64,000 bases of DNA, taken from Phycisphaerales bacterium (GTDB taxonomy: Bacteria > Planctomycetota > Phycisphaerae > Sedimentisphaerales > Anaerobacaceae). Below are positions 1 through 64,000 of the stretch, piece after piece (positions within the stretch are counted from its first letter, which is position 1; each line of letters opens with the position of its first letter). The DNA lies in assembly GCA_003141315.1 (NCBI GenBank), contig PLLP01000002.1, positions 1 to 64,000 on the forward strand, given 5' to 3'. The notes under the pieces are model-generated. The model worked only from the letters and a program-made list of their open reading frames with translations. It was not told where the DNA came from and ran no database searches. Both the position numbers and the translations under genes were made by a program.

Positions 1-141
1 AAAACCCGCCCCCGCCGAACCCGCACCGGACACTGAAACCGCAGGCCTTGGCGAACCCCCCGCCGTATTCAGCCCGAGCTTCACAGGACCGTCTATTTTT
101 ATGTTATCCGCTTTTATGACCCTTTGTGTTTTTTCTTCCAT
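1..141 (-). CDS. N-terminal fragment of an unrecognised protein, cut by the window edge
   Basis: A minus-strand frame opens with ATG at 141 and stays open for 47 codons to the window edge. It starts MEEKTQRVIKADNIKIDGPV and then becomes rich in Gly, Ala and Ser. A GGGGA ribosome-binding site lies six bases upstream of the ATG. The gene follows the 66-residue gene and fliA in the same direction, so it is probably the next member of the flagellar operon. I do not recognise the family. FliH and other export-associated proteins are possibilities by position only. Confidence 0.6.
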   Translation of the reverse strand, partial: MEEKTQRVIKADNIKIDGPVKLGLNTAGGSPRPAVSVSGAGSAGAGF

Positions 142-164
142 AAATATCCCCGTTAAAAAAATTT

Positions 165-365
165 CTAAGCACGATAATCAATCAAATGGTCTTCGCCGCC
201 CGGATTCGCCGCCATCTCTTTCTCTTCGGGATTGTTTTGTCCGGCACGCTTTTGCCACCGCTGCTTTTGTTTCTGCTGCTTTTTCCCGTTCGGCGCCGTC
301 ATCGGCACAATATTCTGTGAAACTTCCACAGGTTTGACCATATTAAAATCATTATCCACTGTCAT
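165..365 (-). CDS. small hypothetical protein coupled to fliA (66 aa)
   Basis: The start codon overlaps the fliA stop as ATGA, and GGAGAC lies eight bases upstream of the ATG inside the end of fliA, which is strong support for a translationally coupled gene. The 66-residue product has no signal peptide or membrane segment. Its middle (about residues 25-50) is Lys/Gln/Arg rich, and it ends in an acidic GGEDHLIDYRA tail. The function is unknown. Its position between a sigma-28 gene and another flagellar-operon ORF suggests an accessory role in flagellar regulation or assembly, which is inference. Confidence 0.7.
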   Translation of the reverse strand: MTVDNDFNMVKPVEVSQNIVPMTAPNGKKQQKQKQRWQKRAGQNNPEEKEMAANPGGEDHLIDYRA

Positions 366-1177
366 TTTGTTGTCTCCAGTTTTACCGCAAGATTAAATAG
401 GGCAGCCGAATGAATCTGGCTTACGCGAGGCTCCGATATTTCGAGAGTCTCGGCTATCTGCTTCATCGTAAGCTGCTGCTGATAATATAAAATGATTACC
501 TGCCTTTGCTTCTCCGCAAGAGAAGCAATCGCACCGGAAAGTTCCCCGACAAGTTCCGCCCGCTCCATCTGCTCATCCGGCTTAAGCGTCCCCGCAGACG
601 CCAGTACCTCTCCGAGAACAGGGTCGCTTTCCTCGAATCCGTCTATCGACAAAAAATGTTTGGCACGGGCCGCCTGGAAGGTATCGTAAAGTTTCTCAAT
701 CGGCACACCCAGTTTTTCCGCAAGCTCCTCATCGCTCGGCAGACTGCCGCTCTCCGCAAAATGCTGCTGGCTCGCGTTCATCGCCCGCTGAAGCTGATGA
801 TGAGTCTCCGCCGGCAGCGGGCTGGAATTTCGCAACTCATCGAGAATCGCCCCCTTTATCCGCGTATAAGCATAAGTCTTGAACTCAGCCTGAAACGAAG
901 GGTCGTAATCGCGTGCCGCCTTCACCAGCCCCACCATCCCCGCCGACACAAGGTCGTCCATAGTAAGTGGCGGCTTCAAATATGTAATCACCTTCTGCGC
1001 TATCTTGTGAACCATCGGCAAAAGCTGGACGATTTGGCTGTCGTCTATCGGCGGCTGCTTCTGGTCCATATACGTCCGTCGGGCCGCCGCCTTTAAATGG
1101 CTGCTCTCATCCTCTACCGCAACCCCGGCGGGCTGCTGCTCATCGGATTCGGATTTCTTTTCAGTATTCCGGCTCAT
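362..1177 (-). CDS. fliA: RNA polymerase sigma-28 factor for flagellar operons (FliA/WhiG family)
   Basis: The 271-residue protein has the sigma-70-family core regions. Region 2 includes DLVSAGMVGLVKAARDYDPS and FKTYAYTRIKGAILDELR; regions 3 and 4 end in a helix-turn-helix around LTMKQIAETLEISEPRVSQI. In the family this factor directs late flagellar genes such as flagellin and chemotaxis genes. About 45 extra N-terminal residues precede region 2 compared with enterobacterial FliA. The start lies inside the end of the preceding membrane-protein gene (17-base overlap). No sigma-28-type promoter was convincing in this window, so its targets probably lie outside. Confidence 0.93.
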   Translation of the reverse strand: MSRNTEKKSESDEQQPAGVAVEDESSHLKAAARRTYMDQKQPPIDDSQIVQLLPMVHKIAQKVITYLKPPLTMDDLVSAGMVGLVKAARDYDPSFQAEFKTYAYTRIKGAILDELRNSSPLPAETHHQLQRAMNASQQHFAESGSLPSDEELAEKLGVPIEKLYDTFQAARAKHFLSIDGFEESDPVLGEVLASAGTLKPDEQMERAELVGELSGAIASLAEKQRQVIILYYQQQLTMKQIAETLEISEPRVSQIHSAALFNLAVKLETTK

Positions 1178-1406
1178 TCTTTTGTCTCTTCTGGTTATCG
1201 AGGAACTTCGAGATTAACACGTCGAGCAGAACAACGTTTATAATTTTTACAGTCACCGCCGTCGCTGCATAAACGGCAAGAGCGCCGATTATCGCCCGGC
1301 TGCATATCGTAGAAGGAGCAAGACCGCAGCAAATCCCGATTACGCACAGCAGAAAAAATGCTAAAACAGCTACTCTTATCGCATTTGCTCTTACATCCAG
1401 CGGCAT
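1161..1406 (-). CDS. small two-helix membrane protein between flhA and fliA
   Basis: This 81-residue protein has two predicted transmembrane helices, at about residues 10-30 and 37-62, and a charged C-terminus. It overlaps the start of fliA by 17 bases and lies 43 bases downstream of flhA, so it belongs to the same transcript. I recognise no family. Being embedded between the export-gate gene and the sigma-28 gene suggests a flagellar membrane accessory, but nothing in the sequence proves it. Confidence 0.7.
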   Translation of the reverse strand: MPLDVRANAIRVAVLAFFLLCVIGICCGLAPSTICSRAIIGALAVYAATAVTVKIINVVLLDVLISKFLDNQKRQKNEPEY

Positions 1407-1449
1407 ACAAACGAACCTTTCTTATTATTGCTAACTCTTTTTATTTTTC

Positions 1450-3603
1450 TCATCTCGCGGCGCCAACCAATTCCTTTTCGCCCTTCGCTGAAGCCCCGCG
1501 GAGAACTGCCGGCGACGCTGCCTTCAGCTCAGCCTGCGCCGCTATCGTCTCGACAGGCTCAATGTCAGCGGCCTGAAGAATCTCATCGTATGCAATTACA
1601 GGAAGCATCGGCACCGTCCGCGCAAGCATTGCCGCCAGCGCTGAACGCAGCCGCGAATCACAAAGCAAAATAATTTTATCAAGACCCTTGTCCATGGCCC
1701 TCTTCCACGCCATCGCCACTTTTCTGCCCATATCAATCGCAAGTTCAGCCGGTATCGCAAGGTTCACTTCTTCGGCTCCGCCCGCCGTCGGCCTGATTGT
1801 CGATACGAGCTGCTCTTCGAGATGCGGCTCAAAAACTATCGCGGATACCCGCCCCTTGTCGTCCCTGTACATCTGCGTTATCGTGCGGGCCAGTGATTTT
1901 CTTACAAGCTCCGTTAGTACGCCCGCATTTTTCGTCCTCGATGCGTGCTCGGCAAGTGATTCGAGAATTACCGGAAGCTCCCGAACCGGTATCTGGTTCT
2001 TCAAAAGATTTTTCAGCACACGGTGCAGAACCGGAGTCGGCACAAGCTCGCCGACAACGTCGCCGACCAGCGATGGCTGTGTCGCCCGCAGCCGGTCAAG
2101 AAGCGTCTGAAGGTCTTCACGCGTAAGCAGTTCGCCGGCATGCTTTTTCAGCGTCTCCGACAGGTGCGTAATGAATACCGATTCAGGGTCGATTACCGTA
2201 TAACCGCCGAGCTCGGCAGCGCCTTTTTTGTCGGGCGTAATCCACAACGCAGGCAATCCATAAACAGGCTCCGTCGTCGGCACGCCAGAAACCTTCCGCT
2301 GCACGTTCCCGGCATCCATCGCAAGATACATATCAGGCTCAAGCCTCCCCGATGCAACCGGCAAATCCGACAGCCTTATCTCGTAAGCCGCCGGCTCAAG
2401 CGTGATATTGTCGCGGACGCGAACAAGCGGAATAATTATCCCGAAATGCTGCGCAAACCTCCGCCTAAGTGCCCCGATTCGCTCGAAAATTGTCGTCTTC
2501 TTGCGCGGGTCCACCAGCGAAATTAAACGGACGCCAACGTTAACCGAAATCCTGTCCACGTCGAGCAGATTCTCGACTGGCTCCTGTTCAGGCTTGGCGG
2601 CTTCCGCCGGCTTGGCAACCTTCTGCTGCTCCGCGTTTTCAATCTTCAAAATTGCTCGCGATACAAAGAACACCGTCCCGCCGAGAAGCAAAAACGGTAT
2701 CGGCGGCATACCTGGCACAAAGGCCAGCGTCGTTATTATTATCGAAGACAGCAGCATCGGCCTCGAAACCCGCATGAATTGCCCTGCGAGGTCCTGACCA
2801 ATGTCATACTTCGATGATATCTTGGTCACCAAAAATCCCGAGCTTACTGAAATAATAACAGCCGGTATCTGCGTCACAAGACCATCGCCTATCGAAAGTA
2901 ACGAATAAGTCTTTATCGCAGCAGGTATCGACATCCCGCGAGAATAACCCATTGCGATTCCACCGATGAGATTGACCGCTGTAATCACAAGGCCGGCCTT
3001 GGCGTCGCCGCGTATGAACTTGCTCGCACCATCCATCGCACCGTAAAATTCGCTTTCCTTGACAATCTTCGCACGCCTCTCGTTGGCCTGCTGCTCGGTA
3101 ATCGCACCGGCGTTGAGGTCCGCATCGATAGCCATCTGTTTACCGGGCATAGCATCGAGTGTGAACCTCGCGGAAACCTCGCTGATTCTCTCGGCGCCTT
3201 TCGTCACAACGATGAACTGAATCACAACGAGGATGAGAAATATAACCATACCCACAATGAAGCTGTTTCCTGCCACAAGGTCGCCGAACGTCTGTATGAT
3301 TTTGCCGGCATTAGCCTGAAGCAAAATCAGCCTCGTGGATGCCACGTTGATGGTAAGTCGGAACAGCGTCACAAAAAGCAGCAGCGATGGGAACGACGAC
3401 AGCTCAAGAGCCTCTTTAGCCGAAAGCGTCACCACCAGAACAGCAATAGCCAGCGATAAACTGCCCGCAAGCAGCATATCCATAACAGCCGTCGGCAGCG
3501 GTACCAGCAGCGTCGTGAACATAATAAACAGACCGCCCACCATTATTATTCCGCTGTAAGCGGATAGAAAAGGCGGCCTGATTTCAGTCTTAACATTCTG
3601 CAT
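1450..3603 (-). CDS. flhA: flagellar export gate protein FlhA
   Basis: The 717-residue protein has eight N-terminal membrane helices and the FHIPEP-type signature near residues 145-165 (ARFTLDAMPGKQMAIDADLN), followed by the large cytoplasmic domain that forms the FlhA ring docking export substrates and chaperones. It is two bases downstream of fliN in the same operon. The last 30 or so residues form a low-complexity Ala/Glu/Lys tail beyond the conserved domain. A dispersed TCGACAGGCTCA repeat motif sits near this end (1550-1561), so the tail may have been extended by a repeat. Confidence 0.97.
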   Translation of the reverse strand: MQNVKTEIRPPFLSAYSGIIMVGGLFIMFTTLLVPLPTAVMDMLLAGSLSLAIAVLVVTLSAKEALELSSFPSLLLFVTLFRLTINVASTRLILLQANAGKIIQTFGDLVAGNSFIVGMVIFLILVVIQFIVVTKGAERISEVSARFTLDAMPGKQMAIDADLNAGAITEQQANERRAKIVKESEFYGAMDGASKFIRGDAKAGLVITAVNLIGGIAMGYSRGMSIPAAIKTYSLLSIGDGLVTQIPAVIISVSSGFLVTKISSKYDIGQDLAGQFMRVSRPMLLSSIIITTLAFVPGMPPIPFLLLGGTVFFVSRAILKIENAEQQKVAKPAEAAKPEQEPVENLLDVDRISVNVGVRLISLVDPRKKTTIFERIGALRRRFAQHFGIIIPLVRVRDNITLEPAAYEIRLSDLPVASGRLEPDMYLAMDAGNVQRKVSGVPTTEPVYGLPALWITPDKKGAAELGGYTVIDPESVFITHLSETLKKHAGELLTREDLQTLLDRLRATQPSLVGDVVGELVPTPVLHRVLKNLLKNQIPVRELPVILESLAEHASRTKNAGVLTELVRKSLARTITQMYRDDKGRVSAIVFEPHLEEQLVSTIRPTAGGAEEVNLAIPAELAIDMGRKVAMAWKRAMDKGLDKIILLCDSRLRSALAAMLARTVPMLPVIAYDEILQAADIEPVETIAAQAELKAASPAVLRGASAKGEKELVGAAR

Positions 3604-3605
3604 AT

Positions 3606-4025
3606 TTATTTCTTATTTTCCTGACCAGCCGGCTGTGCAGCGGGCTTGCCCGTTACGGCTGAGGGGGTAGTGCTGATACTCAGAATCTCTTTTATGCGAA
3701 CGGCAAATTTATCCTCCACCACCACGATATCGGCTGTCGCGAACCGCGAACCTTTAAGATAAAGCTCGACAGGGTCGTCAACGGATTTGTCGAGCGTCAA
3801 AACCGAGCCGGGCCCAAGCTGCAAAAGCCGCCGAACCTCCACCTCAGAGCTGCCGATAACCACCGATATCGGAACGTGAACGTCCAGCAAAACATCGAGG
3901 CTGCCTTTCGGTCCCGAATCCCTGACGGCAGGAGCCTGCGGATATTCCACACTGCTTACGGACGTCTTTACCTGTTCAGTCCCCGCACCCTGAACGTCCT
4001 GTTTTTCCTCTACTGCTGCTTCCAT
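3606..4025 (-). CDS. fliN: flagellar motor switch protein FliN
   Basis: The 139-residue protein has a C-terminal SpoA/SPOA domain from about residue 40 to 115 (LDVLLDVHVPISVVIGSSEV, then LLQLGPGSVLTLDKSVDDPV), the fold of FliN and of the FliM C-terminus. In the family it builds the C-ring that sets rotation direction and binds export components. A Gln/Pro-rich segment flanks the domain on each side. It follows fliM by 64 bases and precedes flhA by two. Confidence 0.95.
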   Translation of the reverse strand: MEAAVEEKQDVQGAGTEQVKTSVSSVEYPQAPAVRDSGPKGSLDVLLDVHVPISVVIGSSEVEVRRLLQLGPGSVLTLDKSVDDPVELYLKGSRFATADIVVVEDKFAVRIKEILSISTTPSAVTGKPAAQPAGQENKK

Positions 4026-4089
4026 TTTTATTTCCCTATAATAAAATTCCGGATTATTATTGCTTGTCCCGTTCGATTTTGCTCTCCGC

Positions 4090-5040
4090 TTATGCCACCG
4101 GCCCGTTTATAACAAGGGCCTTATTCTGTTCCGACCTTGCCAGGCGACCATCGAAAATCTTCCTGCCCATCAGGAAAACCGCCGCATGGTCGGTTATTTT
4201 CCTGTCCAGCACTATCACATCGTTCGGCTGCACGTTCATTACCTCCTCGAACGTAAGCATTGTAGAATCGAACTTAATCGTAAGCGGAACCACAACATCC
4301 GCGATGTGATGAGTGATAACGCCGGTCAGGAAATCTGGCGCCGGTTTGCTCACCACCTGTGCTGCCTTTTCCGCCGCCGCGTCGAGCCTGCCGGCAACAA
4401 CCGCAATATCGATATGGAAGCTGTCTTCTGTTCCCGTCTTTTTAACGTCATAACCGATTGTGCAAAGCGCTTCCGTCGGCGGTACATCGAGACCGGCAAA
4501 ACCCTTTACGACGCTGCCGCAAGGCTTGAAACCCAATGGCTTGCACGACTCGTTTAGCGCATTGACAAAAATCAAAACTATATCGAATAAAAATGACTGT
4601 TCTAACTGCGAAAGCTCTCCCTGCTGCTGCGAATCGGAATCGCCCAGCACGCCTTTGAGCCAGTGTATCGCCGCCTGTTCCGGCACATCCACAAGCCCCG
4701 CGGGATGCTGCACGTCAGACCCGAAAACAAGCGAAAAACCGTTGCCCGCCGCGCCGACCCTCGCCTTGAAATAGTCCGCCGTGTACTGCTGTTCAATTCC
4801 GGATAACGAAACATCAAAATTATTGCTGTAGAAAGAGGCAAACCTGGCGGCGATAGACTTGCCCGCCCTCACCGCAAAATCGCGAAGCTTGTCAAGCTGC
4901 GCTAAATTAAAATAGTGTGCCTTGCGAAAATCATATTCCGTATATTTTACCTGCTCGCCACCGGGCGCAGGCTGAGAACCGACCGCTGCCAGCAGCTGCT
5001 TGAACTTTTCAATCGGAAGATTATTTTCAGTCTCGCTCAT
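4090..5040 (-). CDS. fliM: flagellar motor switch protein FliM
   Basis: The 316-residue protein has a central CheC-like domain and a C-terminal SpoA domain (VVVPLTIKFDSTMLTFEEVM followed by VQPNDVIVLDRKI). FliM links FliG to FliN in the C-ring and binds phospho-CheY through an N-terminal segment. Here the N-terminus is short and does not show the classic LSQxEID CheY-binding motif. The start overlaps the fliL stop by four bases, so the two are translationally coupled. Confidence 0.93.
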   Translation of the reverse strand: MSETENNLPIEKFKQLLAAVGSQPAPGGEQVKYTEYDFRKAHYFNLAQLDKLRDFAVRAGKSIAARFASFYSNNFDVSLSGIEQQYTADYFKARVGAAGNGFSLVFGSDVQHPAGLVDVPEQAAIHWLKGVLGDSDSQQQGELSQLEQSFLFDIVLIFVNALNESCKPLGFKPCGSVVKGFAGLDVPPTEALCTIGYDVKKTGTEDSFHIDIAVVAGRLDAAAEKAAQVVSKPAPDFLTGVITHHIADVVVPLTIKFDSTMLTFEEVMNVQPNDVIVLDRKITDHAAVFLMGRKIFDGRLARSEQNKALVINGPVA

Positions 5041-5633
5041 TGAACGGCAAATTCCTTAAAGAGAATCTGTTTAATGCCGGGCTGACCACCCGGGAACAGC
5101 TTTTCGTTAAATGCGTTAAGAATCTGCGACTGAATACGCCGCAGGTTTTTATCACCGCGAATATCCTCCACGGCCTGGCTCGCCAGATAAATATTCAGCC
5201 AATTCGTAAGTTCCGGCTTCCTCCCATCCACAAATGCCTTGCCCTTGTCCGTCGCAATCTTCTCGCTCATCTCAAAGGTAATCGTCACGCGAACATACCT
5301 CGTGGCCGATGGCTCATTAAGATTCGCTATCACGGGGTCAAGGTCATAATACCAGCTCTTTTGATTAGCGCCCGCCGCAATATCACCGGCCTTGACCTCT
5401 GCCGTCTTTTTCTCTGCGCCCGCCGCCTCATGCGAAACTTTTTTGGTCCCTCCGAATAATTTCGCAAGACCGATTCCCGCACCGGCGGAAACCACGACTA
5501 TTACCCCCATTATTATCCACGGTAAAATGCCGCCGCCCGCCGATTTCTTTTCATCGCCTGCCGGTTTCGCATCAGCGGCTGCTTTCACTTCCGGGGCCGA
5601 CGCCTGCTCTGCTTTTTTTTCTTCCTCTGCCAT
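5037..5633 (-). CDS. fliL: flagellar basal-body-associated protein FliL
   Basis: The 198-residue protein has a charged Ala/Lys/Glu-rich cytoplasmic N-terminus, one membrane helix at about residues 37-55, and a periplasmic FliL domain from about residue 95 (YYDLDPVIANLNEPSATRYV). FliL rings surround the stator in known systems and stabilise it under load. The stop overlaps the fliM start. motA and motB, its usual partners, are not in this window. Confidence 0.93.
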   Translation of the reverse strand: MAEEEKKAEQASAPEVKAAADAKPAGDEKKSAGGGILPWIIMGVIVVVSAGAGIGLAKLFGGTKKVSHEAAGAEKKTAEVKAGDIAAGANQKSWYYDLDPVIANLNEPSATRYVRVTITFEMSEKIATDKGKAFVDGRKPELTNWLNIYLASQAVEDIRGDKNLRRIQSQILNAFNEKLFPGGQPGIKQILFKEFAVQ

Positions 5634-5679
5634 TTTTATACCTTTTCAATCCTGAATTTACCTTTAATTTCGAATCCGT

Positions 5680-7191
5680 CTAATCCACACACACAGGTTC
5701 AGCACACTCGACCTGCCTGTACCTGCGAACCTTGTCGCGTAAAGTCCTCCCGCTTATCCCCAGTATCCTCGCTGCCTTCGTCTGGTTGCCGGACGTCTGG
5801 CGCAGCGTATCCAGAATCGCCTGCTTTTCCACCTCTTCGAGCGGTAGTCCCGCCAGCGATGATTCCGGCTGGTCAATCGCCTGCCTGTTTCCCGCCTGCC
5901 CGCCGAACGGGTCTTTGGGAAGGCGGGCCCGCACTATTGCTTCCGTTTCCTCCTGACCGGGCAAAATAGTATATTCATCGAAAAGCCACGACACATCCGC
6001 AATCGACAACTGTTCCCCCATGCCGAGAGTAAGCGAAGTAATAACAACGTTGCGGAGCTGCCTTATATTTCCAGGCCACCCGTATCCCGCCAGCATATTC
6101 ATCATCACGGGGTCCAGGCTCTTGATATTCCTTCCGGTCTGCGGCGCATACAAATTTACGAAGTGCCACACAAGGTCGGGCAAATCATCGATGCGCTCCC
6201 GCAAAGGCGGCACTATCAGCCGCAGCGCACTCAACCGGTAATAAAGGTCTCTGCGAAGCCTGCCCGCCGAAAGCTCCTTTGATAAATCCTTGTTCGACGT
6301 GCTGATTACCCGCACGTCAACGCTTACATTTTCACTGCCCCCCACGCGCTCAAACGATTGCTGTTCAAGAACTCGCAGAAGTTTCGACTGAAAATGAATC
6401 GGCGTCTCCGTTATCTCATCGAGAAGCAGCGTCCCGCCGCTGGCCATCTCGAACCGCCCTTTGCGCTGGTTATACGCGCCGGTAAATGCGCCTTTCTCAT
6501 GGCCGAACAGCTCGCTTTCGAGAAGCGATTCGTTGAGCGCCGCACAATTCACCCGTATATACGGCCCCTTCGCCCGCGGGCTTTCGCGGTGAACCAAATA
6601 TGAAATCAGTTCTTTGCCGGTTCCGCTCTCGCCGCTTATCAAAACAGGCGCCGCCGTCGGCGCTACACGCCTGGCGAGACCTATCGTCTGCGAAAGCCTT
6701 TCGCTTTTACCTACAATTACAAATTCTTCCTTGCCCTGGGCACTAAGCGTCGCACAGGCCTGCACGGGATTATCTGGAAGGTACATATCCAGAATCGCCT
6801 CTATCCTTTCGCGGCTAAGGGGCGTCGTAAGAACATCGCAAAAGCCCGCACGAATCGCCCGGACCGCGGTATCCGCCAAACCCTGACGCCCGCCCGAATC
6901 GTCCGCCGAGATTAAAATAACCAAAGGCTGACCCTGAATTGCCCTCGCCGTTTCCAGCAGTTCGAAACAGGCTTGCGGCTTTACCGGCAAATCCGCTCGC
7001 GGACGCAGGCTGTCGCTTGTAAAAATAATATTATACCTGTTCTTGTCGATAAACTCCGCTGCCCGGCTGAAACTGTCCGCAAGGTCGGCGTGAATCCCCT
7101 TCCTCGCAAAAACCTCCAGAAGCACCCTCGCGTTAACACCGCTGTCTTCGGCTATCAGGATATTCGTGTTCTGTCTTTTACGATAAATCAT
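5680..7191 (-). CDS. sigma-54-dependent response regulator of flagellar genes (FleR/FlrC-like)
   Basis: The protein has a receiver-like N-terminal domain (about residues 10-140), an AAA+ sigma-54 activator domain with Walker A GESGTGKE, a canonical GAFTGA loop and Walker [11 protein letters not shown], and a C-terminal Fis-type helix-turn-helix ([20 protein letters not shown]). The receiver has an acidic IAEDS start, but the expected phospho-acceptor strand reads FTSDSLRP, so phosphorylation is uncertain. A TTG start 21 bases upstream is also possible; I prefer the ATG at 7191. It lies directly upstream of fliL in an operon that itself begins with a sigma-54 promoter, so it probably activates its own operon and the other sigma-54 promoters seen here. 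Confidence 0.9.
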
Positions 7192-7228
7192 ATTTTTTAA
7201 TCCAATACTCAAATATCAGAATTCGAAA

Positions 7229-8104
7229 CTATTTCAAAAGTTCACGCGGCTTTTCCTTTTGCAGCCAGTCGAGCGCTTTTTCCTGCGCCTTTGCTGGTGC
7301 CGTCCACGGGCTATCCGGAAAATCCGTAATCAGCTGCCTGTAGGCCGCCATCGCAGCCGCCGGGTCGCTCCGACGCAGACAATTTCCAACCTGGTACAAA
7401 ACCCAGGGCTTCTGACCCGGCGTAAATTTCTGCCGGTTAAGCGTCTCCTTGTAAAAAACCGCTGCCTCGCCGAGATACCCCTTTACGTAAAGCAGCTCAG
7501 CCATATCAAGGCTGTCTTCCACCGTCGATGGATTCTTGCAAACCTGGCCGAGAAGCATAAGCATCAAATCAGCAGTCTTCGTATCGGATATTTTCGATGC
7601 CGCCCCGCCGGTCTTACCATCACCGGAAACCGCGGCAGCCGTCTTTTCGGTCTTCGCAGTCGTTAACGTGACAGGTTCGGCTGAATTCTCTCCTGCCTTC
7701 GGTCTCGAAATCTCAACCGTACGAAGCTGCGTCAGCAATTTCTCAAGCTGGTCTTTGCTGGAAGAAACACTCTGCTCGGAAATGCTCGTTATCCTGTCCT
7801 GCCAAAGCTGCTTCGCCAAACTATCTGTCCGGCTGTCGACAGGCTCAGTCGCTCCCGCACCGGCTGACGGCGCTGCCGCAACCGCCGACACCCCCGCCTC
7901 CGCAAGAACAAGCCTCGTCTTCTCATCTGCATTATTAGATTTTGTTGGGGCCACCGTCTCGACTGCTGTACCTTTTGCCGGCATATTCTTTGCCGCCGGC
8001 GCGCTGAGCAGTTCCGTCGGGTCAGGCCCCGATAAAGCGGGACTCTTCCCGGAAGCCATCCCGCAGAATAACATTAAGATAACAAATATATTTCTATATC
8101 TCAT
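7229..8104 (-). CDS. exported TPR-type protein in the flagellar operon
   Basis: The 291-residue protein starts with a signal peptide of about 20 residues, followed by a long Ala/Thr/Ser-rich low-complexity stretch (about residues 20-170). Its C-terminal third has tetratricopeptide-like helices (LDMAELLYVKGYLGEAAVFY, then VLYQVGNCLRRSDPAAAMAA). A dispersed TCGACAGGCTCA repeat is translated within the low-complexity part (7836-7847). It is 36 bases downstream of the larger TPR/STN gene and 37 bases upstream of the sigma-54 regulator, so the three are co-transcribed. The function is unknown; a periplasmic scaffold is plausible. Confidence 0.8.
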   Translation of the reverse strand: MRYRNIFVILMLFCGMASGKSPALSGPDPTELLSAPAAKNMPAKGTAVETVAPTKSNNADEKTRLVLAEAGVSAVAAAPSAGAGATEPVDSRTDSLAKQLWQDRITSISEQSVSSSKDQLEKLLTQLRTVEISRPKAGENSAEPVTLTTAKTEKTAAAVSGDGKTGGAASKISDTKTADLMLMLLGQVCKNPSTVEDSLDMAELLYVKGYLGEAAVFYKETLNRQKFTPGQKPWVLYQVGNCLRRSDPAAAMAAYRQLITDFPDSPWTAPAKAQEKALDWLQKEKPRELLK

Positions 8105-8140
8105 TTTTAGTTTCCCACCCGCCGGCGCCCGGCGGAGGAT

Positions 8141-10501
8141 TTACCGGCTTTCCGTCTTCCACTTTCCCATAAGAGCCAGAAGGGCATTGTCATAATCCTT
8201 TTGGCTGCGGTAGGCATCCGCAAGAATCGCCAACACCTTCTTTTTAACTTCCTCTTTCGGCTCCGTATTCAATATCTGCGTGCATACCGACACTGCCTCC
8301 GAATCGCGTCCCTGTTTTTTGCAGACGTCCGCCAGTTCGATTGAGGCATTGTCAAAAAGCTCGCCCTTCTCGGCGATAACCAGCACGTCGCTCAGGTTTC
8401 GCCTCGCAAGTTCGAGCCTGCCGTCGGCTTTATAGCATTCGGACAACTCGAAAAGAATCTGCGCCTTCAGCTGCGCATCCTGCACGTAATCCGCCCTGTC
8501 GCCGATTAACAAAACTGCCCTGTCAACCAGCCCCATCTGACGCAGAACCTTCGCCTTGAGAAGCAGCACCTGAACGTTTTCCTTCTGCGAGAGCCGCCAG
8601 ATTTCCGCACCGTCGAGAACGTTGAGCGCGTCGATGAGCTTATCGCGGGCAACGTAAGAATCCACAAGCGCAGAAATAATCTGAATATACTCTTCGGGCG
8701 AATGTTTCCCCGCAAGCGCATATTGAAAAGCCGTGCAGGCCTGTTCAGCCTTGCCCAAAGAAAGATATGCCTTGCCAATCAGCAGATATGCCCTGTAAAT
8801 ATTTTCATCGCCCGCCGTTCCCTTTGTAAGATTCAAATATCGCATAAACCAGTTTATTGATTCTTCGTATTCCTTCTCCTCGAAGAGGCACACCCCAAGG
8901 CTGAACGCCGCCGAAACACGCGACTGCGGCGATAAATTCAGGTCGTAAAGCTTCGTATAAAGCGGCCTTGCCTCGCTGAAAAGCGACGCCTTCATCGTTG
9001 CGTCCGCCAGGTAAAAAACCGCCTCATCCGCCACCTCGGCATCCGGATATTGCTCGACAAGCTGAAGCAAATCCTCGCGAGCGCCTTTGTAATCCCTTAT
9101 GTTGGTCCTGAGCCTGCTCGAATTGAACAACGCAAAAGGAACAAGACCGGAATGTGCAAATCGATTAGCCACAAGCTTAAATTCCGCAATCGCCTTGGGC
9201 GTATCCCCCGTCCGGGCGTAAATAAGCGCAAGGGCAAAATGAACGTTCACAACTAATTCATCCTGGTCGAACCTTATCAGATACTGATGCCACAAATTTT
9301 TCGCCTCATCGCCGCATAACGACACCTGCTCCGAAAGAGCCGCCGAATCACCTGGGCTCGATACCGTTATCTGTCCGTTATCACCGATTGAAGCGAGCAG
9401 TCCCGCACAACCCGCCGCCGTCGCTGCCGCCTGACGAGCGGTCGCGAAAGGCAGATACATCGTCACTACTCTTTTGCGAATATTCGCCTGCTCCGAAGAA
9501 CCCGCCAAATTCCATTTCAACTCAAGGCCCGCTGCCGTCGCAAACCTCGAAAGCAGCTCCTCAACCGATGCCCTGCCGCAGATAACCTGCCAGCGGTCGC
9601 CGCCGCCGGCTGCCTGCTCGCCTTTGGCGACCTGAATCTGCGGCGAAAGCGCAGCCTTATTCAGAATCTCGCTGCCGCTGTCTAATTGTGAAAGAATCTG
9701 CGCCTCGTCCGAAGACGAAAACGGGTCAATCTGTGTCTTGTATATCCACAATTTCTCAGGCAGTCTTCCCTCTCCCTCGGAAAGCGACTGCACGTTCTGC
9801 GTAAGGCACTGAGCAACCAGAAATTGACAGTTGCGGGTCATCAAGGCAAGCCGCGACTGCTCAAGATTCAGAAGTTCGAGCATTCCCAAACACCTGTATG
9901 CCCCTGCCAGGGCCGCAAGATATTGTTTGTTTGTTATCTGGTGGCCGATGCTGTTATAAGCCGAAAAACAGCGAATCGCCGGCGAAGTACTGTTCGCAAG
10001 CGATTTGAAAATCAGGCCGGCGTCTTCATCCTTCGTCATCTTTTGAAGGCATACCGCCATCTTGAACTGCAGAAAATCCGCAAGCCTGCCGGAGGCCAAA
10101 TCTCCCGCCCCAGCCCCGCCAAGTTTCGCTAACAACTGCTGGTAAGTATCGAAGGCCTGCTGGTAATTGTTCTGACCTTCGAAATTAAAAGCTGTCTCAA
10201 GAGAAAGAGGCTGTTCATTTTTCTCTACCGGCTCGATTTCAGGTATGATTTTTGCCGGCGGCTGCGCCTTTGCCTGCTCGACGTGCTGCGTCGCGGGAAC
10301 AGCGCTTTCCGCAAAAGATGACGCGGGCACCGAACCCTTCGTATATTTGAACAAAACATAAACGAGCAGGCCGCCAATAACTATTATCAGCGATATGATA
10401 ATCTTCTGGCAAACGGAAAAAAATGAAACCGCAGCCCGTGCAGAACGATACTCATCGGCTGGGTTCATTTCCGATTCATCTTTGGAGTTGCCATTTATCA
10501 T
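8141..10501 (-). CDS. membrane-anchored TPR protein with an STN-like domain
   Basis: The 786-residue protein has a short cytoplasmic N-terminus, a single membrane helix at residues 33-52 and a large periplasmic part. Residues about 304-384 (ASVEELLSRFATAAGLELKW to GDNGQITVSSPG) resemble the STN domain of secretins and TonB-dependent receptors. TPR-like repeats flank it at about residues 100-240 and 410-770. It is the first gene of the operon that continues through the regulator to fliL, fliM, fliN, flhA and fliA, and a near-perfect sigma-54 promoter lies 100 bases upstream. I infer an envelope scaffold linked to the basal body. The STN assignment rests on pattern only. Confidence 0.85.
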   Translation of the reverse strand: MINGNSKDESEMNPADEYRSARAAVSFFSVCQKIIISLIIVIGGLLVYVLFKYTKGSVPASSFAESAVPATQHVEQAKAQPPAKIIPEIEPVEKNEQPLSLETAFNFEGQNNYQQAFDTYQQLLAKLGGAGAGDLASGRLADFLQFKMAVCLQKMTKDEDAGLIFKSLANSTSPAIRCFSAYNSIGHQITNKQYLAALAGAYRCLGMLELLNLEQSRLALMTRNCQFLVAQCLTQNVQSLSEGEGRLPEKLWIYKTQIDPFSSSDEAQILSQLDSGSEILNKAALSPQIQVAKGEQAAGGGDRWQVICGRASVEELLSRFATAAGLELKWNLAGSSEQANIRKRVVTMYLPFATARQAAATAAGCAGLLASIGDNGQITVSSPGDSAALSEQVSLCGDEAKNLWHQYLIRFDQDELVVNVHFALALIYARTGDTPKAIAEFKLVANRFAHSGLVPFALFNSSRLRTNIRDYKGAREDLLQLVEQYPDAEVADEAVFYLADATMKASLFSEARPLYTKLYDLNLSPQSRVSAAFSLGVCLFEEKEYEESINWFMRYLNLTKGTAGDENIYRAYLLIGKAYLSLGKAEQACTAFQYALAGKHSPEEYIQIISALVDSYVARDKLIDALNVLDGAEIWRLSQKENVQVLLLKAKVLRQMGLVDRAVLLIGDRADYVQDAQLKAQILFELSECYKADGRLELARRNLSDVLVIAEKGELFDNASIELADVCKKQGRDSEAVSVCTQILNTEPKEEVKKKVLAILADAYRSQKDYDNALLALMGKWKTESR

Positions 10502-10857
10502 TTGACCTGCAACCCTGTTTAACCAATTAACATTAAAGCCCCCGAATACCTTTTTCGTATTCAGGCGACCCTGAAAACACTAACTGCCTGTATATAAGAC
10601 AGCAACAATTGTGCCAGAACCCCCGCAGGCCAAAAAAACCGCCCCGACCCCCGTTTTACAGTATTGATATTGGCGTTTTTCCTCCGCAATAAAAAGTGTG
10701 GACGCAAACAAGCCCGTAAGGTTTCTATACGAACGATTGGTTTTGCTACAGAAATTTCAGTGCGTCTGGGGTCTGCCTGCCCGCTGCAAACGGACTGACT
10801 TGTGACTTACGACTTGTGACTTTTTTTGGTCGGGGATATTGCGTCTGATTACTACGA
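10502..10857 (-). other. 356-base intergenic region with a sigma-54 promoter and leader
   Basis: This gap separates fliD from the TPR/STN operon. It holds the sigma-54 promoter at 10601-10616, a leader of about 90 bases with a C-rich stretch, and a spaced direct repeat of ACTTGTGAC at 10797-10820. That repeat resembles other degenerate tracts in this window (40327-40350, 41968-41985). I saw no ORF with a ribosome-binding site and no clear fliD terminator. Confidence 0.6.
10601..10616 (-). promoter_or_regulatory. sigma-54 promoter for the TPR-regulator-fliLMN-flhA-fliA operon
   Basis: On the minus strand the sequence reads TGGCACAATTGTTGCT. It has the -24 TGGCAC and -12 TTGCT elements with the invariant GG and GC ten bases apart. 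Transcription would start near 10590, about 90 bases before the ATG at 10501. Only the base after TGGCAC departs from the TGGCACG consensus. Confidence 0.88.
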
Positions 10858-13212
10858 CTAACCTCCCAGTGTTTTTAACTGCTGCTGAAGAAGGGTGAGT
10901 GTTGATTCAAGTCTTGCATATTTGGCAGTAAGGGCTGCCTGTTTCTGGTCAAGCCTTGTCTGTTCCTGGTCTATTTTGTCCTGAAGCTGATTTATCATAT
11001 CCGTTGATTCCTGCTCATCAAGCTTGATTGAGCCGGTTGTCGTGGCAAGCATATTAGTAAGCGAATCCTCGAGTGCGCCGGCGAAGCCCTGCTTGACGCG
11101 GACCGTTGCGTTAATCGGACCGGACTGGCTCAAGTCAACCGACAACTGCAGGCCGTTTTCGGAATACACGGGTTTGTTGTTACTGTCGAAGGTGCTGTTG
11201 CCGGTGATGATATTTCCATTTACTGTCATAGCGCGATATGTCGATTCACCCGCCATTTTTATCTGTGCGCTCTCGATAGCGCCGTTTGTGATGACTACCT
11301 GGACATCGTAGCTTCCTGCCGTGGTGTAATTACTGGATGCGCCATAGAACTTGACGGTGTTGCTGTTGGAGCTGCCTGTCTTATCCGCACCTATGAGAGC
11401 CAAAGTCCCCATATAGTCCTTGGCCACAGCATCATCGAATGTAGTCGAATCAAAGCTCAACTGCCCCTTCGCGTCAAGCTGCAGGCCGATATGCCCCGGC
11501 GTAAGGAAAGTGTCAAGATCCTGAATAAACCCCTTGGCCTGCATAATCAGAGGATTATTAAGCTCCGAGTTTATGTTTGTCACCACACTATCGCCCATCA
11601 GGTCGCCGGCTTTTTTGGTGGTTGTATCATATGATGTATTGTCGCTGATGTACTTGACAACATCATTATACGCACTGACCATTGTGCTGATTTTGGTCTT
11701 TATGGATTCAATATCCCGTGTAAGGGTCACATCGACCGTCCCCGTGTTGTGAAGATGCAGCGTCACGCCGCCTATAACATCGTCAACCGTATTCGAGCTT
11801 CGTCTTATCCACCCGTAATTGTCGCCTTTCGTCTGCTCGGCCATTACATAGTTCGATTGCCCCGACGGCGTAAGACCGCTCGGGTCTATTGAAATCATAT
11901 TTACGTCGCCCGCTGTATCCTTGAACGTAAAGTTCATCGTGCCGCTCGCATTAAGCGCACTGCCGCTCACGGTAATATCGCCCGGCTCAACGTTCGAAAG
12001 CGCCTCAAGAGCAGTTTGGATTGTGGCCGTATTCGCATCATAAGCAATCGGGTCAGTTGTCTGGCCGCCATAAGTAAGTCTGAATGTCCCCGCCGTCGCA
12101 GCCGCAGTTTTAGTAAGCGTCTGAACCTCGGCAACGCCGCTTTGCGGAGTCGGATACCCGTCCACGCGAATCTCGCTATCCTGTGCGGACTGCGTCTCCG
12201 AAAAATCCGCCTGCGTAAATCCGCTAAGGTTCGCCGGGGTCAAACCGCCTTTTGTCAGTTCGCTGATTGCCGGCAGAGAGAGCGACGAGCCGGGGGTCGG
12301 CGTATCCGGGTCATCATACGCAAGCGAAAGCGTCATCTGGCTCGTGCCGCTGGTATTATCCGCCAAAACAATTTTGCCGTTCTCAAATGTAGCAGTCGCA
12401 CCGCCGCCAAAGGCATCGTTAATCTCGCTGATAATATGAGATACCTTCGTATTGCTGTTCACATCCATATAGGTATCGACCGCGGTGCCGTCATGCTTTT
12501 TGCCGGTAATGTGAATCCGCTCATTGCCCGACAGTGTTCCGCTGAACTGGTCGAGTTCCGTTATTTTTGTACTCAGGGTTGCATTTGCCCCGCCCTGCGT
12601 TAATTCCGTACCGGTCTGCCACACCTCGGTATTGCTCGGGTTCACCGAAATCGCGTAATCGCTGCCCGCATCGTTGCCGCTGAGAACCAAATGATACTTC
12701 TGGTTAAAGTAAAGAAGGCTCGCCGTCACACCGGGATTGTTCGCATCGTTATTTATCCGGTTCGCAAGGTCCTGGAGGGTGTCACCGGCCGTTGTCGTCA
12801 CCGCCGTCTCCTTGTGATTGTAAGAATAAATAAACGTCCCCGCCCCCACGCTGTCCTCCGCATATTCGAAACCGGCTGCGTGTACCCACCTGTCCGCTGT
12901 TGCCAAACGATTTACGATGACAGAATGATTCCCCTCATAAGCGTTATATGACGCATCTGCGGTCACTAAGTCCTCGTCGCTCGTCTTGGCAGAATAACCG
13001 CGAAGCTGGTCCGAATCGGAAAGGTCGGCAACAGAGGTTTTCAGGGTGCTGAGTTTGGTCTCTAAAGCATTAAGGTCGCTCTGTTTCGTCTGCCAGGTGG
13101 CTTGCCTCGTCTGATACATCGTCATCGTGCGCTTCTCGACAGCCATCAGCTGCGCTATCAAAGTACTTGTATCAATCCCCGTTGAAAGACCTGACAAACT
13201 TATCGTTGACAT
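10858..13212 (-). CDS. fliD: flagellar filament cap protein FliD (hook-associated protein 2)
   Basis: The 784-residue protein begins like FliD (SLSGLSTGIDTSTLIAQLMA), has coiled-coil segments at both ends and closes with a heptad-rich C-terminus (QDKIDQEQTRLDQKQAALTA). FliD caps the growing filament and helps flagellin fold. At 784 residues it is much longer than the roughly 470 of enteric FliD; the excess lies in the surface-exposed middle, which has several Ig-like, Thr/Ser-rich stretches. GAGGT lies nine bases before the ATG. No sigma-54 site is visible in the 121-base gap upstream, so it may be read through from the glycosylation block or use a sigma-28 promoter I could not recognise. Confidence 0.93.
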   Translation of the reverse strand: MSTISLSGLSTGIDTSTLIAQLMAVEKRTMTMYQTRQATWQTKQSDLNALETKLSTLKTSVADLSDSDQLRGYSAKTSDEDLVTADASYNAYEGNHSVIVNRLATADRWVHAAGFEYAEDSVGAGTFIYSYNHKETAVTTTAGDTLQDLANRINNDANNPGVTASLLYFNQKYHLVLSGNDAGSDYAISVNPSNTEVWQTGTELTQGGANATLSTKITELDQFSGTLSGNERIHITGKKHDGTAVDTYMDVNSNTKVSHIISEINDAFGGGATATFENGKIVLADNTSGTSQMTLSLAYDDPDTPTPGSSLSLPAISELTKGGLTPANLSGFTQADFSETQSAQDSEIRVDGYPTPQSGVAEVQTLTKTAAATAGTFRLTYGGQTTDPIAYDANTATIQTALEALSNVEPGDITVSGSALNASGTMNFTFKDTAGDVNMISIDPSGLTPSGQSNYVMAEQTKGDNYGWIRRSSNTVDDVIGGVTLHLHNTGTVDVTLTRDIESIKTKISTMVSAYNDVVKYISDNTSYDTTTKKAGDLMGDSVVTNINSELNNPLIMQAKGFIQDLDTFLTPGHIGLQLDAKGQLSFDSTTFDDAVAKDYMGTLALIGADKTGSSNSNTVKFYGASSNYTTAGSYDVQVVITNGAIESAQIKMAGESTYRAMTVNGNIITGNSTFDSNNKPVYSENGLQLSVDLSQSGPINATVRVKQGFAGALEDSLTNMLATTTGSIKLDEQESTDMINQLQDKIDQEQTRLDQKQAALTAKYARLESTLTLLQQQLKTLGG

Positions 13213-13333
13213 AATAAATTACCTCTTACCACCTTTATAAATTTTCAAATAAATAATGCCCCCTGCCTCACATATTATTTATCGTTCAAAATCAGCCGCC
13301 CGTTAACTTATTTATACCCTTATAATCAGCCCG

Positions 13334-16300
13334 TCAGCTCGTCTGGCAAACCGCTTTATTCTGCGCCGCGGGCGTTTTTTTCAGGACCTTCTCGCATCTT
13401 TGGAGCATTTGCTGCAGCCGCTCGCTGCCGGGGTCATCGGCAATGCACCGTTTCAGCTCATAGCAGGCCATTTGTCTGGCCGTCTGTGCAAACAGCGAAT
13501 GATTGGCGTCCGCATAAACCTGCCCGATTGTCAAATACGTCAAAGCCGTTAAAGCCCTGCCGTGAAGCCCTCTTTTGGCCTCCTCAATCTTCCCCCACTT
13601 CACGTCCGGGAACAATTCATCATACCCGAATGTATCCGTGAACCGTTTAAGAACCTTGAACTGACACTTCGCCTTTTCGATATTGAGCGTCCTCGACAAA
13701 CTGTCTTTCGTTATTCGCCGCAGATACAGCGGAGAACTCAACCCCCGCATCACAATATCGCCTTTCACCGCCCGCCTCATCATATCGAAGTCTTCCGCAA
13801 CCACCAGGCCTTCTTCGTAAAGACCGATTTTCTCGAATACCGCCCGCCTGATACATCCCCTGAACGGCACCACAGGAAAATTGCAGCGGAATAAATCCCG
13901 CACAAGAAATTTCCTTTCAGTGTATACCGGCCTCTTTATCACGCGGATTGGTTTTTCCTGCTCGTCAATAAGTAAATCATCGCAATAAATCAGATCGGCT
14001 TCAGGATTCTTTTCGAATGCTTCGAGATGACTGCTTATATAATTCGGCGCCATCATATCGTCGGCATCAAGTAAAACCACCATCGACCCGCTCGAATTTT
14101 TTAGCCCGAAATTCCGCGCCGATGCGAGCCCCCCGTTATCCTTATGCACATACTTAATCTTCTCGTCCTTAAATCCCTCTGTGATTTTACGGGTCTGGTC
14201 CGTCGAGCCGTCATCCGCGACAATCAACTCGAAGTTCCTGTAATTCTGAATCAGAACGCTCTCAATCGCCGCCTTTAGGTACTTTGCCGCATTGTAGGCC
14301 GGCATAATAACCGAAACCAAAGGATTGTCCCTGTTCTGATAAACCGGTATTACGGATATGTAAGGATTGCCGTACCTCTTGCCGACAAGATACCGCTCGT
14401 AGAAGCTGTGAATCTTTCTGCCGTGTTCGATTCCGCTTTCATTATGGTAATACAAACCCAGAAATTCCGGAATATGACCGAACTGGAATTTTTCCGATAC
14501 TCGCAGCCAGAAGTCCCAGTCGCCGGCGCAATCGAGCGTCTCATCGAAATAACCAAGTTCGTCGTGCAGCCGTCTTCGCCACATCGGCTGCGAGCCTACG
14601 CAGCAGCCGAAAAGCAATCTGCCCCTGCTGTATTCAGGCCTGCGCGCAAAATCCTTCCCCTGATGCTCATCGAAGCTGTCGTTCTCCGTCTTTGTCACTA
14701 TCTGGTCGCCATAAACCAGCGCAGCATCATTATTCGCCAAAAGTGTCTTTGCCATTACCTCAAGGGCGTCCCTGCGATGACGGTCATCGGTATTGGCATT
14801 GGTCACAAACTCGCCCTCCGCCGCCTTTACCGCCCTGTTCCAGGCTGCGTAAATCCCCTCACGCTCTTTTGTCTTGATATATTTTATGTTATTGTATTTT
14901 TCCTGATATTTTTCGACAATTTTTTCTTCGTTCTGCCGCGAGCCGCTGTTGACAACTATAATTTCGAGCCGGTCTGCTATTGTCTGACTTTCCAAATCAT
15001 CGAGACAGCCCTTGATATATTTTTCCGCATTGTAGGTCGAGACGATTGCGCTAACAAGATACCGCCTGTTGGCCGGCAGCACGGCGGCTCTATTTACCAG
15101 TTTCTTTTCCAAAATTTTATCGCCGTCCGCCGCTGCGGCCAGGCCGGCTGGCTCGATAGGAACTGTCTTGCCTTTTTCTTTCGGGCTCGACTTTTTGCCG
15201 TCTGTCTCCGCCGAATTGCGTAAGCCTTCCCCTACGACAACGGAACTGGAGATGGGAGGCGAACCGCTCACAGCAGCAAGGGTCGGCAACCTGGAAGGTG
15301 AACCGTTCGCCGGGGCAGAACCCGCCGCTTGCCGGGATGGAATCTGGCGCTCGACGGGGCGAGGCTCTGCTTTCGCCGGAACAGAACCCGCTGTCTTGTT
15401 CGCAGGCAATTTTCCCGTGAAATAGTTCTGGATTATTTTTTTCGCATCGCCCTGGAAATGAAGAATGTTGAAGCCTACAAGCTCGCCGGTGGAAACAAGC
15501 TTGCCGTGCGGCTTGCCGTCTACCCAATAAATTTTCTTTACGCCGTTCTCCATCTCAAAACCTTCGGCTCCATTTATGTTGTGGTCGAAATTTGAGCCGT
15601 TAAAAATCCCAGATATATCTGCTATCCTTCCAGGGTGTCTTTGCCGGAAATTACCGAAGAGGGTCATATCGCTTATGCCCTCCAGACCTTTACCTCGCAG
15701 CGGCGCAAAAAAATCCTCCATCTGCTGCAAAGTCGTCGGGGCTGTATAGCTCTGTACCAGGAAGCTGCAGAACTCGTCCAGTAAATCGACGTCGCTTATA
15801 AAATTGCAGTGCGGGCTTGAGCCGCATGAGACAGTCATACCGGAATTTGCAAACCGTTGCCAATGCTCTGACACATCAGTATAAATCATTATATCCGAAT
15901 CAGGACACACACATCCCCTTATGTTCTTCGCCCTCAGAAAATCCCTGATAACAAACCATCTCTCGAAACACTTCAGCTCGAATTGATATGTGTTGGGGCT
16001 GAGGTGTTTATAGACGCGTTCAAATCCCTGTGCGGACCGGCAGTACTGTGTATAATCAATGTGCTCCACAAAATCGTACTTGTCATTGGCCTCGTCCCCG
16101 ATGAGATATATTTTCGATTTCGGATTGGATGCGTGAGCCTGCGCAATCGCGTATTTCAAATGCTCGCCGTCGCCCAGGTGAACGAACACTATCGGAATAC
16201 TTTCAGCACCCTCCGGAATCTTTGCTGAAGGTTCGACGCTATCAACACTATCGACACTATCAACACTGCTGAGATTTTTCAACGCTTCGATTATCTCTGT

Positions 16301-19300
16301 ATCGCCTGAATTTTCCCACAAATACCCTTTATAAACCTCCGCTGCCTTGGCGGGTTTGCCACCCTCCAAAAACTTCTTCGCAGAATTACACACAAGGCTT
16401 CTCGCTGTATCGGGCTTCCCCCCGCGAATAAGAACGCCCGCAGCATTTATAATCCCGGGAATGTAAGCGGAATCGATTTTGAGCGTCTTGAGAAAATACC
16501 TCAAGGCGTCTTCCGTCTGGTCTTTCCGCAAATGCAGAAGCCCCATATTATTATACACAGCCGTGAAGTTCGGAAGTATCCGCACCGCCTCCGTAAAGCT
16601 ATTCATCGCACCGGCGTTATCCCCCTTATTCAGCTGGTGCTCACCGTATCGATTCAGCTCGACTGCCTTCTGGTAATCCTCGTAAGAAATGTCGATGGTA
16701 ATATCCGCGCCGGCATAATCAGCAACATTGACCGATTTAATCTTCTGACCGTCGGCATTGCCTGTCCGCTGCGATTCTATCTCCAAAAATTCCAGAATGC
16801 AGGGGCCGCTGCTCTCATACAGAATTTTCGTGTATTCGTCCTTATTCCGCACCTGTTCCGCCTTTTTAATGAAAAAGTGCGCATAGGTCGAAAGCATCCT
16901 CGCCAGTAAATCCCACCTGCCTGAAAGCGACCCCGATGCCGCCTGCTCGCATATCCTCTCACGCAGATACCCGTAAAGCTTGCCGCCCAGCAGGAACCAT
17001 TGCTTTTCATCCCACTTCCACGGATGCTTTATATGGTATGCGAATGGCGAAACGAGTTTCTTAACCGGGTATCCCGCCAAAATCGCGGTCAGCGGCACCC
17101 AGTAATCCCACCAGGTCGCACCGATACAGAATTCGGATTTGGGAAATTGCGACACAAGCGCCCTGTCGAAAAAGAAAAAGTCAAAGCCGTTCTTATATAC
17201 CTCGCCCTTCAGATTTTCCAGCGACTCGACTTCTATTCTGGAACCATAAACAAGAGAATTCTTCGCCTCGCTGCGTATAAATGAAACGATGTTGTCATCG
17301 CCCGACAAATAGATATCCGAATTTACAATCCCGCATATCTCACTATTCGCCTGGCCTATATATTCCAGAATATCGTCCAAATACACGAAAGGCTTGCCGA
17401 GAACGCTTTTTGCGTCCCGTTTTGCCTGAACGAAATTTACATCGGGAAAATACTCCTGCAGTATTTCAGTTTCTTCGCGGCTGTTTATGGAAACGACACA
17501 AAAGCCGAGTTTGTGCCAGCTTCTCACCGCCCTGACTTGCTTGGCGATTTCTTTTGGGGCGATGCTTGTGACAATTGTCAGGCCGCTATCTTTTTGTTTC
17601 GCATCCCCGGCTTCGGGTGAAAATCTCGTCTCTGCGGTGGTGCTCCGGCCGAGATGGATAATCTCGACAGTGTTCGTATCCACAAATTTATCGAACATCT
17701 CCCATTTTGGTTCACCGGTTTCGGCTTTCCAAAGAGAGGTATCCTGAACGAAAACCCGCGGCTTGTCCTTCTGCTCTGCGAGCGTCTGGCCAACGGCCTC
17801 TGCGACAACCCGCGGTTTTACATCCTCGATGCAGTGAACCCTCTGGTACGGGCATTTCCAGCTGCACCCGTAGCATTCCAAAGGCAAACTTACCAGCGAA
17901 GTTAGCGGCGAATACGGAGCGAATCTGCCGAAATGCCCGCCGCCAATAATTATAACATTCGGACAGCCCGCCGCCGCCGCTATATGACCCGCCGCAGATT
18001 CAGCCCCGATGCAAACACAGCTTTTCTCCAGAACCGCCGCCAGTTGCCGCAGCGTTGTTTTGCCGCATAGATTGTAAATCCTCTTGTGCCTCGTCAGCTC
18101 GATAATCTGCTCGCCCGTCTCGTAATCCTGCGTCGAGCCGCAAATCAAAACCGGCCTGTCTTCATAATTATTTATCAGTGCCGCCCACTTATACTCCGGC
18201 CAGTTTCGTATATCGAATTGCCCGAACGGGCTTATCACTATAGGCTTCTCAACCTTCAACTCCGACAAAAGCCGCTCCGCCTCCGCCCTGTCCTCATCCG
18301 TAATCCAGACCTGCGGCTTCACAGCCTCATCCGGTTTGATTCCCATCCTCCTGATGAACTCCTCGTTGCGGCTGGTTTCCATCATCGAAATCGTGCTTGC
18401 GGGAACAAGTTTGGTATATAAGCCGTCATTCTTCGACTTCTCTCCGATGGAAATATTCGAATTATCCCCGAGCGACGCTATCGTTATCTTCGCCCCGCAG
18501 CTCAAAGTTAAAAAGTCGCCTGTATCGTCCCGCGAATACACTGGGTTGATTGCCACATCGAAATTTTCCAGTTCGAGCTGCCGCAAAAGACCTTCCGTGT
18601 AAATCTCATCCGTGAACAGGCTACTCCTCGAAAAGGAAATAACCTTATCGGTATACGGACATTTTTCCAGCAGTTCCGCAATGTGCTTCTGCACGAGAAT
18701 CGAAATCGAAGCCTTCGGAAAAATCACCCTGAAATATTTCAGTATCCCGGAAAAAATCACCACGTCGCCGATAGAATCGGGGCGTACGATTAAAAGCTTT
18801 TTTACCTCCGCGGCCTCAATAACTTTCTTTTGCGATAAATTCACATTCCGGATTTGCGACGTCCGTTTTATCCCGGCAATCTCCCCGCCGTCCGAATCCG
18901 CCTCTTTTTTCCTGCATACCGTTTTTCGCCCGCCCGTCACAAACATATCATCAGGGAAATAGCCAGGCAAAATCTCTTTTATTTTGAGACCCGATGCCTC
19001 GAAAAGTTTTTTTATGCTGTCCTGGTTATAAAGGTACAAATGTTCAGCTGGACGGAACTGCGCCCATTTGCTGTCTTCACCGTAATAACAAGGCGTCTGG
19101 AATACGAATGTCCCATCGTCCTTGAGCAGGTTTGCGACCTCTTTAAACGCCCTTACGGGGTCGGAAAAATGTTCAGCCACGTCGAAGCCGGTTATCACGT
19201 CGAACTTTTTCAGCGGCAATTCGACTTCCGGAAACAGTCCGCTCACAACGTTAGGCAGATTGAAGCCTTCCCTCGCAAATTTGCACGTTCGTTCATCCGG

Positions 19301-19660
19301 CTCTACCCCGACAACCGTTTTAATCCCGTTTCGCCGGCAATGAAAAAGAAAACCCCCGTGAGCGCAGCCGATTTCAAGCAGGCTTTCGGCTCCGGGTTTA
19401 TTTCTTTTTACAAGGTCGTACCACACAGGGATGCGATTCTCGAAATCATCTTTAGCCCTGTCCTCTATCGGCGGATATTTCGACACGCCGGTCATATAAG
19501 TATGCCAGTAATTATCGAAACCGTAAAACTTCTTAAGCTCTTCTGACGACGGGCGGTTTTTCAAAACCAAAGTCCCGCACTCCGCGCACCGACCATACAT
19601 CGGGTGTACCGAGTCCTGCAGCCCTCCGCCGCACCAGCACCTTTTATCGCTTTCTCTCAT
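13334..19660 (-). CDS. giant multi-domain methyltransferase/glycosyltransferase/TPR protein (2108 aa)
   Basis: In one frame the protein carries: a zinc-ribbon-like Cys cluster (residues 8-28) with a class I SAM methyltransferase (about 30-245, EIGCAHGG at 96-103); a GT9 heptosyltransferase-like domain (about 288-630, VRPDSIGDVV at 292-301); a glycosyltransferase-like segment (690-900, NSDIY); TPRs (998-1120); a further glycosyltransferase-like domain (1153-1405, PDSDIMIYTD); a low-complexity linker (1415-1515); and two GT2 domains (1535-1740 with NTDD, 1781-1990 with DADD). A helical tail closes it. The context is fliD downstream and other glycosyltransferases upstream, under a sigma-54 promoter. 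It most likely builds and transfers a glycan onto filament proteins in the cytoplasm. The acceptor is inferred. Confidence 0.85.
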   Translation of the reverse strand: MRESDKRCWCGGGLQDSVHPMYGRCAECGTLVLKNRPSSEELKKFYGFDNYWHTYMTGVSKYPPIEDRAKDDFENRIPVWYDLVKRNKPGAESLLEIGCAHGGFLFHCRRNGIKTVVGVEPDERTCKFAREGFNLPNVVSGLFPEVELPLKKFDVITGFDVAEHFSDPVRAFKEVANLLKDDGTFVFQTPCYYGEDSKWAQFRPAEHLYLYNQDSIKKLFEASGLKIKEILPGYFPDDMFVTGGRKTVCRKKEADSDGGEIAGIKRTSQIRNVNLSQKKVIEAAEVKKLLIVRPDSIGDVVIFSGILKYFRVIFPKASISILVQKHIAELLEKCPYTDKVISFSRSSLFTDEIYTEGLLRQLELENFDVAINPVYSRDDTGDFLTLSCGAKITIASLGDNSNISIGEKSKNDGLYTKLVPASTISMMETSRNEEFIRRMGIKPDEAVKPQVWITDEDRAEAERLLSELKVEKPIVISPFGQFDIRNWPEYKWAALINNYEDRPVLICGSTQDYETGEQIIELTRHKRIYNLCGKTTLRQLAAVLEKSCVCIGAESAAGHIAAAAGCPNVIIIGGGHFGRFAPYSPLTSLVSLPLECYGCSWKCPYQRVHCIEDVKPRVVAEAVGQTLAEQKDKPRVFVQDTSLWKAETGEPKWEMFDKFVDTNTVEIIHLGRSTTAETRFSPEAGDAKQKDSGLTIVTSIAPKEIAKQVRAVRSWHKLGFCVVSINSREETEILQEYFPDVNFVQAKRDAKSVLGKPFVYLDDILEYIGQANSEICGIVNSDIYLSGDDNIVSFIRSEAKNSLVYGSRIEVESLENLKGEVYKNGFDFFFFDRALVSQFPKSEFCIGATWWDYWVPLTAILAGYPVKKLVSPFAYHIKHPWKWDEKQWFLLGGKLYGYLRERICEQAASGSLSGRWDLLARMLSTYAHFFIKKAEQVRNKDEYTKILYESSGPCILEFLEIESQRTGNADGQKIKSVNVADYAGADITIDISYEDYQKAVELNRYGEHQLNKGDNAGAMNSFTEAVRILPNFTAVYNNMGLLHLRKDQTEDALRYFLKTLKIDSAYIPGIINAAGVLIRGGKPDTARSLVCNSAKKFLEGGKPAKAAEVYKGYLWENSGDTEIIEALKNLSSVDSVDSVDSVEPSAKIPEGAESIPIVFVHLGDGEHLKYAIAQAHASNPKSKIYLIGDEANDKYDFVEHIDYTQYCRSAQGFERVYKHLSPNTYQFELKCFERWFVIRDFLRAKNIRGCVCPDSDIMIYTDVSEHWQRFANSGMTVSCGSSPHCNFISDVDLLDEFCSFLVQSYTAPTTLQQMEDFFAPLRGKGLEGISDMTLFGNFRQRHPGRIADISGIFNGSNFDHNINGAEGFEMENGVKKIYWVDGKPHGKLVSTGELVGFNILHFQGDAKKIIQNYFTGKLPANKTAGSVPAKAEPRPVERQIPSRQAAGSAPANGSPSRLPTLAAVSGSPPISSSVVVGEGLRNSAETDGKKSSPKEKGKTVPIEPAGLAAAADGDKILEKKLVNRAAVLPANRRYLVSAIVSTYNAEKYIKGCLDDLESQTIADRLEIIVVNSGSRQNEEKIVEKYQEKYNNIKYIKTKEREGIYAAWNRAVKAAEGEFVTNANTDDRHRRDALEVMAKTLLANNDAALVYGDQIVTKTENDSFDEHQGKDFARRPEYSRGRLLFGCCVGSQPMWRRRLHDELGYFDETLDCAGDWDFWLRVSEKFQFGHIPEFLGLYYHNESGIEHGRKIHSFYERYLVGKRYGNPYISVIPVYQNRDNPLVSVIMPAYNAAKYLKAAIESVLIQNYRNFELIVADDGSTDQTRKITEGFKDEKIKYVHKDNGGLASARNFGLKNSSGSMVVLLDADDMMAPNYISSHLEAFEKNPEADLIYCDDLLIDEQEKPIRVIKRPVYTERKFLVRDLFRCNFPVVPFRGCIRRAVFEKIGLYEEGLVVAEDFDMMRRAVKGDIVMRGLSSPLYLRRITKDSLSRTLNIEKAKCQFKVLKRFTDTFGYDELFPDVKWGKIEEAKRGLHGRALTALTYLTIGQVYADANHSLFAQTARQMACYELKRCIADDPGSERLQQMLQRCEKVLKKTPAAQNKAVCQTS

Positions 19661-19683
19661 TTATAAACCCCGCTTTTCAGCCC

Positions 19684-20004
19684 TCAAAGGTTCTGCTTAT
19701 ACGCACTTATTGTCTTTCTGCCTTTGCGGACTTTTCCGAGACTCTCGGCAATCTCCCTCTGCTCAGCCTTTATCGCCAGGCACAGCTCGTCATAAGTTCT
19801 TGCCAGCTTCTCTTTATTCCCGCCAAACCTGTCCTGCCGAAGTATCTTCGACTGGGCAATCCATTTGACAAGCACGTCTGCCTGTTTGTTGAGATGCTCG
19901 AACCTCGCGGAATCGCTCCCGCCCCGCCGCGTAAGCTCTATCTGCTTTTCCAGCAGATTCTGAAGGCCCTGCAAAATATTCGCCTGTCTTTCTTCTGTCA
20001 CCAT
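19684..20004 (-). CDS. small helical protein in the glycosylation block, possible flagellar chaperone
   Basis: The 106-residue product (start MVTEERQANILQGLQNLLEK) is almost wholly alpha-helical and charged, with heptad-like spacing. The size, charge and location among filament-related genes resemble FlgN/FliT-type chaperones, but I see no diagnostic motif. An in-frame GTG 33 bases upstream would overlap the TPR gene; the ATG at 20004 is preferred because it leaves the upstream gene intact. It is 23 bases upstream of the giant glycosyltransferase gene. Confidence 0.65.
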   Translation of the reverse strand: MVTEERQANILQGLQNLLEKQIELTRRGGSDSARFEHLNKQADVLVKWIAQSKILRQDRFGGNKEKLARTYDELCLAIKAEQREIAESLGKVRKGRKTISAYKQNL

Positions 20005-20024
20005 ATTTTTTCTATCCGTTATTT

Positions 20025-20648
20025 CTATACCTGACACGCCGCCGCAAGCTGATGCTCAACCTCCTCTAAAAGTTTGACGGCATCGGCATTCGAACCATCC
20101 AGCGCTAAGATATTCTGCAGCGTTTGTTTCGCATCCCGCAGCCGGTTATCCTTCATATACAGCGCCGCCAGCGTGAACATTACTGACGTATCCGCAGGGT
20201 GCATATTCAAATATGTTTCGAGATAAAAGATAACCTTCGAAAACGAACCCATATAACACGACGTCTGAAACAGCCCGAGAAGACTCGCAAGGTTGTCGCT
20301 GTCCAATTCGAGGCTCTTCAAATACATATCGAAGGACTGGCTGTGAGACCCTTTTCTCTGCAAAGCCATCGCAAGACCCGCATAAGCCTTCGAGCTGTTC
20401 TTGTCAAGGCGAACCGCAATCTTGAACGCAGACTCCGCGTCGTCAAGAAGGTCCTTCTGCAGCGCTATCACCCCAAGCCCTATATACGGCCCCGCCTCAT
20501 CAGGCCCAAGCGACGCCGCCTGCTCGTAGCAATCCTGCGCCGAAACAAAATTTCCCACACACGCAAAACAATCCCCCAAATCCTGCAATACCTCGTAATG
20601 CTGCATCGGATACCCTTTTTCGTCATTTATATTCTTAACTATTTCCAT
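20025..20648 (-). CDS. TPR protein of the glycosylation block
   Basis: The 207-residue protein consists of about five tetratricopeptide repeats (for example AQDCYEQAASLGPDEAGPYI and LDDAESAFKIAVRLDKNSSK). The start at 20648 is chosen because AAGGAG lies ten bases upstream. It overlaps the end of the preceding glycosyltransferase gene by 14 bases. Such TPR modules accompany O-GlcNAc-transferase-like and flagellin glycosylation systems and probably act as a protein-protein adaptor here. Confidence 0.82.
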   Translation of the reverse strand: MEIVKNINDEKGYPMQHYEVLQDLGDCFACVGNFVSAQDCYEQAASLGPDEAGPYIGLGVIALQKDLLDDAESAFKIAVRLDKNSSKAYAGLAMALQRKGSHSQSFDMYLKSLELDSDNLASLLGLFQTSCYMGSFSKVIFYLETYLNMHPADTSVMFTLAALYMKDNRLRDAKQTLQNILALDGSNADAVKLLEEVEHQLAAACQV

Positions 20649-22203
20649 ACAGATAATCTCCTTTGAGGACGCTCCTTGCGCTTTCGAGAAGCTCGATGGC
20701 ACGCGAAAAATCCCGGCTCTTTTTGTGTATCCTCGCTTCGAGCAGAAGCGTATCCACCGTCGGCCTGCTGGCATTTACCTTTTTCACAAGTTCAGCGGCC
20801 CTGTCGTCATCTCCCGCCTTATGCAAAGCGCCTGCCACCAGGCTCTTCATCCATAACTCGTTCTGGTAATGTTCCGCGATGTATTCAAAAATCTCCGCTG
20901 CCTCATACCAGTTGCCGTTCCGGCCGGCCTGCTTACCCTGCTTTAAGAGACTATCGAACTGAAACGGTATCTCTTCGGGCGCAACCCTCTGGATTGTTAT
21001 CCCCGACTTCAGCACAGACTGCCGGACAGGCTCATTCGGAAAGAGCTTCCTCGCCTCCAGCAGTTCCTCTTTCCTGAACACCGCCGACCAAAGCTGGTCG
21101 CTCGATGACTCCATCTGGTATGCCTGATTCTTCTCTTTATTATTTATAAGTGCGTATAACGGCTCTTCCACCCACATATCATTTACAGGCAGATCCGCGG
21201 GCGCTATCGCCACAAACTCGCCCTCGCAATCCCTCAACGCCGCATCTATCTGCTGGTCCTGAGTCGCCAAAGCATCCACCGGCACACAAACAAGATTCGG
21301 CATATCCGTCCCGACATTACCCGCCGCCGCCGACACCGGAATATACAGCTTATACGGATAGAATGTCTGCTGCCAGATACTGCTCACCGTTTTTCCTGCC
21401 AGCCGGTCAAGCCGGTCAGCCATAAATATAATTGATAAATCCTTTAATTTGCTCCACGGCTTGGCGGGCCTCGTTGTCCTTATCGAAAGAAAATTCGTCG
21501 CAAATCCCGCTGAATCCTTCCGCTTCAGAAACGATATCCGGTCGTTATCGCTTACCGGTGCGTAAAATTCGCCCGTCACGTCCGCCACGTGGTAAAAATC
21601 CGTAAAGAAGACAAGCCTTCTTGTCATATCCCAGTCTATCAGGGCGGTCACCTTCTCATTATAAAGGCCGGTCTTTTCCAGAATATCTCTCGTGTGCATC
21701 AGGCTTACGTGCAGAACGTGGTTGAAATACAAAATAAAAAAGCGGTCGAAGTCCCTGCTGATTTCCACGAACTTGCCAAGAACCTGCCTGCTCCCATCGG
21801 GAAGAATCCGGCAGTACGTTTTATACAGGTCGCTGTATGCCGCCTGGCAGTCCGTTTTGTTCTCCAGCGCATCGACCAGCGTGCTTACATGGTGCGGATA
21901 ATACAGGTCGTCGTCGCCGAGATAACAAATATATTTGCCCGTCGCCCTGCCAATCGCCTCGTTAAGCGAATGCGGCAGGCCCCGATTATCTTTGCGGTCT
22001 ATAAATACGATTCGCGAATCATTAAACGAACCAACAATATCGCCCACCTCTTCCCCGCCGTCCCGGATTACAAAAATTTCCAGGTTCCTGTAATCCTGAC
22101 GCACAATGCTCGACAACGAAATAGGCAGATACCGCCGCCTGTTGTATGTCGACAACAGAACGCTCACCTTCGGCTCATTTGTTGTTCCGTTTTTCTGTGC
22201 CAT
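20635..22203 (-). CDS. family 2 glycosyltransferase with C-terminal TPR
   Basis: The 522-residue protein opens with a GT-A fold (KVSVLLSTYNRRRYLPISLS) with metal-binding LGDDDLYY near residue 95. A second, degenerate GT2-like region follows at about 250-370, and a TPR tail at about 410-520 (YEAAEIFEYIAEHYQNELWM). GT2 enzymes transfer sugars from nucleotide sugars. It sits between a GT-B enzyme and a TPR protein in the sigma-54-driven block, 22 bases from the preceding gene, which suggests filament glycosylation. Confidence 0.85.
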   Translation of the reverse strand: MAQKNGTTNEPKVSVLLSTYNRRRYLPISLSSIVRQDYRNLEIFVIRDGGEEVGDIVGSFNDSRIVFIDRKDNRGLPHSLNEAIGRATGKYICYLGDDDLYYPHHVSTLVDALENKTDCQAAYSDLYKTYCRILPDGSRQVLGKFVEISRDFDRFFILYFNHVLHVSLMHTRDILEKTGLYNEKVTALIDWDMTRRLVFFTDFYHVADVTGEFYAPVSDNDRISFLKRKDSAGFATNFLSIRTTRPAKPWSKLKDLSIIFMADRLDRLAGKTVSSIWQQTFYPYKLYIPVSAAAGNVGTDMPNLVCVPVDALATQDQQIDAALRDCEGEFVAIAPADLPVNDMWVEEPLYALINNKEKNQAYQMESSSDQLWSAVFRKEELLEARKLFPNEPVRQSVLKSGITIQRVAPEEIPFQFDSLLKQGKQAGRNGNWYEAAEIFEYIAEHYQNELWMKSLVAGALHKAGDDDRAAELVKKVNASRPTVDTLLLEARIHKKSRDFSRAIELLESARSVLKGDYLYGNS

Positions 22204-22225
22204 CTTAAATCTGTCTATGGCGGGC

Positions 22226-23731
22226 TTAATTGCTCGCCAAAACCGCCTTGTCGCTCACCGCGCCTTCGCCGATGCCTGCGAAGCTAAACACCCCCGCAGC
22301 AACACCGGACGTATTCAAATCATTCCGCTGTGTGCCGATTTCAGCTTCGAGACCCGTAAAAATTTTATCTATCTGGCAAAGCTGACCCTTCAGCGGATAC
22401 CTTTCCTCAACAAACGAACGGTATCTGCCCGGCTCATACTTGTCCGATAGAATTTGTACGCAAAAATCCTCCGAAATACTGAATAAATATTCCGAACCGA
22501 AAATCTCTTCTGCGCCGGGGAAGTTGTGAATCACCGGCTTCAGTCCGCTCGCCATCGCCTCCAGAATCCCCATCCCCTGGCTCTCGAATATGCTGCCTGA
22601 AACGATAAAATGTTTGTCCGCCAGCCAGCCCTTTATGTCGTCCTGCCAACCGTCGAAAAATACCACTCCCTCCAAGCCCATCGACTTCACCGTATGCCTC
22701 AAATATTGTTCGAGGCAGTAATCCTGGAAATTCCCGGCAAAATAAAGCTTATACCCGGGGTCGATGTAATGCAGCTTCTGCATACATTGCATCAGCAGCA
22801 TCGGGTTCTTATGCGCATTCAAAAAGCCCACGCAGGCTATATTTTTTCCTCTCGGCCGGCCCGTGAATTTGAATTCATCGAGGTTGACGCCGTTCGGTAT
22901 CACAACAACTTTCGTCCGCCTCTCTATGCCGGGAACCTGCTTAACCAGCGCCTGCTTCACAAAAGAATTGCCCACCAGAACTAAGTAGTCGATATTTTCC
23001 CACCTTACCTGTCCCGGCCAGTCACCATAAGCCTCGAAGCGATGCAGCCTCACAATATTTTTACACACTTTCGGCTGCCTCGACGCCTCCACCGCAAGGT
23101 CCGTGCACCATTCATACCAGCAGATGTCGCTGCTGCTCATAACCTCGCGAAGCTCATTCACCGCCGACACCTCGCAAAACCGCGCAGGGTATCGGGCAGT
23201 CGTGTATCCCAGAATATCCGTCAGGAATGTCGTTCCATCCTTCAGGCCGCTCATAAAACTTATCTTTGGCCTCGTGTTGCGGGTTGCCGCTATCATCGGC
23301 TCAAGAATTCTCTGCTGTTCCGGCCAGTAATTCAGCGATAACTGCATCATATCCAGCGATGCCGACCGGTTGCCCTTGTTGAGATACACATTGGCCGTGC
23401 GGTTCACGACGTCGGCACTGAGAATGCCGGCCTTCCGCATATCATCGAAATACCGCGACGCATCATTAGGCCTGCCCGCCGCAAGATATGCCTCGACAAG
23501 ATTCCAGATTACATTGGGATTCTTGTTCTGCATTGTCCCGGCTCTTAAAAAATAAACTATCGCCTCATCGTCCCTGCCAAGGCAGTGAAGAACCGCACCG
23601 ATATCGTTGAGGATTTCCGCATCAGGCTCTTTATACCGAAGATGCTCCTGCAGGTAAAAAAACGCCTCGTTATACTTGCCGGCCTCCGCAAGCGACAATC
23701 CCTTCTGATAATTATTTCCCGTCTGTTCCAT
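22226..23731 (-). CDS. TPR-GT4-like glycosyltransferase, first gene of the glycosylation block
   Basis: The 501-residue protein has N-terminal TPRs (about 1-150) and a GT-B glycosyltransferase (about 180-460), with the family signatures VVIPNGVNLDEF and, near the nucleotide-sugar site, SIFESQGMGILEAMASGLKP. The ATG at 23731 is preferred over an upstream in-frame ATG because GAGG lies nine bases before it and the alternative N-terminus is unlike TPR sequence. A sigma-54 promoter lies about 90 bases upstream. A TPR fused to a glycosyltransferase recalls enzymes that recognise protein substrates directly. Confidence 0.86.
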   Translation of the reverse strand: MEQTGNNYQKGLSLAEAGKYNEAFFYLQEHLRYKEPDAEILNDIGAVLHCLGRDDEAIVYFLRAGTMQNKNPNVIWNLVEAYLAAGRPNDASRYFDDMRKAGILSADVVNRTANVYLNKGNRSASLDMMQLSLNYWPEQQRILEPMIAATRNTRPKISFMSGLKDGTTFLTDILGYTTARYPARFCEVSAVNELREVMSSSDICWYEWCTDLAVEASRQPKVCKNIVRLHRFEAYGDWPGQVRWENIDYLVLVGNSFVKQALVKQVPGIERRTKVVVIPNGVNLDEFKFTGRPRGKNIACVGFLNAHKNPMLLMQCMQKLHYIDPGYKLYFAGNFQDYCLEQYLRHTVKSMGLEGVVFFDGWQDDIKGWLADKHFIVSGSIFESQGMGILEAMASGLKPVIHNFPGAEEIFGSEYLFSISEDFCVQILSDKYEPGRYRSFVEERYPLKGQLCQIDKIFTGLEAEIGTQRNDLNTSGVAAGVFSFAGIGEGAVSDKAVLASN

Positions 23732-23821
23732 AACTGCCGCCTCAAAAAAACAGGTTGCTGTTTTTCGCATTCCGTATTCCCCCCGCCGACACAAAAAAGA
23801 CCTTTTTCCTGCTGTTAAAAG

Positions 23822-23837
23822 TGCAAATCCCGTGCCA
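23822..23837 (-). promoter_or_regulatory. sigma-54 promoter for the glycosyltransferase block
   Basis: On the minus strand it reads TGGCACGGGATTTGCA, a full match to TGGCACG-N4-TTGCA. The start of transcription would be near 23810, about 80 bases before the first glycosyltransferase gene. It places glycosylation under the same sigma factor as the hook/rod and export operons. CCGCTTTTTC lies 13 bases upstream, as at the fliO promoter. Confidence 0.9.
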
Positions 23838-23950
23838 CCGCCCGCCAGACCGCTTTTTCACCCCGCCAAACCCAAAAGCGTTCAATTATCGAACATCGAT
23901 GTTGCAAAACTCGTTAGAGAATCCGCCGCAAGGCAGACCTCATCGCTTCT

Positions 23951-25153
23951 TTACTGCGTTGTTGAAGTTGAAATATAATCGAGCAGTGATATTGACATCA
24001 TTTTCGCCGCTACCGACAGCGACATCTGATACAAAACCTGCTGCCTCGACAAATCTATGGAAATCTGCGCAATATCGGCATCCTCAACAGCCGATGTCTG
24101 GTCCTCCGCCTGATTCTTCAAATCGGTCAGATTGGTTTTGAGGTCATCGAGAAAATTTATCTTCGTGCCGTTCGTCACACTCGTCTGCAAAACACGATTG
24201 ATTACCTCGTCCAATGAATTATAAGCGCTGTTGCAGGCCTGCTTCAGCTGGTCTGTCGATAATCCCTTGTCGTTCTTGAGCGTATCGCGAACCGCTATCA
24301 GCGTATTGAATACGTCATAAGTACCCGGTACACGCACAAGCTCAACACCCGTCTGGTTAATTCCGGTTGTATCAACGTAAAGAACTTTGCCCGTCCTGCT
24401 GTCGGTCACCGCCTGGTTTGCTTCGCCGCCCGCAGGAACGGTCGTATAAGTAAGCCCGTCATCTATGGATACTTTATAATTGCTGCCGTCGTTAATCACC
24501 GTCAGCCACACGTCGCCATTCACGTTCGACGTGCCTGTCCCTGCCTTTGCGCCCGTCACATTCGAGAACACCGGCGCGCTGCGGTCATTGGAACCGAAAA
24601 TATCTTCACCCACAGAAAAAATGTTCATTGTCACAGCGGGGGCAACCTCGACGCTCCGCTCGCCGCTGGCACCGTTATAAACCACCCCCGTAATCTTGCC
24701 GTCTGTCCTCTCAACTGTATAAGGAGCTGTGCCGGTGCTTGTGCCTCCGAAAAGATACTGGCCGTTACTTTTGGAATTGGCATACTGAACAACCTGCTCC
24801 AGTATCTGGTCCACCTGTTCGGCTGTCCTCGCCCTGGCATCGTCGCTATACGTACCGCTCGTCACCTGGCTTAATACGTTTCTCACCTGCGCGAGCGACT
24901 GCTTTATATTCTGGACTATCGTATCCGACGATTGGAGAGTGTCCGAGGCCGACGAAATATTATCAATATAATTTCCAAGAAGCTCCTGCTGCGATTTAAG
25001 ACCGAGAATCTGATAAGAACCGGTCGGGTCATCCGATGCCCGGTTCACCCTCGAACCGCTCGATGCCTGCTCCTGCAGCTTCGCCATCGCCATCATATGC
25101 TGGTTAAGGGCATAATTTATATTATTATAAATGCTGTTTAACGACCCGCTCAT
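23951..25153 (-). CDS. flgL: flagellar hook-filament junction protein FlgL (HAP3)
   Basis: The 400-residue protein has the flagellin-like N-terminus (NNINYALNQHMMAMAKLQEQ, then GSRVNRASDDP) and C-terminal helix (LSRQQVLYQMSLSVAAKMMS) that form the D0/D1 coiled coils. FlgL joins the hook to the filament together with FlgK. I place the start at the ATG at 25153, with GAGG six bases upstream; a GTG at 25174 overlaps the flgK stop and is less likely. It ends the flgD-flgL operon. Confidence 0.94.
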   Translation of the reverse strand: MSGSLNSIYNNINYALNQHMMAMAKLQEQASSGSRVNRASDDPTGSYQILGLKSQQELLGNYIDNISSASDTLQSSDTIVQNIKQSLAQVRNVLSQVTSGTYSDDARARTAEQVDQILEQVVQYANSKSNGQYLFGGTSTGTAPYTVERTDGKITGVVYNGASGERSVEVAPAVTMNIFSVGEDIFGSNDRSAPVFSNVTGAKAGTGTSNVNGDVWLTVINDGSNYKVSIDDGLTYTTVPAGGEANQAVTDSRTGKVLYVDTTGINQTGVELVRVPGTYDVFNTLIAVRDTLKNDKGLSTDQLKQACNSAYNSLDEVINRVLQTSVTNGTKINFLDDLKTNLTDLKNQAEDQTSAVEDADIAQISIDLSRQQVLYQMSLSVAAKMMSISLLDYISTSTTQ

Positions 25154-25173
25154 AACGCCTCGCCAATAATTCA

Positions 25174-27144
25174 CTACAATATTTGCATAATGGAATTCAC
25201 CGACGTATAAACCGCATTCAAATATTTCGACATCGCCGTGAACATCTGCTGGTACATCAGCATTGCCGCCGCCTCATCATTCACGTTCACGCCGCTCAAA
25301 TTGTCCTGCTGCGTGGTAAGCTCCTTCAGAACCGCTTCAGAACCGTTATAAACCGTCTGCTTTATCGATATATCCTCGCCAACGTCGCTCACGAGCCTGT
25401 GGTAATAATCCGAAACCGTCAACCCGTCGAGATTATCCAGCTTCTTATCCTTGAGTGCCGACAGCTTCAGGGCATTAGCGTTATCGGTTCCATCCGCACC
25501 CGCAGCAGCCGCTATCCGCGAAGGGTCGTTTGCGATTTCTGTGCAGACGGCAATATCCGAGGCGTCCTTACCTGAAAATAACGTGTTCATACCCGTCGCA
25601 ACTAAAAGCCCCGACGTGTCCGTGTTCGCGAATGCATCTACCGTAAAGCTGTCGCCGGCATTCAAATCGCCGGTGCCAAACGTTGCCTTCACCCCATCCG
25701 CCAATTCTATCACGTCGCCGGCGGCATAACCCTGCCCGACATTTATCGTATTAACGACGTCGCCGCTGCCGTCCCTCACTTCAATTTTAATATCACCGTT
25801 TCCGACCTGCCCGCCGTTCGCCACCGTGCAGCTATATGTCTGGTTGACCGTCCCCGTGTAATCCCCCGAAATCGTCACCGCGGGAGGCGTCGTCCCCGTC
25901 AAATTGCTCGTCGAAGGCTCCGGTGAAACCGCCGGCAAAAAATCGAACGTATATCCGGTATCCGCTGTAATGCGCAGCTTCGATGCATCCGCCGTCGCGC
26001 TCAAACCCGTAATCGTCGATATCTTCGCCGCTATCGTTGCGAGCGTATCGCTCGATGCATCGACGTCGACAGCGCTGCGGGTTGTCTTGCCCGTGGCTGT
26101 GTCGGTCACCCTTATATAAATCTTTCCGTCGGTTACCGGCACGCCCGCAGAGGAATAATCCGCTACCGAATCGCTGGTCATCGTCCTGCCCGCAAGCTCC
26201 GTAAATGAACCGGCTGAGCCGACCCCCTGAAAATGAACCTGGTTGACCTCGTTGATAATTGCCGCCGCCAGGTTATTAAGATTATCCTGAACACCGCTCA
26301 CAAGCTCGTTCGAAAGCGATAAAAGACCGCCGAGACTGCCCCCGCTGTAATCCGTGCTGTAATTGAACGAACCCTTCGCTGCGATTCCGATTTGTCCGTT
26401 TTGGTCGAGACCAGATTCGATTTGCGATGCTGACGAACCAACCACAAGCGGAATACTCCCGATGTTCACGTCAACTACCCCGTAATCCCTCTCGGTTGTA
26501 TCGACTCCAACCAGCTTCGACAGTTCGGTTATGCACTGGTCACGCTGGTCACGCAGATTATTCGCCTTTGTGCCGACAATTTCCAGCCTCTCAATATGGT
26601 CGTTGAGCTGGGCAATCGTGCTCGCGAGGTTGTTAACCTTCTCAACCACGTTGCCGGTCTCTAATTTCAGCTGATTCTGCAACGTCGATACCGTTGACGA
26701 CAACGTCCTGAATTGCGCTGCCATTGCGTTCGCGCTGCTCACCGCCTGGTTCTGATATATCGATTCCGCAGGATGCGAAACAAGGTCCTGCATCGAATTG
26801 AAAAAACTGTCTATCGCCGCATTCAGTCCGCCGCTGCTCGAAAACTCACTGAACGAGCTTTCGACCGTTTGCATTGTCTGCACTTCCTGCGAAAGCTGCT
26901 CTGAAACCGAATTCTGACGCAAAATCTGCTGTTCGAGAAGACTGTCAATTACCCTGGTCACGCCTTTAAAATCAACGCCGCCCCCTATCAGATTATCCCC
27001 TGTTTGCGAAGAATACGACGGGCTCAGATTAATCTGCTGGCGGTGATACCCATCGGTCGCAGCATTGGCGATATTGTTGCCGATTATATCCAACGCCTTC
27101 TGCGCCGCATCAATTCCGCTTAAACCTATTGAAAATCCCGACAT
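25174..27144 (-). CDS. flgK: flagellar hook-associated protein FlgK (HAP1)
   Basis: The 656-residue protein has the rod/hook-type N-terminal motif (IGLSGIDAAQKALDIIGNNI, then ANAATDGYHRQ) and the matching C-terminal helix (EAAAMLMYQQMFTAMSKYLN). FlgK is the first junction protein after the hook. The middle is enlarged with Thr/Gly/Asp-rich beta-structure, typical of surface-exposed domains. It is 43 bases downstream of the flgN-like gene. Confidence 0.95.
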   Translation of the reverse strand: MSGFSIGLSGIDAAQKALDIIGNNIANAATDGYHRQQINLSPSYSSQTGDNLIGGGVDFKGVTRVIDSLLEQQILRQNSVSEQLSQEVQTMQTVESSFSEFSSSGGLNAAIDSFFNSMQDLVSHPAESIYQNQAVSSANAMAAQFRTLSSTVSTLQNQLKLETGNVVEKVNNLASTIAQLNDHIERLEIVGTKANNLRDQRDQCITELSKLVGVDTTERDYGVVDVNIGSIPLVVGSSASQIESGLDQNGQIGIAAKGSFNYSTDYSGGSLGGLLSLSNELVSGVQDNLNNLAAAIINEVNQVHFQGVGSAGSFTELAGRTMTSDSVADYSSAGVPVTDGKIYIRVTDTATGKTTRSAVDVDASSDTLATIAAKISTITGLSATADASKLRITADTGYTFDFLPAVSPEPSTSNLTGTTPPAVTISGDYTGTVNQTYSCTVANGGQVGNGDIKIEVRDGSGDVVNTINVGQGYAAGDVIELADGVKATFGTGDLNAGDSFTVDAFANTDTSGLLVATGMNTLFSGKDASDIAVCTEIANDPSRIAAAAGADGTDNANALKLSALKDKKLDNLDGLTVSDYYHRLVSDVGEDISIKQTVYNGSEAVLKELTTQQDNLSGVNVNDEAAAMLMYQQMFTAMSKYLNAVYTSVNSIMQIL

Positions 27145-27186
27145 ATTCTTTTACCCAAACCAATAAAAATTAAAATTGCCTTCTCT

Positions 27187-27705
27187 TTATAGTTTCATAT
27201 TCACAAACGCTGGCTTTCTTTCCTCGTTCGCAACGCCGGCCGCGTTATACGTAATCACATCTGGCTTTTGCTTGTTAAAAATCCCGTTCAGCATAAGCCT
27301 GTTAAATCGCGAGCACTCCGCCAGCAAAAAAACCGTAGCCGAATATTCCTTTTTCAGCCGCCCCGCCAGAATTTTCAGCCGCTCCTTCTTTTCCGCCAAT
27401 TCTCTGCCCTGCCCCTCAGGCAGCCATCTCTGCAAATTCGTCAAGGTCATCTCCTCGCAGCTGCAGCCGAGCATTCCCGCCAGTTCTTCTCTAATTCCGC
27501 TTCTTTGCGACTGCTGCGTCTCATACGCCTGCATCTCGCAGCGAATCTCATCGAGAAGCTTTACCAGCTCCGCATCGTTCCTCTTTATCACAGCCGAACG
27601 CATCTCGTCCAATCGCAGCAGCGTCTTCTGCATATTGTCAATATCACGGTCGAGACACAACGATAACTGCTCGACCTTGCTTTTTATTTCCGCATCATTT
27701 CTCAT
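27187..27705 (-). CDS. flgN: FlgN-like chaperone for FlgK/FlgL
   Basis: The 172-residue, mostly helical protein matches the FlgN pattern: an N-terminal helical bundle with paired acidic residues, a conserved LLDEIRCEMQAYE-like helix and a C-terminal helix with FNRLMLNGIF before an IDR-like tail. FlgN delivers FlgK and FlgL to the export gate. The position immediately before flgK and the four-base overlap with the flgJ gene support the call. Similarity between FlgN proteins is low, so position carries much of the weight. Confidence 0.8.
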   Translation of the reverse strand: MRNDAEIKSKVEQLSLCLDRDIDNMQKTLLRLDEMRSAVIKRNDAELVKLLDEIRCEMQAYETQQSQRSGIREELAGMLGCSCEEMTLTNLQRWLPEGQGRELAEKKERLKILAGRLKKEYSATVFLLAECSRFNRLMLNGIFNKQKPDVITYNAAGVANEERKPAFVNMKL

Positions 27706-28070
27706 ATATCTACTTCAACCTTGCCCGTGCTGCTGTTTTTGTTAGCCGTCTCATCGAGCGACTTCTTTATATCTTTCCACAACCCGACGCCCCCGTTATC
27801 CGATATATACTGGCTCATATACATCGAAAACAAACTCTGAACCTGCTCGCTCGTCTGCTCTTTTTCCAGCCCCCACTCGCCAATCGTCTTGTTCATCTCC
27901 GTCAAAAGCTGATAAACAAAAACCGATTCGAAATCTTTGGCAAGCTTTTCTGTTTTTTCACCGCTCACCTTGCCCGCTGCTGCCGCAGTTCCCGCCGTCT
28001 TTGCCGTAAGGTCCGGCATAGAAACTATCGGATTTATTATACCGGCATTATCCAACCCTAAAGAATCCAC
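27702..28070 (-). CDS. flgJ: FlgJ-type rod-binding protein without muramidase domain
   Basis: The 122-residue protein carries the rod-binding domain of FlgJ (KLAKDFESVFVYQLLTEMNK, then FSMYMSQYISDNGGVGLWKD). The C-terminal peptidoglycan hydrolase domain of enteric FlgJ is absent, as in many non-enteric bacteria. The protein acts as a cap or scaffold during rod assembly. It lies ten bases downstream of flgI and overlaps the FlgN-like gene by four bases. Confidence 0.88.
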   Translation of the reverse strand: MDSLGLDNAGIINPIVSMPDLTAKTAGTAAAAGKVSGEKTEKLAKDFESVFVYQLLTEMNKTIGEWGLEKEQTSEQVQSLFSMYMSQYISDNGGVGLWKDIKKSLDETANKNSSTGKVEVDI

Positions 28071-28080
28071 TGCCCTCTCC

Positions 28081-29196
28081 TTACATTATTTCGAGTCTCG
28101 CCTGAAGAGCGCCAGCCTTCTTCAATGCGTTAAATATCGCTATCAAATCTCGCGGCGTCGCTCCTATCGCATTCAGCGTCCGCGCAAGCTCCGCAACCGT
28201 CACCGTTTTCGCAACCGGAATCAGGAATCCTTCCTTTTCCTCGATGCTCACCGCCGTCTCCTGAACCACCTTCGTTTCCCCCGCATCCGAAAACGGCGCC
28301 GTCGGCTGCGAGACTATCGGCGTCTCTTTTATCTTCACCACTAAGCTTCCCTGCGAAATCGCCACCGCTGATATCCCGACGTTTTGACCAACCACAATCG
28401 TGCCTGTCTTTTCGTTTATCACCACCACCGCCGGCATATCGACCGCCACCTCCACGTTTGTAATCCTGTCGATAAATCCCGCGATATCCGCATCGGTCAC
28501 CTGGGTCGGCACTACGACCTTTATCGTTCCCGCATCCGCCACCACACAACTGGCGGCATAGACCTCATTGATGCCTTTGCTTATCCGCTGCGCCGTCGTA
28601 AAATCGTTATTACGAAGGTTCAATGTTAGTATCCGGCGGCCCGCAATCACATCGATGAAATTCGCAATCTCTTCTTTTTCCACAATCGCCCCGTTGGGTA
28701 TCCTGCCGACAGTCTGGTGATTTTTCGTAATTGTCGCCTTCTCGCCCGACGCCGTCCACCCGCCAAGCGACAGGCCCGCCGCCATCGTCACCGCGTATAT
28801 CTGCCCATCGAGGCCTTCCATCGCGGTCGCCATAAGGATGCCGCCCTGCAAACTTTTCGCATCGCCAATCGACGATACATCAACATCTATCCTGCTGCCC
28901 TCGCGCGAAAACGCCCCGAGCTCCGCCGTCACCATCACAATCGCGATGTTGCCGCCCTTGAGCTGGTCCGGCGTAAGAACAAGACCCGAACGCCTCAGTA
29001 TATTCGTGAGCATCTGCTGCGACGGCATCGTCGAATCGCCCGTCCCCGATAGTCCCACAACCAGACCGACACCGCTTAACGGGTTCGAGCGGATTCCCTG
29101 AATTTCCACGATATCCTTTACCCGCTCCGCCGCCGCAAAAGGAACAAAACCCGCCAGCAAACTCACCGCAATTATAATACGCATCTTTTTAATCAT
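28081..29196 (-). CDS. flgI: flagellar P-ring protein FlgI
   Basis: The 371-residue protein has a signal peptide (about residues 1-23) and the FlgI body (KDIVEIQGIRSNPLSGVGLV, then GLSGTGDSTMPSQQMLTNIL). FlgI forms the periplasmic P ring around the rod, so the cell has peptidoglycan and an outer membrane. It lies 15 bases after flgH in the same operon. Confidence 0.96.
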   Translation of the reverse strand: MIKKMRIIIAVSLLAGFVPFAAAERVKDIVEIQGIRSNPLSGVGLVVGLSGTGDSTMPSQQMLTNILRRSGLVLTPDQLKGGNIAIVMVTAELGAFSREGSRIDVDVSSIGDAKSLQGGILMATAMEGLDGQIYAVTMAAGLSLGGWTASGEKATITKNHQTVGRIPNGAIVEKEEIANFIDVIAGRRILTLNLRNNDFTTAQRISKGINEVYAASCVVADAGTIKVVVPTQVTDADIAGFIDRITNVEVAVDMPAVVVINEKTGTIVVGQNVGISAVAISQGSLVVKIKETPIVSQPTAPFSDAGETKVVQETAVSIEEKEGFLIPVAKTVTVAELARTLNAIGATPRDLIAIFNALKKAGALQARLEIM

Positions 29197-29211
29197 ACTT
29201 TTGCCCGCCGA

Positions 29212-29817
29212 TTAAAATGGCCATATAATATCCAGAAAACCACCCAAAAATCCCGGCTTCGTGTAAGGTGCCGCCACTCCCGCGTTCCTGCTGACGATAC
29301 TGAAATCCGCCACCTGTTCGCTCTTGACGGTATTATCGAACTTGATGTCGCTCGGCCTGACCACGCCGCTTATCTCTATCGACTGCACGTCGCTGCCTAT
29401 ATCACGCTGACGTTTGCCCATCACCACCAAATTCCCGTTCGGCATAATGTCAACCACCACTACCGTCATCTTATCAACGAACTTCCGCTCGTCCTTATAA
29501 TCCGCTTTGCTCTTCAGCGAGTTGGCGCTCGTTCCATCCGTCCCGAATTCGCCGAGGTCTGCGAAATTGCCGAGCTTGCCGTTGAACTTGATATTCTTAT
29601 CCGTATCCTTGCTCAAATCCCTCTTCGCCTTATTGTCGATTGTGCTGTTTTCCGTCACCAGAATCGTCAGAACGTCGCCAATCTTTCGGGCCACGTCATC
29701 GGCATACAGGGCTGGCTTATTCCTGTCCCTCTTTGCCCAGATGGAATCTGCCCGGCAAAGATTCGCCCCGATAATCACCGATACCGCCGTCAATATCAAA
29801 ATTCCTTTTCTATTCAT
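29212..29817 (-). CDS. flgH: flagellar L-ring protein FlgH
   Basis: The 201-residue protein has a signal peptide and the FlgH core (KIGDVLTILVTENSTIDNKA, later NLVVMGKRQRDIGSDVQSIE and VVRPSDI). FlgH forms the L ring in the outer membrane and is usually a lipoprotein. Here the only N-terminal Cys (about residue 21, GANLCRAD) is not in a canonical lipobox, so lipidation is uncertain and ordinary signal-peptidase cleavage after CRA is possible. Oddly for the operon, 114 repeat-rich bases separate it from flgA. Confidence 0.93.
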   Translation of the reverse strand: MNRKGILILTAVSVIIGANLCRADSIWAKRDRNKPALYADDVARKIGDVLTILVTENSTIDNKAKRDLSKDTDKNIKFNGKLGNFADLGEFGTDGTSANSLKSKADYKDERKFVDKMTVVVVDIMPNGNLVVMGKRQRDIGSDVQSIEISGVVRPSDIKFDNTVKSEQVADFSIVSRNAGVAAPYTKPGFLGGFLDIIWPF

Positions 29818-29836
29818 AATCTTACCTTCCTGTTCA

Positions 29837-29912
29837 CTTTGTGCCTTTGTGCCTTCATTCTCTTTTCTGTGTTCCGCTTGCCACGCCGTAGTCCGCCGCA
29901 GGCGGAGCGGGT
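29837..29912 (-). repeat. degenerate GTGCCTTT tract plus palindromic repeat between flgA and flgH
   Basis: A CTTTGTGCC tract at 29837-29862 is followed by a 28-base element at 29885-29912 that recurs at 38058-38085 with one mismatch. Similar tracts precede prfB-region elements at 41983-42020 and 43263-43300. They lie inside the flg operon, between two co-transcribed genes. Confidence 0.8.
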
Positions 29913-29931
29913 GCCTAATTTTTTCCTTATC

Positions 29932-31059
29932 TTAAAATACCGGCTCGACGCTTCCGTCTTCGTTTATCTTCGCAACAATAATCCTGTTCGAATCGATATT
30001 CTGCACCTTTATCTTTTCGCCGGCACAGCCCCTTTGCAGCGCCTTGCCCGACGCCGACACCTGAAGACCGCCGCTATTTATCTTAATCGAAACTGCCTGG
30101 TTGCGATTTATAACCACCTGCTGTGTGCCCGTAGAAGAGCCGCCGTTCTTTTGGCGGGCCTGCGCCGGCAAATCCTTTTTGCCCTGCTCCTCTGCAATAT
30201 CAACTACCTGAAATTTCACTCCGCCCGCTTGCGGTGAGCTTGTCGAACCCGCCTGCCGCATTTCCTCTTTATCTCCCTGCACCTGTTCTGCGGCAGTAAA
30301 TTGTTTTTCATTATCTTTTTTCCTGTCGGCTGCTATGCGAATCAGCCGCAGGCAGACCTCGCGCCTGCCTATCTCCCTGCCATCCGCAAGCACAACAAAT
30401 TCCACCCTCGCAAGCGCCGTCGTATTATTCTCCGACAGGTGCGGCACAAGTTTGATTTCCTTCGCCCCCGAATAAATCACAAGGTCCGCTGGCGTCCGCA
30501 CCGTGTAATACTGCTTCGCCGATGAGTACGCCGGCATCTTCTTCAAAATCGCTATCGCCTGCTTTACAAATTCGCAGCCGCTGATTATCTGGTCCCGGCT
30601 CACCGTCACCTGCGACGCCCCCTTCAAAGAAACCATCGACGTCGAAGATCCGCCGTCCTTTTGGCGGGTCGAATATCCGCCATCCTTTTGGCGGGTCGAA
30701 GATCCGCCATCTTTTTGGCGGACCGCAATCCCCATAGTATCAGGATTCGCCGCAAGCCGGCCAAGAATCGTCTGCCTGTCAATCGTTATCCTTTGTCCGG
30801 GCGTCGAGAAAAACCCAAGCTGAATTTTTTCCGCCGCCGCTCTGCTGTCCGCAGACCCCCCTTTTATAATACCAACCTGCCCGAGACTGATTGTGTTCGT
30901 ATCAATCGTCACTTCCTGCGATAGCTGTATCTCCAAAACAGATTCTGCCCCCGCACTATCCTGCGCCGCAGGCGGGGACTCGGCCGATTCGACCGCCATT
31001 GCAGCCTGTCCCGTTAAAACCAGTATCACAAATATTGAAATTATCCTGTTATTTTTCAT
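29932..31059 (-). CDS. flgA: flagellar basal body P-ring chaperone FlgA with repeat-derived inserts
   Basis: The 375-residue protein has a signal peptide (about 1-23), a SAF/FlgA domain and a C-terminal region typical of FlgA (LQRGCAGEKIKVQNIDSNRI). FlgA is a periplasmic chaperone for P-ring assembly. It is longer than most because of inserts: three tandem 27-base units translate as RQKDGGSST-like nonapeptides (30641-30721), a fourth single unit lies at 30131-30157, and a 24-base element at 30224-30247 is shared with fliP. The start overlaps the flgG stop (TAATG). Confidence 0.92.
   Translation of the reverse strand: MKNNRIISIFVILVLTGQAAMAVESAESPPAAQDSAGAESVLEIQLSQEVTIDTNTISLGQVGIIKGGSADSRAAAEKIQLGFFSTPGQRITIDRQTILGRLAANPDTMGIAVRQKDGGSSTRQKDGGYSTRQKDGGSSTSMVSLKGASQVTVSRDQIISGCEFVKQAIAILKKMPAYSSAKQYYTVRTPADLVIYSGAKEIKLVPHLSENNTTALARVEFVVLADGREIGRREVCLRLIRIAADRKKDNEKQFTAAEQVQGDKEEMRQAGSTSSPQAGGVKFQVVDIAEEQGKKDLPAQARQKNGGSSTGTQQVVINRNQAVSIKINSGGLQVSASGKALQRGCAGEKIKVQNIDSNRIIVAKINEDGSVEPVF
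30131..30157 (-). repeat. fourth in-frame copy of the 27-base palindromic unit in flgA
   Basis: The unit contains GCCGCC-TTCTTTT-GGCGG and encodes RQKNGGSST in the same reading frame as the tandem copies about 500 bases away. The separate position within one gene suggests repeated insertion or internal copying. Confidence 0.8.
30641..30721 (-). repeat. three tandem 27-base palindromic units inside flgA
   Basis: The units at 30641-30667, 30668-30694 and 30695-30721 share GTCGA-G/T-ATCCGCC-N7/8-TTGGCGG and differ at one to three positions. Each can form a hairpin with TCCGCC/GGCGG arms. A 27-base copy with the same left part lies between genes at 50394-50420. In flgA they add three nonapeptides of RQKDGGSST type without breaking the frame. 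Confidence 0.9.
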
Positions 31060-31844
31060 TACTTTATCAGCCCATTCGTAGTGCTTAACATATCATCGCC
31101 CGCCCGTATCGCACGGGAGTTCACCTCGTAAGCCCGCTGCGCCGTAATCAAATTGACAAGCTCGGTCACCATTTGAACATTCGATTTTTCCAGAAATCCC
31201 GACATTATTGATCCAAAACCATTATCGCCCGGCGTCCCGAGCGTCGCTGTGCCGCTGCCCTCCGTCGCCGCAAGCAGGTTGTCGCCCTCATTCGACAGGC
31301 CCGATGGATTCGGAAACCTCGCTAACTGCAGCGAACCAACTACCGACGAATTGCCCGACGCATCGGTTATATTGACCGTCCCGTCCTTGCCGATATCAAC
31401 GCTCGTTGCGTCAATCGGTATCGTAATCGCAGGCTCAAGCGTATAGCCGTTCGGCGTCACCAATTGTCCGTTGGCATTGGTCTGAAGCAATCCGTCGCGA
31501 GTGTATCTCGTCTGACCGTTCGGCAGCGTCACCTGCAAAAACCCGTCGCCCATAACTGCCAAATCAAGATTTCTGCCCGTGTTTTCCAGCTCACCGGGCG
31601 TATATACCTTTATCGTCGCCGCCGTTCGCACGCCGCTGCCAACCTCAAGACCGCCCGGCGTCTTTATACCAGCCGCCACCTCTGACCCGCTCTGCCTTAC
31701 CTTGTCATAGAGAAGGTCCTGAAAATCAATCTGCGTCCGCTTGAATCCATTCGTATTGATGTTGGCAAGATTATTCGCAATCGTATCTACCATCGTTTGC
31801 TGTGCCGTCATCCCTGTCGCCGCCGTTGAGAATGCCCTTAACAT
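31059..31844 (-). CDS. flgG: flagellar distal rod protein FlgG
   Basis: The 261-residue protein starts MLRAFSTAATGMTAQQTMVD, followed by the rod motif TIANNLANINTNGFKRTQID, and ends with the matching C-terminal helix (VTELVNLITAQRAYEVNSRA). FlgG builds the distal rod. I choose the ATG at 31844 because AAGGAG is nine bases upstream and the protein then begins at the conserved position; an upstream frame start adds ten unconserved residues. It is followed by flgA with a one-base overlap. Confidence 0.96.
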   Translation of the reverse strand: MLRAFSTAATGMTAQQTMVDTIANNLANINTNGFKRTQIDFQDLLYDKVRQSGSEVAAGIKTPGGLEVGSGVRTAATIKVYTPGELENTGRNLDLAVMGDGFLQVTLPNGQTRYTRDGLLQTNANGQLVTPNGYTLEPAITIPIDATSVDIGKDGTVNITDASGNSSVVGSLQLARFPNPSGLSNEGDNLLAATEGSGTATLGTPGDNGFGSIMSGFLEKSNVQMVTELVNLITAQRAYEVNSRAIRAGDDMLSTTNGLIK

Positions 31845-31914
31845 CTTACTTTGCTCCTTAAACCGTTTATTCAATCTTCCACAATTTTAACTTTTCAGCT
31901 TTAAGTTCCCGCCC

Positions 31915-32649
31915 CTATCCCGCCGCCACGCTCAGAATATTTTTCGCTGCCTCCGTCTGTGCACCAACAAGCTTCATATTCGCCTCATAGAGCCTGGTCA
32001 CCATAATCATATCCACCAGCTCATCCACTATCCGCACGTTCGACGACTCCTGGTAACCCTGCCTTACGCTTGCATTTGCTGCCGCTGCCGGCTTGATGTT
32101 TTCATCCGGCATCGTAAAACAGTTAAAACCCGAAGGAACTAACTTGCCTTCGTTATCTCCGAAATCCGCAATCTGAAATTTCCCCACCGCTGACCCGCCG
32201 GCGCTTATTGTCCCGTCGCCCGACACACTCAATTCTGACAGCGACGAACTCGCCGGTATCGTTATTGGCCCCGCCTGTCCCGCAACTATCCGCTCGGAAC
32301 TATCCACTATCTGCCCGGAGCTGTTCAAATGAAAAACTCCGTCCCGAGTATAGCGCTGGCCTTCAGGCGTCTCAATTGTAAAAAATCCCTTCCCGAAAAT
32401 CGAAAAATCCAGGCTCTGCCCAGTCTGCGTCATTGCTCCCTGCGAAAAATCTATCGCAGATTTCAGATCTACCGTCCCCGTCTGCTCCTGACCCGTCTGG
32501 TTCTGAAGCTCCATCAGCGATTTGACAAAGTCGGTGCATCTCCTTTTAAAACCGGCTGTGCTTACATTGGCCATATTGTTGGTGACGATGCTGAATTCCT
32601 GCGTCAACGCACTTATGCTCGAACCAACTTGTGCCGTAATCTCTGCCAT
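31915..32649 (-). CDS. flgF: flagellar rod protein FlgF
   Basis: The 244-residue protein has the rod-type N-terminal motif (EFSIVTNNMANVSTAGFKRR) and the C-terminal helix (VDELVDMIMVTRLYEANMKL). It is a second FlgG-family protein directly before flgG, which is the usual place for flgF, a proximal rod component. GAGG lies about ten bases before the ATG. It begins three bases after the PilZ-like gene. Confidence 0.9.
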   Translation of the reverse strand: MAEITAQVGSSISALTQEFSIVTNNMANVSTAGFKRRCTDFVKSLMELQNQTGQEQTGTVDLKSAIDFSQGAMTQTGQSLDFSIFGKGFFTIETPEGQRYTRDGVFHLNSSGQIVDSSERIVAGQAGPITIPASSSLSELSVSGDGTISAGGSAVGKFQIADFGDNEGKLVPSGFNCFTMPDENIKPAAAANASVRQGYQESSNVRIVDELVDMIMVTRLYEANMKLVGAQTEAAKNILSVAAG

Positions 32650-32652
32650 AGA

Positions 32653-33912
32653 TTATTGCCTCGCTCCTGCACCCGCCGCTTTGTAATTTTCTTTTGTTTC
32701 TTCAGCAGCCTCGCCCGCCCCCTCTTTTCCCGCCGCCTGCGATGCTGATTTAACCGCTACCCTTTTGGCAACACTCACCAGGTGGTCAATATCGGAATCG
32801 CTTAAACCTGTCAGCTCAATAGAAACAATAAAATTGTCTCCCTTTTGTTCGATATTCTTAATTTCACCCGTATCCTCTATTACCTGCGTTTCAAAACCGT
32901 TCTGTCCCGGCTTTGCGACCGCGTTCTCTATCTTCATTATCACAAGAACCCTCTGGTTCGACACTATCCGGTGTGCCGTCTCAAGCCTAAGCCAAGGCCC
33001 CGCGATAGCCGTCACCGTCATCGGAACAAAAAATGGCGACCCGACTCCTTCTGGCCGCGCAGGTCCCGAAAACGGAAAATTCGCCACCAGCGACTGCTCC
33101 TTCACCACAACCGAATCGAACCGCCTCCTCGAAATAAACCGCACGTTATCGCTGTGACTGAGCCTCAGTATATTCCCGTCATATCCTGTCACCGTGCTAT
33201 CGAATTCCCAGACCGATGCGCCGTAATCATATCGCACCCGCCACGAATCCCCGAAATTTATCTTTATATTGCCGACAAGCTTTACCCGGATTTCATTTTT
33301 GTTATTTTCGATAATCGATGTCTCGATGCCCCCGTCAACAGGGTTCGCCCTGCGCGTAAGACGAACCACCCTGCCAGCAGAAATCTGCCTGGTGGTTGGC
33401 TGATTAGATAACGCCGGCCTCCCCGCAGGCTCGGAATTCACTTTATCCCTGAAACCGATTTTCTCCCTCAGCCCCGAAAGCTCCGCCTTCAGCCGGACTA
33501 TTTCCTCGCGAACCAGTCCCTTAGACAGGTTCTGCTCGATAATCTTTTGTACGCCGCGGTCGAACGCATCCTCAATCGAATAAATGCCGTCTCTGTCCGG
33601 CAGGCCCGCCCTGTCCGCGATTTCGCCGGCCATCCGAAGCTGTCTCTCTGAAAGGCCCATCTGTCTCCCCTTGCTCGCTACCGACAGTTTCGCTGCCTTT
33701 TTTTCCTTCATCGCCCGGATAACGCTCACCGCTACAAACATCGCCCCAAGAATCACCAGCAGGGCTACGATGCCTCCCAATAACCAGACTCCCATCCCCC
33801 ATTCATTGCCGCCGGCTTCGTCAAACCGCGTGAGCGCATTGAACCTCCCGCCGCTCGACAGCTTCGACGAAACCTCACCTAAAATATCCGCAGACAACAG
33901 GGAAATGGTCAT
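32653..33912 (-). CDS. membrane-anchored PilZ/YcgR-like protein in the hook-rod operon
   Basis: The 419-residue protein has a short N-terminal segment, one membrane helix at about residues 43-66, a cytoplasmic linker with a predicted coiled coil (about 120-165), and a region at about 190-270 resembling the YcgR N-domain/PilZ pair (FGDSWRVRYDYGASVWEFDS, then RFISRRRFDSVVV). The Arg cluster is where c-di-GMP-binding proteins carry RxxxR. A further domain (about 290-390) is unassigned, and the tail is Ala/Glu/Lys rich. YcgR proteins brake the motor when c-di-GMP is high. Placement between flgE and flgF supports a flagellar role. The PilZ call needs a profile search. Confidence 0.65.
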   Translation of the reverse strand: MTISLLSADILGEVSSKLSSGGRFNALTRFDEAGGNEWGMGVWLLGGIVALLVILGAMFVAVSVIRAMKEKKAAKLSVASKGRQMGLSERQLRMAGEIADRAGLPDRDGIYSIEDAFDRGVQKIIEQNLSKGLVREEIVRLKAELSGLREKIGFRDKVNSEPAGRPALSNQPTTRQISAGRVVRLTRRANPVDGGIETSIIENNKNEIRVKLVGNIKINFGDSWRVRYDYGASVWEFDSTVTGYDGNILRLSHSDNVRFISRRRFDSVVVKEQSLVANFPFSGPARPEGVGSPFFVPMTVTAIAGPWLRLETAHRIVSNQRVLVIMKIENAVAKPGQNGFETQVIEDTGEIKNIEQKGDNFIVSIELTGLSDSDIDHLVSVAKRVAVKSASQAAGKEGAGEAAEETKENYKAAGAGARQ

Positions 33913-33924
33913 TGCTTGCCTCTT

Positions 33925-35592
33925 CTACGCTATAAGATTACTCAGTTCCTTCAATATGTCTGTTGCCACCTTGATTGTCCTGGCGTTGGCCTGGTAGCCG
34001 TTCTGCGCCTGAATCAAATTCACAAACTCCGTCGCCACGTCAGCGTTCGATTTCTCCAGCGCGCCGCCGTGAACTCCACCTGCTCCGCCACTCATCGCCT
34101 GGGTTGCTACTGCATCGCCCGAGTTGCCTGACGGCGTGAAATATCCGTTGCCTGTGCTTTCAAGACCTGCTGCATTCTGGAACAACGCTATCTGCAATGT
34201 TGCGATATTCTTCTTTATGCCGTTCGAAAACGCGCCTACTACGATACCATCATTATTAATCGATACCGAGGAAAGCCTGCCTGATCCATAACCATCCTGG
34301 TCCCGTGCAACCGCCGTCGAAGTCCCCGCAAACTGCGTAAGACCATCGAGCTTGCCCGTCGTTCCGAAATTCAAGGCTATCGCCTGCTCATTCGACGGGT
34401 CATAAGCAAATGCTACCTTGAACTGCGGTATTCCTGTGCCGCTGGTGCCAAGATAAGAACCACCGTCGCTCGGGTTAAAGGTAATCCCTTTCACCCATCT
34501 GTTAGTCATGCTAAGACTTGACACATCACCGGTTACCGATGAAAGAACCATATCCCAGGTATTTGCTGTATCGGTCTTCACAAATGCCCCGGCAAGCGTA
34601 TGCGAGCCGCCCAGCGAATCAAAAGCGGCAATATTAACAGGCTTAACCTCGCTGCCGCCCACCGTCAACATCTCGAAGTAACCCGGCATCTTTAGTTTGC
34701 CGTCGCCCGAATAAGACATCGATAAATCGGTCTTGCTGTACCCGCTCGTATTGTCGGTCACGACAATCTTCCCGTTCACCAGCGACGCTGTCGAATCCGT
34801 TAGCACGTTAGTATTCAGATGGTCCACCAAATCGCCGAGCGTCGTGCTGCCGTCCACGGCTAAAGTAAGCCCGCTGGATAGCGCAGTCCCGGCCTTGTTG
34901 TAACCGGCTATCGTTATCGTCCCGCTTGTGAGCGTCCCGGTGAACTGGTCAAGCTGGTCGAGCTGCGTAGTCGAAGCGGCTGTTACCCCGTTGTTGTATG
35001 TGTATCCGATATTCGATGACAACTTCTGCGTCTGAGGGGTATCTAAGGCTGCATCTGAGCTTAAATTTCCCGAAATGGTTATTGTCGATGTCGCTTTTGC
35101 GGGAAGCGTCACATCATAAGGCAGGTGAACCGTGTTATCTGTCGGCTGCTGAAAACCGTCGCTCTCGCCTACCGAACCTATCCTCTGAACTCGATAACCC
35201 GTCGTAGGATCAACAAGTGTCGAATCCTTATCGACCGCAAACGCTCCTGCACGCGTGTAGTAACTTTGCGAACCGTCGCTTAAAACAAAATATCCTTCGC
35301 CCTCTAACGCGAGGTCGAGCGGGTTGCCCGTGTTCACGATGTTGCCCTGCGACATATCAGGCGTAATACCCGCCACGCCGACGCCGCTGCCTATCTGCTG
35401 CGGGTTCGTGCCGCCAAGACCGCTTGTCGGCTGAGATGCCTTCTTCAGCGTCTGGCTCAAAAGCTCCGCAAAATTTATCCTGCTGGCCTTAAACGCCGTC
35501 GAATCTACGTTCGCAAGGTTGTTGCCCGCTACGTCCAGCATCTTCTGATGCGCTTGAAGGCCCGATACTCCTGATGATAACGCAAAACTCAT
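33925..35592 (-). CDS. flgE: flagellar hook protein FlgE
   Basis: The 555-residue protein has the hook/rod N-terminus (GVSGLQAHQKMLDVAGNNLA, then NVDSTAFKASRINF), an enlarged Thr/Ser/Gly-rich middle and the conserved C-terminus (VATEFVNLIQAQNGYQANAR). FlgE polymerises into the hook. It follows flgD by 31 bases, the standard order, since FlgD caps the growing hook. Confidence 0.95.
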   Translation of the reverse strand: MSFALSSGVSGLQAHQKMLDVAGNNLANVDSTAFKASRINFAELLSQTLKKASQPTSGLGGTNPQQIGSGVGVAGITPDMSQGNIVNTGNPLDLALEGEGYFVLSDGSQSYYTRAGAFAVDKDSTLVDPTTGYRVQRIGSVGESDGFQQPTDNTVHLPYDVTLPAKATSTITISGNLSSDAALDTPQTQKLSSNIGYTYNNGVTAASTTQLDQLDQFTGTLTSGTITIAGYNKAGTALSSGLTLAVDGSTTLGDLVDHLNTNVLTDSTASLVNGKIVVTDNTSGYSKTDLSMSYSGDGKLKMPGYFEMLTVGGSEVKPVNIAAFDSLGGSHTLAGAFVKTDTANTWDMVLSSVTGDVSSLSMTNRWVKGITFNPSDGGSYLGTSGTGIPQFKVAFAYDPSNEQAIALNFGTTGKLDGLTQFAGTSTAVARDQDGYGSGRLSSVSINNDGIVVGAFSNGIKKNIATLQIALFQNAAGLESTGNGYFTPSGNSGDAVATQAMSGGAGGVHGGALEKSNADVATEFVNLIQAQNGYQANARTIKVATDILKELSNLIA

Positions 35593-35623
35593 TTTCGTAT
35601 CTCCTAACTATTTAAATCGTTAT

Positions 35624-36004
35624 TTACTGTATTGATACAACATCATCCAAGCCAACCGCGTAACCGCCAACTGAAAGTATGATGTTGCCGTCACTGTTTT
35701 TGCCGACCCCCTGAACCATACCGGCATTTGTTGTTGTGGTCCCATCTTCTGCCGTAGACTGATAGGTCACTTGCTTACCAACCAGAGAGCTTGCATACAT
35801 CAACTGATTGGTCTTGAGAACCTCCGAAAAAGAAGTGTTCATCGTCTCTAACTGCTGAAGCTCCGAAAACTGTGCCAGCTGAGACGCCATTTGGTTGTTG
35901 TCCAAAGGATTTGTCGGGTCCTGATTTTTCAACTGCTCTACCAACAGCTTTATATAATCAGTCTGAATCGTTGACGACGATGTTGCTGATGATACGGTTG
36001 CCAT
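35624..36004 (-). CDS. flgD: flagellar hook-capping protein FlgD
   Basis: The 126-residue protein has the FlgD N-terminal domain with the hallmark YIKLLVEQLKNQDPTNPLDN followed by ASQLAQFSELQQLETMN. It lacks the long C-terminal Ig/tudor region of enteric FlgD. The ATG at 36004 is chosen because AAGGAA lies eight bases upstream and the protein then begins at the family position; a frame open to 36265 runs back through the promoter and is leader. It is the first gene of the hook-rod operon, under a sigma-54 promoter. Confidence 0.93.
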   Translation of the reverse strand: MATVSSATSSSTIQTDYIKLLVEQLKNQDPTNPLDNNQMASQLAQFSELQQLETMNTSFSEVLKTNQLMYASSLVGKQVTYQSTAEDGTTTTNAGMVQGVGKNSDGNIILSVGGYAVGLDDVVSIQ

Positions 36005-36056
36005 AAATTTGTTTCCTTCAAAAAGTTTCTTAAAAAATTTGTTCCGCTTAAACCAA

Positions 36057-36072
36057 AGCAACAACCGTGCCA
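36057..36072 (-). promoter_or_regulatory. sigma-54 promoter for the flgD-flgL hook/rod operon
   Basis: The minus strand reads TGGCACGGTTGTTGCT, a full match to the TGGCACG-N4-TTGCW consensus, with GG and GC ten bases apart. Transcription would start near 36045, giving a leader of about 40 bases before the flgD ATG. Confidence 0.93.
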
Positions 36073-36279
36073 GACAAAACGAAAAGTTTTTGCGAATCTG
36101 TATAACGCCCTGCAAAACAAGAAGTTGTGAGAATAAAAAATCAGAAAAGATTAAAAAAGAACGCCTCGTTTTTCCCCCGTAAGTTTCCCGGCGGAGAAAT
36201 CTTCCTAAAGAAAAGAGAAAATTTTTCCGCATCGAAAATTTTAGTTTTTGACTAACATATTCCACATATAAAAATTACA

Positions 36280-36396
36280 GTCCCATAAAAAGAATTTCGA
36301 CAATATCAATACGCCCTGCGACAAGTCCGATAAAAAATATCGATTATTCTCTCACTCATAATTAAACGCCCATATTATTGGCCCGTCCCATAAAAA
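36280..36396. promoter_or_regulatory. three direct repeats GTCC[C/G]ATAAAAA, candidate activator sites
   Basis: GTCCCATAAAAA is at 36280-36291, GTCCGATAAAAA at 36325-36336 and GTCCCATAAAAA at 36385-36396, all in the same orientation. They lie about 210-325 bases upstream of the flgD sigma-54 promoter and 100-220 bases upstream of the divergent activator gene. This fits upstream activating sequences for a sigma-54 activator or an autoregulatory operator. No protein-binding evidence is available. Confidence 0.5.
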
Positions 36397-36497
36397 ATTA
36401 AAGTTCTCTGCGCAACACTGACGATTACCTCGATTAGCTTTGAAAATGTGGGAATCCGAAATAACTGGGGGATAACTGCATTAACTAACAAAAATAA

Positions 36498-37982
36498 ATG
36501 AAGCCGCAATTGGTCGTTGCCGTCAGCAAGCAAGAGCAAATTGTAAAATTAGCCGGACAGATTGGCTGCCAGGTCTTCGCCGCCGATGACCTCGCAGAAG
36601 CAGCCCACACCCTCCAGTCAGTCAGGCCTGAAATTATTCTGCTCGATTACCGGTTCGGCCGGGAAGAAATAAACCACTTCCTCTCCGATTCCGATAATAA
36701 CATCGCTAACGCTGTTGTTATTATCGTCGGCGACGGCTCCCCCGAAATCGACACACCCAAAAACAAATTATCAAATATCAAATCCTGTTATTACCTCTCC
36801 AGCCCGGACGACTCAGACCAACTCCAAAATATCATCCGTAAAACTTTCGCCTGCAAATCGGCCGGCGATAATCATCAAAAAACATCTCCCAATCTTTTCC
36901 TCGATGAGATGGCTGCCTCCGCCGGTATTGTCGGCCAAAGCAAAGCCATCGCGGAAACGCTCAAAATGATTCGGCTCGTCGCTCTCAGCAACTGTAACCC
37001 TGTCCTCATCGCCGGCGAAACCGGCACAGGCAAAGAACTCGTCGCAAGGGCCGTCCACAACATACGAAGTCCGAATGAAAATTTCATCGCATTAAACTGC
37101 GCCGCACTCACCGCCGCCCTGCTCGAAAGCGAGCTTTTCGGCCACGTGAAAGGCTCATTCACCAGCGCTGACCGCGATAAAACAGGCCTCCTCGAACTCG
37201 CAGGACGCGGTACCATCTTCCTCGATGAAATCAGCGAAATGCCCACAGACCTCCAGGCGAAACTACTCAGGGTAATCCAGGAAAAGGATTTCAGAAAGGT
37301 CGGCGGCACAGAAACCATCCGCTGCAAAGCCACAATCATCGCATCGAGCAACCGGAACCTCCATCACGAAGTCAAGGCCGGCCGTTTCAGAAGCGACCTC
37401 TTCTATCGCCTCAGCATCTGCCCAATCCTGATTGAACCCCTCTGCTCGCCAAATAGAAAAGCTGACATCCCGACCCTCGCTCAATACTTCCTCCAGGTCT
37501 CCACCCTCTGCCCCGAAAAGCACAACAAGATTACCAGCATTACCGCCCTGGCTATCGAGGCTCTCCAGGCTCATCACTGGCCCGGAAACGCCAGAGAGCT
37601 GCGAAACGTTATCGAGCGGGCCATACTTCTCGAAACCACCGACAAAATTGGGATGTCTAACATCATAATTGATTCTAACTTCTGGTCTAACCATCAAAAT
37701 AGCGCTGAACTAAAAGATTCAGCGCCGCCGGCTTACCGGAATGTGACGGATTTGGCCGCCGCCCGCGTAGCAGACCTCTCTTTGGAAAAGGCCGAACGCG
37801 AGCTTATCGCCCGCGCACTTCAGCAGACCGGCTGGCAGAAAACTCAAGCTGCTTCGCTCCTCGGAATCAGCAGGGCTACCCTCTACGCCAAACTTGAACA
37901 ATACAATATTGAAAAAGACCTCGCCGCTAAACCCCTTATCTCAACATCACCAGACAAGTCCGAATTCGCCGCTGTCAAATAA
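36498..37982 (+). CDS. sigma-54-dependent transcriptional activator with altered GAFTGA loop
   Basis: The 494-residue protein has a receiver-like domain (about 1-115, LLDYRF with Asp50), an AAA+ domain with Walker A GETGTGKE (173-180) and Walker B GTIFLDEIS, and a Fis-type DNA-binding helix-turn-helix near the end (KTQAASLLGISRATLYAKLE). The loop that contacts sigma-54, normally GAFTGA, reads GSFTSA (219-224), changed at two of six positions. It is divergent from flgD. It may activate the flagellar sigma-54 promoters together with the regulator at 5680-7191, or modulate it. Confidence 0.88.
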   Translation: MKPQLVVAVSKQEQIVKLAGQIGCQVFAADDLAEAAHTLQSVRPEIILLDYRFGREEINHFLSDSDNNIANAVVIIVGDGSPEIDTPKNKLSNIKSCYYLSSPDDSDQLQNIIRKTFACKSAGDNHQKTSPNLFLDEMAASAGIVGQSKAIAETLKMIRLVALSNCNPVLIAGETGTGKELVARAVHNIRSPNENFIALNCAALTAALLESELFGHVKGSFTSADRDKTGLLELAGRGTIFLDEISEMPTDLQAKLLRVIQEKDFRKVGGTETIRCKATIIASSNRNLHHEVKAGRFRSDLFYRLSICPILIEPLCSPNRKADIPTLAQYFLQVSTLCPEKHNKITSITALAIEALQAHHWPGNARELRNVIERAILLETTDKIGMSNIIIDSNFWSNHQNSAELKDSAPPAYRNVTDLAAARVADLSLEKAERELIARALQQTGWQKTQAASLLGISRATLYAKLEQYNIEKDLAAKPLISTSPDKSEFAAVK

Positions 37983-38016
37983 TCCCCCTTTCTCCCGTAT
38001 CAACTTACCACAGCAG

Positions 38017-38085
38017 GTCATTGCGAGCGCAGCGAAGCAATCTGTCATTGCGAATCCGCCGTAGTCCGCCGCAGGCGAAGCGGGT
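38017..38085. repeat. composite dispersed repeat after the activator gene
   Basis: Two copies of GTCATTGCGA (one followed by GCGCAGCGAAGCAATC) at 38017-38057 are joined to the 28-base element at 38058-38085 that also occurs at 29885-29912. A related GTCATTGCGAATCC copy lies at 63333-63346. It fills the gap between the convergent ends of the activator gene and flhB. Confidence 0.8.
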
Positions 38086-38088
38086 ATT

Positions 38089-39156
38089 CTATCCTTTTCT
38101 GTGCTTCAGCCGGTAAATCATCGCCAGCACCTCCGCCACCGCCACATAAAGGGCCTCCGGTATCGATTTGCCGAGTTCGACGGTCTTGAATATTGTCCTC
38201 GCCAGTTCAGGCCTGCGCACTATCGGCACGCCGTAAGCCCGCGCAATCTTCATAATCTTTTCCGCAACCTCGCCGGCGCCCTTGGCCACCACTAACGGCG
38301 ATGCGTCCGTCTTCGAATCATAACGAATCGCTATCGCTATATGCGTCGGGTTCACTATCACCACGTTCGCCTTCTTGACGTCCTGAAGCATACGCTTGCG
38401 GGACATCTGGAATTGAACCTGCCTTATCTTGCTCTTTATCTCCGGCGAACCTTCGGTTTCTCTGTGGTCCTCCTTCACTTCCTGCCTGGTCATCTTCAGT
38501 TCGTCCATATACTTCCACTTCTGGTACGCAAAATCCGCAAGCCCGATAACAAGCAGCCCGACGCAGACCCTTACGAGCAGCCCGAAAATCAGTCCGCCAA
38601 TCTGCGAAAGCATATCGCCTGTCTCGCACCATCGCAGCACAGCGAAATCCCCCAGCTTCCCCCGCACATACACCCAGACTATCACGCTTATAAAAACTAA
38701 TTTCGCTATCGAAATGATGAGATGAACAAGCGACTTGACGTTGAAAAGTTTGCCGAAACCCGCTACAGGATTTATGTTGTCGAACTTGGGCTCCAGCGCC
38801 GCCGGCGCAAAATTCCACCCGCTAACTACCACGCTCGCAAAAACCGATATCCCTACAATGGTCAAAAAAAACGGGGCCGTTATAATCAGAAAATCATAAA
38901 ATTTCACCCACGCAAACCCCATAAACGCCCCGCTGCTTGCGAAGCAATCCACCCTGGTCGTCAGCGATGACTTAATCTGCCCCGCCATCCACTCCACAAT
39001 GTATGGCCCCATCAGCGCGCACAATCCCACCAGCGCGAAAAGAACCGCCGCCATTACGAATTCTTCGCTGTACGCAATCTGGCCCTTTTCCCTCGCCTTG
39101 GAAATCTTCCTCGGCGTCGGCTGCTCCGTCCTCTCCGCTGATGGCTTCTCCACCAT
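38089..39156 (-). CDS. flhB: flagellar export switch protein FlhB
   Basis: The 355-residue protein has the FlhB/YscU fold: a charged N-terminus (ERTEQPTPRKISKAREKGQI), four membrane helices and a cytoplasmic domain with the self-cleaving NPTH motif (VVIVNPTHIAIAIRYD). Cleavage there switches export from hook to filament substrates. It is the last gene of the fliO-fliP-fliQ-fliR-flhB block. Confidence 0.97.
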   Translation of the reverse strand: MVEKPSAERTEQPTPRKISKAREKGQIAYSEEFVMAAVLFALVGLCALMGPYIVEWMAGQIKSSLTTRVDCFASSGAFMGFAWVKFYDFLIITAPFFLTIVGISVFASVVVSGWNFAPAALEPKFDNINPVAGFGKLFNVKSLVHLIISIAKLVFISVIVWVYVRGKLGDFAVLRWCETGDMLSQIGGLIFGLLVRVCVGLLVIGLADFAYQKWKYMDELKMTRQEVKEDHRETEGSPEIKSKIRQVQFQMSRKRMLQDVKKANVVIVNPTHIAIAIRYDSKTDASPLVVAKGAGEVAEKIMKIARAYGVPIVRRPELARTIFKTVELGKSIPEALYVAVAEVLAMIYRLKHRKG

Positions 39157-39200
39157 TACTTACTCCATTAGACCCCAGACTAAAGCTTTGAGTCTTTTTC

Positions 39201-39971
39201 TCATATAGGCAGCAATTTTCCCATCCAGCCGGCAAACTCACTTACGAAGCTGCCGATAAGAGGCAAAAACGCCGCCGTTATAAATATCCCGAACCCGATA
39301 CGAACCGGAAAACTGAGAAAAAGTATATCCATTTCAGGAACTATCTTCGCAAGAACCGCTATAATAATTATTATCAGCAAAAATGCCGCCAGCATCGGCG
39401 CCGCCAGCCTAAGCGAAGCTGTGAACATCACCGAACCGGATTTCGCCACCGCCTCCAGCAGTACCGGAAGCGCCGGCATCGTCCCCGGCGCAAACGACTG
39501 AAAACTCCGGCTGATTACCGTAAGCAGCAGGTGATGGCCGTTGGCGGCAAGAAATAAAAGGATAAATATCATCTCTAATAAAATGCTCAGCGGGTCCCCG
39601 GGTTCACCCGTCACAGGGTCCATAATCTGAGCCATATCCATACCCATCTGCTGCTCGATTATTCTGCCGGCCAGCCTGACCGATGAAAAAACGCAATTGA
39701 CTATCACCCCCAGCGCAAGCCCGTAAATCGCCTCGCCCGCCACCAAGAGGCCGCCCTGAAGAAACGTCCCGCCGTAGGCAGGCCCTGCATTTGCTACGCC
39801 GACGCCGGGCGCCATCACAAACGAAAAAAATATCGATAATATTACCACCATACCAACCTTGATTCTTACCGGTATTATTTCAGAACCGAATATAGGAAGG
39901 ACAACGAAAAATGCCGATATCCTCGTCAGGATTAGGACAAAGCCCAGCAGTATCCCCGCAAATGGCTGCAT
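39201..39971 (-). CDS. fliR: flagellar export gate protein FliR
   Basis: The 256-residue, highly hydrophobic protein has about six membrane segments and FliR signatures (ILTRISAFFVVLPIFGSEII, later IIEQQMGMDMAQIMDPVTGE). FliR forms the export-gate core with FliP and FliQ. A palindromic repeat lies in the 84 bases between it and fliQ. Confidence 0.94.
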   Translation of the reverse strand: MQPFAGILLGFVLILTRISAFFVVLPIFGSEIIPVRIKVGMVVILSIFFSFVMAPGVGVANAGPAYGGTFLQGGLLVAGEAIYGLALGVIVNCVFSSVRLAGRIIEQQMGMDMAQIMDPVTGEPGDPLSILLEMIFILLFLAANGHHLLLTVISRSFQSFAPGTMPALPVLLEAVAKSGSVMFTASLRLAAPMLAAFLLIIIIIAVLAKIVPEMDILFLSFPVRIGFGIFITAAFLPLIGSFVSEFAGWMGKLLPI

Positions 39972-39995
39972 TATCTAATATACCTCTTTAGCCTT

Positions 39996-40037
39996 CTGTA
40001 TTTCGCAGATCCGCCTTTCGTGTGGCGGACTGTGTTC
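39996..40037. repeat. hairpin repeat between fliQ and fliR
   Basis: TCCGCC and GGCGGA arms enclose a TTTCGTGT loop. The whole segment of about 40 bases, including flanking CTGTATTTCG and CTGTGTTCT, recurs at 42026-42067 with two or three differences. It lies inside a co-transcribed gene pair. Confidence 0.88.
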
Positions 40038-40055
40038 TGTGTCCTGTATTCTGTG

Positions 40056-40325
40056 TTAATGCCCGATGTTTTGTATGTATGTAAAAATCTGGTTGGTGAA
40101 CTTTAGCATAATATCCAGCATCCACCCGCCGAAAAGCAGACTCACAAACCCGACCGCCAAAAGTTTCGGCACTATCGCCAGCGTCATATCGCGTATCGAC
40201 GTCACCGCCTGAAACAGCGTCACTACCACACCCACTACAAGGCAGGTAATCAAAATCGGCGCCGATAAAAGCAGCGTCGTCTCAAGCGTATATCTTCCTA
40301 AATAAAGTACAAAACCGCTATCCAT
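40056..40325 (-). CDS. fliQ: flagellar export gate protein FliQ
   Basis: The 89-residue protein has two membrane helices and the FliQ pattern (LYLGRYTLETTLLLSAPILI, then VVGVVVTLFQAVTSIRDMTL). It is part of the FliPQR gate. I choose the ATG at 40325, which gives the family N-terminus MDSGFVL; a TTG 15 bases earlier is possible. The ribosome-binding site is weak because a degenerate AAGTCGCAAGTCATAAGT tract occupies the leader. Confidence 0.94.
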   Translation of the reverse strand: MDSGFVLYLGRYTLETTLLLSAPILITCLVVGVVVTLFQAVTSIRDMTLAIVPKLLAVGFVSLLFGGWMLDIMLKFTNQIFTYIQNIGH

Positions 40326-40356
40326 AATTATAAGTCGCAAGTCATAAGTTAAAATT

Positions 40357-41205
40357 TCATCTGAACCCCATGCTCAGGCTCTTCGCCAGCAGGCCCCATC
40401 CATCAACCAAAATGAACAATATCAGTTTGAACGGCAGCGAAATCATCATCGGCGGAAGCATCATCATTCCCGTCGACAGAAGCACGCTCGATATCACAAG
40501 GTCTATCAGCAAAAACGGTATAAACAGCAAACACCCTATCTCGAAGGATGTCCGAAATTCGCTTATCACAAACGCGGGCATCAGCACATACATCCCCACG
40601 TCCATCGGCTGCTTCGGCGGCTCAATCTTGGCCATCTGAATAAACAGCGCCAAATCCGCCTGCCGGCACTGTCGAAGCATAAATCCCTTCAGGCAATCGG
40701 TCGCCTTCACCGTCGCCGTTTTGAAATCCATCTGGTTGGTTATGTATGGCTGGATGGCCTGCACGTTCATTTGTGAAAACGTCGGCGCCATCGTATAAAG
40801 CGTCAAAAACATCGCCAGACCCATTATCGCTACTGTCGGCGGTATCGTCTGCGTCGTCAGCGCCCGACGCACAAACGACAAAACTATCACTATCCGCGTA
40901 AAGCTCGTCATCATCATCAACAGGCTCGGCAGAATCGCAAGCCCGCCGAAAATTATCACTAATTTCACCGGCGTCGACCATTCCTTATTCGCCTCGCCCG
41001 CATCCGTCGTCGCCTTATCAACAAGACTCACCAAATCCGAAATGCTCGGCATATTATTCGCTGTTCCGCCTGCTGGCAGCGCAGCTGAACCCGCTTGCGG
41101 TGAGCTTGTCGAATCCGCCGCCGGTGCAACCGTATCTGCGCCATAAGAACCCGCCGCCAAACAAACGCTAACGAACAATACCGTAATCAATCTTATCTTC
41201 ATCAA
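40357..41205 (-). CDS. fliP: flagellar export gate protein FliP
   Basis: The 282-residue protein has a cleavable signal peptide, a low-complexity linker (about residues 25-65), then the FliP core (LPSLLMMMTSFTRIVIVLSF, later ISEFRTSFEIGCLLFIPFLL). FliP assembles the pentameric gate core with FliQ and FliR. The linker contains STSSPQAG, encoded by a 24-base element (41090-41113) that is identical in flgA and in the same frame, so part of the N-terminus derives from a dispersed repeat. Confidence 0.96.
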   Translation of the reverse strand: MMKIRLITVLFVSVCLAAGSYGADTVAPAADSTSSPQAGSAALPAGGTANNMPSISDLVSLVDKATTDAGEANKEWSTPVKLVIIFGGLAILPSLLMMMTSFTRIVIVLSFVRRALTTQTIPPTVAIMGLAMFLTLYTMAPTFSQMNVQAIQPYITNQMDFKTATVKATDCLKGFMLRQCRQADLALFIQMAKIEPPKQPMDVGMYVLMPAFVISEFRTSFEIGCLLFIPFLLIDLVISSVLLSTGMMMLPPMMISLPFKLILFILVDGWGLLAKSLSMGFR

Positions 41206-41226
41206 TTACTCTTCGTCCTTAACCCT

Positions 41227-41751
41227 TCACCCTTCGCTTATTTCCACCGGTTCGCTCAAATCCGCCAGCCTCGTTATCGTTTCGTTCGTGCCGCCTATCA
41301 GAAGCCGCCTGCCCGAAACCTCAATAAGATAAATACTTTTATGCTGCCCCAGGGCAACCGTTTCGACAATCTTTATCTGTTTAGCCGGAAACTTCGCTAT
41401 CTTTGGCAGCAGCCTCTTCAAAAAATACATCACACCTACCGCAAGCGCAATAACCACCAGCAACGCGAATATCATCTTGTAAAACAGTTCGCTGGTCTTT
41501 AATTGCTCACCGCCCCCATAAGTAAAATTCGCATCCTTGGCCTGCCCTTTGGAGTCCGCCGTGGCGGACGTAGAAGGGGCCTGTGCCAGCCCGCCGGTGC
41601 CGGACCTGTCCGCCGTTTGTGTGGCAGATTTATCCGTTCCGCTTAAGGCCGATTTTGCCGAATCATTTTGTCTCGACATTTCCGCTGCCGAGAATCCCCC
41701 CACCGCCAGCAGCAGCCCGAGAACAATAATTACCTTTTTATTTCCAGCCAT
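41227..41751 (-). CDS. fliO: flagellar biosynthesis protein FliO
   Basis: The 174-residue protein has a signal-type hydrophobic start (KVIIVLGLLLAVGGFSAAEM), a low-complexity periplasmic stretch, one membrane helix at about residues 92-112 and the cytoplasmic FliO domain (QIKIVETVALGQHKSIYLIE). FliO helps assemble the FliP gate. The start at 41751 is chosen because the 29 upstream in-frame codons run through a palindromic repeat. Another TCCGCC/GGCGGA repeat is translated in the low-complexity part. Confidence 0.9.
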   Translation of the reverse strand: MAGNKKVIIVLGLLLAVGGFSAAEMSRQNDSAKSALSGTDKSATQTADRSGTGGLAQAPSTSATADSKGQAKDANFTYGGGEQLKTSELFYKMIFALLVVIALAVGVMYFLKRLLPKIAKFPAKQIKIVETVALGQHKSIYLIEVSGRRLLIGGTNETITRLADLSEPVEISEG

Positions 41752-41833
41752 TCGTATTCTGTCGTTCCTAACCACGAATCCCGACTTACAGTCCGCCGAG
41801 GCGGAAACCCGAATCCCGGTTTTGAAATGTATG

Positions 41834-41849
41834 TGCAAAACTTGTGCCT
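41834..41849 (-). promoter_or_regulatory. sigma-54 promoter for fliO-fliP-fliQ-fliR-flhB
   Basis: The minus strand reads AGGCACAAGTTTTGCA, which matches the consensus except for the first T. GG and GC are ten bases apart, as sigma-54 requires. Transcription would start near 41823, about 70 bases before the fliO ATG. Confidence 0.8.
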
Positions 41850-41982
41850 AAATTGTGATATGCCGCTTTTTCGCCCTTTTATCCGCTTTTTCGTTTGAAA
41901 TTTGAGATTTTTGGATTTGAACAGTTGATATTTTTAACACTATCGTCTGGTATCTTAACGACCAATTCGATGACTTGTGACC

Positions 41983-42060
41983 TGTGCCTTTGCCCCTTTG
42001 TGCCTTTGTGCCTCTATTCTGTCTACTGTATTTCGGAGATCCGCCATTCGTGTGGCGGAC
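41983..42060. repeat. GTGCCTTT tract joined to hairpin repeat downstream of prfB
   Basis: The tract at 41983-42020 matches 43263-43300 over 38 bases with one mismatch. It is followed by the hairpin element at 42026-42060 shared with 39996-40037. The composite lies directly behind the prfB stop codon. Confidence 0.88.
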
Positions 42061-42066
42061 TGTGTT

Positions 42067-43177
42067 CTATTTCCTGCTCTTCGCCCGGAACTGCAGGTAG
42101 CCCTCGATAAACTCGTCGATTTCGCCATCGAGAACAGCCTGCACGTTGCCCGTCTGAAAATCCGTCCTGTGATCTTTAACCAATTGATATGGCTGAAGCA
42201 CATAGCTTCTAATCTGGTAGCCCCACGCAATCTCGCCCTTATCGCCGTAAAGTTTCGCAACCTCCGCGTCGCGTTTTTTCTGTTCGAGCATATACAGCCG
42301 GCTCTTCAGCATCTTCATCGCTTCCGCCTTGTTCTTGTGCTGGCTTCGCTGGTTCTGGCACTTAACAACAAGACCTGTCGGCAGGTGCGTCATACGGACG
42401 GCGGAGCTTACTTTGTTGACGTTCTGGCCGCCGGGACCGCCTGCACGGCAGAAATCGATTCTCAAATCCTCATCTTTGATTTCGATATCGATATCCTCGT
42501 CGAATTCCGGTATGCAATCGACCGCTGCGAAACTCGTATGCCTGCGTTTGTTCGCGTCGAACGGGCTGATGCGCACCAATCGATGCACGCCCGTCTCGCA
42601 CGATAATCTTCCGAATGCGAAAGGCCCCGCCACCTCCAATTGAATCGAGCGTATCCCCGCCTCCTCGCCCGCTGTCAAATCCAGCTCCTGGTATTTATAT
42701 CCGTTCCTGTCGAAATACCGCGTGTACATCCGCAGCAGCATACTCACCCAGTCGCAGCTTTCCGTCCCGCCCGCCCCCGCGTGAATACTGAAAAAGCAAT
42801 TCTTCGTATCGGTCGGCCCCGAAAGCAAACCCGTTATCTCGACCTGCCGGCATCGCTTTTCGAGACCTGCCAAATCCTTATCAACCTGCGCAAGGGTCGG
42901 CTCATCCGATTCCGCTTCCGCCAGCGCAAAAAGTTCCGCGAGGTCTTGTGCGTCTTTGTCCAGTTTTTCTGCCGGCTCGACTATGGCCTTCAGCGCCGTC
43001 ATCTGCGAAATAACTTTGCGGGCCTGCTCAGGACTGTCCCAGAAGTTAGGCCTGGCCGTCTGCTCCTCGATGCCGTTTAGTTCCGCCCTCTTCGATGGTA
43101 AATCAAAGCCAGTCCCGGATTGCTTTAACCCGGGCCAACAGCTCGTCTATACCCCTTTTTAATTGCACCGTTTCCAT
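42067..43177 (-). CDS. prfB: peptide chain release factor 2, with programmed +1 frameshift
   Basis: A continuous frame begins only at 43002, too short for RF2. The missing N-terminus is in another frame: ATG at 43177 reads 24 codons to CTT-TGA at 43108-43103, and shifting by +1 there joins the long frame, giving 369 residues. The joined protein has the RF2 anticodon-like SPF motif (LVRISPFDAN) and the catalytic GGQ loop (RAGGPGGQNVNKV). RF2 reads UGA, so the in-frame UGA senses its own level, the conserved autoregulation. prfA lies 8 kb away. Confidence 0.96.
43103..43108 (-). promoter_or_regulatory. RF2 programmed +1 frameshift site (CTT TGA)
   Basis: The minus strand reads CTTTGAT at codons 24-25 of prfB. 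The slippery CUU followed by the in-frame UGA matches the conserved RF2 site. A G-rich CGGGACTGG lies just upstream where the stimulatory Shine-Dalgarno-like sequence usually sits, but it is not a clean AGGGGG. The base after UGA is T rather than the common C. Confidence 0.92.
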
Positions 43178-43200
43178 ACTATGCTTTCTATTTGCCTTCT

Positions 43201-43303
43201 CCGCCGAAGGTTCGCCGCAGGCGAATCTGCCTAGGCGGACTGTATCCTGTTTTTGTGCCTCTGTGCCTTTGCCCCTTTGTGCCTATGTGCCTCTATTCTT
43301 TCC
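43201..43303. repeat. palindromic repeat and GTGCCTTT tract upstream of prfB
   Basis: CCGCCGAAGG/TTCGCCGCAGGCGAA and TCTGCCTAGGCGGA palindromes at 43201-43239 are followed by the GTGCCTTT tract at 43253-43303, whose last part is nearly identical to 41983-42020. The tract runs into the final codons of the Cys-rich protein gene. Confidence 0.8.
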
Positions 43304-43649
43304 CTGATTCACTCTCTTTTTTGTCCGTCATCGGGCATTTGGCCTTGTTGGGTTCTGCTGAACTGGCGGCCTTTTTGGAACACATTGGACATTTGCAGCC
43401 TGGCTGGCATTTCCCTGACATAGCTTTGCATTCCGAACTGCCTTCGCATTCCCTTTCGCCTCTTTCCTGGCAGGCCTTCATACCATAGCCGTCGCCGCAT
43501 CCCATCATACCGCAGCGCTGATGATGCATAGTCATTATGTGGCCGATTGCCGCACCTATCGCCAAAAGTGCAATCGCGATAAAAATCGTCTTCCAGCATT
43601 GGCAGCAGCAGCATTTGTGGCCTTCGTTTTTCTTTTCGTCTTCACTCAT
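43293..43649 (-). CDS. Cys-rich single-pass membrane protein, possible metal binding
   Basis: The 118-residue protein has CCCCQC at residues 13-18, a membrane helix at about 21-40, then HHQRCGMMGCGDG and further CxxxC-like and CKCPMC clusters: 15 Cys in total, with several Met and His. AAGGAG lies eight bases upstream of the ATG. The metal-ligand density suggests metal binding or redox sensing at the membrane, but I know no matching family. It sits alone between prfB and scpB with repeat-filled gaps on both sides. Confidence 0.75.
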   Translation of the reverse strand: MSEDEKKNEGHKCCCCQCWKTIFIAIALLAIGAAIGHIMTMHHQRCGMMGCGDGYGMKACQERGERECEGSSECKAMSGKCQPGCKCPMCSKKAASSAEPNKAKCPMTDKKESESGKE

Positions 43650-43956
43650 TTTTTATTCTCCTTGATATTTCTCATATTTATTATTCGCCCGGCTATACCG
43701 CCGGGATTTTCAACGCCATAATAATACCAGAATCCCCCTCGAATCACAATCTTTAAGAATTTAGTGTTTAGGTTAGCCCGCACCCCTGCGGTGCGGGGTA
43801 TTTGTCGTTGTACTTGTCCGCCATTCGTGTGGAGGATTTAGCCCCCTTATTTATAAGGGGGTTGCCGTTTCTTTTTTTTATATTTAGCCCCACGTTTTAC
43901 GTGGGGTTGCTTTTTGTCGTTTGTTTAACCCCACCGCCGTCCGCCCCCTGCGTACC
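43650..43956. other. 307-base intergenic region filled by a hairpin array
   Basis: Between the Cys-rich gene and scpB there are three G/C-arm hairpins in a common sequence context, one degenerate TCCGCCATTCGTGTGGAGGA element at 43817-43836 and a T-rich run. No ORF is evident. The hairpins may terminate scpB transcription. Confidence 0.7.
43777..43910. repeat. array of three TAGCCCC...GGGGTT hairpins
   Basis: Hairpins lie at 43777-43798 (CCCGCACCCC arm), 43841-43864 (CCCCCTTAT arm) and 43886-43910 (CCCCACGT arm). Each is flanked by TTTAGC on one side and GTTGC or GTATTTGTCGTTG on the other, while stem sequences differ. The same design recurs in reverse orientation at 55270-55480. Confidence 0.85.
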
Positions 43957-44739
43957 TTAGGCGGATTCCGGTTTCTTCAATTCCTCGACCTTCGGCAAAT
44001 CCTTCAACGAATTTAGGCCGAAAACCTCCAGAAATTTCTTCGTCGTGCCGTATTGCATGGGTCTTCCCAGAATCTCCGCCCTGCCGACAATCTTCACAAG
44101 CCCCTTATACATCAGCGACCGGATTACCTCGCCGCACTGCACGCCGCGAATCGCCTCGATATCCGCCCTGATTATCGGCTGCTTATACGAAATTATCGCA
44201 AGCGTCTCCAGCGCAGCCGGGCTCAGCCTGCTGTCGCCGCGAACCGTTATCAGCTTTTTCAGCCAGTGGTCGAATACCGGCAGCGTAAGCATCTGGTAGC
44301 CGCCCGCAATCTGCTCAATCCGGAACGCGCTGCCGCCGGCTTGATACCGCTCATTCAAAGTATCCACGCACCGCCGAACCTGCGATGCGCTCGTCTCCGC
44401 AATCTTCGCAAGCCGCGACGCATTCAGCGATTCATCGCTTGCAAACAAAACCGCTTCCACCACCGCCTCCAGTGTCGGCGGAACTTCCTCAGGTGAATTG
44501 CCGGGACTATCTTCTTGTTTAGCCGTCGCCGGCACGGCGACGGTGTCTTCAATCTCCTCAGCCGCAGGCGAACCTAAAACGCCTTCCGGCTGGTCGTCCT
44601 CGAACTCCGAATCGTCGCCGCTTTCCGGCCTCTCTTTATCCTCACCGGCAGATTCCACCAAATCGTCATCTGACAATCCATCGAAATCCTTACCGCTTTC
44701 CTTTGCATCGAATTCTTCAAAATTTTCTTCTTGTCTCAT
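43957..44739 (-). CDS. scpB: segregation and condensation protein ScpB
   Basis: The 260-residue protein has an acidic, disordered N-terminal third followed by two winged-helix domains from about residue 90 (LEAVVEAVLFASDESLNASR, later SPAALETLAIISYKQPIIRA). ScpB forms the SMC-ScpAB condensin complex. I prefer the ATG at 44739: it overlaps the Nif3 gene stop as ATGA and has GGAAAC upstream. The alternative at 44751 has no ribosome-binding site. scpA is not adjacent. A GC palindrome is translated in the acidic N-terminus (44515-44544). Confidence 0.93.
   Translation of the reverse strand: MRQEENFEEFDAKESGKDFDGLSDDDLVESAGEDKERPESGDDSEFEDDQPEGVLGSPAAEEIEDTVAVPATAKQEDSPGNSPEEVPPTLEAVVEAVLFASDESLNASRLAKIAETSASQVRRCVDTLNERYQAGGSAFRIEQIAGGYQMLTLPVFDHWLKKLITVRGDSRLSPAALETLAIISYKQPIIRADIEAIRGVQCGEVIRSLMYKGLVKIVGRAEILGRPMQYGTTKKFLEVFGLNSLKDLPKVEELKKPESA
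44515..44544 (-). repeat. CCGTCGCC/GGCGACGG palindrome translated inside scpB
   Basis: The element is TTGTTTAG followed by a perfect palindrome with CCGTCGCC and GGCGACGG arms. Near-identical copies lie between genes at 55419-55449 and 60821-60853. In scpB it encodes TVAVPATAKQ in the disordered N-terminus. Confidence 0.88.
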
Positions 44740-45848
44740 ATTTGTTTCCATCTAAAGGGGTCCGTATCTTTTTTACTGATTTGAATCTTTATTTTCGGCA
44801 TTTGCCTCTGCAACTGTTTAGCCAATCTTTTAAGCACAAACCTTTCCGAAACCGTATGGCTCACGCACAGGCACGTCAATCCCGCTTCCTGCGCCGCAAT
44901 CGCCTCGTGATGTTTCAATTCGCCCGTAAGGTATAAATCCGCCTTCGCCGCAATCACATCGAAAATAAGTTTGCCGCACGCGCCCGCACAAACCGCCGCC
45001 TTCGACACCAGCCGATTCTCTTCGCCGACCACGCCGACAGCCTTCGCACCGGTCGCCCTTTTTACCTTCTCGATTATTTTAGCAACTTTTACCGGCGAAG
45101 GATACCCGCCTATCCTGCCAAGCCCTAATTTATCCGCCGGGTTGGAAAGCCTTATGCAGTCAAACGCCGGCACCTCATAAGGATGCGCCTTCTTCATCGC
45201 CGCTAAAACCGCTTCCAGTTTGTCGCTCGGCACAATCGTCTCGAACCTAATCTCATTTACCTTTTCCAATTTTCCCTTCCGTCCAATCGCCGGCCTCGAC
45301 CCCTTCATTGGCAAAAAGCTCCCTACGCCTTCGGCGCCGAATCCGCAGCGGCTGTAATTGCCGATATTGCCCGCGCCCGCCGCAAATGCCGCATCCGCCA
45401 CCTTCTTCGCCGAATCCGCCGGCACAAAAACCACAAGCTTATACAAAACTGCCGCCGCATCATCAACAAAATCGCCTATCGCCTTTCCGTTTTTTATCCC
45501 CACCATCTCCGCAAGTGCATCATTCACCCCGCCCCGCATTACATCCAGCGCAGTGTGAATCGAAAAGACCGCGATGTCCCTGCGAATCAACTGATAGATA
45601 ATATCGCCCTCTCCGCCGGCAACAACTTTTTTCAGGCCGTCCCATATCACCGGGTGATAACTGATAATCAAATCTGTTTTCCCCCTGCCCGCCTCCGCCA
45701 GCACTTCCGCCGTTATATCTATCGTAAGCAAAATCCGCTTCACTTCTTTGTTCGGGTTCCCCACTAAGAGGCCGACATTATCCCACGAAAGCGCCAATCT
45801 CCGCGGCGCAATCCCATCTATCATTCCCGCAATCTCTTTTACCTTCAT
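44736..45848 (-). CDS. Nif3-like dinuclear metal-centre protein
   Basis: The 370-residue protein has the Nif3/YbgI halves: N-terminal metal-ligand motifs (ALSWDNVGLLVGNP, ISYHPVIWDGLK, FSIHTALD) and C-terminal ones (LYLTGELKHHEAIAAQEAGL), separated by an inserted PII-like domain at about residues 135-230, as in longer bacterial members. The family binds two metal ions; its substrate is still debated. It overlaps scpB by four bases. Confidence 0.92.
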   Translation of the reverse strand: MKVKEIAGMIDGIAPRRLALSWDNVGLLVGNPNKEVKRILLTIDITAEVLAEAGRGKTDLIISYHPVIWDGLKKVVAGGEGDIIYQLIRRDIAVFSIHTALDVMRGGVNDALAEMVGIKNGKAIGDFVDDAAAVLYKLVVFVPADSAKKVADAAFAAGAGNIGNYSRCGFGAEGVGSFLPMKGSRPAIGRKGKLEKVNEIRFETIVPSDKLEAVLAAMKKAHPYEVPAFDCIRLSNPADKLGLGRIGGYPSPVKVAKIIEKVKRATGAKAVGVVGEENRLVSKAAVCAGACGKLIFDVIAAKADLYLTGELKHHEAIAAQEAGLTCLCVSHTVSERFVLKRLAKQLQRQMPKIKIQISKKDTDPFRWKQI

Positions 45849-45897
45849 TTTTAACCTTTCTTGCCTTTCACACCCTTCCCACTTCGCTCTTAGCCCT

Positions 45898-46755
45898 TCA
45901 CACCTTTTTTGCCCCGCATTCCTTTTTCACATAATCGTCGAACAACCCCAGCATCTTTTTCGCCACCAGCCCAACCCTGCCTGTGCCTACAACGTGCTTT
46001 TCGATTCCAACTACCGGCATCACCTTCATAATCACATTCGTCAAAAAAATCTCGTCAGCAGCCAATAAATCATCGATGCCCAAATCCTTTTCCTCTAATT
46101 TTATCTGATTTCTTTCCGCAATTTCGCAAACCGTCTTCCTCGCTATCCCCGATAGTACAGGCGTCGATAATCGCGGCGTATAAAGAGCAGAATCCTTAAC
46201 CAAAAACACATTGCTTATGCACCCTTCCGCCAAAACATTCCCCGTCGTGAACCAAAGCGATTCCGCCCCGCCCTTGTTGTGCGCATCCTGCAATGCGAGC
46301 ATCCTCGAAAAATAGCTCGTCGTCTTGTGCCCGCAGGTCGGCTCGCTTGTATTCTGTCTGAACGGGCAAAGCACAACCAAAATTCCCTTCTGATAAAACT
46401 CTCCAGGATAGCCCTGCAATCCCGTCGCAGCTACCAGCAGCGTCGATTTGCGATTATCCGAAGCCATCGCCCCGCCTGTCAGTGTCAAACGCAATCGCGC
46501 ATCGACAAACCCGTTCGCCTGCAAAACCGCATAAACCGCATCCGTCATATATTTTTTGTCGAAGCTGTTATAAATGGAAAGAGCCTTTGCGCTCGCAAAT
46601 AATCTGTCCAAATGGTCATCTAAGCGGAACACCACGCCGTTCTCGCACCGCATCGTCTCGAACAGCCCGCTGCCGTACAAAAACCCGCTGTCATTCGCCG
46701 CCACAACAGCCTTGCCCGCATCAACCAAACCGTCATTCAAAAATACTTTGTCCAA
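45898..46755 (-). CDS. pabC: class IV PLP aminotransferase, probable 4-amino-4-deoxychorismate lyase
   Basis: The 285-residue protein is a fold-type IV PLP enzyme, with YGSGLFETMRCENGVVFRLD near the N-terminus, the PLP Lys in GHKTTSYFSRML and a cofactor-site EGCISNVFLVKD. The fold also serves branched-chain aminotransferases. The next gene upstream on the strand is pabB, so the deoxychorismate lyase that makes 4-aminobenzoate for folate is the best reading. Confidence 0.82.
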   Translation of the reverse strand: MDKVFLNDGLVDAGKAVVAANDSGFLYGSGLFETMRCENGVVFRLDDHLDRLFASAKALSIYNSFDKKYMTDAVYAVLQANGFVDARLRLTLTGGAMASDNRKSTLLVAATGLQGYPGEFYQKGILVVLCPFRQNTSEPTCGHKTTSYFSRMLALQDAHNKGGAESLWFTTGNVLAEGCISNVFLVKDSALYTPRLSTPVLSGIARKTVCEIAERNQIKLEEKDLGIDDLLAADEIFLTNVIMKVMPVVGIEKHVVGTGRVGLVAKKMLGLFDDYVKKECGAKKV

Positions 46756-46821
46756 TTTCGCACCTCTGCTGTTTGTAAAATCAAAGATTAAAAAGCAAAA
46801 ATAAAAAATACATATAAAAAA

Positions 46822-48414
46822 TCAAAATTTATCAGCAGCACAGGAATTCAATTTTTGATTTTTTATTTTCTTCTCCACGCTATACGCTAAACTAACTGCT
46901 TTTATTCCCGTCAATAATGCTTTTGCCTTAACAAGCGTTTCTTCCCATTCGTCTTCCGGCTTGGAGTCCGCGACTATCCCGCCGCCGGTCTGCACAAAAG
47001 CTTTTCCGCCCTTAATGATAACCGTCCGTATCGCTATATTCAAGCTCGCCGAAGGCGGATTTCCATCAATGCCTATAAAACCGATACTACCCGTATAAAC
47101 GCCCCGCTGCATCGGTTCGAGCTCATCTATAATTTTCATCGCCGCCACCTTCGGCGCACCCGTAATCGAACCGCCAGGAAACATCGCACGCAAACAATCG
47201 CAAAAATCCACGCCGCTCCGCAGCCGCCCCTCAACTGTCGCAACCGCATGAAAAACCGTCGGATACGTCTCAATCGTTCGCGGCTGAACCACTCCCCTGC
47301 TGCCCGGCACACAAATTCGCGATAAGTCGTTGCGTTCGAGGTCGATTATCATATTCAGCTCCGCCTGCTCCTTTTCGCTTCTGACAAGCTCGTCGTAATT
47401 TTTCTCATTAACCTTTTTGCCTTCTCCTTCTTCGCTAACTCTCGGCCTTGTCCCTTTTATAGGCTTGGTGCTGATGACCCCGTTGTTAATCGTCAAAAAC
47501 ATTTCCGGCGATGCGCTCACAATCGCAAAATCCCCCCCGCCAATATACGCCGAATACCCGCACGGATTAAACCGGTTCTGCCATTGAAAAAATTCTATCG
47601 GCTGCGACAAAAATTCGCTCTCGAACCGCTGCGAAAAATTCACCTGATAAACATCCCCGTCAATTATATATTTCTTTATTTTTTCCGCCGCCCGCAGATA
47701 ATAATCCTTATCCATATTGCAGCCGACATTTGCCTGTGGTGAGCCTGCCGAATCCAAAAATTTCTGTTCACCAAATACCGCCTCTTTGGATTCCTTAATC
47801 GCTAATTCCTGCGACCGGCTCAAAATTCTCTCTAACCCCGCAATCTTTTCTTCCGCCTTCGCCAAGACTACGGCGGACAAATCCGCATTCTGCTCGTCAA
47901 CCGGCAGCTCCAGCGCAATCAGCCAACACTCTTTACGCCTGTGGTCATACACAATAACCCTGTCATAAAAACAAAGCCGAATCAATGGCAATTGCAACTC
48001 ATCGTCATTTTGTCGATGCCTGCAGCTCGCCGGCTCAATAAATTTACCCAATTCATATCCGAAATAGCCAATCCACCCGCCTGCAAAAATACCGTCGAGG
48101 ATACTCCCGGAATTTCCCCCCGTAAGTTTATACTTATTCAAAACCCGCCTTAGTTTCTCGAATGGATTTTTGTCCCCCGCTTCGAATTTGAAAATCTCAA
48201 CAGGCTTCGCCGCCCAATAGCTAAAGCCGTCCCCATTTTCTTTCGCAGCGTTTCCGCCGAGTATCGATGGGCTTTCAAGTTGTGCAAAGAATAAATTAAG
48301 CGAATCGAGGCCGATTGCCCCCGTGATTTTTTTACACACCCGCCTGCAAAAAATTGTGTTTTTTGTGTCCACATTCCTTTGGTGAATCTGTTGAACAATT
48401 GCTGACGTATCCAT
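46822..48414 (-). CDS. pabB: aminodeoxychorismate synthase component I
   Basis: The 530-residue protein has the anthranilate synthase-like N-domain and a C-terminal chorismate-binding domain with the PabB-type KPIKGTRPR motif (TrpE enzymes usually lack this Lys) and MFPGGSITGAPKVAAMKIID. It makes aminodeoxychorismate from chorismate and ammonia. The start at 48414 overlaps the deoC stop as TGATG; an open frame reaching 48642 is an artefact that runs back through deoC. The middle contains translated dispersed repeats (47731-47755 and 47856-47886). pabA is not in the window. Confidence 0.92.
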   Translation of the reverse strand: MDTSAIVQQIHQRNVDTKNTIFCRRVCKKITGAIGLDSLNLFFAQLESPSILGGNAAKENGDGFSYWAAKPVEIFKFEAGDKNPFEKLRRVLNKYKLTGGNSGSILDGIFAGGWIGYFGYELGKFIEPASCRHRQNDDELQLPLIRLCFYDRVIVYDHRRKECWLIALELPVDEQNADLSAVVLAKAEEKIAGLERILSRSQELAIKESKEAVFGEQKFLDSAGSPQANVGCNMDKDYYLRAAEKIKKYIIDGDVYQVNFSQRFESEFLSQPIEFFQWQNRFNPCGYSAYIGGGDFAIVSASPEMFLTINNGVISTKPIKGTRPRVSEEGEGKKVNEKNYDELVRSEKEQAELNMIIDLERNDLSRICVPGSRGVVQPRTIETYPTVFHAVATVEGRLRSGVDFCDCLRAMFPGGSITGAPKVAAMKIIDELEPMQRGVYTGSIGFIGIDGNPPSASLNIAIRTVIIKGGKAFVQTGGGIVADSKPEDEWEETLVKAKALLTGIKAVSLAYSVEKKIKNQKLNSCAADKF

Positions 48415-49094
48415 CAGAACCGCCCCGCCGCAAATTCCTTTATAATCTGAATGCCCGCCGATGTGCCAATCCGGTCCGCCCCCGCCTCTATAAATTCGAG
48501 AACCTGTTTTGCCGTCCTTATTCCGCCCGCCGCCTTGACCTTGCAGTGCGGCGCAGCCTCTTTCATCAGCCGAACGTCCGCTGTCGTCGCTCCGCCAGCT
48601 GCGTGCATCCCCGTGCTTGTCTTCACAAAATCCACCCTGCACCGGTCAGCCGCCTCACAGGCAAATCGCTTCTGCTCATCCGTCAGCGCCGCCGCCTCTA
48701 TAATCACCTTCAGCAAAACTGCCGGCCTCATCGAACGGCAAACCTGCAAAACCTCGTTCATCTGCTTAACCAAAAATCGCTCATCGCCCTCGATTATAGC
48801 CGCCAAATCCGCCACCATATCAATCTCACCCGCCCCTGCGAAAATCGCATCCTTCGCCGCCGCTGCCTTCGCCTTTGTCGAATCCGCTCCCAAAGGCAGA
48901 CTCACTACCGCATCAACCTTGACGCCGGTTCTGTGAAGTATATCCGCCGCCAAACCCACCCATCGCCCGTTCACCGACACCGAATAAAATTGATACTCTT
49001 TCGCCTCTTCGCAAAGCTTTTTTATATCGCCGCTCGTCGCCGTCGCCGACAATAACGTATGGTCAATAATTTTCGCTAACTGCTTTTCATCCAT
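48414..49094 (-). CDS. deoC: deoxyribose-phosphate aldolase
   Basis: The 226-residue protein is a class I aldolase with the Schiff-base Lys in VDFVKTSTGMHAAGGA and the second conserved Lys in KVKAAGGIRTAKQVLEF. It cleaves 2-deoxyribose 5-phosphate to glyceraldehyde 3-phosphate and acetaldehyde. It overlaps pabB by one base and follows by five bases a gene with a deoxyribosyltransferase-like domain, which suggests a nucleoside-salvage pair. Confidence 0.95.
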   Translation of the reverse strand: MDEKQLAKIIDHTLLSATATSGDIKKLCEEAKEYQFYSVSVNGRWVGLAADILHRTGVKVDAVVSLPLGADSTKAKAAAAKDAIFAGAGEIDMVADLAAIIEGDERFLVKQMNEVLQVCRSMRPAVLLKVIIEAAALTDEQKRFACEAADRCRVDFVKTSTGMHAAGGATTADVRLMKEAAPHCKVKAAGGIRTAKQVLEFIEAGADRIGTSAGIQIIKEFAAGRF

Positions 49095-49099
49095 AATTT

Positions 49100-50311
49100 T
49101 TATTTCCGCTCATAACCCTTCTTCGCGAAAAACCCCATCGCTTCATCGACCCCGCCGAAAACCTTCGTCGCCGTCTGCGTCACAAAAACCGAGGGCCTCT
49201 GCTTCGCGGGCCATATAACAAAAACTTCCTTCGCCGACTCGTGCGCGTGCTGCAGTTCCCGCTCCACCCCGCTCGAAATCGCCGCCCTGCCGTCCGCAAT
49301 CGTCGGTATAAAACTCACTATCATATCAGCCTGGTCTATCAGCATAAAATCCCTCGCATACGTCTGGCTGTTAATATCCCGCTCAATCTCCAAAACCTGC
49401 CCCGTCTCCAAGCGAATTGTTTTGCCGAGGCTTTTGGCCCCGTTAGAGAAAGCCGCTGATTTTAATTGGTGGTCATTACTGCTTAAAGACGACGGTTGGT
49501 TAATGCCGCCGACGGTGGATTCTCTAACGGGGTTGGCTTCGAGGAATCCCTGCCCCTGCTCTTTCGCCCTGTGTGCGTATATCGGCAGATATGATTCTTC
49601 GAGGTCGCCGGGGTCAAAACAAATAAAATGCTCCTTCATCGCCCGCCTGAAATTACCGATTTCGCCCCGCACCATTTCCATATCCGCCACCGCCGTCATC
49701 GGAAAACTCAGATACGCTTTTTTCCGTTCCGGCTCGAAAAGAAGCCTGTAAAACATCTCCGTCGTCTCGTTCTCCTCGCCCCGCGCAACACAGTAAAACG
49801 GAACCGCCTCATCGATGCCCCTGCCCAGCATCTCCGTGCATATAATCTCCTCTTCCCGCCATACGATTAAATCCTTCAGCGTATGCTCGACTGAATGTTC
49901 CTTCGCCAGCCGCGTATGCAGCGCCGCCACCCCGTCAATAAGACAAACATATAAATCCGCGCCGAGCTGCCGCATCTGGTCAAAATCCACCGCTGGAAAA
50001 AGCCCGTGCCGCCACCGGAACGTGGCGTGCGTATTGACGATAATATTTTTCGCTCCGCCAACACGCCGGCTGCTCTTCGACTTTTTCGCCTTCGCGATAA
50101 TATCCTTAAAAACGCTCCTGCGGAGCGAATGCAGCCTCTTTAGCGGTATATCGAGAATCCTGCCCGCACCAATATCCGGCGCCTCCGCGTACATCCTGTC
50201 GCCGACATTGAATAGCTGAACGTCTTTACCCCGCTGGCCCGCCAGCTCGCAGACCTTTTGCAGGTAGCTTTTCTTATCCAGCCCGACCATTCCCGTCACA
50301 ACTACAATCAT
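49100..50311 (-). CDS. P-loop kinase-like protein with deoxyribosyltransferase-like C-terminus
   Basis: The 403-residue protein starts MIVVVTGMVGLDKKSYLQKV, a degenerate adenylate-kinase-like P-loop with later FNVGDRMY and ICTEMLGRG elements. From about residue 195 it changes to a Rossmann-like fold (KAYLSFPMTAVADMEMVRGE, then DQADMIVSFIPTI and SSGVERELQHAHE), reminiscent of nucleoside 2-deoxyribosyltransferases. About residues 261-293 (VRESTVGGIN and on) are encoded by a 95-base insertion element with its 4-base duplication, in frame. It is directly upstream of deoC. Function is unknown; nucleotide salvage or sensing is plausible. Domain calls are pattern-based. Confidence 0.8.
   Translation of the reverse strand: MIVVVTGMVGLDKKSYLQKVCELAGQRGKDVQLFNVGDRMYAEAPDIGAGRILDIPLKRLHSLRRSVFKDIIAKAKKSKSSRRVGGAKNIIVNTHATFRWRHGLFPAVDFDQMRQLGADLYVCLIDGVAALHTRLAKEHSVEHTLKDLIVWREEEIICTEMLGRGIDEAVPFYCVARGEENETTEMFYRLLFEPERKKAYLSFPMTAVADMEMVRGEIGNFRRAMKEHFICFDPGDLEESYLPIYAHRAKEQGQGFLEANPVRESTVGGINQPSSLSSNDHQLKSAAFSNGAKSLGKTIRLETGQVLEIERDINSQTYARDFMLIDQADMIVSFIPTIADGRAAISSGVERELQHAHESAKEVFVIWPAKQRPSVFVTQTATKVFGGVDEAMGFFAKKGYERK
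49438..49532 (-). mobile_element. 95-base MITE-like element inserted in frame in the P-loop gene
   Basis: CCCCGTTAGAGAA at 49438-49450 and TTCTCTAACGGGG at 49520-49532 are perfect 13-base inverted repeats. TTGG lies immediately outside both ends (49434-49437 and 49533-49536), as expected for a 4-base target duplication. Element plus one duplication is 99 bases, a multiple of three, so the host frame is preserved with 33 extra codons. There is no transposase. A related end fragment (CGTTAGAGAATCCGCCG) lies at 23912-23928. Confidence 0.82.
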
Positions 50312-50393
50312 TTATTTAGACCCCAGACTCAAGACTCAAGACCCAGGACAACAAACTCGCCGTAGAGGCCTCTGATTTTTCTATCCGCTCCAC

Positions 50394-50553
50394 GTCGAAG
50401 ATCCGCCATTCGTATGGCGGACTCTACGCTATTTTCGATATTAAACCAGAAACTCCCCCTTTAGAAAAGATTTATCTCTCCCCTTCTTTGCTCCCGAATT
50501 AGTCGTTAGTCCGCCACATTTTCGCCGAAGGCGAATCCGCCGCAGGCGGACTG
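50394..50553. repeat. two palindromic repeats between the P-loop gene and a hypothetical gene
   Basis: At 50394-50420 is a 27-base unit of the flgA type (GTCGAAGATCCGCC...TGGCGG). At 50506-50550 lies TTAGTCCGCCACATTTTCGC followed by nested GGCGAA/TCCGCC palindromes; its first 22 bases recur exactly at 52486-52507. A GACTCAAGACTCAAGACC tract precedes them at 50325-50345. Confidence 0.85.
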
Positions 50554-50579
50554 ACTTCTGTCTTTGGCCTTACGTCTTT

Positions 50580-51101
50580 CTATTTGATTTCGAACTCAAC
50601 AGGGTCGGCCAAAACAGAGAGAGTCGAATATTTGTCAATGTTGAGTTTATCTATCCGAACTATAACCTTATATTTCCCTGGAAGCCATTCGTCTCTGAGC
50701 TTCCATTTCCGCGCATCTGTTCGGATAATAAGCTTCCCACCGGATTTGACTTCACAACTTCTCATTCCTGAAATCGTCTTGGGGACTTCCATTTTGGGCC
50801 TCGAAAGGTAAAGACTGCCCGGCTTGTTATCTCGATAAATATCTACAAGGGAAACGTTACAGGTCTCGCCATTCCAATCATTTGGTATCAGTGAAAATGT
50901 GGAAAGGTAAATCGAGGAAGGCAGGCCGTTCGACACTGTTATGTCCAAAGGTATTGCTTCTCCTCTTTTTACGGTCTTAAGACTTACATCAGCACTAACT
51001 ACAACCGGTATTTGTCGTTCTTCCTTTCCCCGTGTTTCGCTCGCAATTGCTATCAAGCAAACTCCGAGAATCAGAAATACGAGAATGTACTTTTTGAACA
51101 T
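50580..51101 (-). CDS. exported hypothetical protein with Ig-like fold
   Basis: The 173-residue protein has a signal peptide of about 25 residues (MFKKYILVFLILGVCLIAIA) and a beta-rich body (DVSLKTVKRGEAIPLDITVS, later LPGKYKVIVRIDKLN) typical of small immunoglobulin-like domains. The start at 51101 has AGGAG nine bases upstream; 20 codons further upstream in the same frame lack one. Base composition is lower in G+C than the neighbours. I recognise no family. It has its own plausible promoter at 51160-51189. Confidence 0.78.
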   Translation of the reverse strand: MFKKYILVFLILGVCLIAIASETRGKEERQIPVVVSADVSLKTVKRGEAIPLDITVSNGLPSSIYLSTFSLIPNDWNGETCNVSLVDIYRDNKPGSLYLSRPKMEVPKTISGMRSCEVKSGGKLIIRTDARKWKLRDEWLPGKYKVIVRIDKLNIDKYSTLSVLADPVEFEIK

Positions 51102-51159
51102 TGGCTGTTCTCCTTTCTTAAAGCCAAAGTTAAACGTCAGCTTCTTCCAAACGCGTAGC

Positions 51160-51189
51160 AATTTACCATCAGTTGAAATAAATTGTCAA
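51160..51189 (-). promoter_or_regulatory. possible sigma-70 promoter for the exported hypothetical protein
   Basis: On the minus strand TTGACA is followed after 18 bases by TAAATT. The -35 is perfect and the -10 matches four of six. Transcription would start about 50 bases before the ATG. Confidence 0.5.
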
Positions 51190-51317
51190 GCAGTTAAACT
51201 ACGTATGCGCTCCAACCGCCTCTCATTTGAGTATTATCAAAAATTGCTGTTCTGCCTTCATTCTGGCTTCTGGCTTCTGAATTCTGTCTTTGGTCTTGCG
51301 TCTTGAGTCTTGTGTCT

Positions 51318-52418
51318 TTACAGGTTTTTGAGGCGTTGCTGCCTGTCGTAATCGCGAAGGGCTGTTATAAGATCATCCATACCGCCTGCAATAATCTTGT
51401 CGAGCGTATAAAGCGACAAATTTATCCTGTGGTCCGTCACGCGGTTCTGCGGAAAATTATACGTGCGAATCTTCTCGCTGCGGTCGCCAGAGCCAATCAT
51501 TTTTTTCCGCTGCGATTCGCGCTCCGCGGTTTTTTGGCCCTGGAAATGCTCATACACCCTGCTTCGCAAAATTCGCCAAGCCTTGGCGCGGTTTTTGTGC
51601 TGGCTCTTGTCCTCGCGCATATTCACGGTAATGCCGGTCGGCGTATGTTCGAGCCTGATTGCGGAACTTACCTTATTAACGTTCTGCCCGCCCGGCCCGC
51701 CCGCACGGCTCACGTGCTCGATAACGTCGCTCGGGTTTATTTGTATATCGACTTCTTCCGGCTCGGGCAGCACCGCCACCGTTGCCGCCGACGTATGAAC
51801 GCGGCCCTGCGATTCCGTTTCCGGCACACGCTGGACGCGATGCCCGCCGCTTTCATAGCCGAGAGTCGCCCACACGCCCTGCCCTTTTATTCCGAGTATC
51901 GCCTCGCGAAATCCGCCGCGGTCGGTCGTGCTGAAATCCAAAACCTCCACCGACCACCGCTTGCCCTCCGCGTATTTGACATACATATTATACAAGTCGC
52001 GCGCGAAAAGCGCAGCCTCCTCGCCGCCGGTGCCTGCCCGTATCTCCATTATAACCGAGCCAATCCCCGCATCGTCCGCCATAACTAATATATCGCGCAA
52101 TTCAACCAGCAGGTTGTCGCACTTCGCACCAAGCTCCGCAATCTCCGCGCCGGCCATCTCCTTCAGTTCCGCCTCCGCCGACCCGTCCGCCAGAATCTTT
52201 CCCGACTCTGCTATATCGCCCGCGATTTTTTTATACTCGCGGTATTTCGTCACTAAAGATCGCAGCTTCCCCTGCTCTTTCGAAAGCGCGATAATCTTTC
52301 CCGAATCCGCGGAAATCGCAGGGTCCGAAATCTCCTTTTCGAGCTGGCTGTGGCGGGCATCGAACTCATCGAGTTTCCCGATTAGCAACTGCTTTTCATT
52401 TTCCAAAACTTGTGCCAT
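51318..52418 (-). CDS. prfA: peptide chain release factor 1
   Basis: The 366-residue protein has the GGQ catalytic loop (SRAGGPGGQNVNKVSSAIRL) and the RF1-type P-x-T recognition motif (QRVPETESQG), so it reads UAA and UAG. It is downstream of rpmE on the same strand, a common bacterial order, and separated from it by a terminator and repeats. Confidence 0.97.
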   Translation of the reverse strand: MAQVLENEKQLLIGKLDEFDARHSQLEKEISDPAISADSGKIIALSKEQGKLRSLVTKYREYKKIAGDIAESGKILADGSAEAELKEMAGAEIAELGAKCDNLLVELRDILVMADDAGIGSVIMEIRAGTGGEEAALFARDLYNMYVKYAEGKRWSVEVLDFSTTDRGGFREAILGIKGQGVWATLGYESGGHRVQRVPETESQGRVHTSAATVAVLPEPEEVDIQINPSDVIEHVSRAGGPGGQNVNKVSSAIRLEHTPTGITVNMREDKSQHKNRAKAWRILRSRVYEHFQGQKTAERESQRKKMIGSGDRSEKIRTYNFPQNRVTDHRINLSLYTLDKIIAGGMDDLITALRDYDRQQRLKNL

Positions 52419-52454
52419 AAGAATTAGTATTTAGTATTCAGTATATAGTTATTA

Positions 52455-52520
52455 GTCCGCCACACAAAAGGCGGATCCTTGATATTTAGTCCGCCACATT
52501 TTCGCCGCAGGCGGATGGCT
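52455..52520. repeat. palindromic repeats between rpmE and prfA
   Basis: GTCCGCC-ACACAAAA-GGCGGATC at 52455-52477 and a second element at 52486-52520 whose first 22 bases match 50506-50527 exactly. A TAGTATTTAGTATTCAGTATA tract precedes them. They lie in the prfA leader. Confidence 0.85.
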
Positions 52521-52582
52521 TATTTTTATTTTATTTTTCCTTTGTGACTTAGTGGCTATTTTTTCTTTCCGTCAGGATAGAC

Positions 52583-52622
52583 AAAAGGCTCAGGCCGCCG
52601 TATAGGCAGTCCGAGCCTTTTT
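52583..52622 (-). terminator. intrinsic terminator after rpmE
   Basis: AAAAGGCTC and GAGCCTTTT arms flank about 20 bases; a run of T follows the stem on the minus strand. It begins 18 bases after the rpmE stop codon. The A/T runs on both sides would let it work in either direction. Confidence 0.85.
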
Positions 52623-52639
52623 GAATTTCGAAAACGAAG

Positions 52640-52876
52640 CTATTTTTTCGTCTGCTCTTTGCCTTCCTTTTTGAAGTATTCCTTGCCGTATTTCTTCTGG
52701 AAGCGTTCTATTCTGCCGGCGGTATCGACGTATTTCTGTTTGCCGGTATAGAACGGGTGGCAGCCGGAGCATATTTCTGCGTGTATTTCCTTTGCGGTGC
52801 TGGAGGTTTCGAACGTATTTCCGCACCCGCAGCGCACTGTCACCTTCTGGTAAGCCGGATGAATATCTTTTTTCAT
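52640..52876 (-). CDS. rpmE: ribosomal protein L31, zinc-binding type
   Basis: The 78-residue protein starts [20 protein letters not shown] and has the Cys ligands CGC and CSGC ([20 protein letters not shown]) of the zinc-containing L31. GGAG lies nine bases before the ATG at 52876; an in-frame extension to 52954 is leader sequence. The Lys-rich C-terminal tail is slightly longer than in the family. The gene has its own strong promoter (52963-52990). Confidence 0.95.
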
Positions 52877-52962
52877 ATTAAACTCCAATAAACCTGTCCG
52901 CCGGATTTTACCCGCTCCGCCTTCGGCGGATTTGGCGGGTTGTGGCGGAACCAAAAACGGGT

Positions 52963-52990
52963 ATTATACCACCTCCAAAATCTTTTTCAA
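52963..52990 (-). promoter_or_regulatory. sigma-70 promoter for rpmE
   Basis: On the minus strand TTGAAA and TATAAT are separated by 16 bases; the -10 is perfect and the -35 matches five of six. The leader of about 80 bases contains nested TCCGCC/GGCGGA palindromes (52898-52945). Confidence 0.8.
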
Positions 52991-53558
52991 GTTAAAAAAA
53001 GAAGATTGATAATTGACTAAAAACGATTAACGAATAACTTCCTTAAAAAGATTAAGACAAGTATTGATAATTGATTATCAACGATTGATGATTTCAGGAA
53101 AAAAAGACTGGAAAATTTCAAAAAATGGCCATTTTTTGGAAAATTTTTGAGTGGTTTTTAGGGATAAACCTTGTTTTTAGCTTAAAAATGATGGTGAGAG
53201 GTTTATCTATTTTGTGTATTTAAGCTATTTAGCCCTGTTTAACGCAAAAATAGGGTCGTTTCGAGGCACTTTTGGGTCACTTTTGGGTAGTTTTGAGCGA
53301 ATTTTACCTGAAAATGATTGAAAATGAGTGGTTTTTGACACGTTTTTGATACTAAAATTGTATGTTAAGATTGAAGATTTTGAGTTGTGAAAATAGGATA
53401 AGCAGGTGAAATAGGAAGGCGATTAGACGGGATTGTTTGACCGCAAAGGACGGATGACAGAGGACAGAAAACAGACACAAAACAAAAACACTTCAGAGGC
53501 CACAGAGAAAATTAGACAGGAAGGCACGGAGAGTTTTTTTATTTTCTCGAAAAATATC
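52991..53558. other. AT-rich strand-switch region, candidate replication origin
   Basis: This 570-base gap has no ORF with a ribosome-binding site. It contains a degenerate direct repeat of about 29 bases (ATTGATAATTGA...AACGATT at about 53005 and 53063), a perfect TTGATAA-TTGA-TTATCAA palindrome (53064-53081), repeated CACTTTTGGGT (53268-53290), and at its right end a CACAGAG/GGCACGGAG tract. Genes run leftward on its left and rightward (leader gene, dnaN, dciA, gyrB) on its right. I found no perfect DnaA box, so the origin assignment is inference. Confidence 0.4.
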
Positions 53559-53587
53559 TTGACAAACATAGTCCAATTCTATATTAT
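53559..53587 (+). promoter_or_regulatory. sigma-70 promoter of the AIPR-like locus
   Basis: TTGACA is followed after exactly 17 bases by TATTAT, five of six matching the -10. Transcription would begin near 53594 and give a leader of about 210 bases before the AIPR-like ORF. Confidence 0.85.
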
Positions 53588-53593
53588 GTCTCC

Positions 53594-53721
53594 TTTATTA
53601 GTTTAAGGCGTGGATGCGCCGAAAACAGAAAACCTTGACAGGGCCGGATGGCCAGAAAGGAGATGAAAAAATGGGCTGACTTAATTTATGCAGAAACTAC
53701 ACAGTGGCGTGTAGTTTTTTT
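53594..53721 (+). ncRNA. structured leader or small RNA upstream of the AIPR-like gene
   Basis: A transcript of about 128 bases would run from the promoter to an intrinsic terminator. It contains GGCG-TGGATG-CGCC (53607-53620) and GGCC-GGAT-GGCC (53642-53653); a third, TGCC-GGAT-GGCA (53771-53782), lies past the terminator just before the ORF ribosome-binding site. All expose GGA in the loop, the signature bound by CsrA/RsmA proteins. An AAGGAG at 53657-53662 precedes either a three-codon ORF (ATGGGCTGA at 53671) or an abutting 41-codon ORF. It may be an attenuated leader or an independent RNA. Confidence 0.5.
53694..53721 (+). terminator. intrinsic terminator inside the AIPR-like leader
   Basis: AAACTACAC and GTGTAGTTT form a perfect nine-base stem with an AGTGGC loop followed by a T run. 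It lies about 85 bases before the ORF start, so transcripts must read through it for the protein to be made. Confidence 0.88.
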
Positions 53722-53804
53722 CTGCGCTTTCAAATTTGGGCTCGGACGAGCGAAAAACATTTCAAAAAAGTGCCGGATGGCAAAATAAATTAAAGGAGAA
53801 ATAT

Positions 53805-54992
53805 ATGAAACGTGTGGTAATCAATCCCGAGTACTCTCGGAAATATCCAGACCCATTGAACAAACCCGAAACTGAAAACCCGCGAAATATTGAACATTAT
53901 GTGCTTCTTTGTAAGGCCTCTACTCTGCCTGTGGATATACCGATGGACCCTGATCCTCGACGTCCAAAGGTCGACCGGCTCATCTACAAGAACGTCAAAG
54001 ATAGCCTACTGAACGAAGAGGACCCAACATTCCATCTCAAAAACAAGGGCATGACTATTATTGCCCATGGCGTTAATTCAGATGATAAAACAGCAGTCGA
54101 AGTTCTCTTTGACACGGGAGACGGGATTGTCGATGGTGCGCACACTTATGAGATTATCAGACAAAACAAGGAGGACTGTCCGGATAACCAATATGTAAGG
54201 ATGGAAATTTTGACAGGCATTCCGCAAGACATGGTCCCATCCATAGCCGAAGGTCTGAACACGGCTGTTCAGGTGCAAGAGATGAGCTTGATGAACCTCA
54301 AAGAGGAATTTAAATGGATTCAAGATACTTTAGCGGGAGAACAATATGCAGACCAGATTGCATATGAAGAGAATCAAGACAAGCCATTTGATGTAAGAGA
54401 CATCGTAGCTTTCCTGACGATCTTTAATATTGATGAGTTCCCCGATAGCAGTAGGCATCCCAAAGTCGCATACACCAGCAAAGCAGAATGCTTAGCTCTC
54501 TACAAGAAGAGTCAAGAATCCTACAAGAAGCTGAAGCCGCTCATTAAAGATATCCTGATTCTGCATGACTACATTCAGGCAAAAAGCAATGAATTATACA
54601 ACAAGAAATATGCTGGCAAGGGTGGGAACCTCAAGTTTTACCAACACTATAAAAAACCCAAAACAAAACCTCGGCGTAAATTCCAATTGCTTTTTACAGG
54701 CAAAGAGACTGAGTTCAAACTGTATGACGGTGCTTTGTATCCTGTTCTCGGAGCATTCAGATACCTTGTGGAGCAAAAAAATGGATCCCAATGCTTTTCT
54801 TGGAAAATGGGATCTCTTAACGAGGTAAAACGAATATTTGATGAAATCGGTGGCGATTTGATAAACGCCACAAGAAACACAAGCGACAGCCATGCAAAAA
54901 ATCCCAATGCTATAGGCAAGGATGAAAGTCACTGGGACAATCTTTATAATAAAGTGGCTATAACTTATTTACAAAAGACGAACGTGTCATAG
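53805..54992 (+). CDS. AIPR-like (abortive infection type) protein
   Basis: The 395-residue protein starts MKRVVINPEYSRKYPDPLNK; AAAGGAG lies seven bases upstream of this ATG, and an open frame 69 bases upstream is leader. The centre reads FHLKNKGMTIIAHGVNSDDK, then DGIVDGAHTYEIIRQ, the arrangement seen in AIPR-family abortive infection proteins and related DGQHR proteins. No membrane segment or signal peptide is present. Codon use is more A/T-rich than in the neighbours, consistent with horizontal acquisition. It stands alone with its own promoter, leader and terminator between rpmE and dnaN. Phage defence is the family-based expectation, not shown here. Confidence 0.65.
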   Translation: MKRVVINPEYSRKYPDPLNKPETENPRNIEHYVLLCKASTLPVDIPMDPDPRRPKVDRLIYKNVKDSLLNEEDPTFHLKNKGMTIIAHGVNSDDKTAVEVLFDTGDGIVDGAHTYEIIRQNKEDCPDNQYVRMEILTGIPQDMVPSIAEGLNTAVQVQEMSLMNLKEEFKWIQDTLAGEQYADQIAYEENQDKPFDVRDIVAFLTIFNIDEFPDSSRHPKVAYTSKAECLALYKKSQESYKKLKPLIKDILILHDYIQAKSNELYNKKYAGKGGNLKFYQHYKKPKTKPRRKFQLLFTGKETEFKLYDGALYPVLGAFRYLVEQKNGSQCFSWKMGSLNEVKRIFDEIGGDLINATRNTSDSHAKNPNAIGKDESHWDNLYNKVAITYLQKTNVS

Positions 54993-55012
54993 GAACACAA
55001 AGAATGATCTCT

Positions 55013-55047
55013 AAGGGCGGCCTCAAAACATTTTGCGACCGCCCTTT
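55013..55047 (+). terminator. intrinsic terminator after the AIPR-like gene
   Basis: AAGGGCGG and CCGCCCTT arms enclose about 18 bases including CAAAACATTTTG, which can extend the stem. TTTCTTTG follows. It starts 21 bases after the stop codon. Confidence 0.85.
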
Positions 55048-55269
55048 CTTTGTAAACAGGAGTTTTTCTAGATATGTGTCCGATTTCCCGAAAGGCAGGA
55101 GTAAGCAGACATTTAGAAAAACATTGTAAGGTTTAGCAAATTGTGAGGATAAGGATTTCATATCTAAAGGTACGAAAGACTCCCAATATTACCAAAAATT
55201 ATTTGGTTCGGAGTTTTCTGAGGATGTCCCAGCAGTCGCCTCGGGCAAACCGAAGGTGGAGGGTTAACC

Positions 55270-55480
55270 AACCCCCGGTAAAACCGGGGGCTAAATACAA
55301 AAAAAGCAACCCCGCAAATATAACGGCAGAAACCGCCCCCCGGCACAGGTCCGGGGGCTAACCAAAGACAAAAGCAACCCCCGCTGCTGTCTTGCGACAG
55401 CAAGACGCGGGGGTTAAATACCGTCGCCGTGCCGGCGACGGCTAAACAAAAAGATAAACCCCCAGTGAAACTGGGGGCTA
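55270..55480. repeat. array of five hairpin repeats upstream of dnaN
   Basis: Hairpins: 55270-55293 (AACCCCCGG arm), 55336-55360 (CCCCCGG arm), 55374-55417 (AACCCCCGC arm with an inner CTTGCGACAGCAAG-type extension), 55419-55449 (CCGTCGCC palindrome, also in scpB) and 55457-55480 (AACCCCCAG arm). They share AAACC before and GGGGGCTAAA after the stem; stems differ but remain complementary. Linkers GCAACGACAGAAACCGCCCC repeat too. The array at 43777-43910 is the same family in the opposite orientation. Confidence 0.88.
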
Positions 55481-55543
55481 AATGCAACGACAGAAACCGC
55501 CCCGACCACAGGTGTCCTGCTGAAAAGTTTTTAATAAAAACCC

Positions 55544-55572
55544 TTGAGAAAAACGGGATAACTGTTTAGACT
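55544..55572 (+). promoter_or_regulatory. sigma-70-like promoter for dnaN
   Basis: TTGAGA and TAGACT are 17 bases apart. The -35 matches five of six and the -10 four of six. The dnaN ATG is 27 bases downstream. Confidence 0.6.
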
Positions 55573-55598
55573 ATTGCCATATATTTGGGAGATTAGCT

Positions 55599-56705
55599 AT
55601 GAAAGTGAATTTTAACAGGGCGGCCCTCGCCGATGCACTGGCACTTCTGGCGTCAGTCGTGCCGGCCAGGACGCCGAAACCGATTTTACGATGCGTTAGG
55701 CTCACCGCAGGCGAAAAGGAAGTGACCATCCGCGCCACAGACCTCGAAGTCGGCGTCAACTACCACTTATACGAGGTGCAGGTCGAGAGCAGCGGCGACG
55801 TCGTTGTGCCGGCTGACAAGCTCACCGCCATCGTCCGCGAGAGCGCCGATGAGGTACTCCAGTTCGAGATGACCGACAGCAATTGCACTATCGCCGGCGC
55901 CGACAGTAAATATACCATTTATGGCCAGGATGCCTCCTCGTTCCCGCAGGTGCCGGGCTTCGACGGCGAGGGCGACCTCGAAGTCGGCCTGCAGACCCTC
56001 CAGTCCGCCATCCGGCAGACTATTTTCGCCACCGCCAGGGAAAGCACGCGCTACGCCCTCAACGGCATCCTCTGGGAGATAAAAGGGAAAAAACTGGCGC
56101 TCGTTGCCACCGATGGCCGAAGGCTCGCCCGAAACAGGATTAGCCTGTCAGCCGCTCCCGCAAAAAATCTCGAGGCCTCCAAGATAATCGTGCCGGCCAA
56201 GACCCTCGCACTGCTCGAAAAAATTACCGGCGACCAGAAAGAAACCGTAGCCGTTAAATTCGTCGATAACCAGGTAATCATCGCCGCAGGAAACGTCGTT
56301 ATCAGCTCGAACCTCGTCGAGGGAACTTTCCCCAAATACGAGGATATTATCCCGTCCGATTACGACAAAAAGCTTACCCTGCAAACCGAGACCGTCCTAA
56401 GCGCCGTCAGGCGGGCGGCACTGCTCACCAGCGAGGAATCGCGGGGCATCAGGCTCGCCGTCAGCAAAAATAAGCTGGTCTTTTCCTGCAGGACACCGGA
56501 AACCGGCGACGCCACAATCGATATGCAAATCGACTACAGCGGCTCACCGGTCGAAATAGGCTTTAATCCTCAGTATATAATCGATTGCCTCCGGATTCTT
56601 ACGGAGAGCACTTTTGAGCTGGAGCTGGGAAGCCCCGACAGGCCCGGCCTGATTAAATGCGGAAAGGATTTCCTCTACGTCCTTATGCCCATCAATCTCA
56701 GCTGA
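55599..56705 (+). CDS. dnaN: DNA polymerase III beta sliding clamp
   Basis: The 368-residue protein has the three-domain clamp fold, beginning MKVNFNRAALADALALLASV, with RYALNGILWEIKGKKLALVA in the middle domain and a C-terminal FLYVLMPINLS, where clamps end in a conserved M-P-M/I segment. The ring holds polymerase on DNA. GGGAG lies nine bases upstream of the ATG. dnaA does not precede it; the hairpin array and the AIPR-like locus do. Confidence 0.97.
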   Translation: MKVNFNRAALADALALLASVVPARTPKPILRCVRLTAGEKEVTIRATDLEVGVNYHLYEVQVESSGDVVVPADKLTAIVRESADEVLQFEMTDSNCTIAGADSKYTIYGQDASSFPQVPGFDGEGDLEVGLQTLQSAIRQTIFATARESTRYALNGILWEIKGKKLALVATDGRRLARNRISLSAAPAKNLEASKIIVPAKTLALLEKITGDQKETVAVKFVDNQVIIAAGNVVISSNLVEGTFPKYEDIIPSDYDKKLTLQTETVLSAVRRAALLTSEESRGIRLAVSKNKLVFSCRTPETGDATIDMQIDYSGSPVEIGFNPQYIIDCLRILTESTFELELGSPDRPGLIKCGKDFLYVLMPINLS

Positions 56706-56818
56706 CGTATTACGCCGGGATTCGGAACCGCTATCTCCGCCTAAGGCGGAAGGTCGGATAGCTTCCTCAATTTTGATTTTTTATTTTTAATATTTAATTT
56801 ACCTTTTAAGCAGAACCA

Positions 56819-57157
56819 ATGCAGAAAACAAATACGAAAAAACCGTCGGGTCCCGTGCAAATCGGCGAGTGCGTCCAAGATTTCCTGCAGAAGGTTGTCG
56901 AGCCGAAAGCGGGCGAATACCAGGCTGTAAGCCGGCTCTGGGGAAAAATCGTACCGGCAAATTTCAGCGGGCGCTGCAGAGTCGCCGGCATTGAAGACGG
57001 CATCGTTAAACTGCAGGCTGACTCGCCTTCAGTTGCTTTCGAACTGCGTCTCGACAGCCAAAAATATCTTTCGCAGATTCAAAAGGCCTGTCCCGCATTG
57101 AGAATAAAAAGACTGAAATTTACCGTCGGCAGACAAACCCCGGACGACCTGCGGTGA
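56819..57157 (+). CDS. dciA: DciA-like DUF721 protein
   Basis: The 112-residue protein has the DUF721 core (VSRLWGKIVPANFSGRCRVA, then GIVKLQADSPSVAFELRLDS). DciA is the ancestral replicative-helicase loader in bacteria without DnaC. The position between dnaN and gyrB is the place where recF and dciA often occur; recF is absent here. A TCCGCCTAAGGCGGA palindrome lies in the gap before it (56736-56750). Confidence 0.88.
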   Translation: MQKTNTKKPSGPVQIGECVQDFLQKVVEPKAGEYQAVSRLWGKIVPANFSGRCRVAGIEDGIVKLQADSPSVAFELRLDSQKYLSQIQKACPALRIKRLKFTVGRQTPDDLR

Positions 57158-57239
57158 GCCCCGGCCAAGCCTGGAAACCGCTGCTGATAAGTAAGTCATT
57201 TGGACGATATATGTATTATATTACGCCTGAAAAAGTTAA

Positions 57240-59792
<2,553 letters not shown>

Positions 59793-59836
59793 TTATTTTT
59801 CTCCTTGTATTTAGCCTCACGGTCTTGTCCGCCGTA

Positions 59837-59869
59837 GTTTTAACGAAGGAGGACGGCGAAGTTATGGTT
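59837..59869. repeat. dispersed element behind gyrB
   Basis: TTGTCCGCCGTAGT followed by CGAAGGAGGACGGCGAA. A related element is translated inside pabB at 47856-47886 (reverse orientation), sharing TTGTCCGCCGTAGT and CGAAGG. Confidence 0.65.
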
Positions 59870-60082
59870 TGGCACAAAACTTGCTGTCTGCTCAGACTCA
59901 TCGAAATTCTTTGCACAAAAAATTTTCTCTGAAAAATAAATTTTTTTACTTGCAAACGATATCAATCGTTGTCAAAATTGCTCTTGTAAATCAGGAAGTG
60001 GTTGTAGAAAGATTAGGTTTGTTCGTTGACCCCGCCAGAGAAAGGGGTTGACTGGAACGAAGATTTTTTTGGAGGCAGAAAA

Positions 60083-60751
60083 GTGTTCACGAAAAATTAT
60101 TTTGTCGGCCTCGCTCTTTTGTTCTGCACAATCCTGATTGTTGGCTGCCCGCCTTCAAACAATACCGGGCAGGCCACCTCATCTGACCTGGTCAAGCAAA
60201 GACTTCAAAGGCAGATTGACGGCGATTACAAAAATCCCGACCTGCATTATCAGATGGGAAAGATGCATCAGGCTACCGGCCTCTGGTCGCAATCCGAACA
60301 CGAATTCACCGTTGCGCTCAGCTTCGACCCCGTCCACAGGCCATCGCAGGCGGCTATGGTTAAAATCCTCCTCGACAGCGGCCAGGCCGCAAAAGCAAAG
60401 TTATCCGCAGATTTTTATATGAACCAGGCCTCAACTTCCGAAATCGGCTCGCTCGAACTCGGCATCGCCTTCCAGAACGAAGTCCTCGATGATTACGCCC
60501 TTACCTGCTACATGAAAGCCCTCTCCATCGCACCGACCTCGGCAAAAGCAAATAAGCAGCTCGGCTTTTTCTACCTGAGAAAAGGTGATAATGAAAAGGC
60601 AAAAGGCTATCTGATTCGCAGCTTCCAGTCCGACCCCTATCAATCTGACGTCGCCGGCGAACTCGGCAGGCTCGGCGTAGCTATTCAGCCCAGCCAGACA
60701 CCGAAGCCCAAAGCCATTGTTGCACCTGATGCCGGAACGCAGAAAAAATAA
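60083..60751 (+). CDS. TPR lipoprotein
   Basis: The 222-residue protein starts at GTG 60083 with GGAGG eight bases upstream; the in-frame ATG at 60026 lacks a ribosome-binding site. The N-terminus is a lipoprotein signal (FVGLALLFCTILIVGCPPSN), with the lipobox Cys at about residue 19. Five TPRs follow (DLHYQMGKMHQATGLWSQSE, KAKLSADFYMNQASTSEIGS and others). It is probably an outer-membrane or periplasmic adaptor. It lies 290 bases after gyrB, with an AACGAT/ATCGTT palindrome in the gap. Confidence 0.85.
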   Translation: MFTKNYFVGLALLFCTILIVGCPPSNNTGQATSSDLVKQRLQRQIDGDYKNPDLHYQMGKMHQATGLWSQSEHEFTVALSFDPVHRPSQAAMVKILLDSGQAAKAKLSADFYMNQASTSEIGSLELGIAFQNEVLDDYALTCYMKALSIAPTSAKANKQLGFFYLRKGDNEKAKGYLIRSFQSDPYQSDVAGELGRLGVAIQPSQTPKPKAIVAPDAGTQKK

Positions 60752-60777
60752 ATTGTTTTAATACAATTTTTCTATGG

Positions 60778-60812
60778 CCCTGTGGCGAATGGAAGCGCCG
60801 CGGGGTTTTTTT
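60778..60812 (+). terminator. intrinsic terminator after the TPR lipoprotein gene
   Basis: CCCTGTGGCG pairs with CGCCGCGGGG through two G-U pairs, loop AATGGAAG, followed by seven T. It lies 27 bases after the stop codon and separates this gene from the convergent GH31 gene. Confidence 0.88.
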
Positions 60813-60820
60813 ATTTTCTT

Positions 60821-60853
60821 TTGTTTAGCCATCGCCGGCACGGCGACGGGGTA
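60821..60853. repeat. third copy of the TTGTTTAGCC(A/G)TCGCC palindrome
   Basis: TTGTTTAGCC followed by ATCGCCGGCACGGCGACGG. It matches 44515-44544 (inside scpB) at nearly every base, and 55419-55449 in reverse. It lies between convergent genes. Confidence 0.88.
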
Positions 60854-60877
60854 TGATGAGAAGTAGTTGTTGAACTT

Positions 60878-63286
60878 TTAGCGGCCGTATTCGGTATAGC
60901 TCTGGATTTTCCAAATCACTTTACCCTTCAGCGGGTCATTATCCAGCACAAACGCACCGTTCTTTTTGGTAAGGGATATGCGGCACAGTTTGCTATCTGA
61001 CGGCAGACAAACTAATCCTTGCACAGCTTTTTGCGAATCAGTTGCATAAACGACAAGCTCAAGTTTTGACCAGTCCATTTGCATTGTGGATTGCGCAAGT
61101 TTGATATGCGGCAGAACAGCGCCATCGCGCACAAGGATAATCGCGTAAATTTTTCCGGCCTCGATATGCTGCCATCCGCCCGCATAGATTTTTCCAGTCT
61201 GGTAATCAATCCATTGACCGGCGGGCAGATACACATCGCGACCGGCAGCATCGGTATGCAGCAGCGGCGCAACTAAAATGTCCGAACCAAACAAATACTC
61301 ATCCTCTACCAGCCAGCTGCCGGGGTCATTAGGATACTCGATGAACAGCGCCCTCAGCATCGGCAGGCCATGCTCGCTGCAATCTTTCGCCTGAGCATAA
61401 ACGTATGGCATCAATTTATACTTCATTTCCGCTGCCAGCCGGAAGTCATTCATAAATTCTTCACCATATTCCCACGGCTCCTTCGGCGGCGCACCGTGGC
61501 AGCGGCTGTGAGAGGTGAGCATGCCGAATGGCAGCCAGCGGCGATAAAGTTCTGCCGGCGGCCTTATCACGAAACCGCCTATATCATGACTCCAGAATGA
61601 AAATCCGCTCAGCCCGAAAGATAACCCGCCGCGAAGCTCCGCCTCCATTCCGGAATCTGTATTTTCAACGTCGCCGCCCCAGTGAACAGGATAACGCTGG
61701 CTGCCTGCCCAGGCGCTGCGTGCCCAGATAATCGTATCGCCTGTAATCTGCTTGGTAATTTCAGCTGCTGCCTTGTTATAGCGCAATGGATACAAGTTGT
61801 GCTCGTAAAACCCGCTCAGGCCCGATGCGTACTGGCCGTTGAGCGGCGCCGCCTCGCCAAAATCAACCTTAATTGTCCCCACGCCCATCTTCAGCAGCCC
61901 GCCGATTTTTTCCTGATACCATTTGACCGCCTCGGGGTTCGAAAAATCAAGAACGGCATCCTCGTATGGCAGATTACCTTTGCCGTCCCTTACGACAAAC
62001 CCTTTTTCCACCAGCTCCTTAAATAAACGATTCTTCGGAACAAAGTATGGCAATTGCCACAGCGAAATGTGAAACCCCTGCGTCTTCAGGTCCGCTATCA
62101 TTTTGTTCGGGTCGCTGAAACGTGACTTGGCAAATTCATAATCGCATCGCCAGTCGGTCTCGAACCAGCCGGTATCGAAATGAATCACATCGCACGGAAT
62201 ACGGTTCTCCCGCAGTTTGGCGGCGACATCGCGCCCTTCCTGCTCGGAATAATAGGTAATCCGGCTCATCCACAAACCGAACGACCACAATGGCGGCATC
62301 GCGGCTTTGCCCGTCAGATTCGTATATTCGTCGAGAATCTCCTTGGGGCTGCCCAGAAAAACGAACAAATCAGCCGCATCATCGCCAATCATCAAAGAAT
62401 AAATTTCGTTGAAATATTTTCCAAAATCACAGGTAATCGGCGACGACGTGTGCATAAATACCCCGTAGCCGCGGCTGCTCATAAAAAACGGCACCGGCTT
62501 ATACATCTTCTCGGTCTGGGCACCCCTCGCATCGTCGGCCCACAGGACAACTTTCTGGCCGCGTTTATCCAGCCGCGTGAACGACTCACCGCAACCGAAA
62601 ATCTTTTCACCGGGCTCAAGCGAAAATACCGCGTTGAAGCTGCGGGAATAATCCGACGCCCTGCGGACAAACGAAAACGGTAATATCGGCGTAATGCTCG
62701 TGCCGTTATCTTTGTTGTGATTGCTCCGCGTCAGCAGTTTCCCATCGGCGTCCCGCAATTCGATGTGCCACGGATTTTTCAGAATAGTGATTGACCCGCA
62801 AGAGCTCGAATAACGGTGACCGCCCGCAACCGCGCTGTATTTCCACGCCCCTTTATCGCTCGTGGCTTTGCCGCCGGCCAGCATAAGAGATTGCCCGTCA
62901 GACTTAGATTCCAAACCGCTTTTCATACGGATTCGGATTGTCCGCGGCGAAATAAATTCCACCGAAAACGGCAGGGCCGGCGATTCGGCGTATTCGGAAC
63001 CGGGAAATTCATTGGCCCGCACGGATTTAGGGGCGGCAAAAATATTATTAAACGCCACATTGGTAGCGTACACGTTCCGGCGATAGACAATTTTGCCCGT
63101 CGCGGTATTGGGGTCGAATTCGGTCAGACTGTCAGCCAGATAATAGGTGTTGGTAAAATCCCGAAAATCGCCGCTGATGTCAACCGGCTCATTGAGCAGT
63201 GTAAAGGAATTGGCTGTCGCCGGCGTTGAAAAAAAAGAAACCGTCGCAGCAAACAATAAAGAAGAAATAATTTGTCTGGGATTCAT
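60878..63286 (-). CDS. secreted GH31 glycoside hydrolase, alpha-xylosidase-like
   Basis: The 802-residue protein has a signal peptide (about 1-25, FAATVSFFSTPATA), an N-terminal beta domain and the GH31 barrel. The nucleophile Asp is in TIKVDFGEAAP, the acid/base Asp in PVHWGGDVENT, with FGLSGFSFWSHDIGGF between conserved strands. The KVDFGE and HWGGD motifs resemble YicI-type alpha-xylosidases rather than alpha-glucosidases (which usually read WxDMNE). The start at 63286 is preceded by AAGGAAGGA; an open frame to 63553 extends into the neighbouring gene. It probably acts on plant or algal glycans in the periplasm. Confidence 0.9.
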   Translation of the reverse strand: MNPRQIISSLLFAATVSFFSTPATANSFTLLNEPVDISGDFRDFTNTYYLADSLTEFDPNTATGKIVYRRNVYATNVAFNNIFAAPKSVRANEFPGSEYAESPALPFSVEFISPRTIRIRMKSGLESKSDGQSLMLAGGKATSDKGAWKYSAVAGGHRYSSSCGSITILKNPWHIELRDADGKLLTRSNHNKDNGTSITPILPFSFVRRASDYSRSFNAVFSLEPGEKIFGCGESFTRLDKRGQKVVLWADDARGAQTEKMYKPVPFFMSSRGYGVFMHTSSPITCDFGKYFNEIYSLMIGDDAADLFVFLGSPKEILDEYTNLTGKAAMPPLWSFGLWMSRITYYSEQEGRDVAAKLRENRIPCDVIHFDTGWFETDWRCDYEFAKSRFSDPNKMIADLKTQGFHISLWQLPYFVPKNRLFKELVEKGFVVRDGKGNLPYEDAVLDFSNPEAVKWYQEKIGGLLKMGVGTIKVDFGEAAPLNGQYASGLSGFYEHNLYPLRYNKAAAEITKQITGDTIIWARSAWAGSQRYPVHWGGDVENTDSGMEAELRGGLSFGLSGFSFWSHDIGGFVIRPPAELYRRWLPFGMLTSHSRCHGAPPKEPWEYGEEFMNDFRLAAEMKYKLMPYVYAQAKDCSEHGLPMLRALFIEYPNDPGSWLVEDEYLFGSDILVAPLLHTDAAGRDVYLPAGQWIDYQTGKIYAGGWQHIEAGKIYAIILVRDGAVLPHIKLAQSTMQMDWSKLELVVYATDSQKAVQGLVCLPSDSKLCRISLTKKNGAFVLDNDPLKGKVIWKIQSYTEYGR

Positions 63287-63332
63287 CAGATTTTCCTTCC
63301 TTAATAATATAAAATTGCCCTGTAGAAAGTTT

Positions 63333-63368
63333 GTCATTGCGAATCCACCGCAGGCAAAAAAGCAATCT
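63333..63368. repeat. GTCATTGCGAATCC element before the GH31 gene
   Basis: GTCATTGCGAATCC plus CCGCAGG and AGCAATCT matches parts of the composite repeat at 38017-38085, where GTCATTGCGA and GCAATCT occur in the same order. Confidence 0.75.
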
Positions 63369-63375
63369 ATCGGCT

Positions 63376-64000
63376 CTAAACCTGAGGCAGAGGAACAACC
63401 GACTTCGGAATAAACACGTCGAATTCCGGGCCGAACTGACGCAGGTAGTATAACGAATATGACCTGCTGAATGCGAGAACCGGCAGCAAAACAACCGCCC
63501 ATACATAAGGCAGTGCAAGCAAAACCATTACGCAGCAGCCCCCAAAGCAGCACAGGCAGCAGGGCGCAATATAACGAATAGCGAAGATGATAATGCTGAG
63601 AACGATTTGAAACAGGATATACAGGAAAAATTCGCCTTTATTCGATGATAATAATACCAGGAAAATTCGCCAGCCCTCCGCGGGCCCGCATCGCCGCAAA
63701 TACATTATCGGCACGACAAAATCGGTTGTGAACTTAAAGAAAATCGCCATCACAATTGCCGCGCATATAAACAAAAGCACCGCTGGTATCAGGCAGGTTA
63801 CCCCAGCAACGGCCGATATGCCGCGTTCTACGATGAGCAGCGCAAATATAATTATCGCAACCACAAAAAATGCTATAACGAAAAATGATATAATCCCCGC
63901 AATGAGTTTGAAAACAAACAGCCTGTTGCCTTCTTTGCTGTATTGATTCCAGGGCAGCTCTACTCCGGCCTCGTTGTTCGCGATACAATGCAGAAACATA
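63376..64000 (-). CDS. multi-pass membrane protein, truncated at the window edge
   Basis: A frame of 207 codons runs from the right edge to the stop at 63376. The first visible Met (63999) is probably internal, because no ribosome-binding site can be judged and the sequence starts mid-domain (FLHCIANNEAGVELPWNQYS). It has about five membrane helices, including a Cys-rich one (CCLCCFGGCC). I recognise no family with certainty. It is upstream of the GH31 gene on the same strand. Confidence 0.7.
   Translation of the reverse strand, partial: MFLHCIANNEAGVELPWNQYSKEGNRLFVFKLIAGIISFFVIAFFVVAIIIFALLIVERGISAVAGVTCLIPAVLLFICAAIVMAIFFKFTTDFVVPIMYLRRCGPAEGWRIFLVLLSSNKGEFFLYILFQIVLSIIIFAIRYIAPCCLCCFGGCCVMVLLALPYVWAVVLLPVLAFSRSYSLYYLRQFGPEFDVFIPKSVVPLPQV

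Follow-up and report, generated by a model that had tools for sequence, protein, structure and literature searches.

The 64,000-nucleotide stretch of DNA analysed here (the window), from the draft genome (25 contigs, 96.6% complete) of an uncultured member of the Sedimentisphaerales (Planctomycetota), carries among its flagellar genes a giant open reading frame of 2108 residues (13334–19660, minus strand) organized as methyltransferase, GT9, X1, TPR block, X2, linker, GT2a and GT2b. We consider it reasonably probable (about 0.6) that this giant is a cytosolic multi-enzyme builder of the flagellar filament glycan, belonging to a family of modular proteins that unite the enzymes of a flagellar glycosylation island in a single chain and evolve by module exchange. 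A first-pass annotation had described a fused line of enzymes in a flagellar setting, as the Pfam domains and the neighbouring genes bear out, and had proposed the stepwise synthesis of a methylated glycan for filament proteins. Domains and locus make this the best-supported reading, while flagellin as its substrate is what we infer.

The frame has, just as the first-pass annotation had it, 2108 codons; it opens with an ATG, runs without an internal stop and lies between an FlgN-like gene on one side and fliD on the other. The genome is a draft of 25 contigs, and short-read assembly, which repeated GT2 modules can mislead, could have fused several genes into such a frame, but the composition is even throughout: GC lies between 0.485 and 0.515 in the modules, reaching 0.60 only in the Pro/Ala/Ser-rich linker (residues 1440–1530; 15071–15343), and GC3 between 0.56 and 0.63, resembling the flagellar neighbours. 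Residues 1532–2099 are 63% identical, again stop-free, to part of a 2069-residue ORF in G016, a single chromosome record (CP070806); the joined order GT2a-GT2b-fliD recurs in independent genomes, one of them a single chromosome; giant ORFs occupy the same slot in 44 further genomes; and close relative pairs show purifying selection over the full length of their giants (dN/dS 0.07–0.44). The frame is therefore one gene and not an assembly join, and an artefact is extremely improbable.

Pfam confirmed the identity proposed for five of the segments, those at residues 1–250 (methyltransferase), 288–630 (GT9), 998–1120 (TPR), and 1535–1740 and 1781–1990 (glycosyltransferases, both GT2). The SAM methyltransferase (residues 1–250; 18911–19660; Methyltransf_23, E 1.4e-25) has a Cys-rich, zinc-ribbon-like N-terminal start and the motif LLEIGCAHG at residue 94, and is 54% identical to a free-standing 266-residue gene in G036. 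The heptosyltransferase-like GT9 domain (residues 284–632; 17765–18811; Glyco_transf_9, E 8.7e-22) also matched heptosyltransferase II (1psw, E 2e-8) in a PDB sequence search. Matches of the TPR block (residues 997–1125; 16286–16672) to TPR_2 and TPR_1 were weak, near the Pfam cut-offs, and the block matched the TPR chains of OGT with an E of 6e-9. Of the two Glycos_transf_2 modules, GT2a (residues 1534–1768; 14357–15061) carries the motifs NTDD at 1623 and GDWD at 1713 and is about 75% identical to modules in three other genomes (G545, G787 and G785). GT2b (residues 1780–2100; 13361–14323; DADD at 1865, AEDFD at 1955) is the conserved last module before fliD and is confined to Sedimentisphaerales, with matches at E≤1e-60 in 15 of 397 genomes of the class, all inside open frames of at least 1132 residues. 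The best-matching relative changes from one module of the giant to the next.

Two further segments, at residues 690–900 and 1153–1405, had also been called glycosyltransferases. Neither X1, X2 nor their relatives had a match in Pfam, PHROGs or PDB sequence searches, and the two calls fared differently. X1 (residues 695–985; 16706–17578) aligned by hhalign to the GT2 modules with 89% probability (E 2e-6, 163 columns), compared with less than 1% each for GT9, methyltransferase and GT4 controls and 1.5% for GT8. The similarity spans the catalytic domain, and the acidic motifs line up within it. X1 carries NSD at 780 and WWDY at 850, and was found again in other giants. As it has no Pfam match, X1 is, on profile comparison, a remote, divergent GT2-like (GT-A) relative and not a listed family member. 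X2 (residues 1150–1430; 15371–16213) is a putative glycosyltransferase of an undescribed family, a call made from motifs (DSD at 1254, SDMT at 1330 and HFQGDAK at 1401, with DSD and HxxGxxK as family motifs) and gene context, and may turn out not to be one. Its relatives occur free-standing in glycosyltransferase clusters and in viral glycan clusters; a search of viral contigs with a three-row X2 alignment recovered seven of them, and the same search with the single sequence none. The GT8 profile gave 12% probability over 59 columns around DSD, and planctomycete GT8 proteins lend weak support; the HxxGxxK spacing is reminiscent of GT8. Structure models were not used as evidence for either segment, given their low confidence (mean pLDDT 48 for X1, modelled from three sequences, and 42 for X2 modelled on its own) and, for X1, Foldseek matches that were only of a generic Rossmann type. 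Pfam thus accounts for three glycosyltransferase domains in the chain and profile comparison for one more, while a fifth segment is undecided.

The neighbours, all on the minus strand, are as the first-pass annotation had placed them, with the giant upstream of fliD and downstream of two TPR-linked glycosyltransferases. They comprise flgK (25174–27144; FlgK_D1, E 1e-51), flgL (23951–25174; TIGR02550, E 8.5e-68), a 522-residue TPR-GT4 gene (22226–23794) whose domains make it a candidate initiating flagellin transferase, a 522-residue GT2-TPR gene (20635–22203), a candidate flagellin transferase from its domains and its co-occurrence with giants, a 249-residue TPR protein (20025–20774) recognized by domain search and locus comparison, the FlgN-like gene (19684–20037; a weak match, E 0.003, below the cut-off) and fliD itself (10858–13212), assigned from order-wide homologues in synteny. 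TPR and glycosyltransferase domains share one chain in the giant and in both the TPR-GT4 and GT2-TPR proteins. The flagellin gene lies outside this operon, which, like the ability of TPRs to bind other flagellar proteins, counts against a flagellin glycan, although the gene is on the same contig 5.5 kb beyond the window.

A search for the same architecture in related genomes covered 67 fliD loci of Sedimentisphaerales. The slot between the FlgN-like gene and fliD held giant ORFs at 45 loci and was empty at 20, within a conserved frame reading flgK-flgL-[TPR-GT4]-[GT2-TPR]-TPR-FlgN-like-slot-fliD. The largest ORF per occupied locus ranged from 1,017 to 4,014 residues, and the occupied slots displayed 36 different domain strings, so the giant is, judging from these comparisons, a member of an order-wide family of shuffled modular variants. 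As in a glycosylation island, glycosyltransferase genes stand between conserved filament genes and their content varies, down to empty loci. The giant is not needed for flagella, since some relatives with fliD and other flagellar genes have none. The 249-residue TPR protein is retained at empty loci too, and several of these keep the TPR-GT4 gene in a TPR-only version. Of the 16 occupied loci whose edge was visible, on the other hand, 15 had the GT2-TPR gene, and of the 20 empty loci none did (p 3e-9; counted by genus, 14:1 versus 0:12, p 7e-7).

This recurrence bears on whether the product of the giant is a glycan of the envelope (LPS core or exopolysaccharide), its place among flagellar genes being incidental. 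GT9 domains, such as the heptosyltransferase-like one here, usually indicate LPS work, and many matches of the GT2 domains are polysaccharide enzymes. We nevertheless regard an envelope role as unlikely, given that the slot recurs between the same two flagellar genes in genome after genome and that its occupation tracks the GT2-TPR neighbour.

Comparison of close relatives indicates how the variety arose. In the close species G784 and G785 the last 1286 residues are 82% identical and the N-terminal parts unrelated, the junction falling at a module edge and conserved DNA resuming upstream; between the same two modules, X1 is present in G692 and absent in G032. Three giants showed patchy synonymous divergence (none of 2000 shuffles was as uneven), unlike fliD, GT2-TPR and TPR-GT4 in one of the pairs compared. 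The unit of exchange thus appears to be the module, i.e. a domain inside one giant gene, which suggests that related species alter their flagellar sugar coat by exchanging sections of one protein. In G045 and G698 the modules are divided over two or three ORFs, which, together with the low-complexity linker at 1440–1530, could mean that the chain is cleaved after translation into separate enzymes and that fusion serves co-expression only; with the chain intact at most loci, this seems a rather remote prospect.

Under the preferred reading, that of a filament glycan builder, the TPR-GT4 and GT2-TPR neighbours would grip flagellin through their TPRs and attach the first sugars in the manner of FlmG, a TPR-glycosyltransferase protein that acts in the cytosol, where it binds flagellin and modifies it (PMC7591256). 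The giant, which has a TPR block too, would then lengthen this core using nucleotide sugars. Its conserved C-terminal GT2b would work on the core, which is likewise conserved, with GT2a, X2, X1 and GT9 perhaps adding further sugars, before the N-terminal methyltransferase methylates a sugar, possibly as an end cap, and the modified flagellin is exported. The order of reactions, the sugars and the activities of X1 and X2 are likewise proposals. The substrate might instead be a different protein of the filament or hook-associated set (FliD, FlgK or FlgL), or the main role of the long TPR part might be that of an export chaperone: the giant adjoins fliD downstream of flgK and flgL, and the TPR-only form persists at empty loci. 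We hold this to be improbable as well, as described TPR-glycosyltransferases modify flagellin (PMC7591256) and this bacterium has a short flagellin whose centre is rich in Ser and Thr.

The first-pass annotation knew of no flagellin glycosylation system packaged in this way, which holds for the scale of the fusion and not for its ingredients. Flagellin glycosylation islands, or flagellar hypervariable regions, of Geobacillus (PMC5109656), Clostridium (PMC13317340) and Pseudomonas syringae (fgt1/fgt2; PMC3927599) similarly place a variable set of glycosyltransferases and methyltransferases among conserved flagellar genes (flgL, flagellin, fliD, flgB) and differ in presence between strains, but theirs are separate genes exchanged as genes, whereas the enzymes in the present slot are joined as domains in a single chain reaching 4,014 residues. 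FlmG of Caulobacter (PMC7591256) and GmaR of Listeria join TPR and glycosyltransferase in one soluble protein of the flagellar pathway, as both neighbours do, and the GT2 domain of GmaR matches GT2b; each, however, has one glycosyltransferase and adds a single sugar. FlmG uses pseudaminic acid, which is made by the synthase NeuB, and unlike in FlmG-type or Maf/nonulosonic-acid glycosylation, neither a NeuB-type synthase (PF03102) nor a Maf-type protein (PF01973) was matched in our 96.6% complete genome. A methyltransferase with at least two glycosyltransferase domains in one chain, as in the giant, is found in WsaE of the Geobacillus stearothermophilus S-layer glycan (PMC2943079), where methylation caps the chain, although WsaE has three domains only, without TPR or flagellar locus, and its substrate is a lipid-linked chain, exported and transferred only afterwards. 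Chlorovirus A064R and A111/114R (PMC7019647) are multidomain glycosyltransferases (with methyltransferase) making successive links on the glycan of a structural protein, but this is an N-linked capsid glycan, they have three domains and modular shuffling is not reported. The two glycosyltransferase domains of dGT1 (Streptococcus parasanguinis, PMC5063993) also perform successive steps on a protein, here an adhesin, and function when split too. In the open-licence literature we found no description of giant or modular multidomain flagellar glycosyltransferases, nor of planctomycete flagellin glycosylation. Island position and the combination of glycosyltransferase with TPR are thus already known; a fusion of such scale with module-level shuffling is without a description that we could find.

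These genes offer a first look at filament glycosylation in Planctomycetota, from a little-known order, for which we found no earlier account in that literature, and point to two undescribed glycosyltransferase-like families, X1 and X2. Such proteins would be natural multi-step glycosyltransferase chains for glycoengineering. More tentatively, the slot may hold assembly-line megaenzymes whose list of modules spells the filament glycan, GT2b following TPR-glycosyltransferase priming, and which diversify as homologous modules recombine, much as polyketide synthases do. Glycan diversity could then be readable from the module string, with G692/G032 and G784/G785 as comparable pairs. Throughout the order the edges of the slot, and usually the last module, stay in place. 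In the evolution we propose, recombination swaps, inserts, removes, splits or fuses the modules further upstream, so that filament glycans are expected to differ between related species. Bacterial surface glycans usually diversify by the exchange of whole genes; here the exchange apparently involves domains inside one giant gene.

The ORF at 13334–19660 on the reverse strand begins with ATG and runs for 2108 codons without a stop, and its 2.35-Mb genome holds no second full-length match to it. Base composition is uniform over this whole giant and resembles that of its flagellar neighbours. Using Pfam, we identified Methyltransf_23 (residues 82–227), Glyco_transf_9 (447–600, domain ~284–632), weakly matching TPR repeats (~997–1125) and two Glycos_transf_2 modules, GT2a and GT2b (from ~1534 and ~1783). 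Two further segments, X1 (660–985) and X2 (1150–1430), gave no match in Pfam, PHROGs or PDB. The genes upstream, in the same orientation, are flgK, flgL, TPR-GT4 (22226–23794), GT2-TPR (20635–22203), TPR and a FlgN-like gene, and fliD (10858–13212) starts 121 bases downstream. The same contig carries, 5.5 kb past the window end, a gene for a 269-aa flagellin that consists mostly of terminal helical regions around a Ser/Thr-rich centre, followed by a gene that is fliS-like in appearance.

That variable flagellar glycosylation islands occupy this position is established (PMC5109656, PMC13317340, PMC3927599). In the literature searched, neither the fusion of such islands into giant ORFs nor module-level exchange within those ORFs was described. 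Relatives of GT2b are Planctomycetota records, several labelled Phycisphaerae or Sedimentisphaerales, and among 397 genomes of the class the module was restricted to the window's own order. We therefore assign the genome to an uncultured member of Sedimentisphaerales. DNA upstream of fliD was taken from relatives (draft metagenome genomes, loci cut at ~19.5 kb), and its domains were annotated by means of profiles built up from those in the window. Among 67 fliD loci, 45 were occupied (an ORF of 900 aa or longer immediately before fliD), 20 were empty (the conserved edge gene adjoining fliD, without such an ORF) and two were undecided. The largest ORF per occupied locus had a median of 1941 residues (range 1017–4014), and the 45 loci presented 36 distinct domain strings, a profile-dependent figure as some module types are missed. 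Pfam revealed further modules in other giants: pyruvyl transferase, capsule-synthesis, GT4, other methyltransferases and radical SAM with B12-binding or SPASM domains. The last are fused amid glycosyltransferases in giants of 3706 and 4014 residues (L046, 3003–14123; L152, 598–12642).

FliD within the order has a long (~784 aa) and a short form (~690 aa), the latter without a middle stretch (~residues 356–466), and two FlgL ORFs (L114, 501 aa; L117, 514 aa) carry a ~105-residue insert matching mid-fliD, apparently a surface domain common to filament proteins and moved between them. In G001 (loci L039, G001:C1:1160000-1179000, and L122, G001:C1:1036000-1055500), the giant ends beside a 109-residue N-terminal fliD fragment, and a complete fliD with a C-terminal GT2b fragment lies ~113 kb away; this is a rearrangement or duplication with breaks within both genes.

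Two genomes of one genus, G784 and G785, point to module exchange. They share fliD and the giant's last 1286 residues (82% identical; DNA 85.5% over 4.5 kb), whereas their N-terminal parts are unrelated (best chance match E 0.9), and similarity resumes upstream at 88%. The junction is the start of a GT2 module. Elsewhere, X1 stands between GT9 and GT2 in G692 but is absent there in G032; G045 and G698 have related modules split and fused differently; and G573 and G706 differ by a ~570-residue block. The closest relative of the window's giant changes from module to module: a free-standing gene in G036 for the methyltransferase (54%), G677 for GT9 (49%), G692 for X1 (50%), G545 for GT2a (75%) and G022 for GT2b (58%). 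For fliD it is G803 (64%), whose giant matches strongly only in the C-terminal module. Giants of three close pairs diverge at synonymous sites more unevenly along their length than any of 2000 codon shuffles. This unevenness was not seen in fliD, GT2-TPR or TPR-GT4 of one such pair, though these genes are shorter and the power is lower. As dN/dS was 0.07–0.44 over entire giants, the whole length is maintained.

X1 has relatives in other giants of the order, with conserved NSD/NAD, GxDxFxF and WWDY features. In profile comparison it matched the GT2 modules at 89% probability (E 2e-6, 163 columns; yardstick GT8 versus GT2, 63%), with NSD at the DxD position, and GT9, methyltransferase and GT4 controls all scored below 1%. 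We read X1 as a probable divergent GT2-like glycosyltransferase; a structure model was discarded as too poor in quality to serve. X2 had no relatives elsewhere in the order. Of 392 genomes of the phylum, two have free-standing copies adjoining glycosyltransferase-like genes, and seven more, covered by no described family, sit on large viral contigs (L170–L176) inside sugar-modification clusters, whose genes we read from sequence as putative methyltransferases, aminotransferases and sugar-nucleotide isomerases. DxD, DMT and HxQGxAK are among the invariant features; the H-x2-G-x2-K spacing is reminiscent of GT8 enzymes, but hhalign against GT8 gave only 12% probability. X2 is most likely a putative glycosyltransferase.

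Single proteins are known that join a flagellin-binding TPR to one glycosyltransferase (FlmG, PMC7591256), whose combined methyltransferase and glycosyltransferase domains can form consecutive linkages and cap them with methyl (WsaE, PMC2943079; chlorovirus A064R, PMC7019647) or whose fused glycosyltransferases act in order on a protein (dGT1, PMC5063993). The most economical reading is that the TPR-GT neighbours would prime a core on flagellin and the giant would act as a cytosolic line lengthening it. We would guess that the methyltransferase module is the cap and GT2b the first module to act; the identity of the sugars is likewise a guess, heptose not necessarily being the GT9 substrate. 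Where the upstream edge gene was visible, GT2-TPR accompanied 15 of 16 occupied loci and was missing from all 20 empty ones (p 3e-9). Counted by genus, which is fairer because relatives are not independent, the ratios were 14:1 and 0:12 (p 7e-7). Four empty loci do have TPR-GT4, and others retain its TPR part only (e.g. L134, L136, L137, L144, L164). Because the TPR alone is kept at several empty loci, this part may have a flagellar role separate from glycosylation. The nested pattern of neighbours would fit an order of action from TPR-GT4 through GT2-TPR to the giant.

What the first reader, a model, noticed from the sequence alone, without database searches (positions are those of the whole stretch)
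53559..55047. AIPR-like gene with promoter, GGA-loop hairpins and an intrinsic terminator ahead of the ORF
The order is strong sigma-70 promoter, two GGA-loop hairpins, a perfect terminator hairpin, a third GGAT hairpin, then ribosome-binding site and a lone AIPR-type gene. Protein synthesis requires read-through. This resembles RNA-controlled toxin or defence loci, including type III toxin-antitoxin layouts, and CsrA-bound leaders. A defence gene gated by antitermination or by an RNA would be new for this family.
Basis: partly seen in the sequence, partly recalled or inferred. Interest (0 to 1): 0.75.

Follow-up and report, generated by a model that had tools for sequence, protein, structure and literature searches.

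The report
RNA-gated leader of an AIPR gene
A lone bacterial gene of an abortive-infection (anti-phage) family sits behind a conserved RNA leader with four near-identical small hairpins and a transcription stop signal, so the cell apparently makes a short RNA by default and the protein only when the stop is overrun; the layout is known from a few other anti-phage genes but not from this family.

Summary
In this Phycisphaerae-type genome an 11/12 sigma-70 promoter (53559-53587) is followed by a ~210-nt leader with FOUR hairpins carrying GGAU/GGAC in the loop (0.2 expected, 0/2000 shuffles), an intrinsic terminator between pairs 1-2 and 3-4, an RBS, and a stand-alone AIPR gene (PF10592, 53805-54992). 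The only close orthologue found (59% identity, another genus, different neighbours) has the same promoter, four hairpins, terminator and RBS, with compensatory stem changes and unchanged GGA loops. The leader is more conserved (76%) than the coding sequence (66%); the flanks are not conserved. The leader is an internal duplication (hairpin-hairpin-RBS-ATG, twice) and occurs nowhere else in 161 genomes of the order. More distant AIPR genes have other, sequence-unrelated structured leaders, or (Bacillota plasmids) a divergent HTH repressor gene. Best reading: a dedicated double gate (attenuator plus translational block) on a probably harmful effector, read by a GGA-loop protein, most likely CsrA. 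Chief rival: a type III-like RNA antitoxin binding AIPR itself, as for RCd22-AbiF. Nothing here separates the two decisively. It is new for AIPR but a variant of a known kind.

The parts
53559..53587 (+). sigma-70-type promoter, TTGACA-17-TATTAT; predicted start of transcription about 53594
   Evidence: 11/12; orthologue has TTGACA-16-TAGAAT at the same place, 11/12
53607..53620 (+). GGA hairpin H1, GGCGU[GGAU]GCGCC (module A)
   Evidence: covarying in L003
53642..53653 (+). GGA hairpin H2, GGCC[GGAU]GGCC (module A); L003 UGCU[GGAU]AGCA
53656..53679 (+). AAAGGAG plus two-codon ORF ATG GGC TGA (53671-53679), end of module A; L003 has AAAGGAG...ATG GTT TAG
53690..53725 (+). intrinsic terminator between modules A and B (core stem 53696-53715, U-tract to 53721)
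   Evidence: listed as terminator in L003; one both-side and one one-side pair change
53740..53751 (+). GGA hairpin H4, GCUC[GGAC]GAGC (module B)
53771..53782 (+). GGA hairpin H5, UGCC[GGAU]GGCA (module B); L003 GGGC[GGAU]GCCC
53792..53798 (+). ribosome-binding site AAAGGAG, GGA 20 nt after that of H5 (17 nt in L003)
53805..54992 (+). stand-alone AIPR gene, 395 aa; residues 30-155 model as a ParB-like domain, helical C-terminal part
   Evidence: Pfam; model; fold comparison; orthologue alignment
55013..55049 (+). terminator-like inverted repeat after the gene (AAGGGCGG ... CCGCCCTT)
   Evidence: sequence; L003 has a listed terminator after its gene

Best explanation
The leader is a dedicated cis-acting RNA control element that keeps a potentially harmful AIPR effector low. 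(1) Transcription from 53559 mostly stops at 53721 and gives a ~128-nt RNA with two GGA hairpins and a RBS-like GGA (inferred). (2) Read-through transcripts carry a second copy of the same module in front of the gene. A protein that reads GGA in 4-bp hairpin loops binds H5 and the GGA of the Shine-Dalgarno sequence and blocks ribosomes, as CsrA does on glgC. CsrA is the most likely reader: two copies are encoded in the genome (inferred). Shown: conserved, duplicated, selected RNA structure, the terminator, and exclusive linkage to the AIPR gene.
For: Four GGA hairpins, 0/2000 shuffles. All eight loops in two genomes keep GGA[U/C] while stems change: 4 both-side changes and 0 broken pairs between genomes; over the four modules 31/32 cells paired, 6 both-side changes, 0/500 shuffles, and sliding destroys it. 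Modules A and B align in both genomes, a duplication. Leader 76% vs CDS 66% vs flanks at random level. R1 finds only the two AIPR leaders in 161 genomes of the order; R2 finds only the same four modules in 89 genomes of the family. Promoter and terminator are found independently in the orthologue. csrA twice in this genome, both ending VHR(K/R)EVYE. H5 to SD spacing 20 and 17 nt, H1-H2 34 and 36, H4-H5 31 and 29, inside the 10-63 nt bridging range; SELEX stems of four or fewer pairs and the glgC hairpin+SD pair (PMC7652899).
Against: None of the eight hairpins has A two bases before GGA; the CsrA SELEX consensus keeps ACA and GGA in all ligands. GGAY-tetraloop hairpins are not enriched upstream of other genes of this contig (3 in 173 regions; control loops 0-4), so there is no sign of a wider regulon of this form. 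CsrA genes also occur in 14 of 16 searched genomes whose AIPR leaders lack GGA hairpins. Exclusive linkage to one gene family suits a dedicated RNA-protein pair at least as well. Only two independent sequences of this leader exist.
Confidence: 0.45

Rival explanations
1. Type III-like RNA antitoxin: the short RNA (or the repeated GGA hairpins) binds the AIPR protein itself and keeps it inactive; the terminator sets an excess of RNA over mRNA. When phage shuts host transcription down, the RNA is lost and AIPR acts.
For: Same order of parts as RCd22-AbiF of C. difficile: promoter, two hairpin motifs, Rho-independent terminator, RBS, abi gene, 115-nt RNA plus read-through, RNA binds the toxin (PMC12373285). 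The leader occurs only with its gene and travels with it. Other AIPR clades carry their own structured leaders in the same place: A8 with 7 of 18 pairs changed on both sides, L105 z -3.2, L029 z -2.4; overall lower fold z-scores than control genes, p 0.005.
Against: No near-identical tandem repeats. The GGA hairpins are not shared by other AIPR leaders, so AIPR would have to change its RNA target altogether. Two hairpins lie after the terminator, outside the short RNA. The other leaders show no clear terminator.
Confidence: 0.3
2. Plain attenuated leader: the hairpins and terminator lower expression or stabilise the RNA, without a specific reader or signal.
For: AbiD1 of Lactococcus lactis has a terminator before the gene and low read-through, and the terminator itself was found to play no major regulatory part (PMC2661086).
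Against: Unchanged GGA loops on changing stems, in a duplicated module, point to recognition of the loop. The leader is better conserved than the gene.
Confidence: 0.15
3. CsrB/RsmY-like sponge RNA that acts on the whole CsrA network and merely lies upstream of AIPR.
For: Promoter, two GGA hairpins plus a single-stranded GGA, and a terminator give an RsmY-sized RNA.
Against: Absent from all other genomes of the family; CsrA was present in all ten relatives checked; a second copy of the module lies in the AIPR 5' UTR.
Confidence: 0.07

Closest known systems
RCd22-AbiF of Clostridioides difficile (Rfam RF03085 abiF motif; PMC12373285)
   Same: Promoter, two short hairpin motifs, Rho-independent terminator, RBS, single Abi-family gene; ~115-nt RNA there, ~128 nt predicted here
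   Different: Protein is AIPR (PF10592), not Abi_2/AbiF; RNA shows no Rfam match; hairpins have GGA loops; a second module copy lies between terminator and gene; no binding data
AbiD1 leader of Lactococcus lactis (PMC2661086)
   Same: Short terminated transcript and low read-through in front of an abortive-infection gene, RBS in structure
   Different: Short AU-rich leader, activated by a phage protein, no repeated hairpins
Type III toxin-antitoxin systems (ToxIN, CptIN, TenpIN; PMC5086642)
   Same: RNA upstream, one promoter, terminator between RNA and gene
   Different: No tandem-repeat array; the protein is AIPR with a ParB-like model, not a recognised ToxN relative
CsrA-repressed leaders such as E. 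coli glgC (PMC7652899)
   Same: GGA in a small hairpin loop just upstream of a GGA-bearing Shine-Dalgarno sequence, bridging distance
   Different: Lacks the ANGGAN/ACA context in the hairpins; has an internal terminator and module duplication
HTH-AIPR pairs on Bacillota plasmids (L022-L025, L131, L132)
   Same: Related AIPR gene (28-32% identity) under what looks like dedicated control
   Different: Control is a divergent helix-turn-helix gene, not an RNA leader

Membership tests
AIPR (PF10592) | Profile match over curated cut-off | tested here: met
   87.9 bits vs cut-off 25; orthologue 77.3
AIPR as described with an N-terminal HEPN domain (PMC3506569) | N-terminal HEPN domain | tested here: not met
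   No HEPN in Pfam scan; residues 30-155 model as ParB-like
Type III toxin-antitoxin | Single promoter, RNA upstream, Rho-independent terminator between RNA and gene | tested here: met
   By sequence only:
Type III toxin-antitoxin | Array of near-identical tandem repeats | tested here: not met
   Only a 13-nt, 92% two-copy repeat (53640, 53769) in the leader; repeated structure but divergent sequence
Type III toxin-antitoxin | Toxin of the ToxN/AbiQ fold | tested here: inconclusive
   Pfam gives AIPR only; fold comparison gives ParB-like matches, absence of a fold there is no proof
Type III toxin-antitoxin | RNA neutralises the toxin by direct binding | not testable with these tools
   needs biochemistry
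abiF motif (RF03085) | Covariance-model match | tested here: not met
   No match at gathering threshold, none in the permissive scan of 53400-55600
CsrA-controlled leader | GGA in hairpin loops and a GGA site in the Shine-Dalgarno region | tested here: met
CsrA-controlled leader | A at -2 of GGA (ANGGAN; ACA in SELEX) | tested here: not met
   -2 bases are G, C, U, C and G, C, U, G in the hairpins of the two genomes; A only at the RBS-like sites
CsrA-controlled leader | CsrA encoded in the genome | tested here: met
   two genes in G000, four in G008
CsrA-controlled leader | Binding and regulation by CsrA | not testable with these tools
   needs gel shift, CLIP or reporters

The most novel reading that the evidence does not exclude
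AIPR genes form a family of RNA-guarded defence effectors: each lineage carries its own structured RNA just upstream that binds or controls its AIPR protein and diverges with it (GGA-hairpin RNA here, two-hairpin RNA in other Phycisphaerae, other folds in viral contigs), a new class of RNA-protein abortive-infection modules.
Probability: 0.25. Interest if true: 0.8.

Novelty: new variant of a known kind. Interest (0 to 1): 0.52.

Why it matters
AIPR is an old name for an abortive-infection family whose mechanism and trigger I could not find described. A conserved RNA gate in front of it gives a direct handle on what turns it on. It would add a protein family with a ParB-like predicted domain to the short list of anti-phage genes held back by a terminator-bearing RNA (AbiF, AbiD1, type III systems), and possibly a first link between CsrA and phage defence in Planctomycetota.

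Tried and rejected
Rfam: no match in the window at gathering threshold, only chance snRNA-like hits in the permissive scan. Small protein encoded in the leader: a 46-codon ORF (53648-53788) is not conserved in the orthologue. General GGA-hairpin regulon on the contig: not seen in 424 kb or 173 upstream regions. Leader copies elsewhere: weak R1/R2 hits (E 0.04 or more) lack paired GGA hairpins. Viral contigs with the H4 hairpin letters have no companion GGA hairpins of this leader, and the H4-H5 pattern gives none. ANTAR-type antiterminator: the hexaloops lack the conserved A1/G4 (own knowledge). CsrA presence as an explanation of leader type: uninformative, since CsrA is nearly universal in the clade. 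Solved relatives of AIPR by sequence: none; Foldseek alone gave no significant match.

Full report
What is there. The window lies on contig C12 of a 2.35-Mb genome whose close relative G008 is recorded as a Phycisphaerae bacterium. Between rpmE (minus strand) and dnaN lies a lone gene, 53805-54992, 395 aa, AIPR family. The listed ORF starts at TTG 53736, but ATG 53805 has the RBS and matches the orthologue's start.

The leader. The promoter is TTGACA-17-TATTAT. Four hairpins have GGAU or GGAC in the loop; chance gives 0.21 and none of 2000 shuffles reaches four. A terminator hairpin (-16 kcal/mol, z -4.1) lies between pairs. No other promoter-like site lies on the + strand before the gene, so translation of AIPR from this promoter needs read-through.

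Conservation. AIPR orthologues are rare: 4 of 99 genomes searched (the own genome included) had any match and only one other was close (59%, L003). L003 carries the whole leader. Its promoter (11/12) and terminator are picked up independently. In the 210-column alignment all 44 scored cells pair, with 4 double-sided changes and none broken. Leader identity is 76%, coding sequence 66%, flanks at the random level, and the neighbouring genes differ, so leader and gene behave as one cassette. A covariance model of the leader finds only these two loci in 89 genomes of the family and 161 of the order.

Duplication. Modules A (53607-53673) and B (53739-53807) align with each other in both genomes: hairpin, linker, hairpin, AAAGGAG-type site, ATG. 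On the four modules 31 of 32 cells pair, six cells change on both sides, no shuffle of 500 matches that, and sliding the partners breaks it. Module A ends in a two-codon ORF, ATG GGC TGA (ATG GTT TAG in L003). Its stops are not aligned between the genomes, so this may be chance.

Other AIPR genes. The GGA hairpins are absent from more distant homologues. Several of these nevertheless have a compact structured leader between the -10 box and the RBS. Seven leaders of one Phycisphaerae group share two hairpins with 7 of 18 pairs changed on both sides. A viral-contig AIPR (L105) has a closed stem-loop, z -3.2. Over 26 AIPR leaders the median fold z is -1.5 against -0.5 for 115 control genes, p 0.005; some rows are related, so this is suggestive only, and a few (L047, L033) show no structure. 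On Bacillota plasmids six of seven inspected AIPR genes have a divergent helix-turn-helix gene instead. I infer that AIPR genes tend to carry a dedicated control element, of changing kind, as expected of a harmful effector.

The protein. AlphaFold (ten sequences, pLDDT 85, pTM 0.61) gives an N-terminal domain whose best matches are ParB, Noc and PadC (Z 5.3-6.8, about 95 residues, 3.1-3.6 A for Noc and most others), with SspE and BrxU/GmrSD lower. Z below 8 is middling, but all the top rows are of one superfamily, and the NPR and DGxHT motifs of A3 sit where ParB-like proteins carry their nucleotide-binding motifs (own knowledge). No activity can be claimed.

Mechanism. The loops stay GGA[U/C] while stems change, so something reads the loop. 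CsrA is the known reader of such hairpins, is encoded twice here, and the hairpin-plus-SD pair at 20 and 17 nt fits bridging. Against it, the upstream A of the consensus is missing in every hairpin, and the contig shows no wider regulon of this form. The rival is direct binding of AIPR by the RNA, as shown for RCd22-AbiF with the same order of parts. I put CsrA-type double gating at 0.45, an RNA antitoxin at 0.3 and passive attenuation at 0.15. The broader claim that this is a selected RNA control element of the AIPR gene I hold at about 0.85.

Novelty. Terminator-bearing RNA leaders of abortive-infection genes are known (AbiF, AbiD1, type III). For AIPR I found no such report in the searched literature and no Rfam family. 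Hence: new variant of a known kind.

Noticed in passing
L011, L013, L014, L016, L092, L094 (about 90 nt before the AIPR start): A second, sequence-unrelated two-hairpin leader RNA before AIPR genes of other Phycisphaerae, with double-sided pair changes; no Rfam match in the members scanned.
   Followed up: partly
L029:2141-2245 (minus strand): AIPR leader with a 7-bp closing stem; loop UAGGAC is complementary to GUCCUA in a downstream hairpin loop, a possible kissing or pseudoknot contact.
   Followed up: no
L105:1680-1765: AIPR gene on a viral contig with a strongly folded ~75-nt leader right after its -10 box.
   Followed up: partly
L022-L025, L131, L132: AIPR genes on Bacillota plasmids regularly stand next to a divergent small helix-turn-helix gene, an apparent two-gene module.
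   Followed up: partly
window 55270-55500: Several GC-rich hairpin repeats (e.g. AACCCCCGGTAAAACCGGGGGCTAAA) between AIPR and dnaN.
   Followed up: no
window 53671-53679; L003 1376-1384: Two-codon ORF (ATG-one codon-stop) behind a perfect AAAGGAG in both leaders, just before the terminator.
   Followed up: partly
window 53683-53692 and 53785-53795: In the predicted fold CUUAAUUUAU before the terminator pairs with AUAAAUUAAAG over the RBS of AIPR; weaker in L003.
   Followed up: no
L134 (Bacillus phage Goe8): AIPR gene in a Bacillus phage between a putative tRNA-His guanylyltransferase gene and a sigma factor gene.
   Followed up: no
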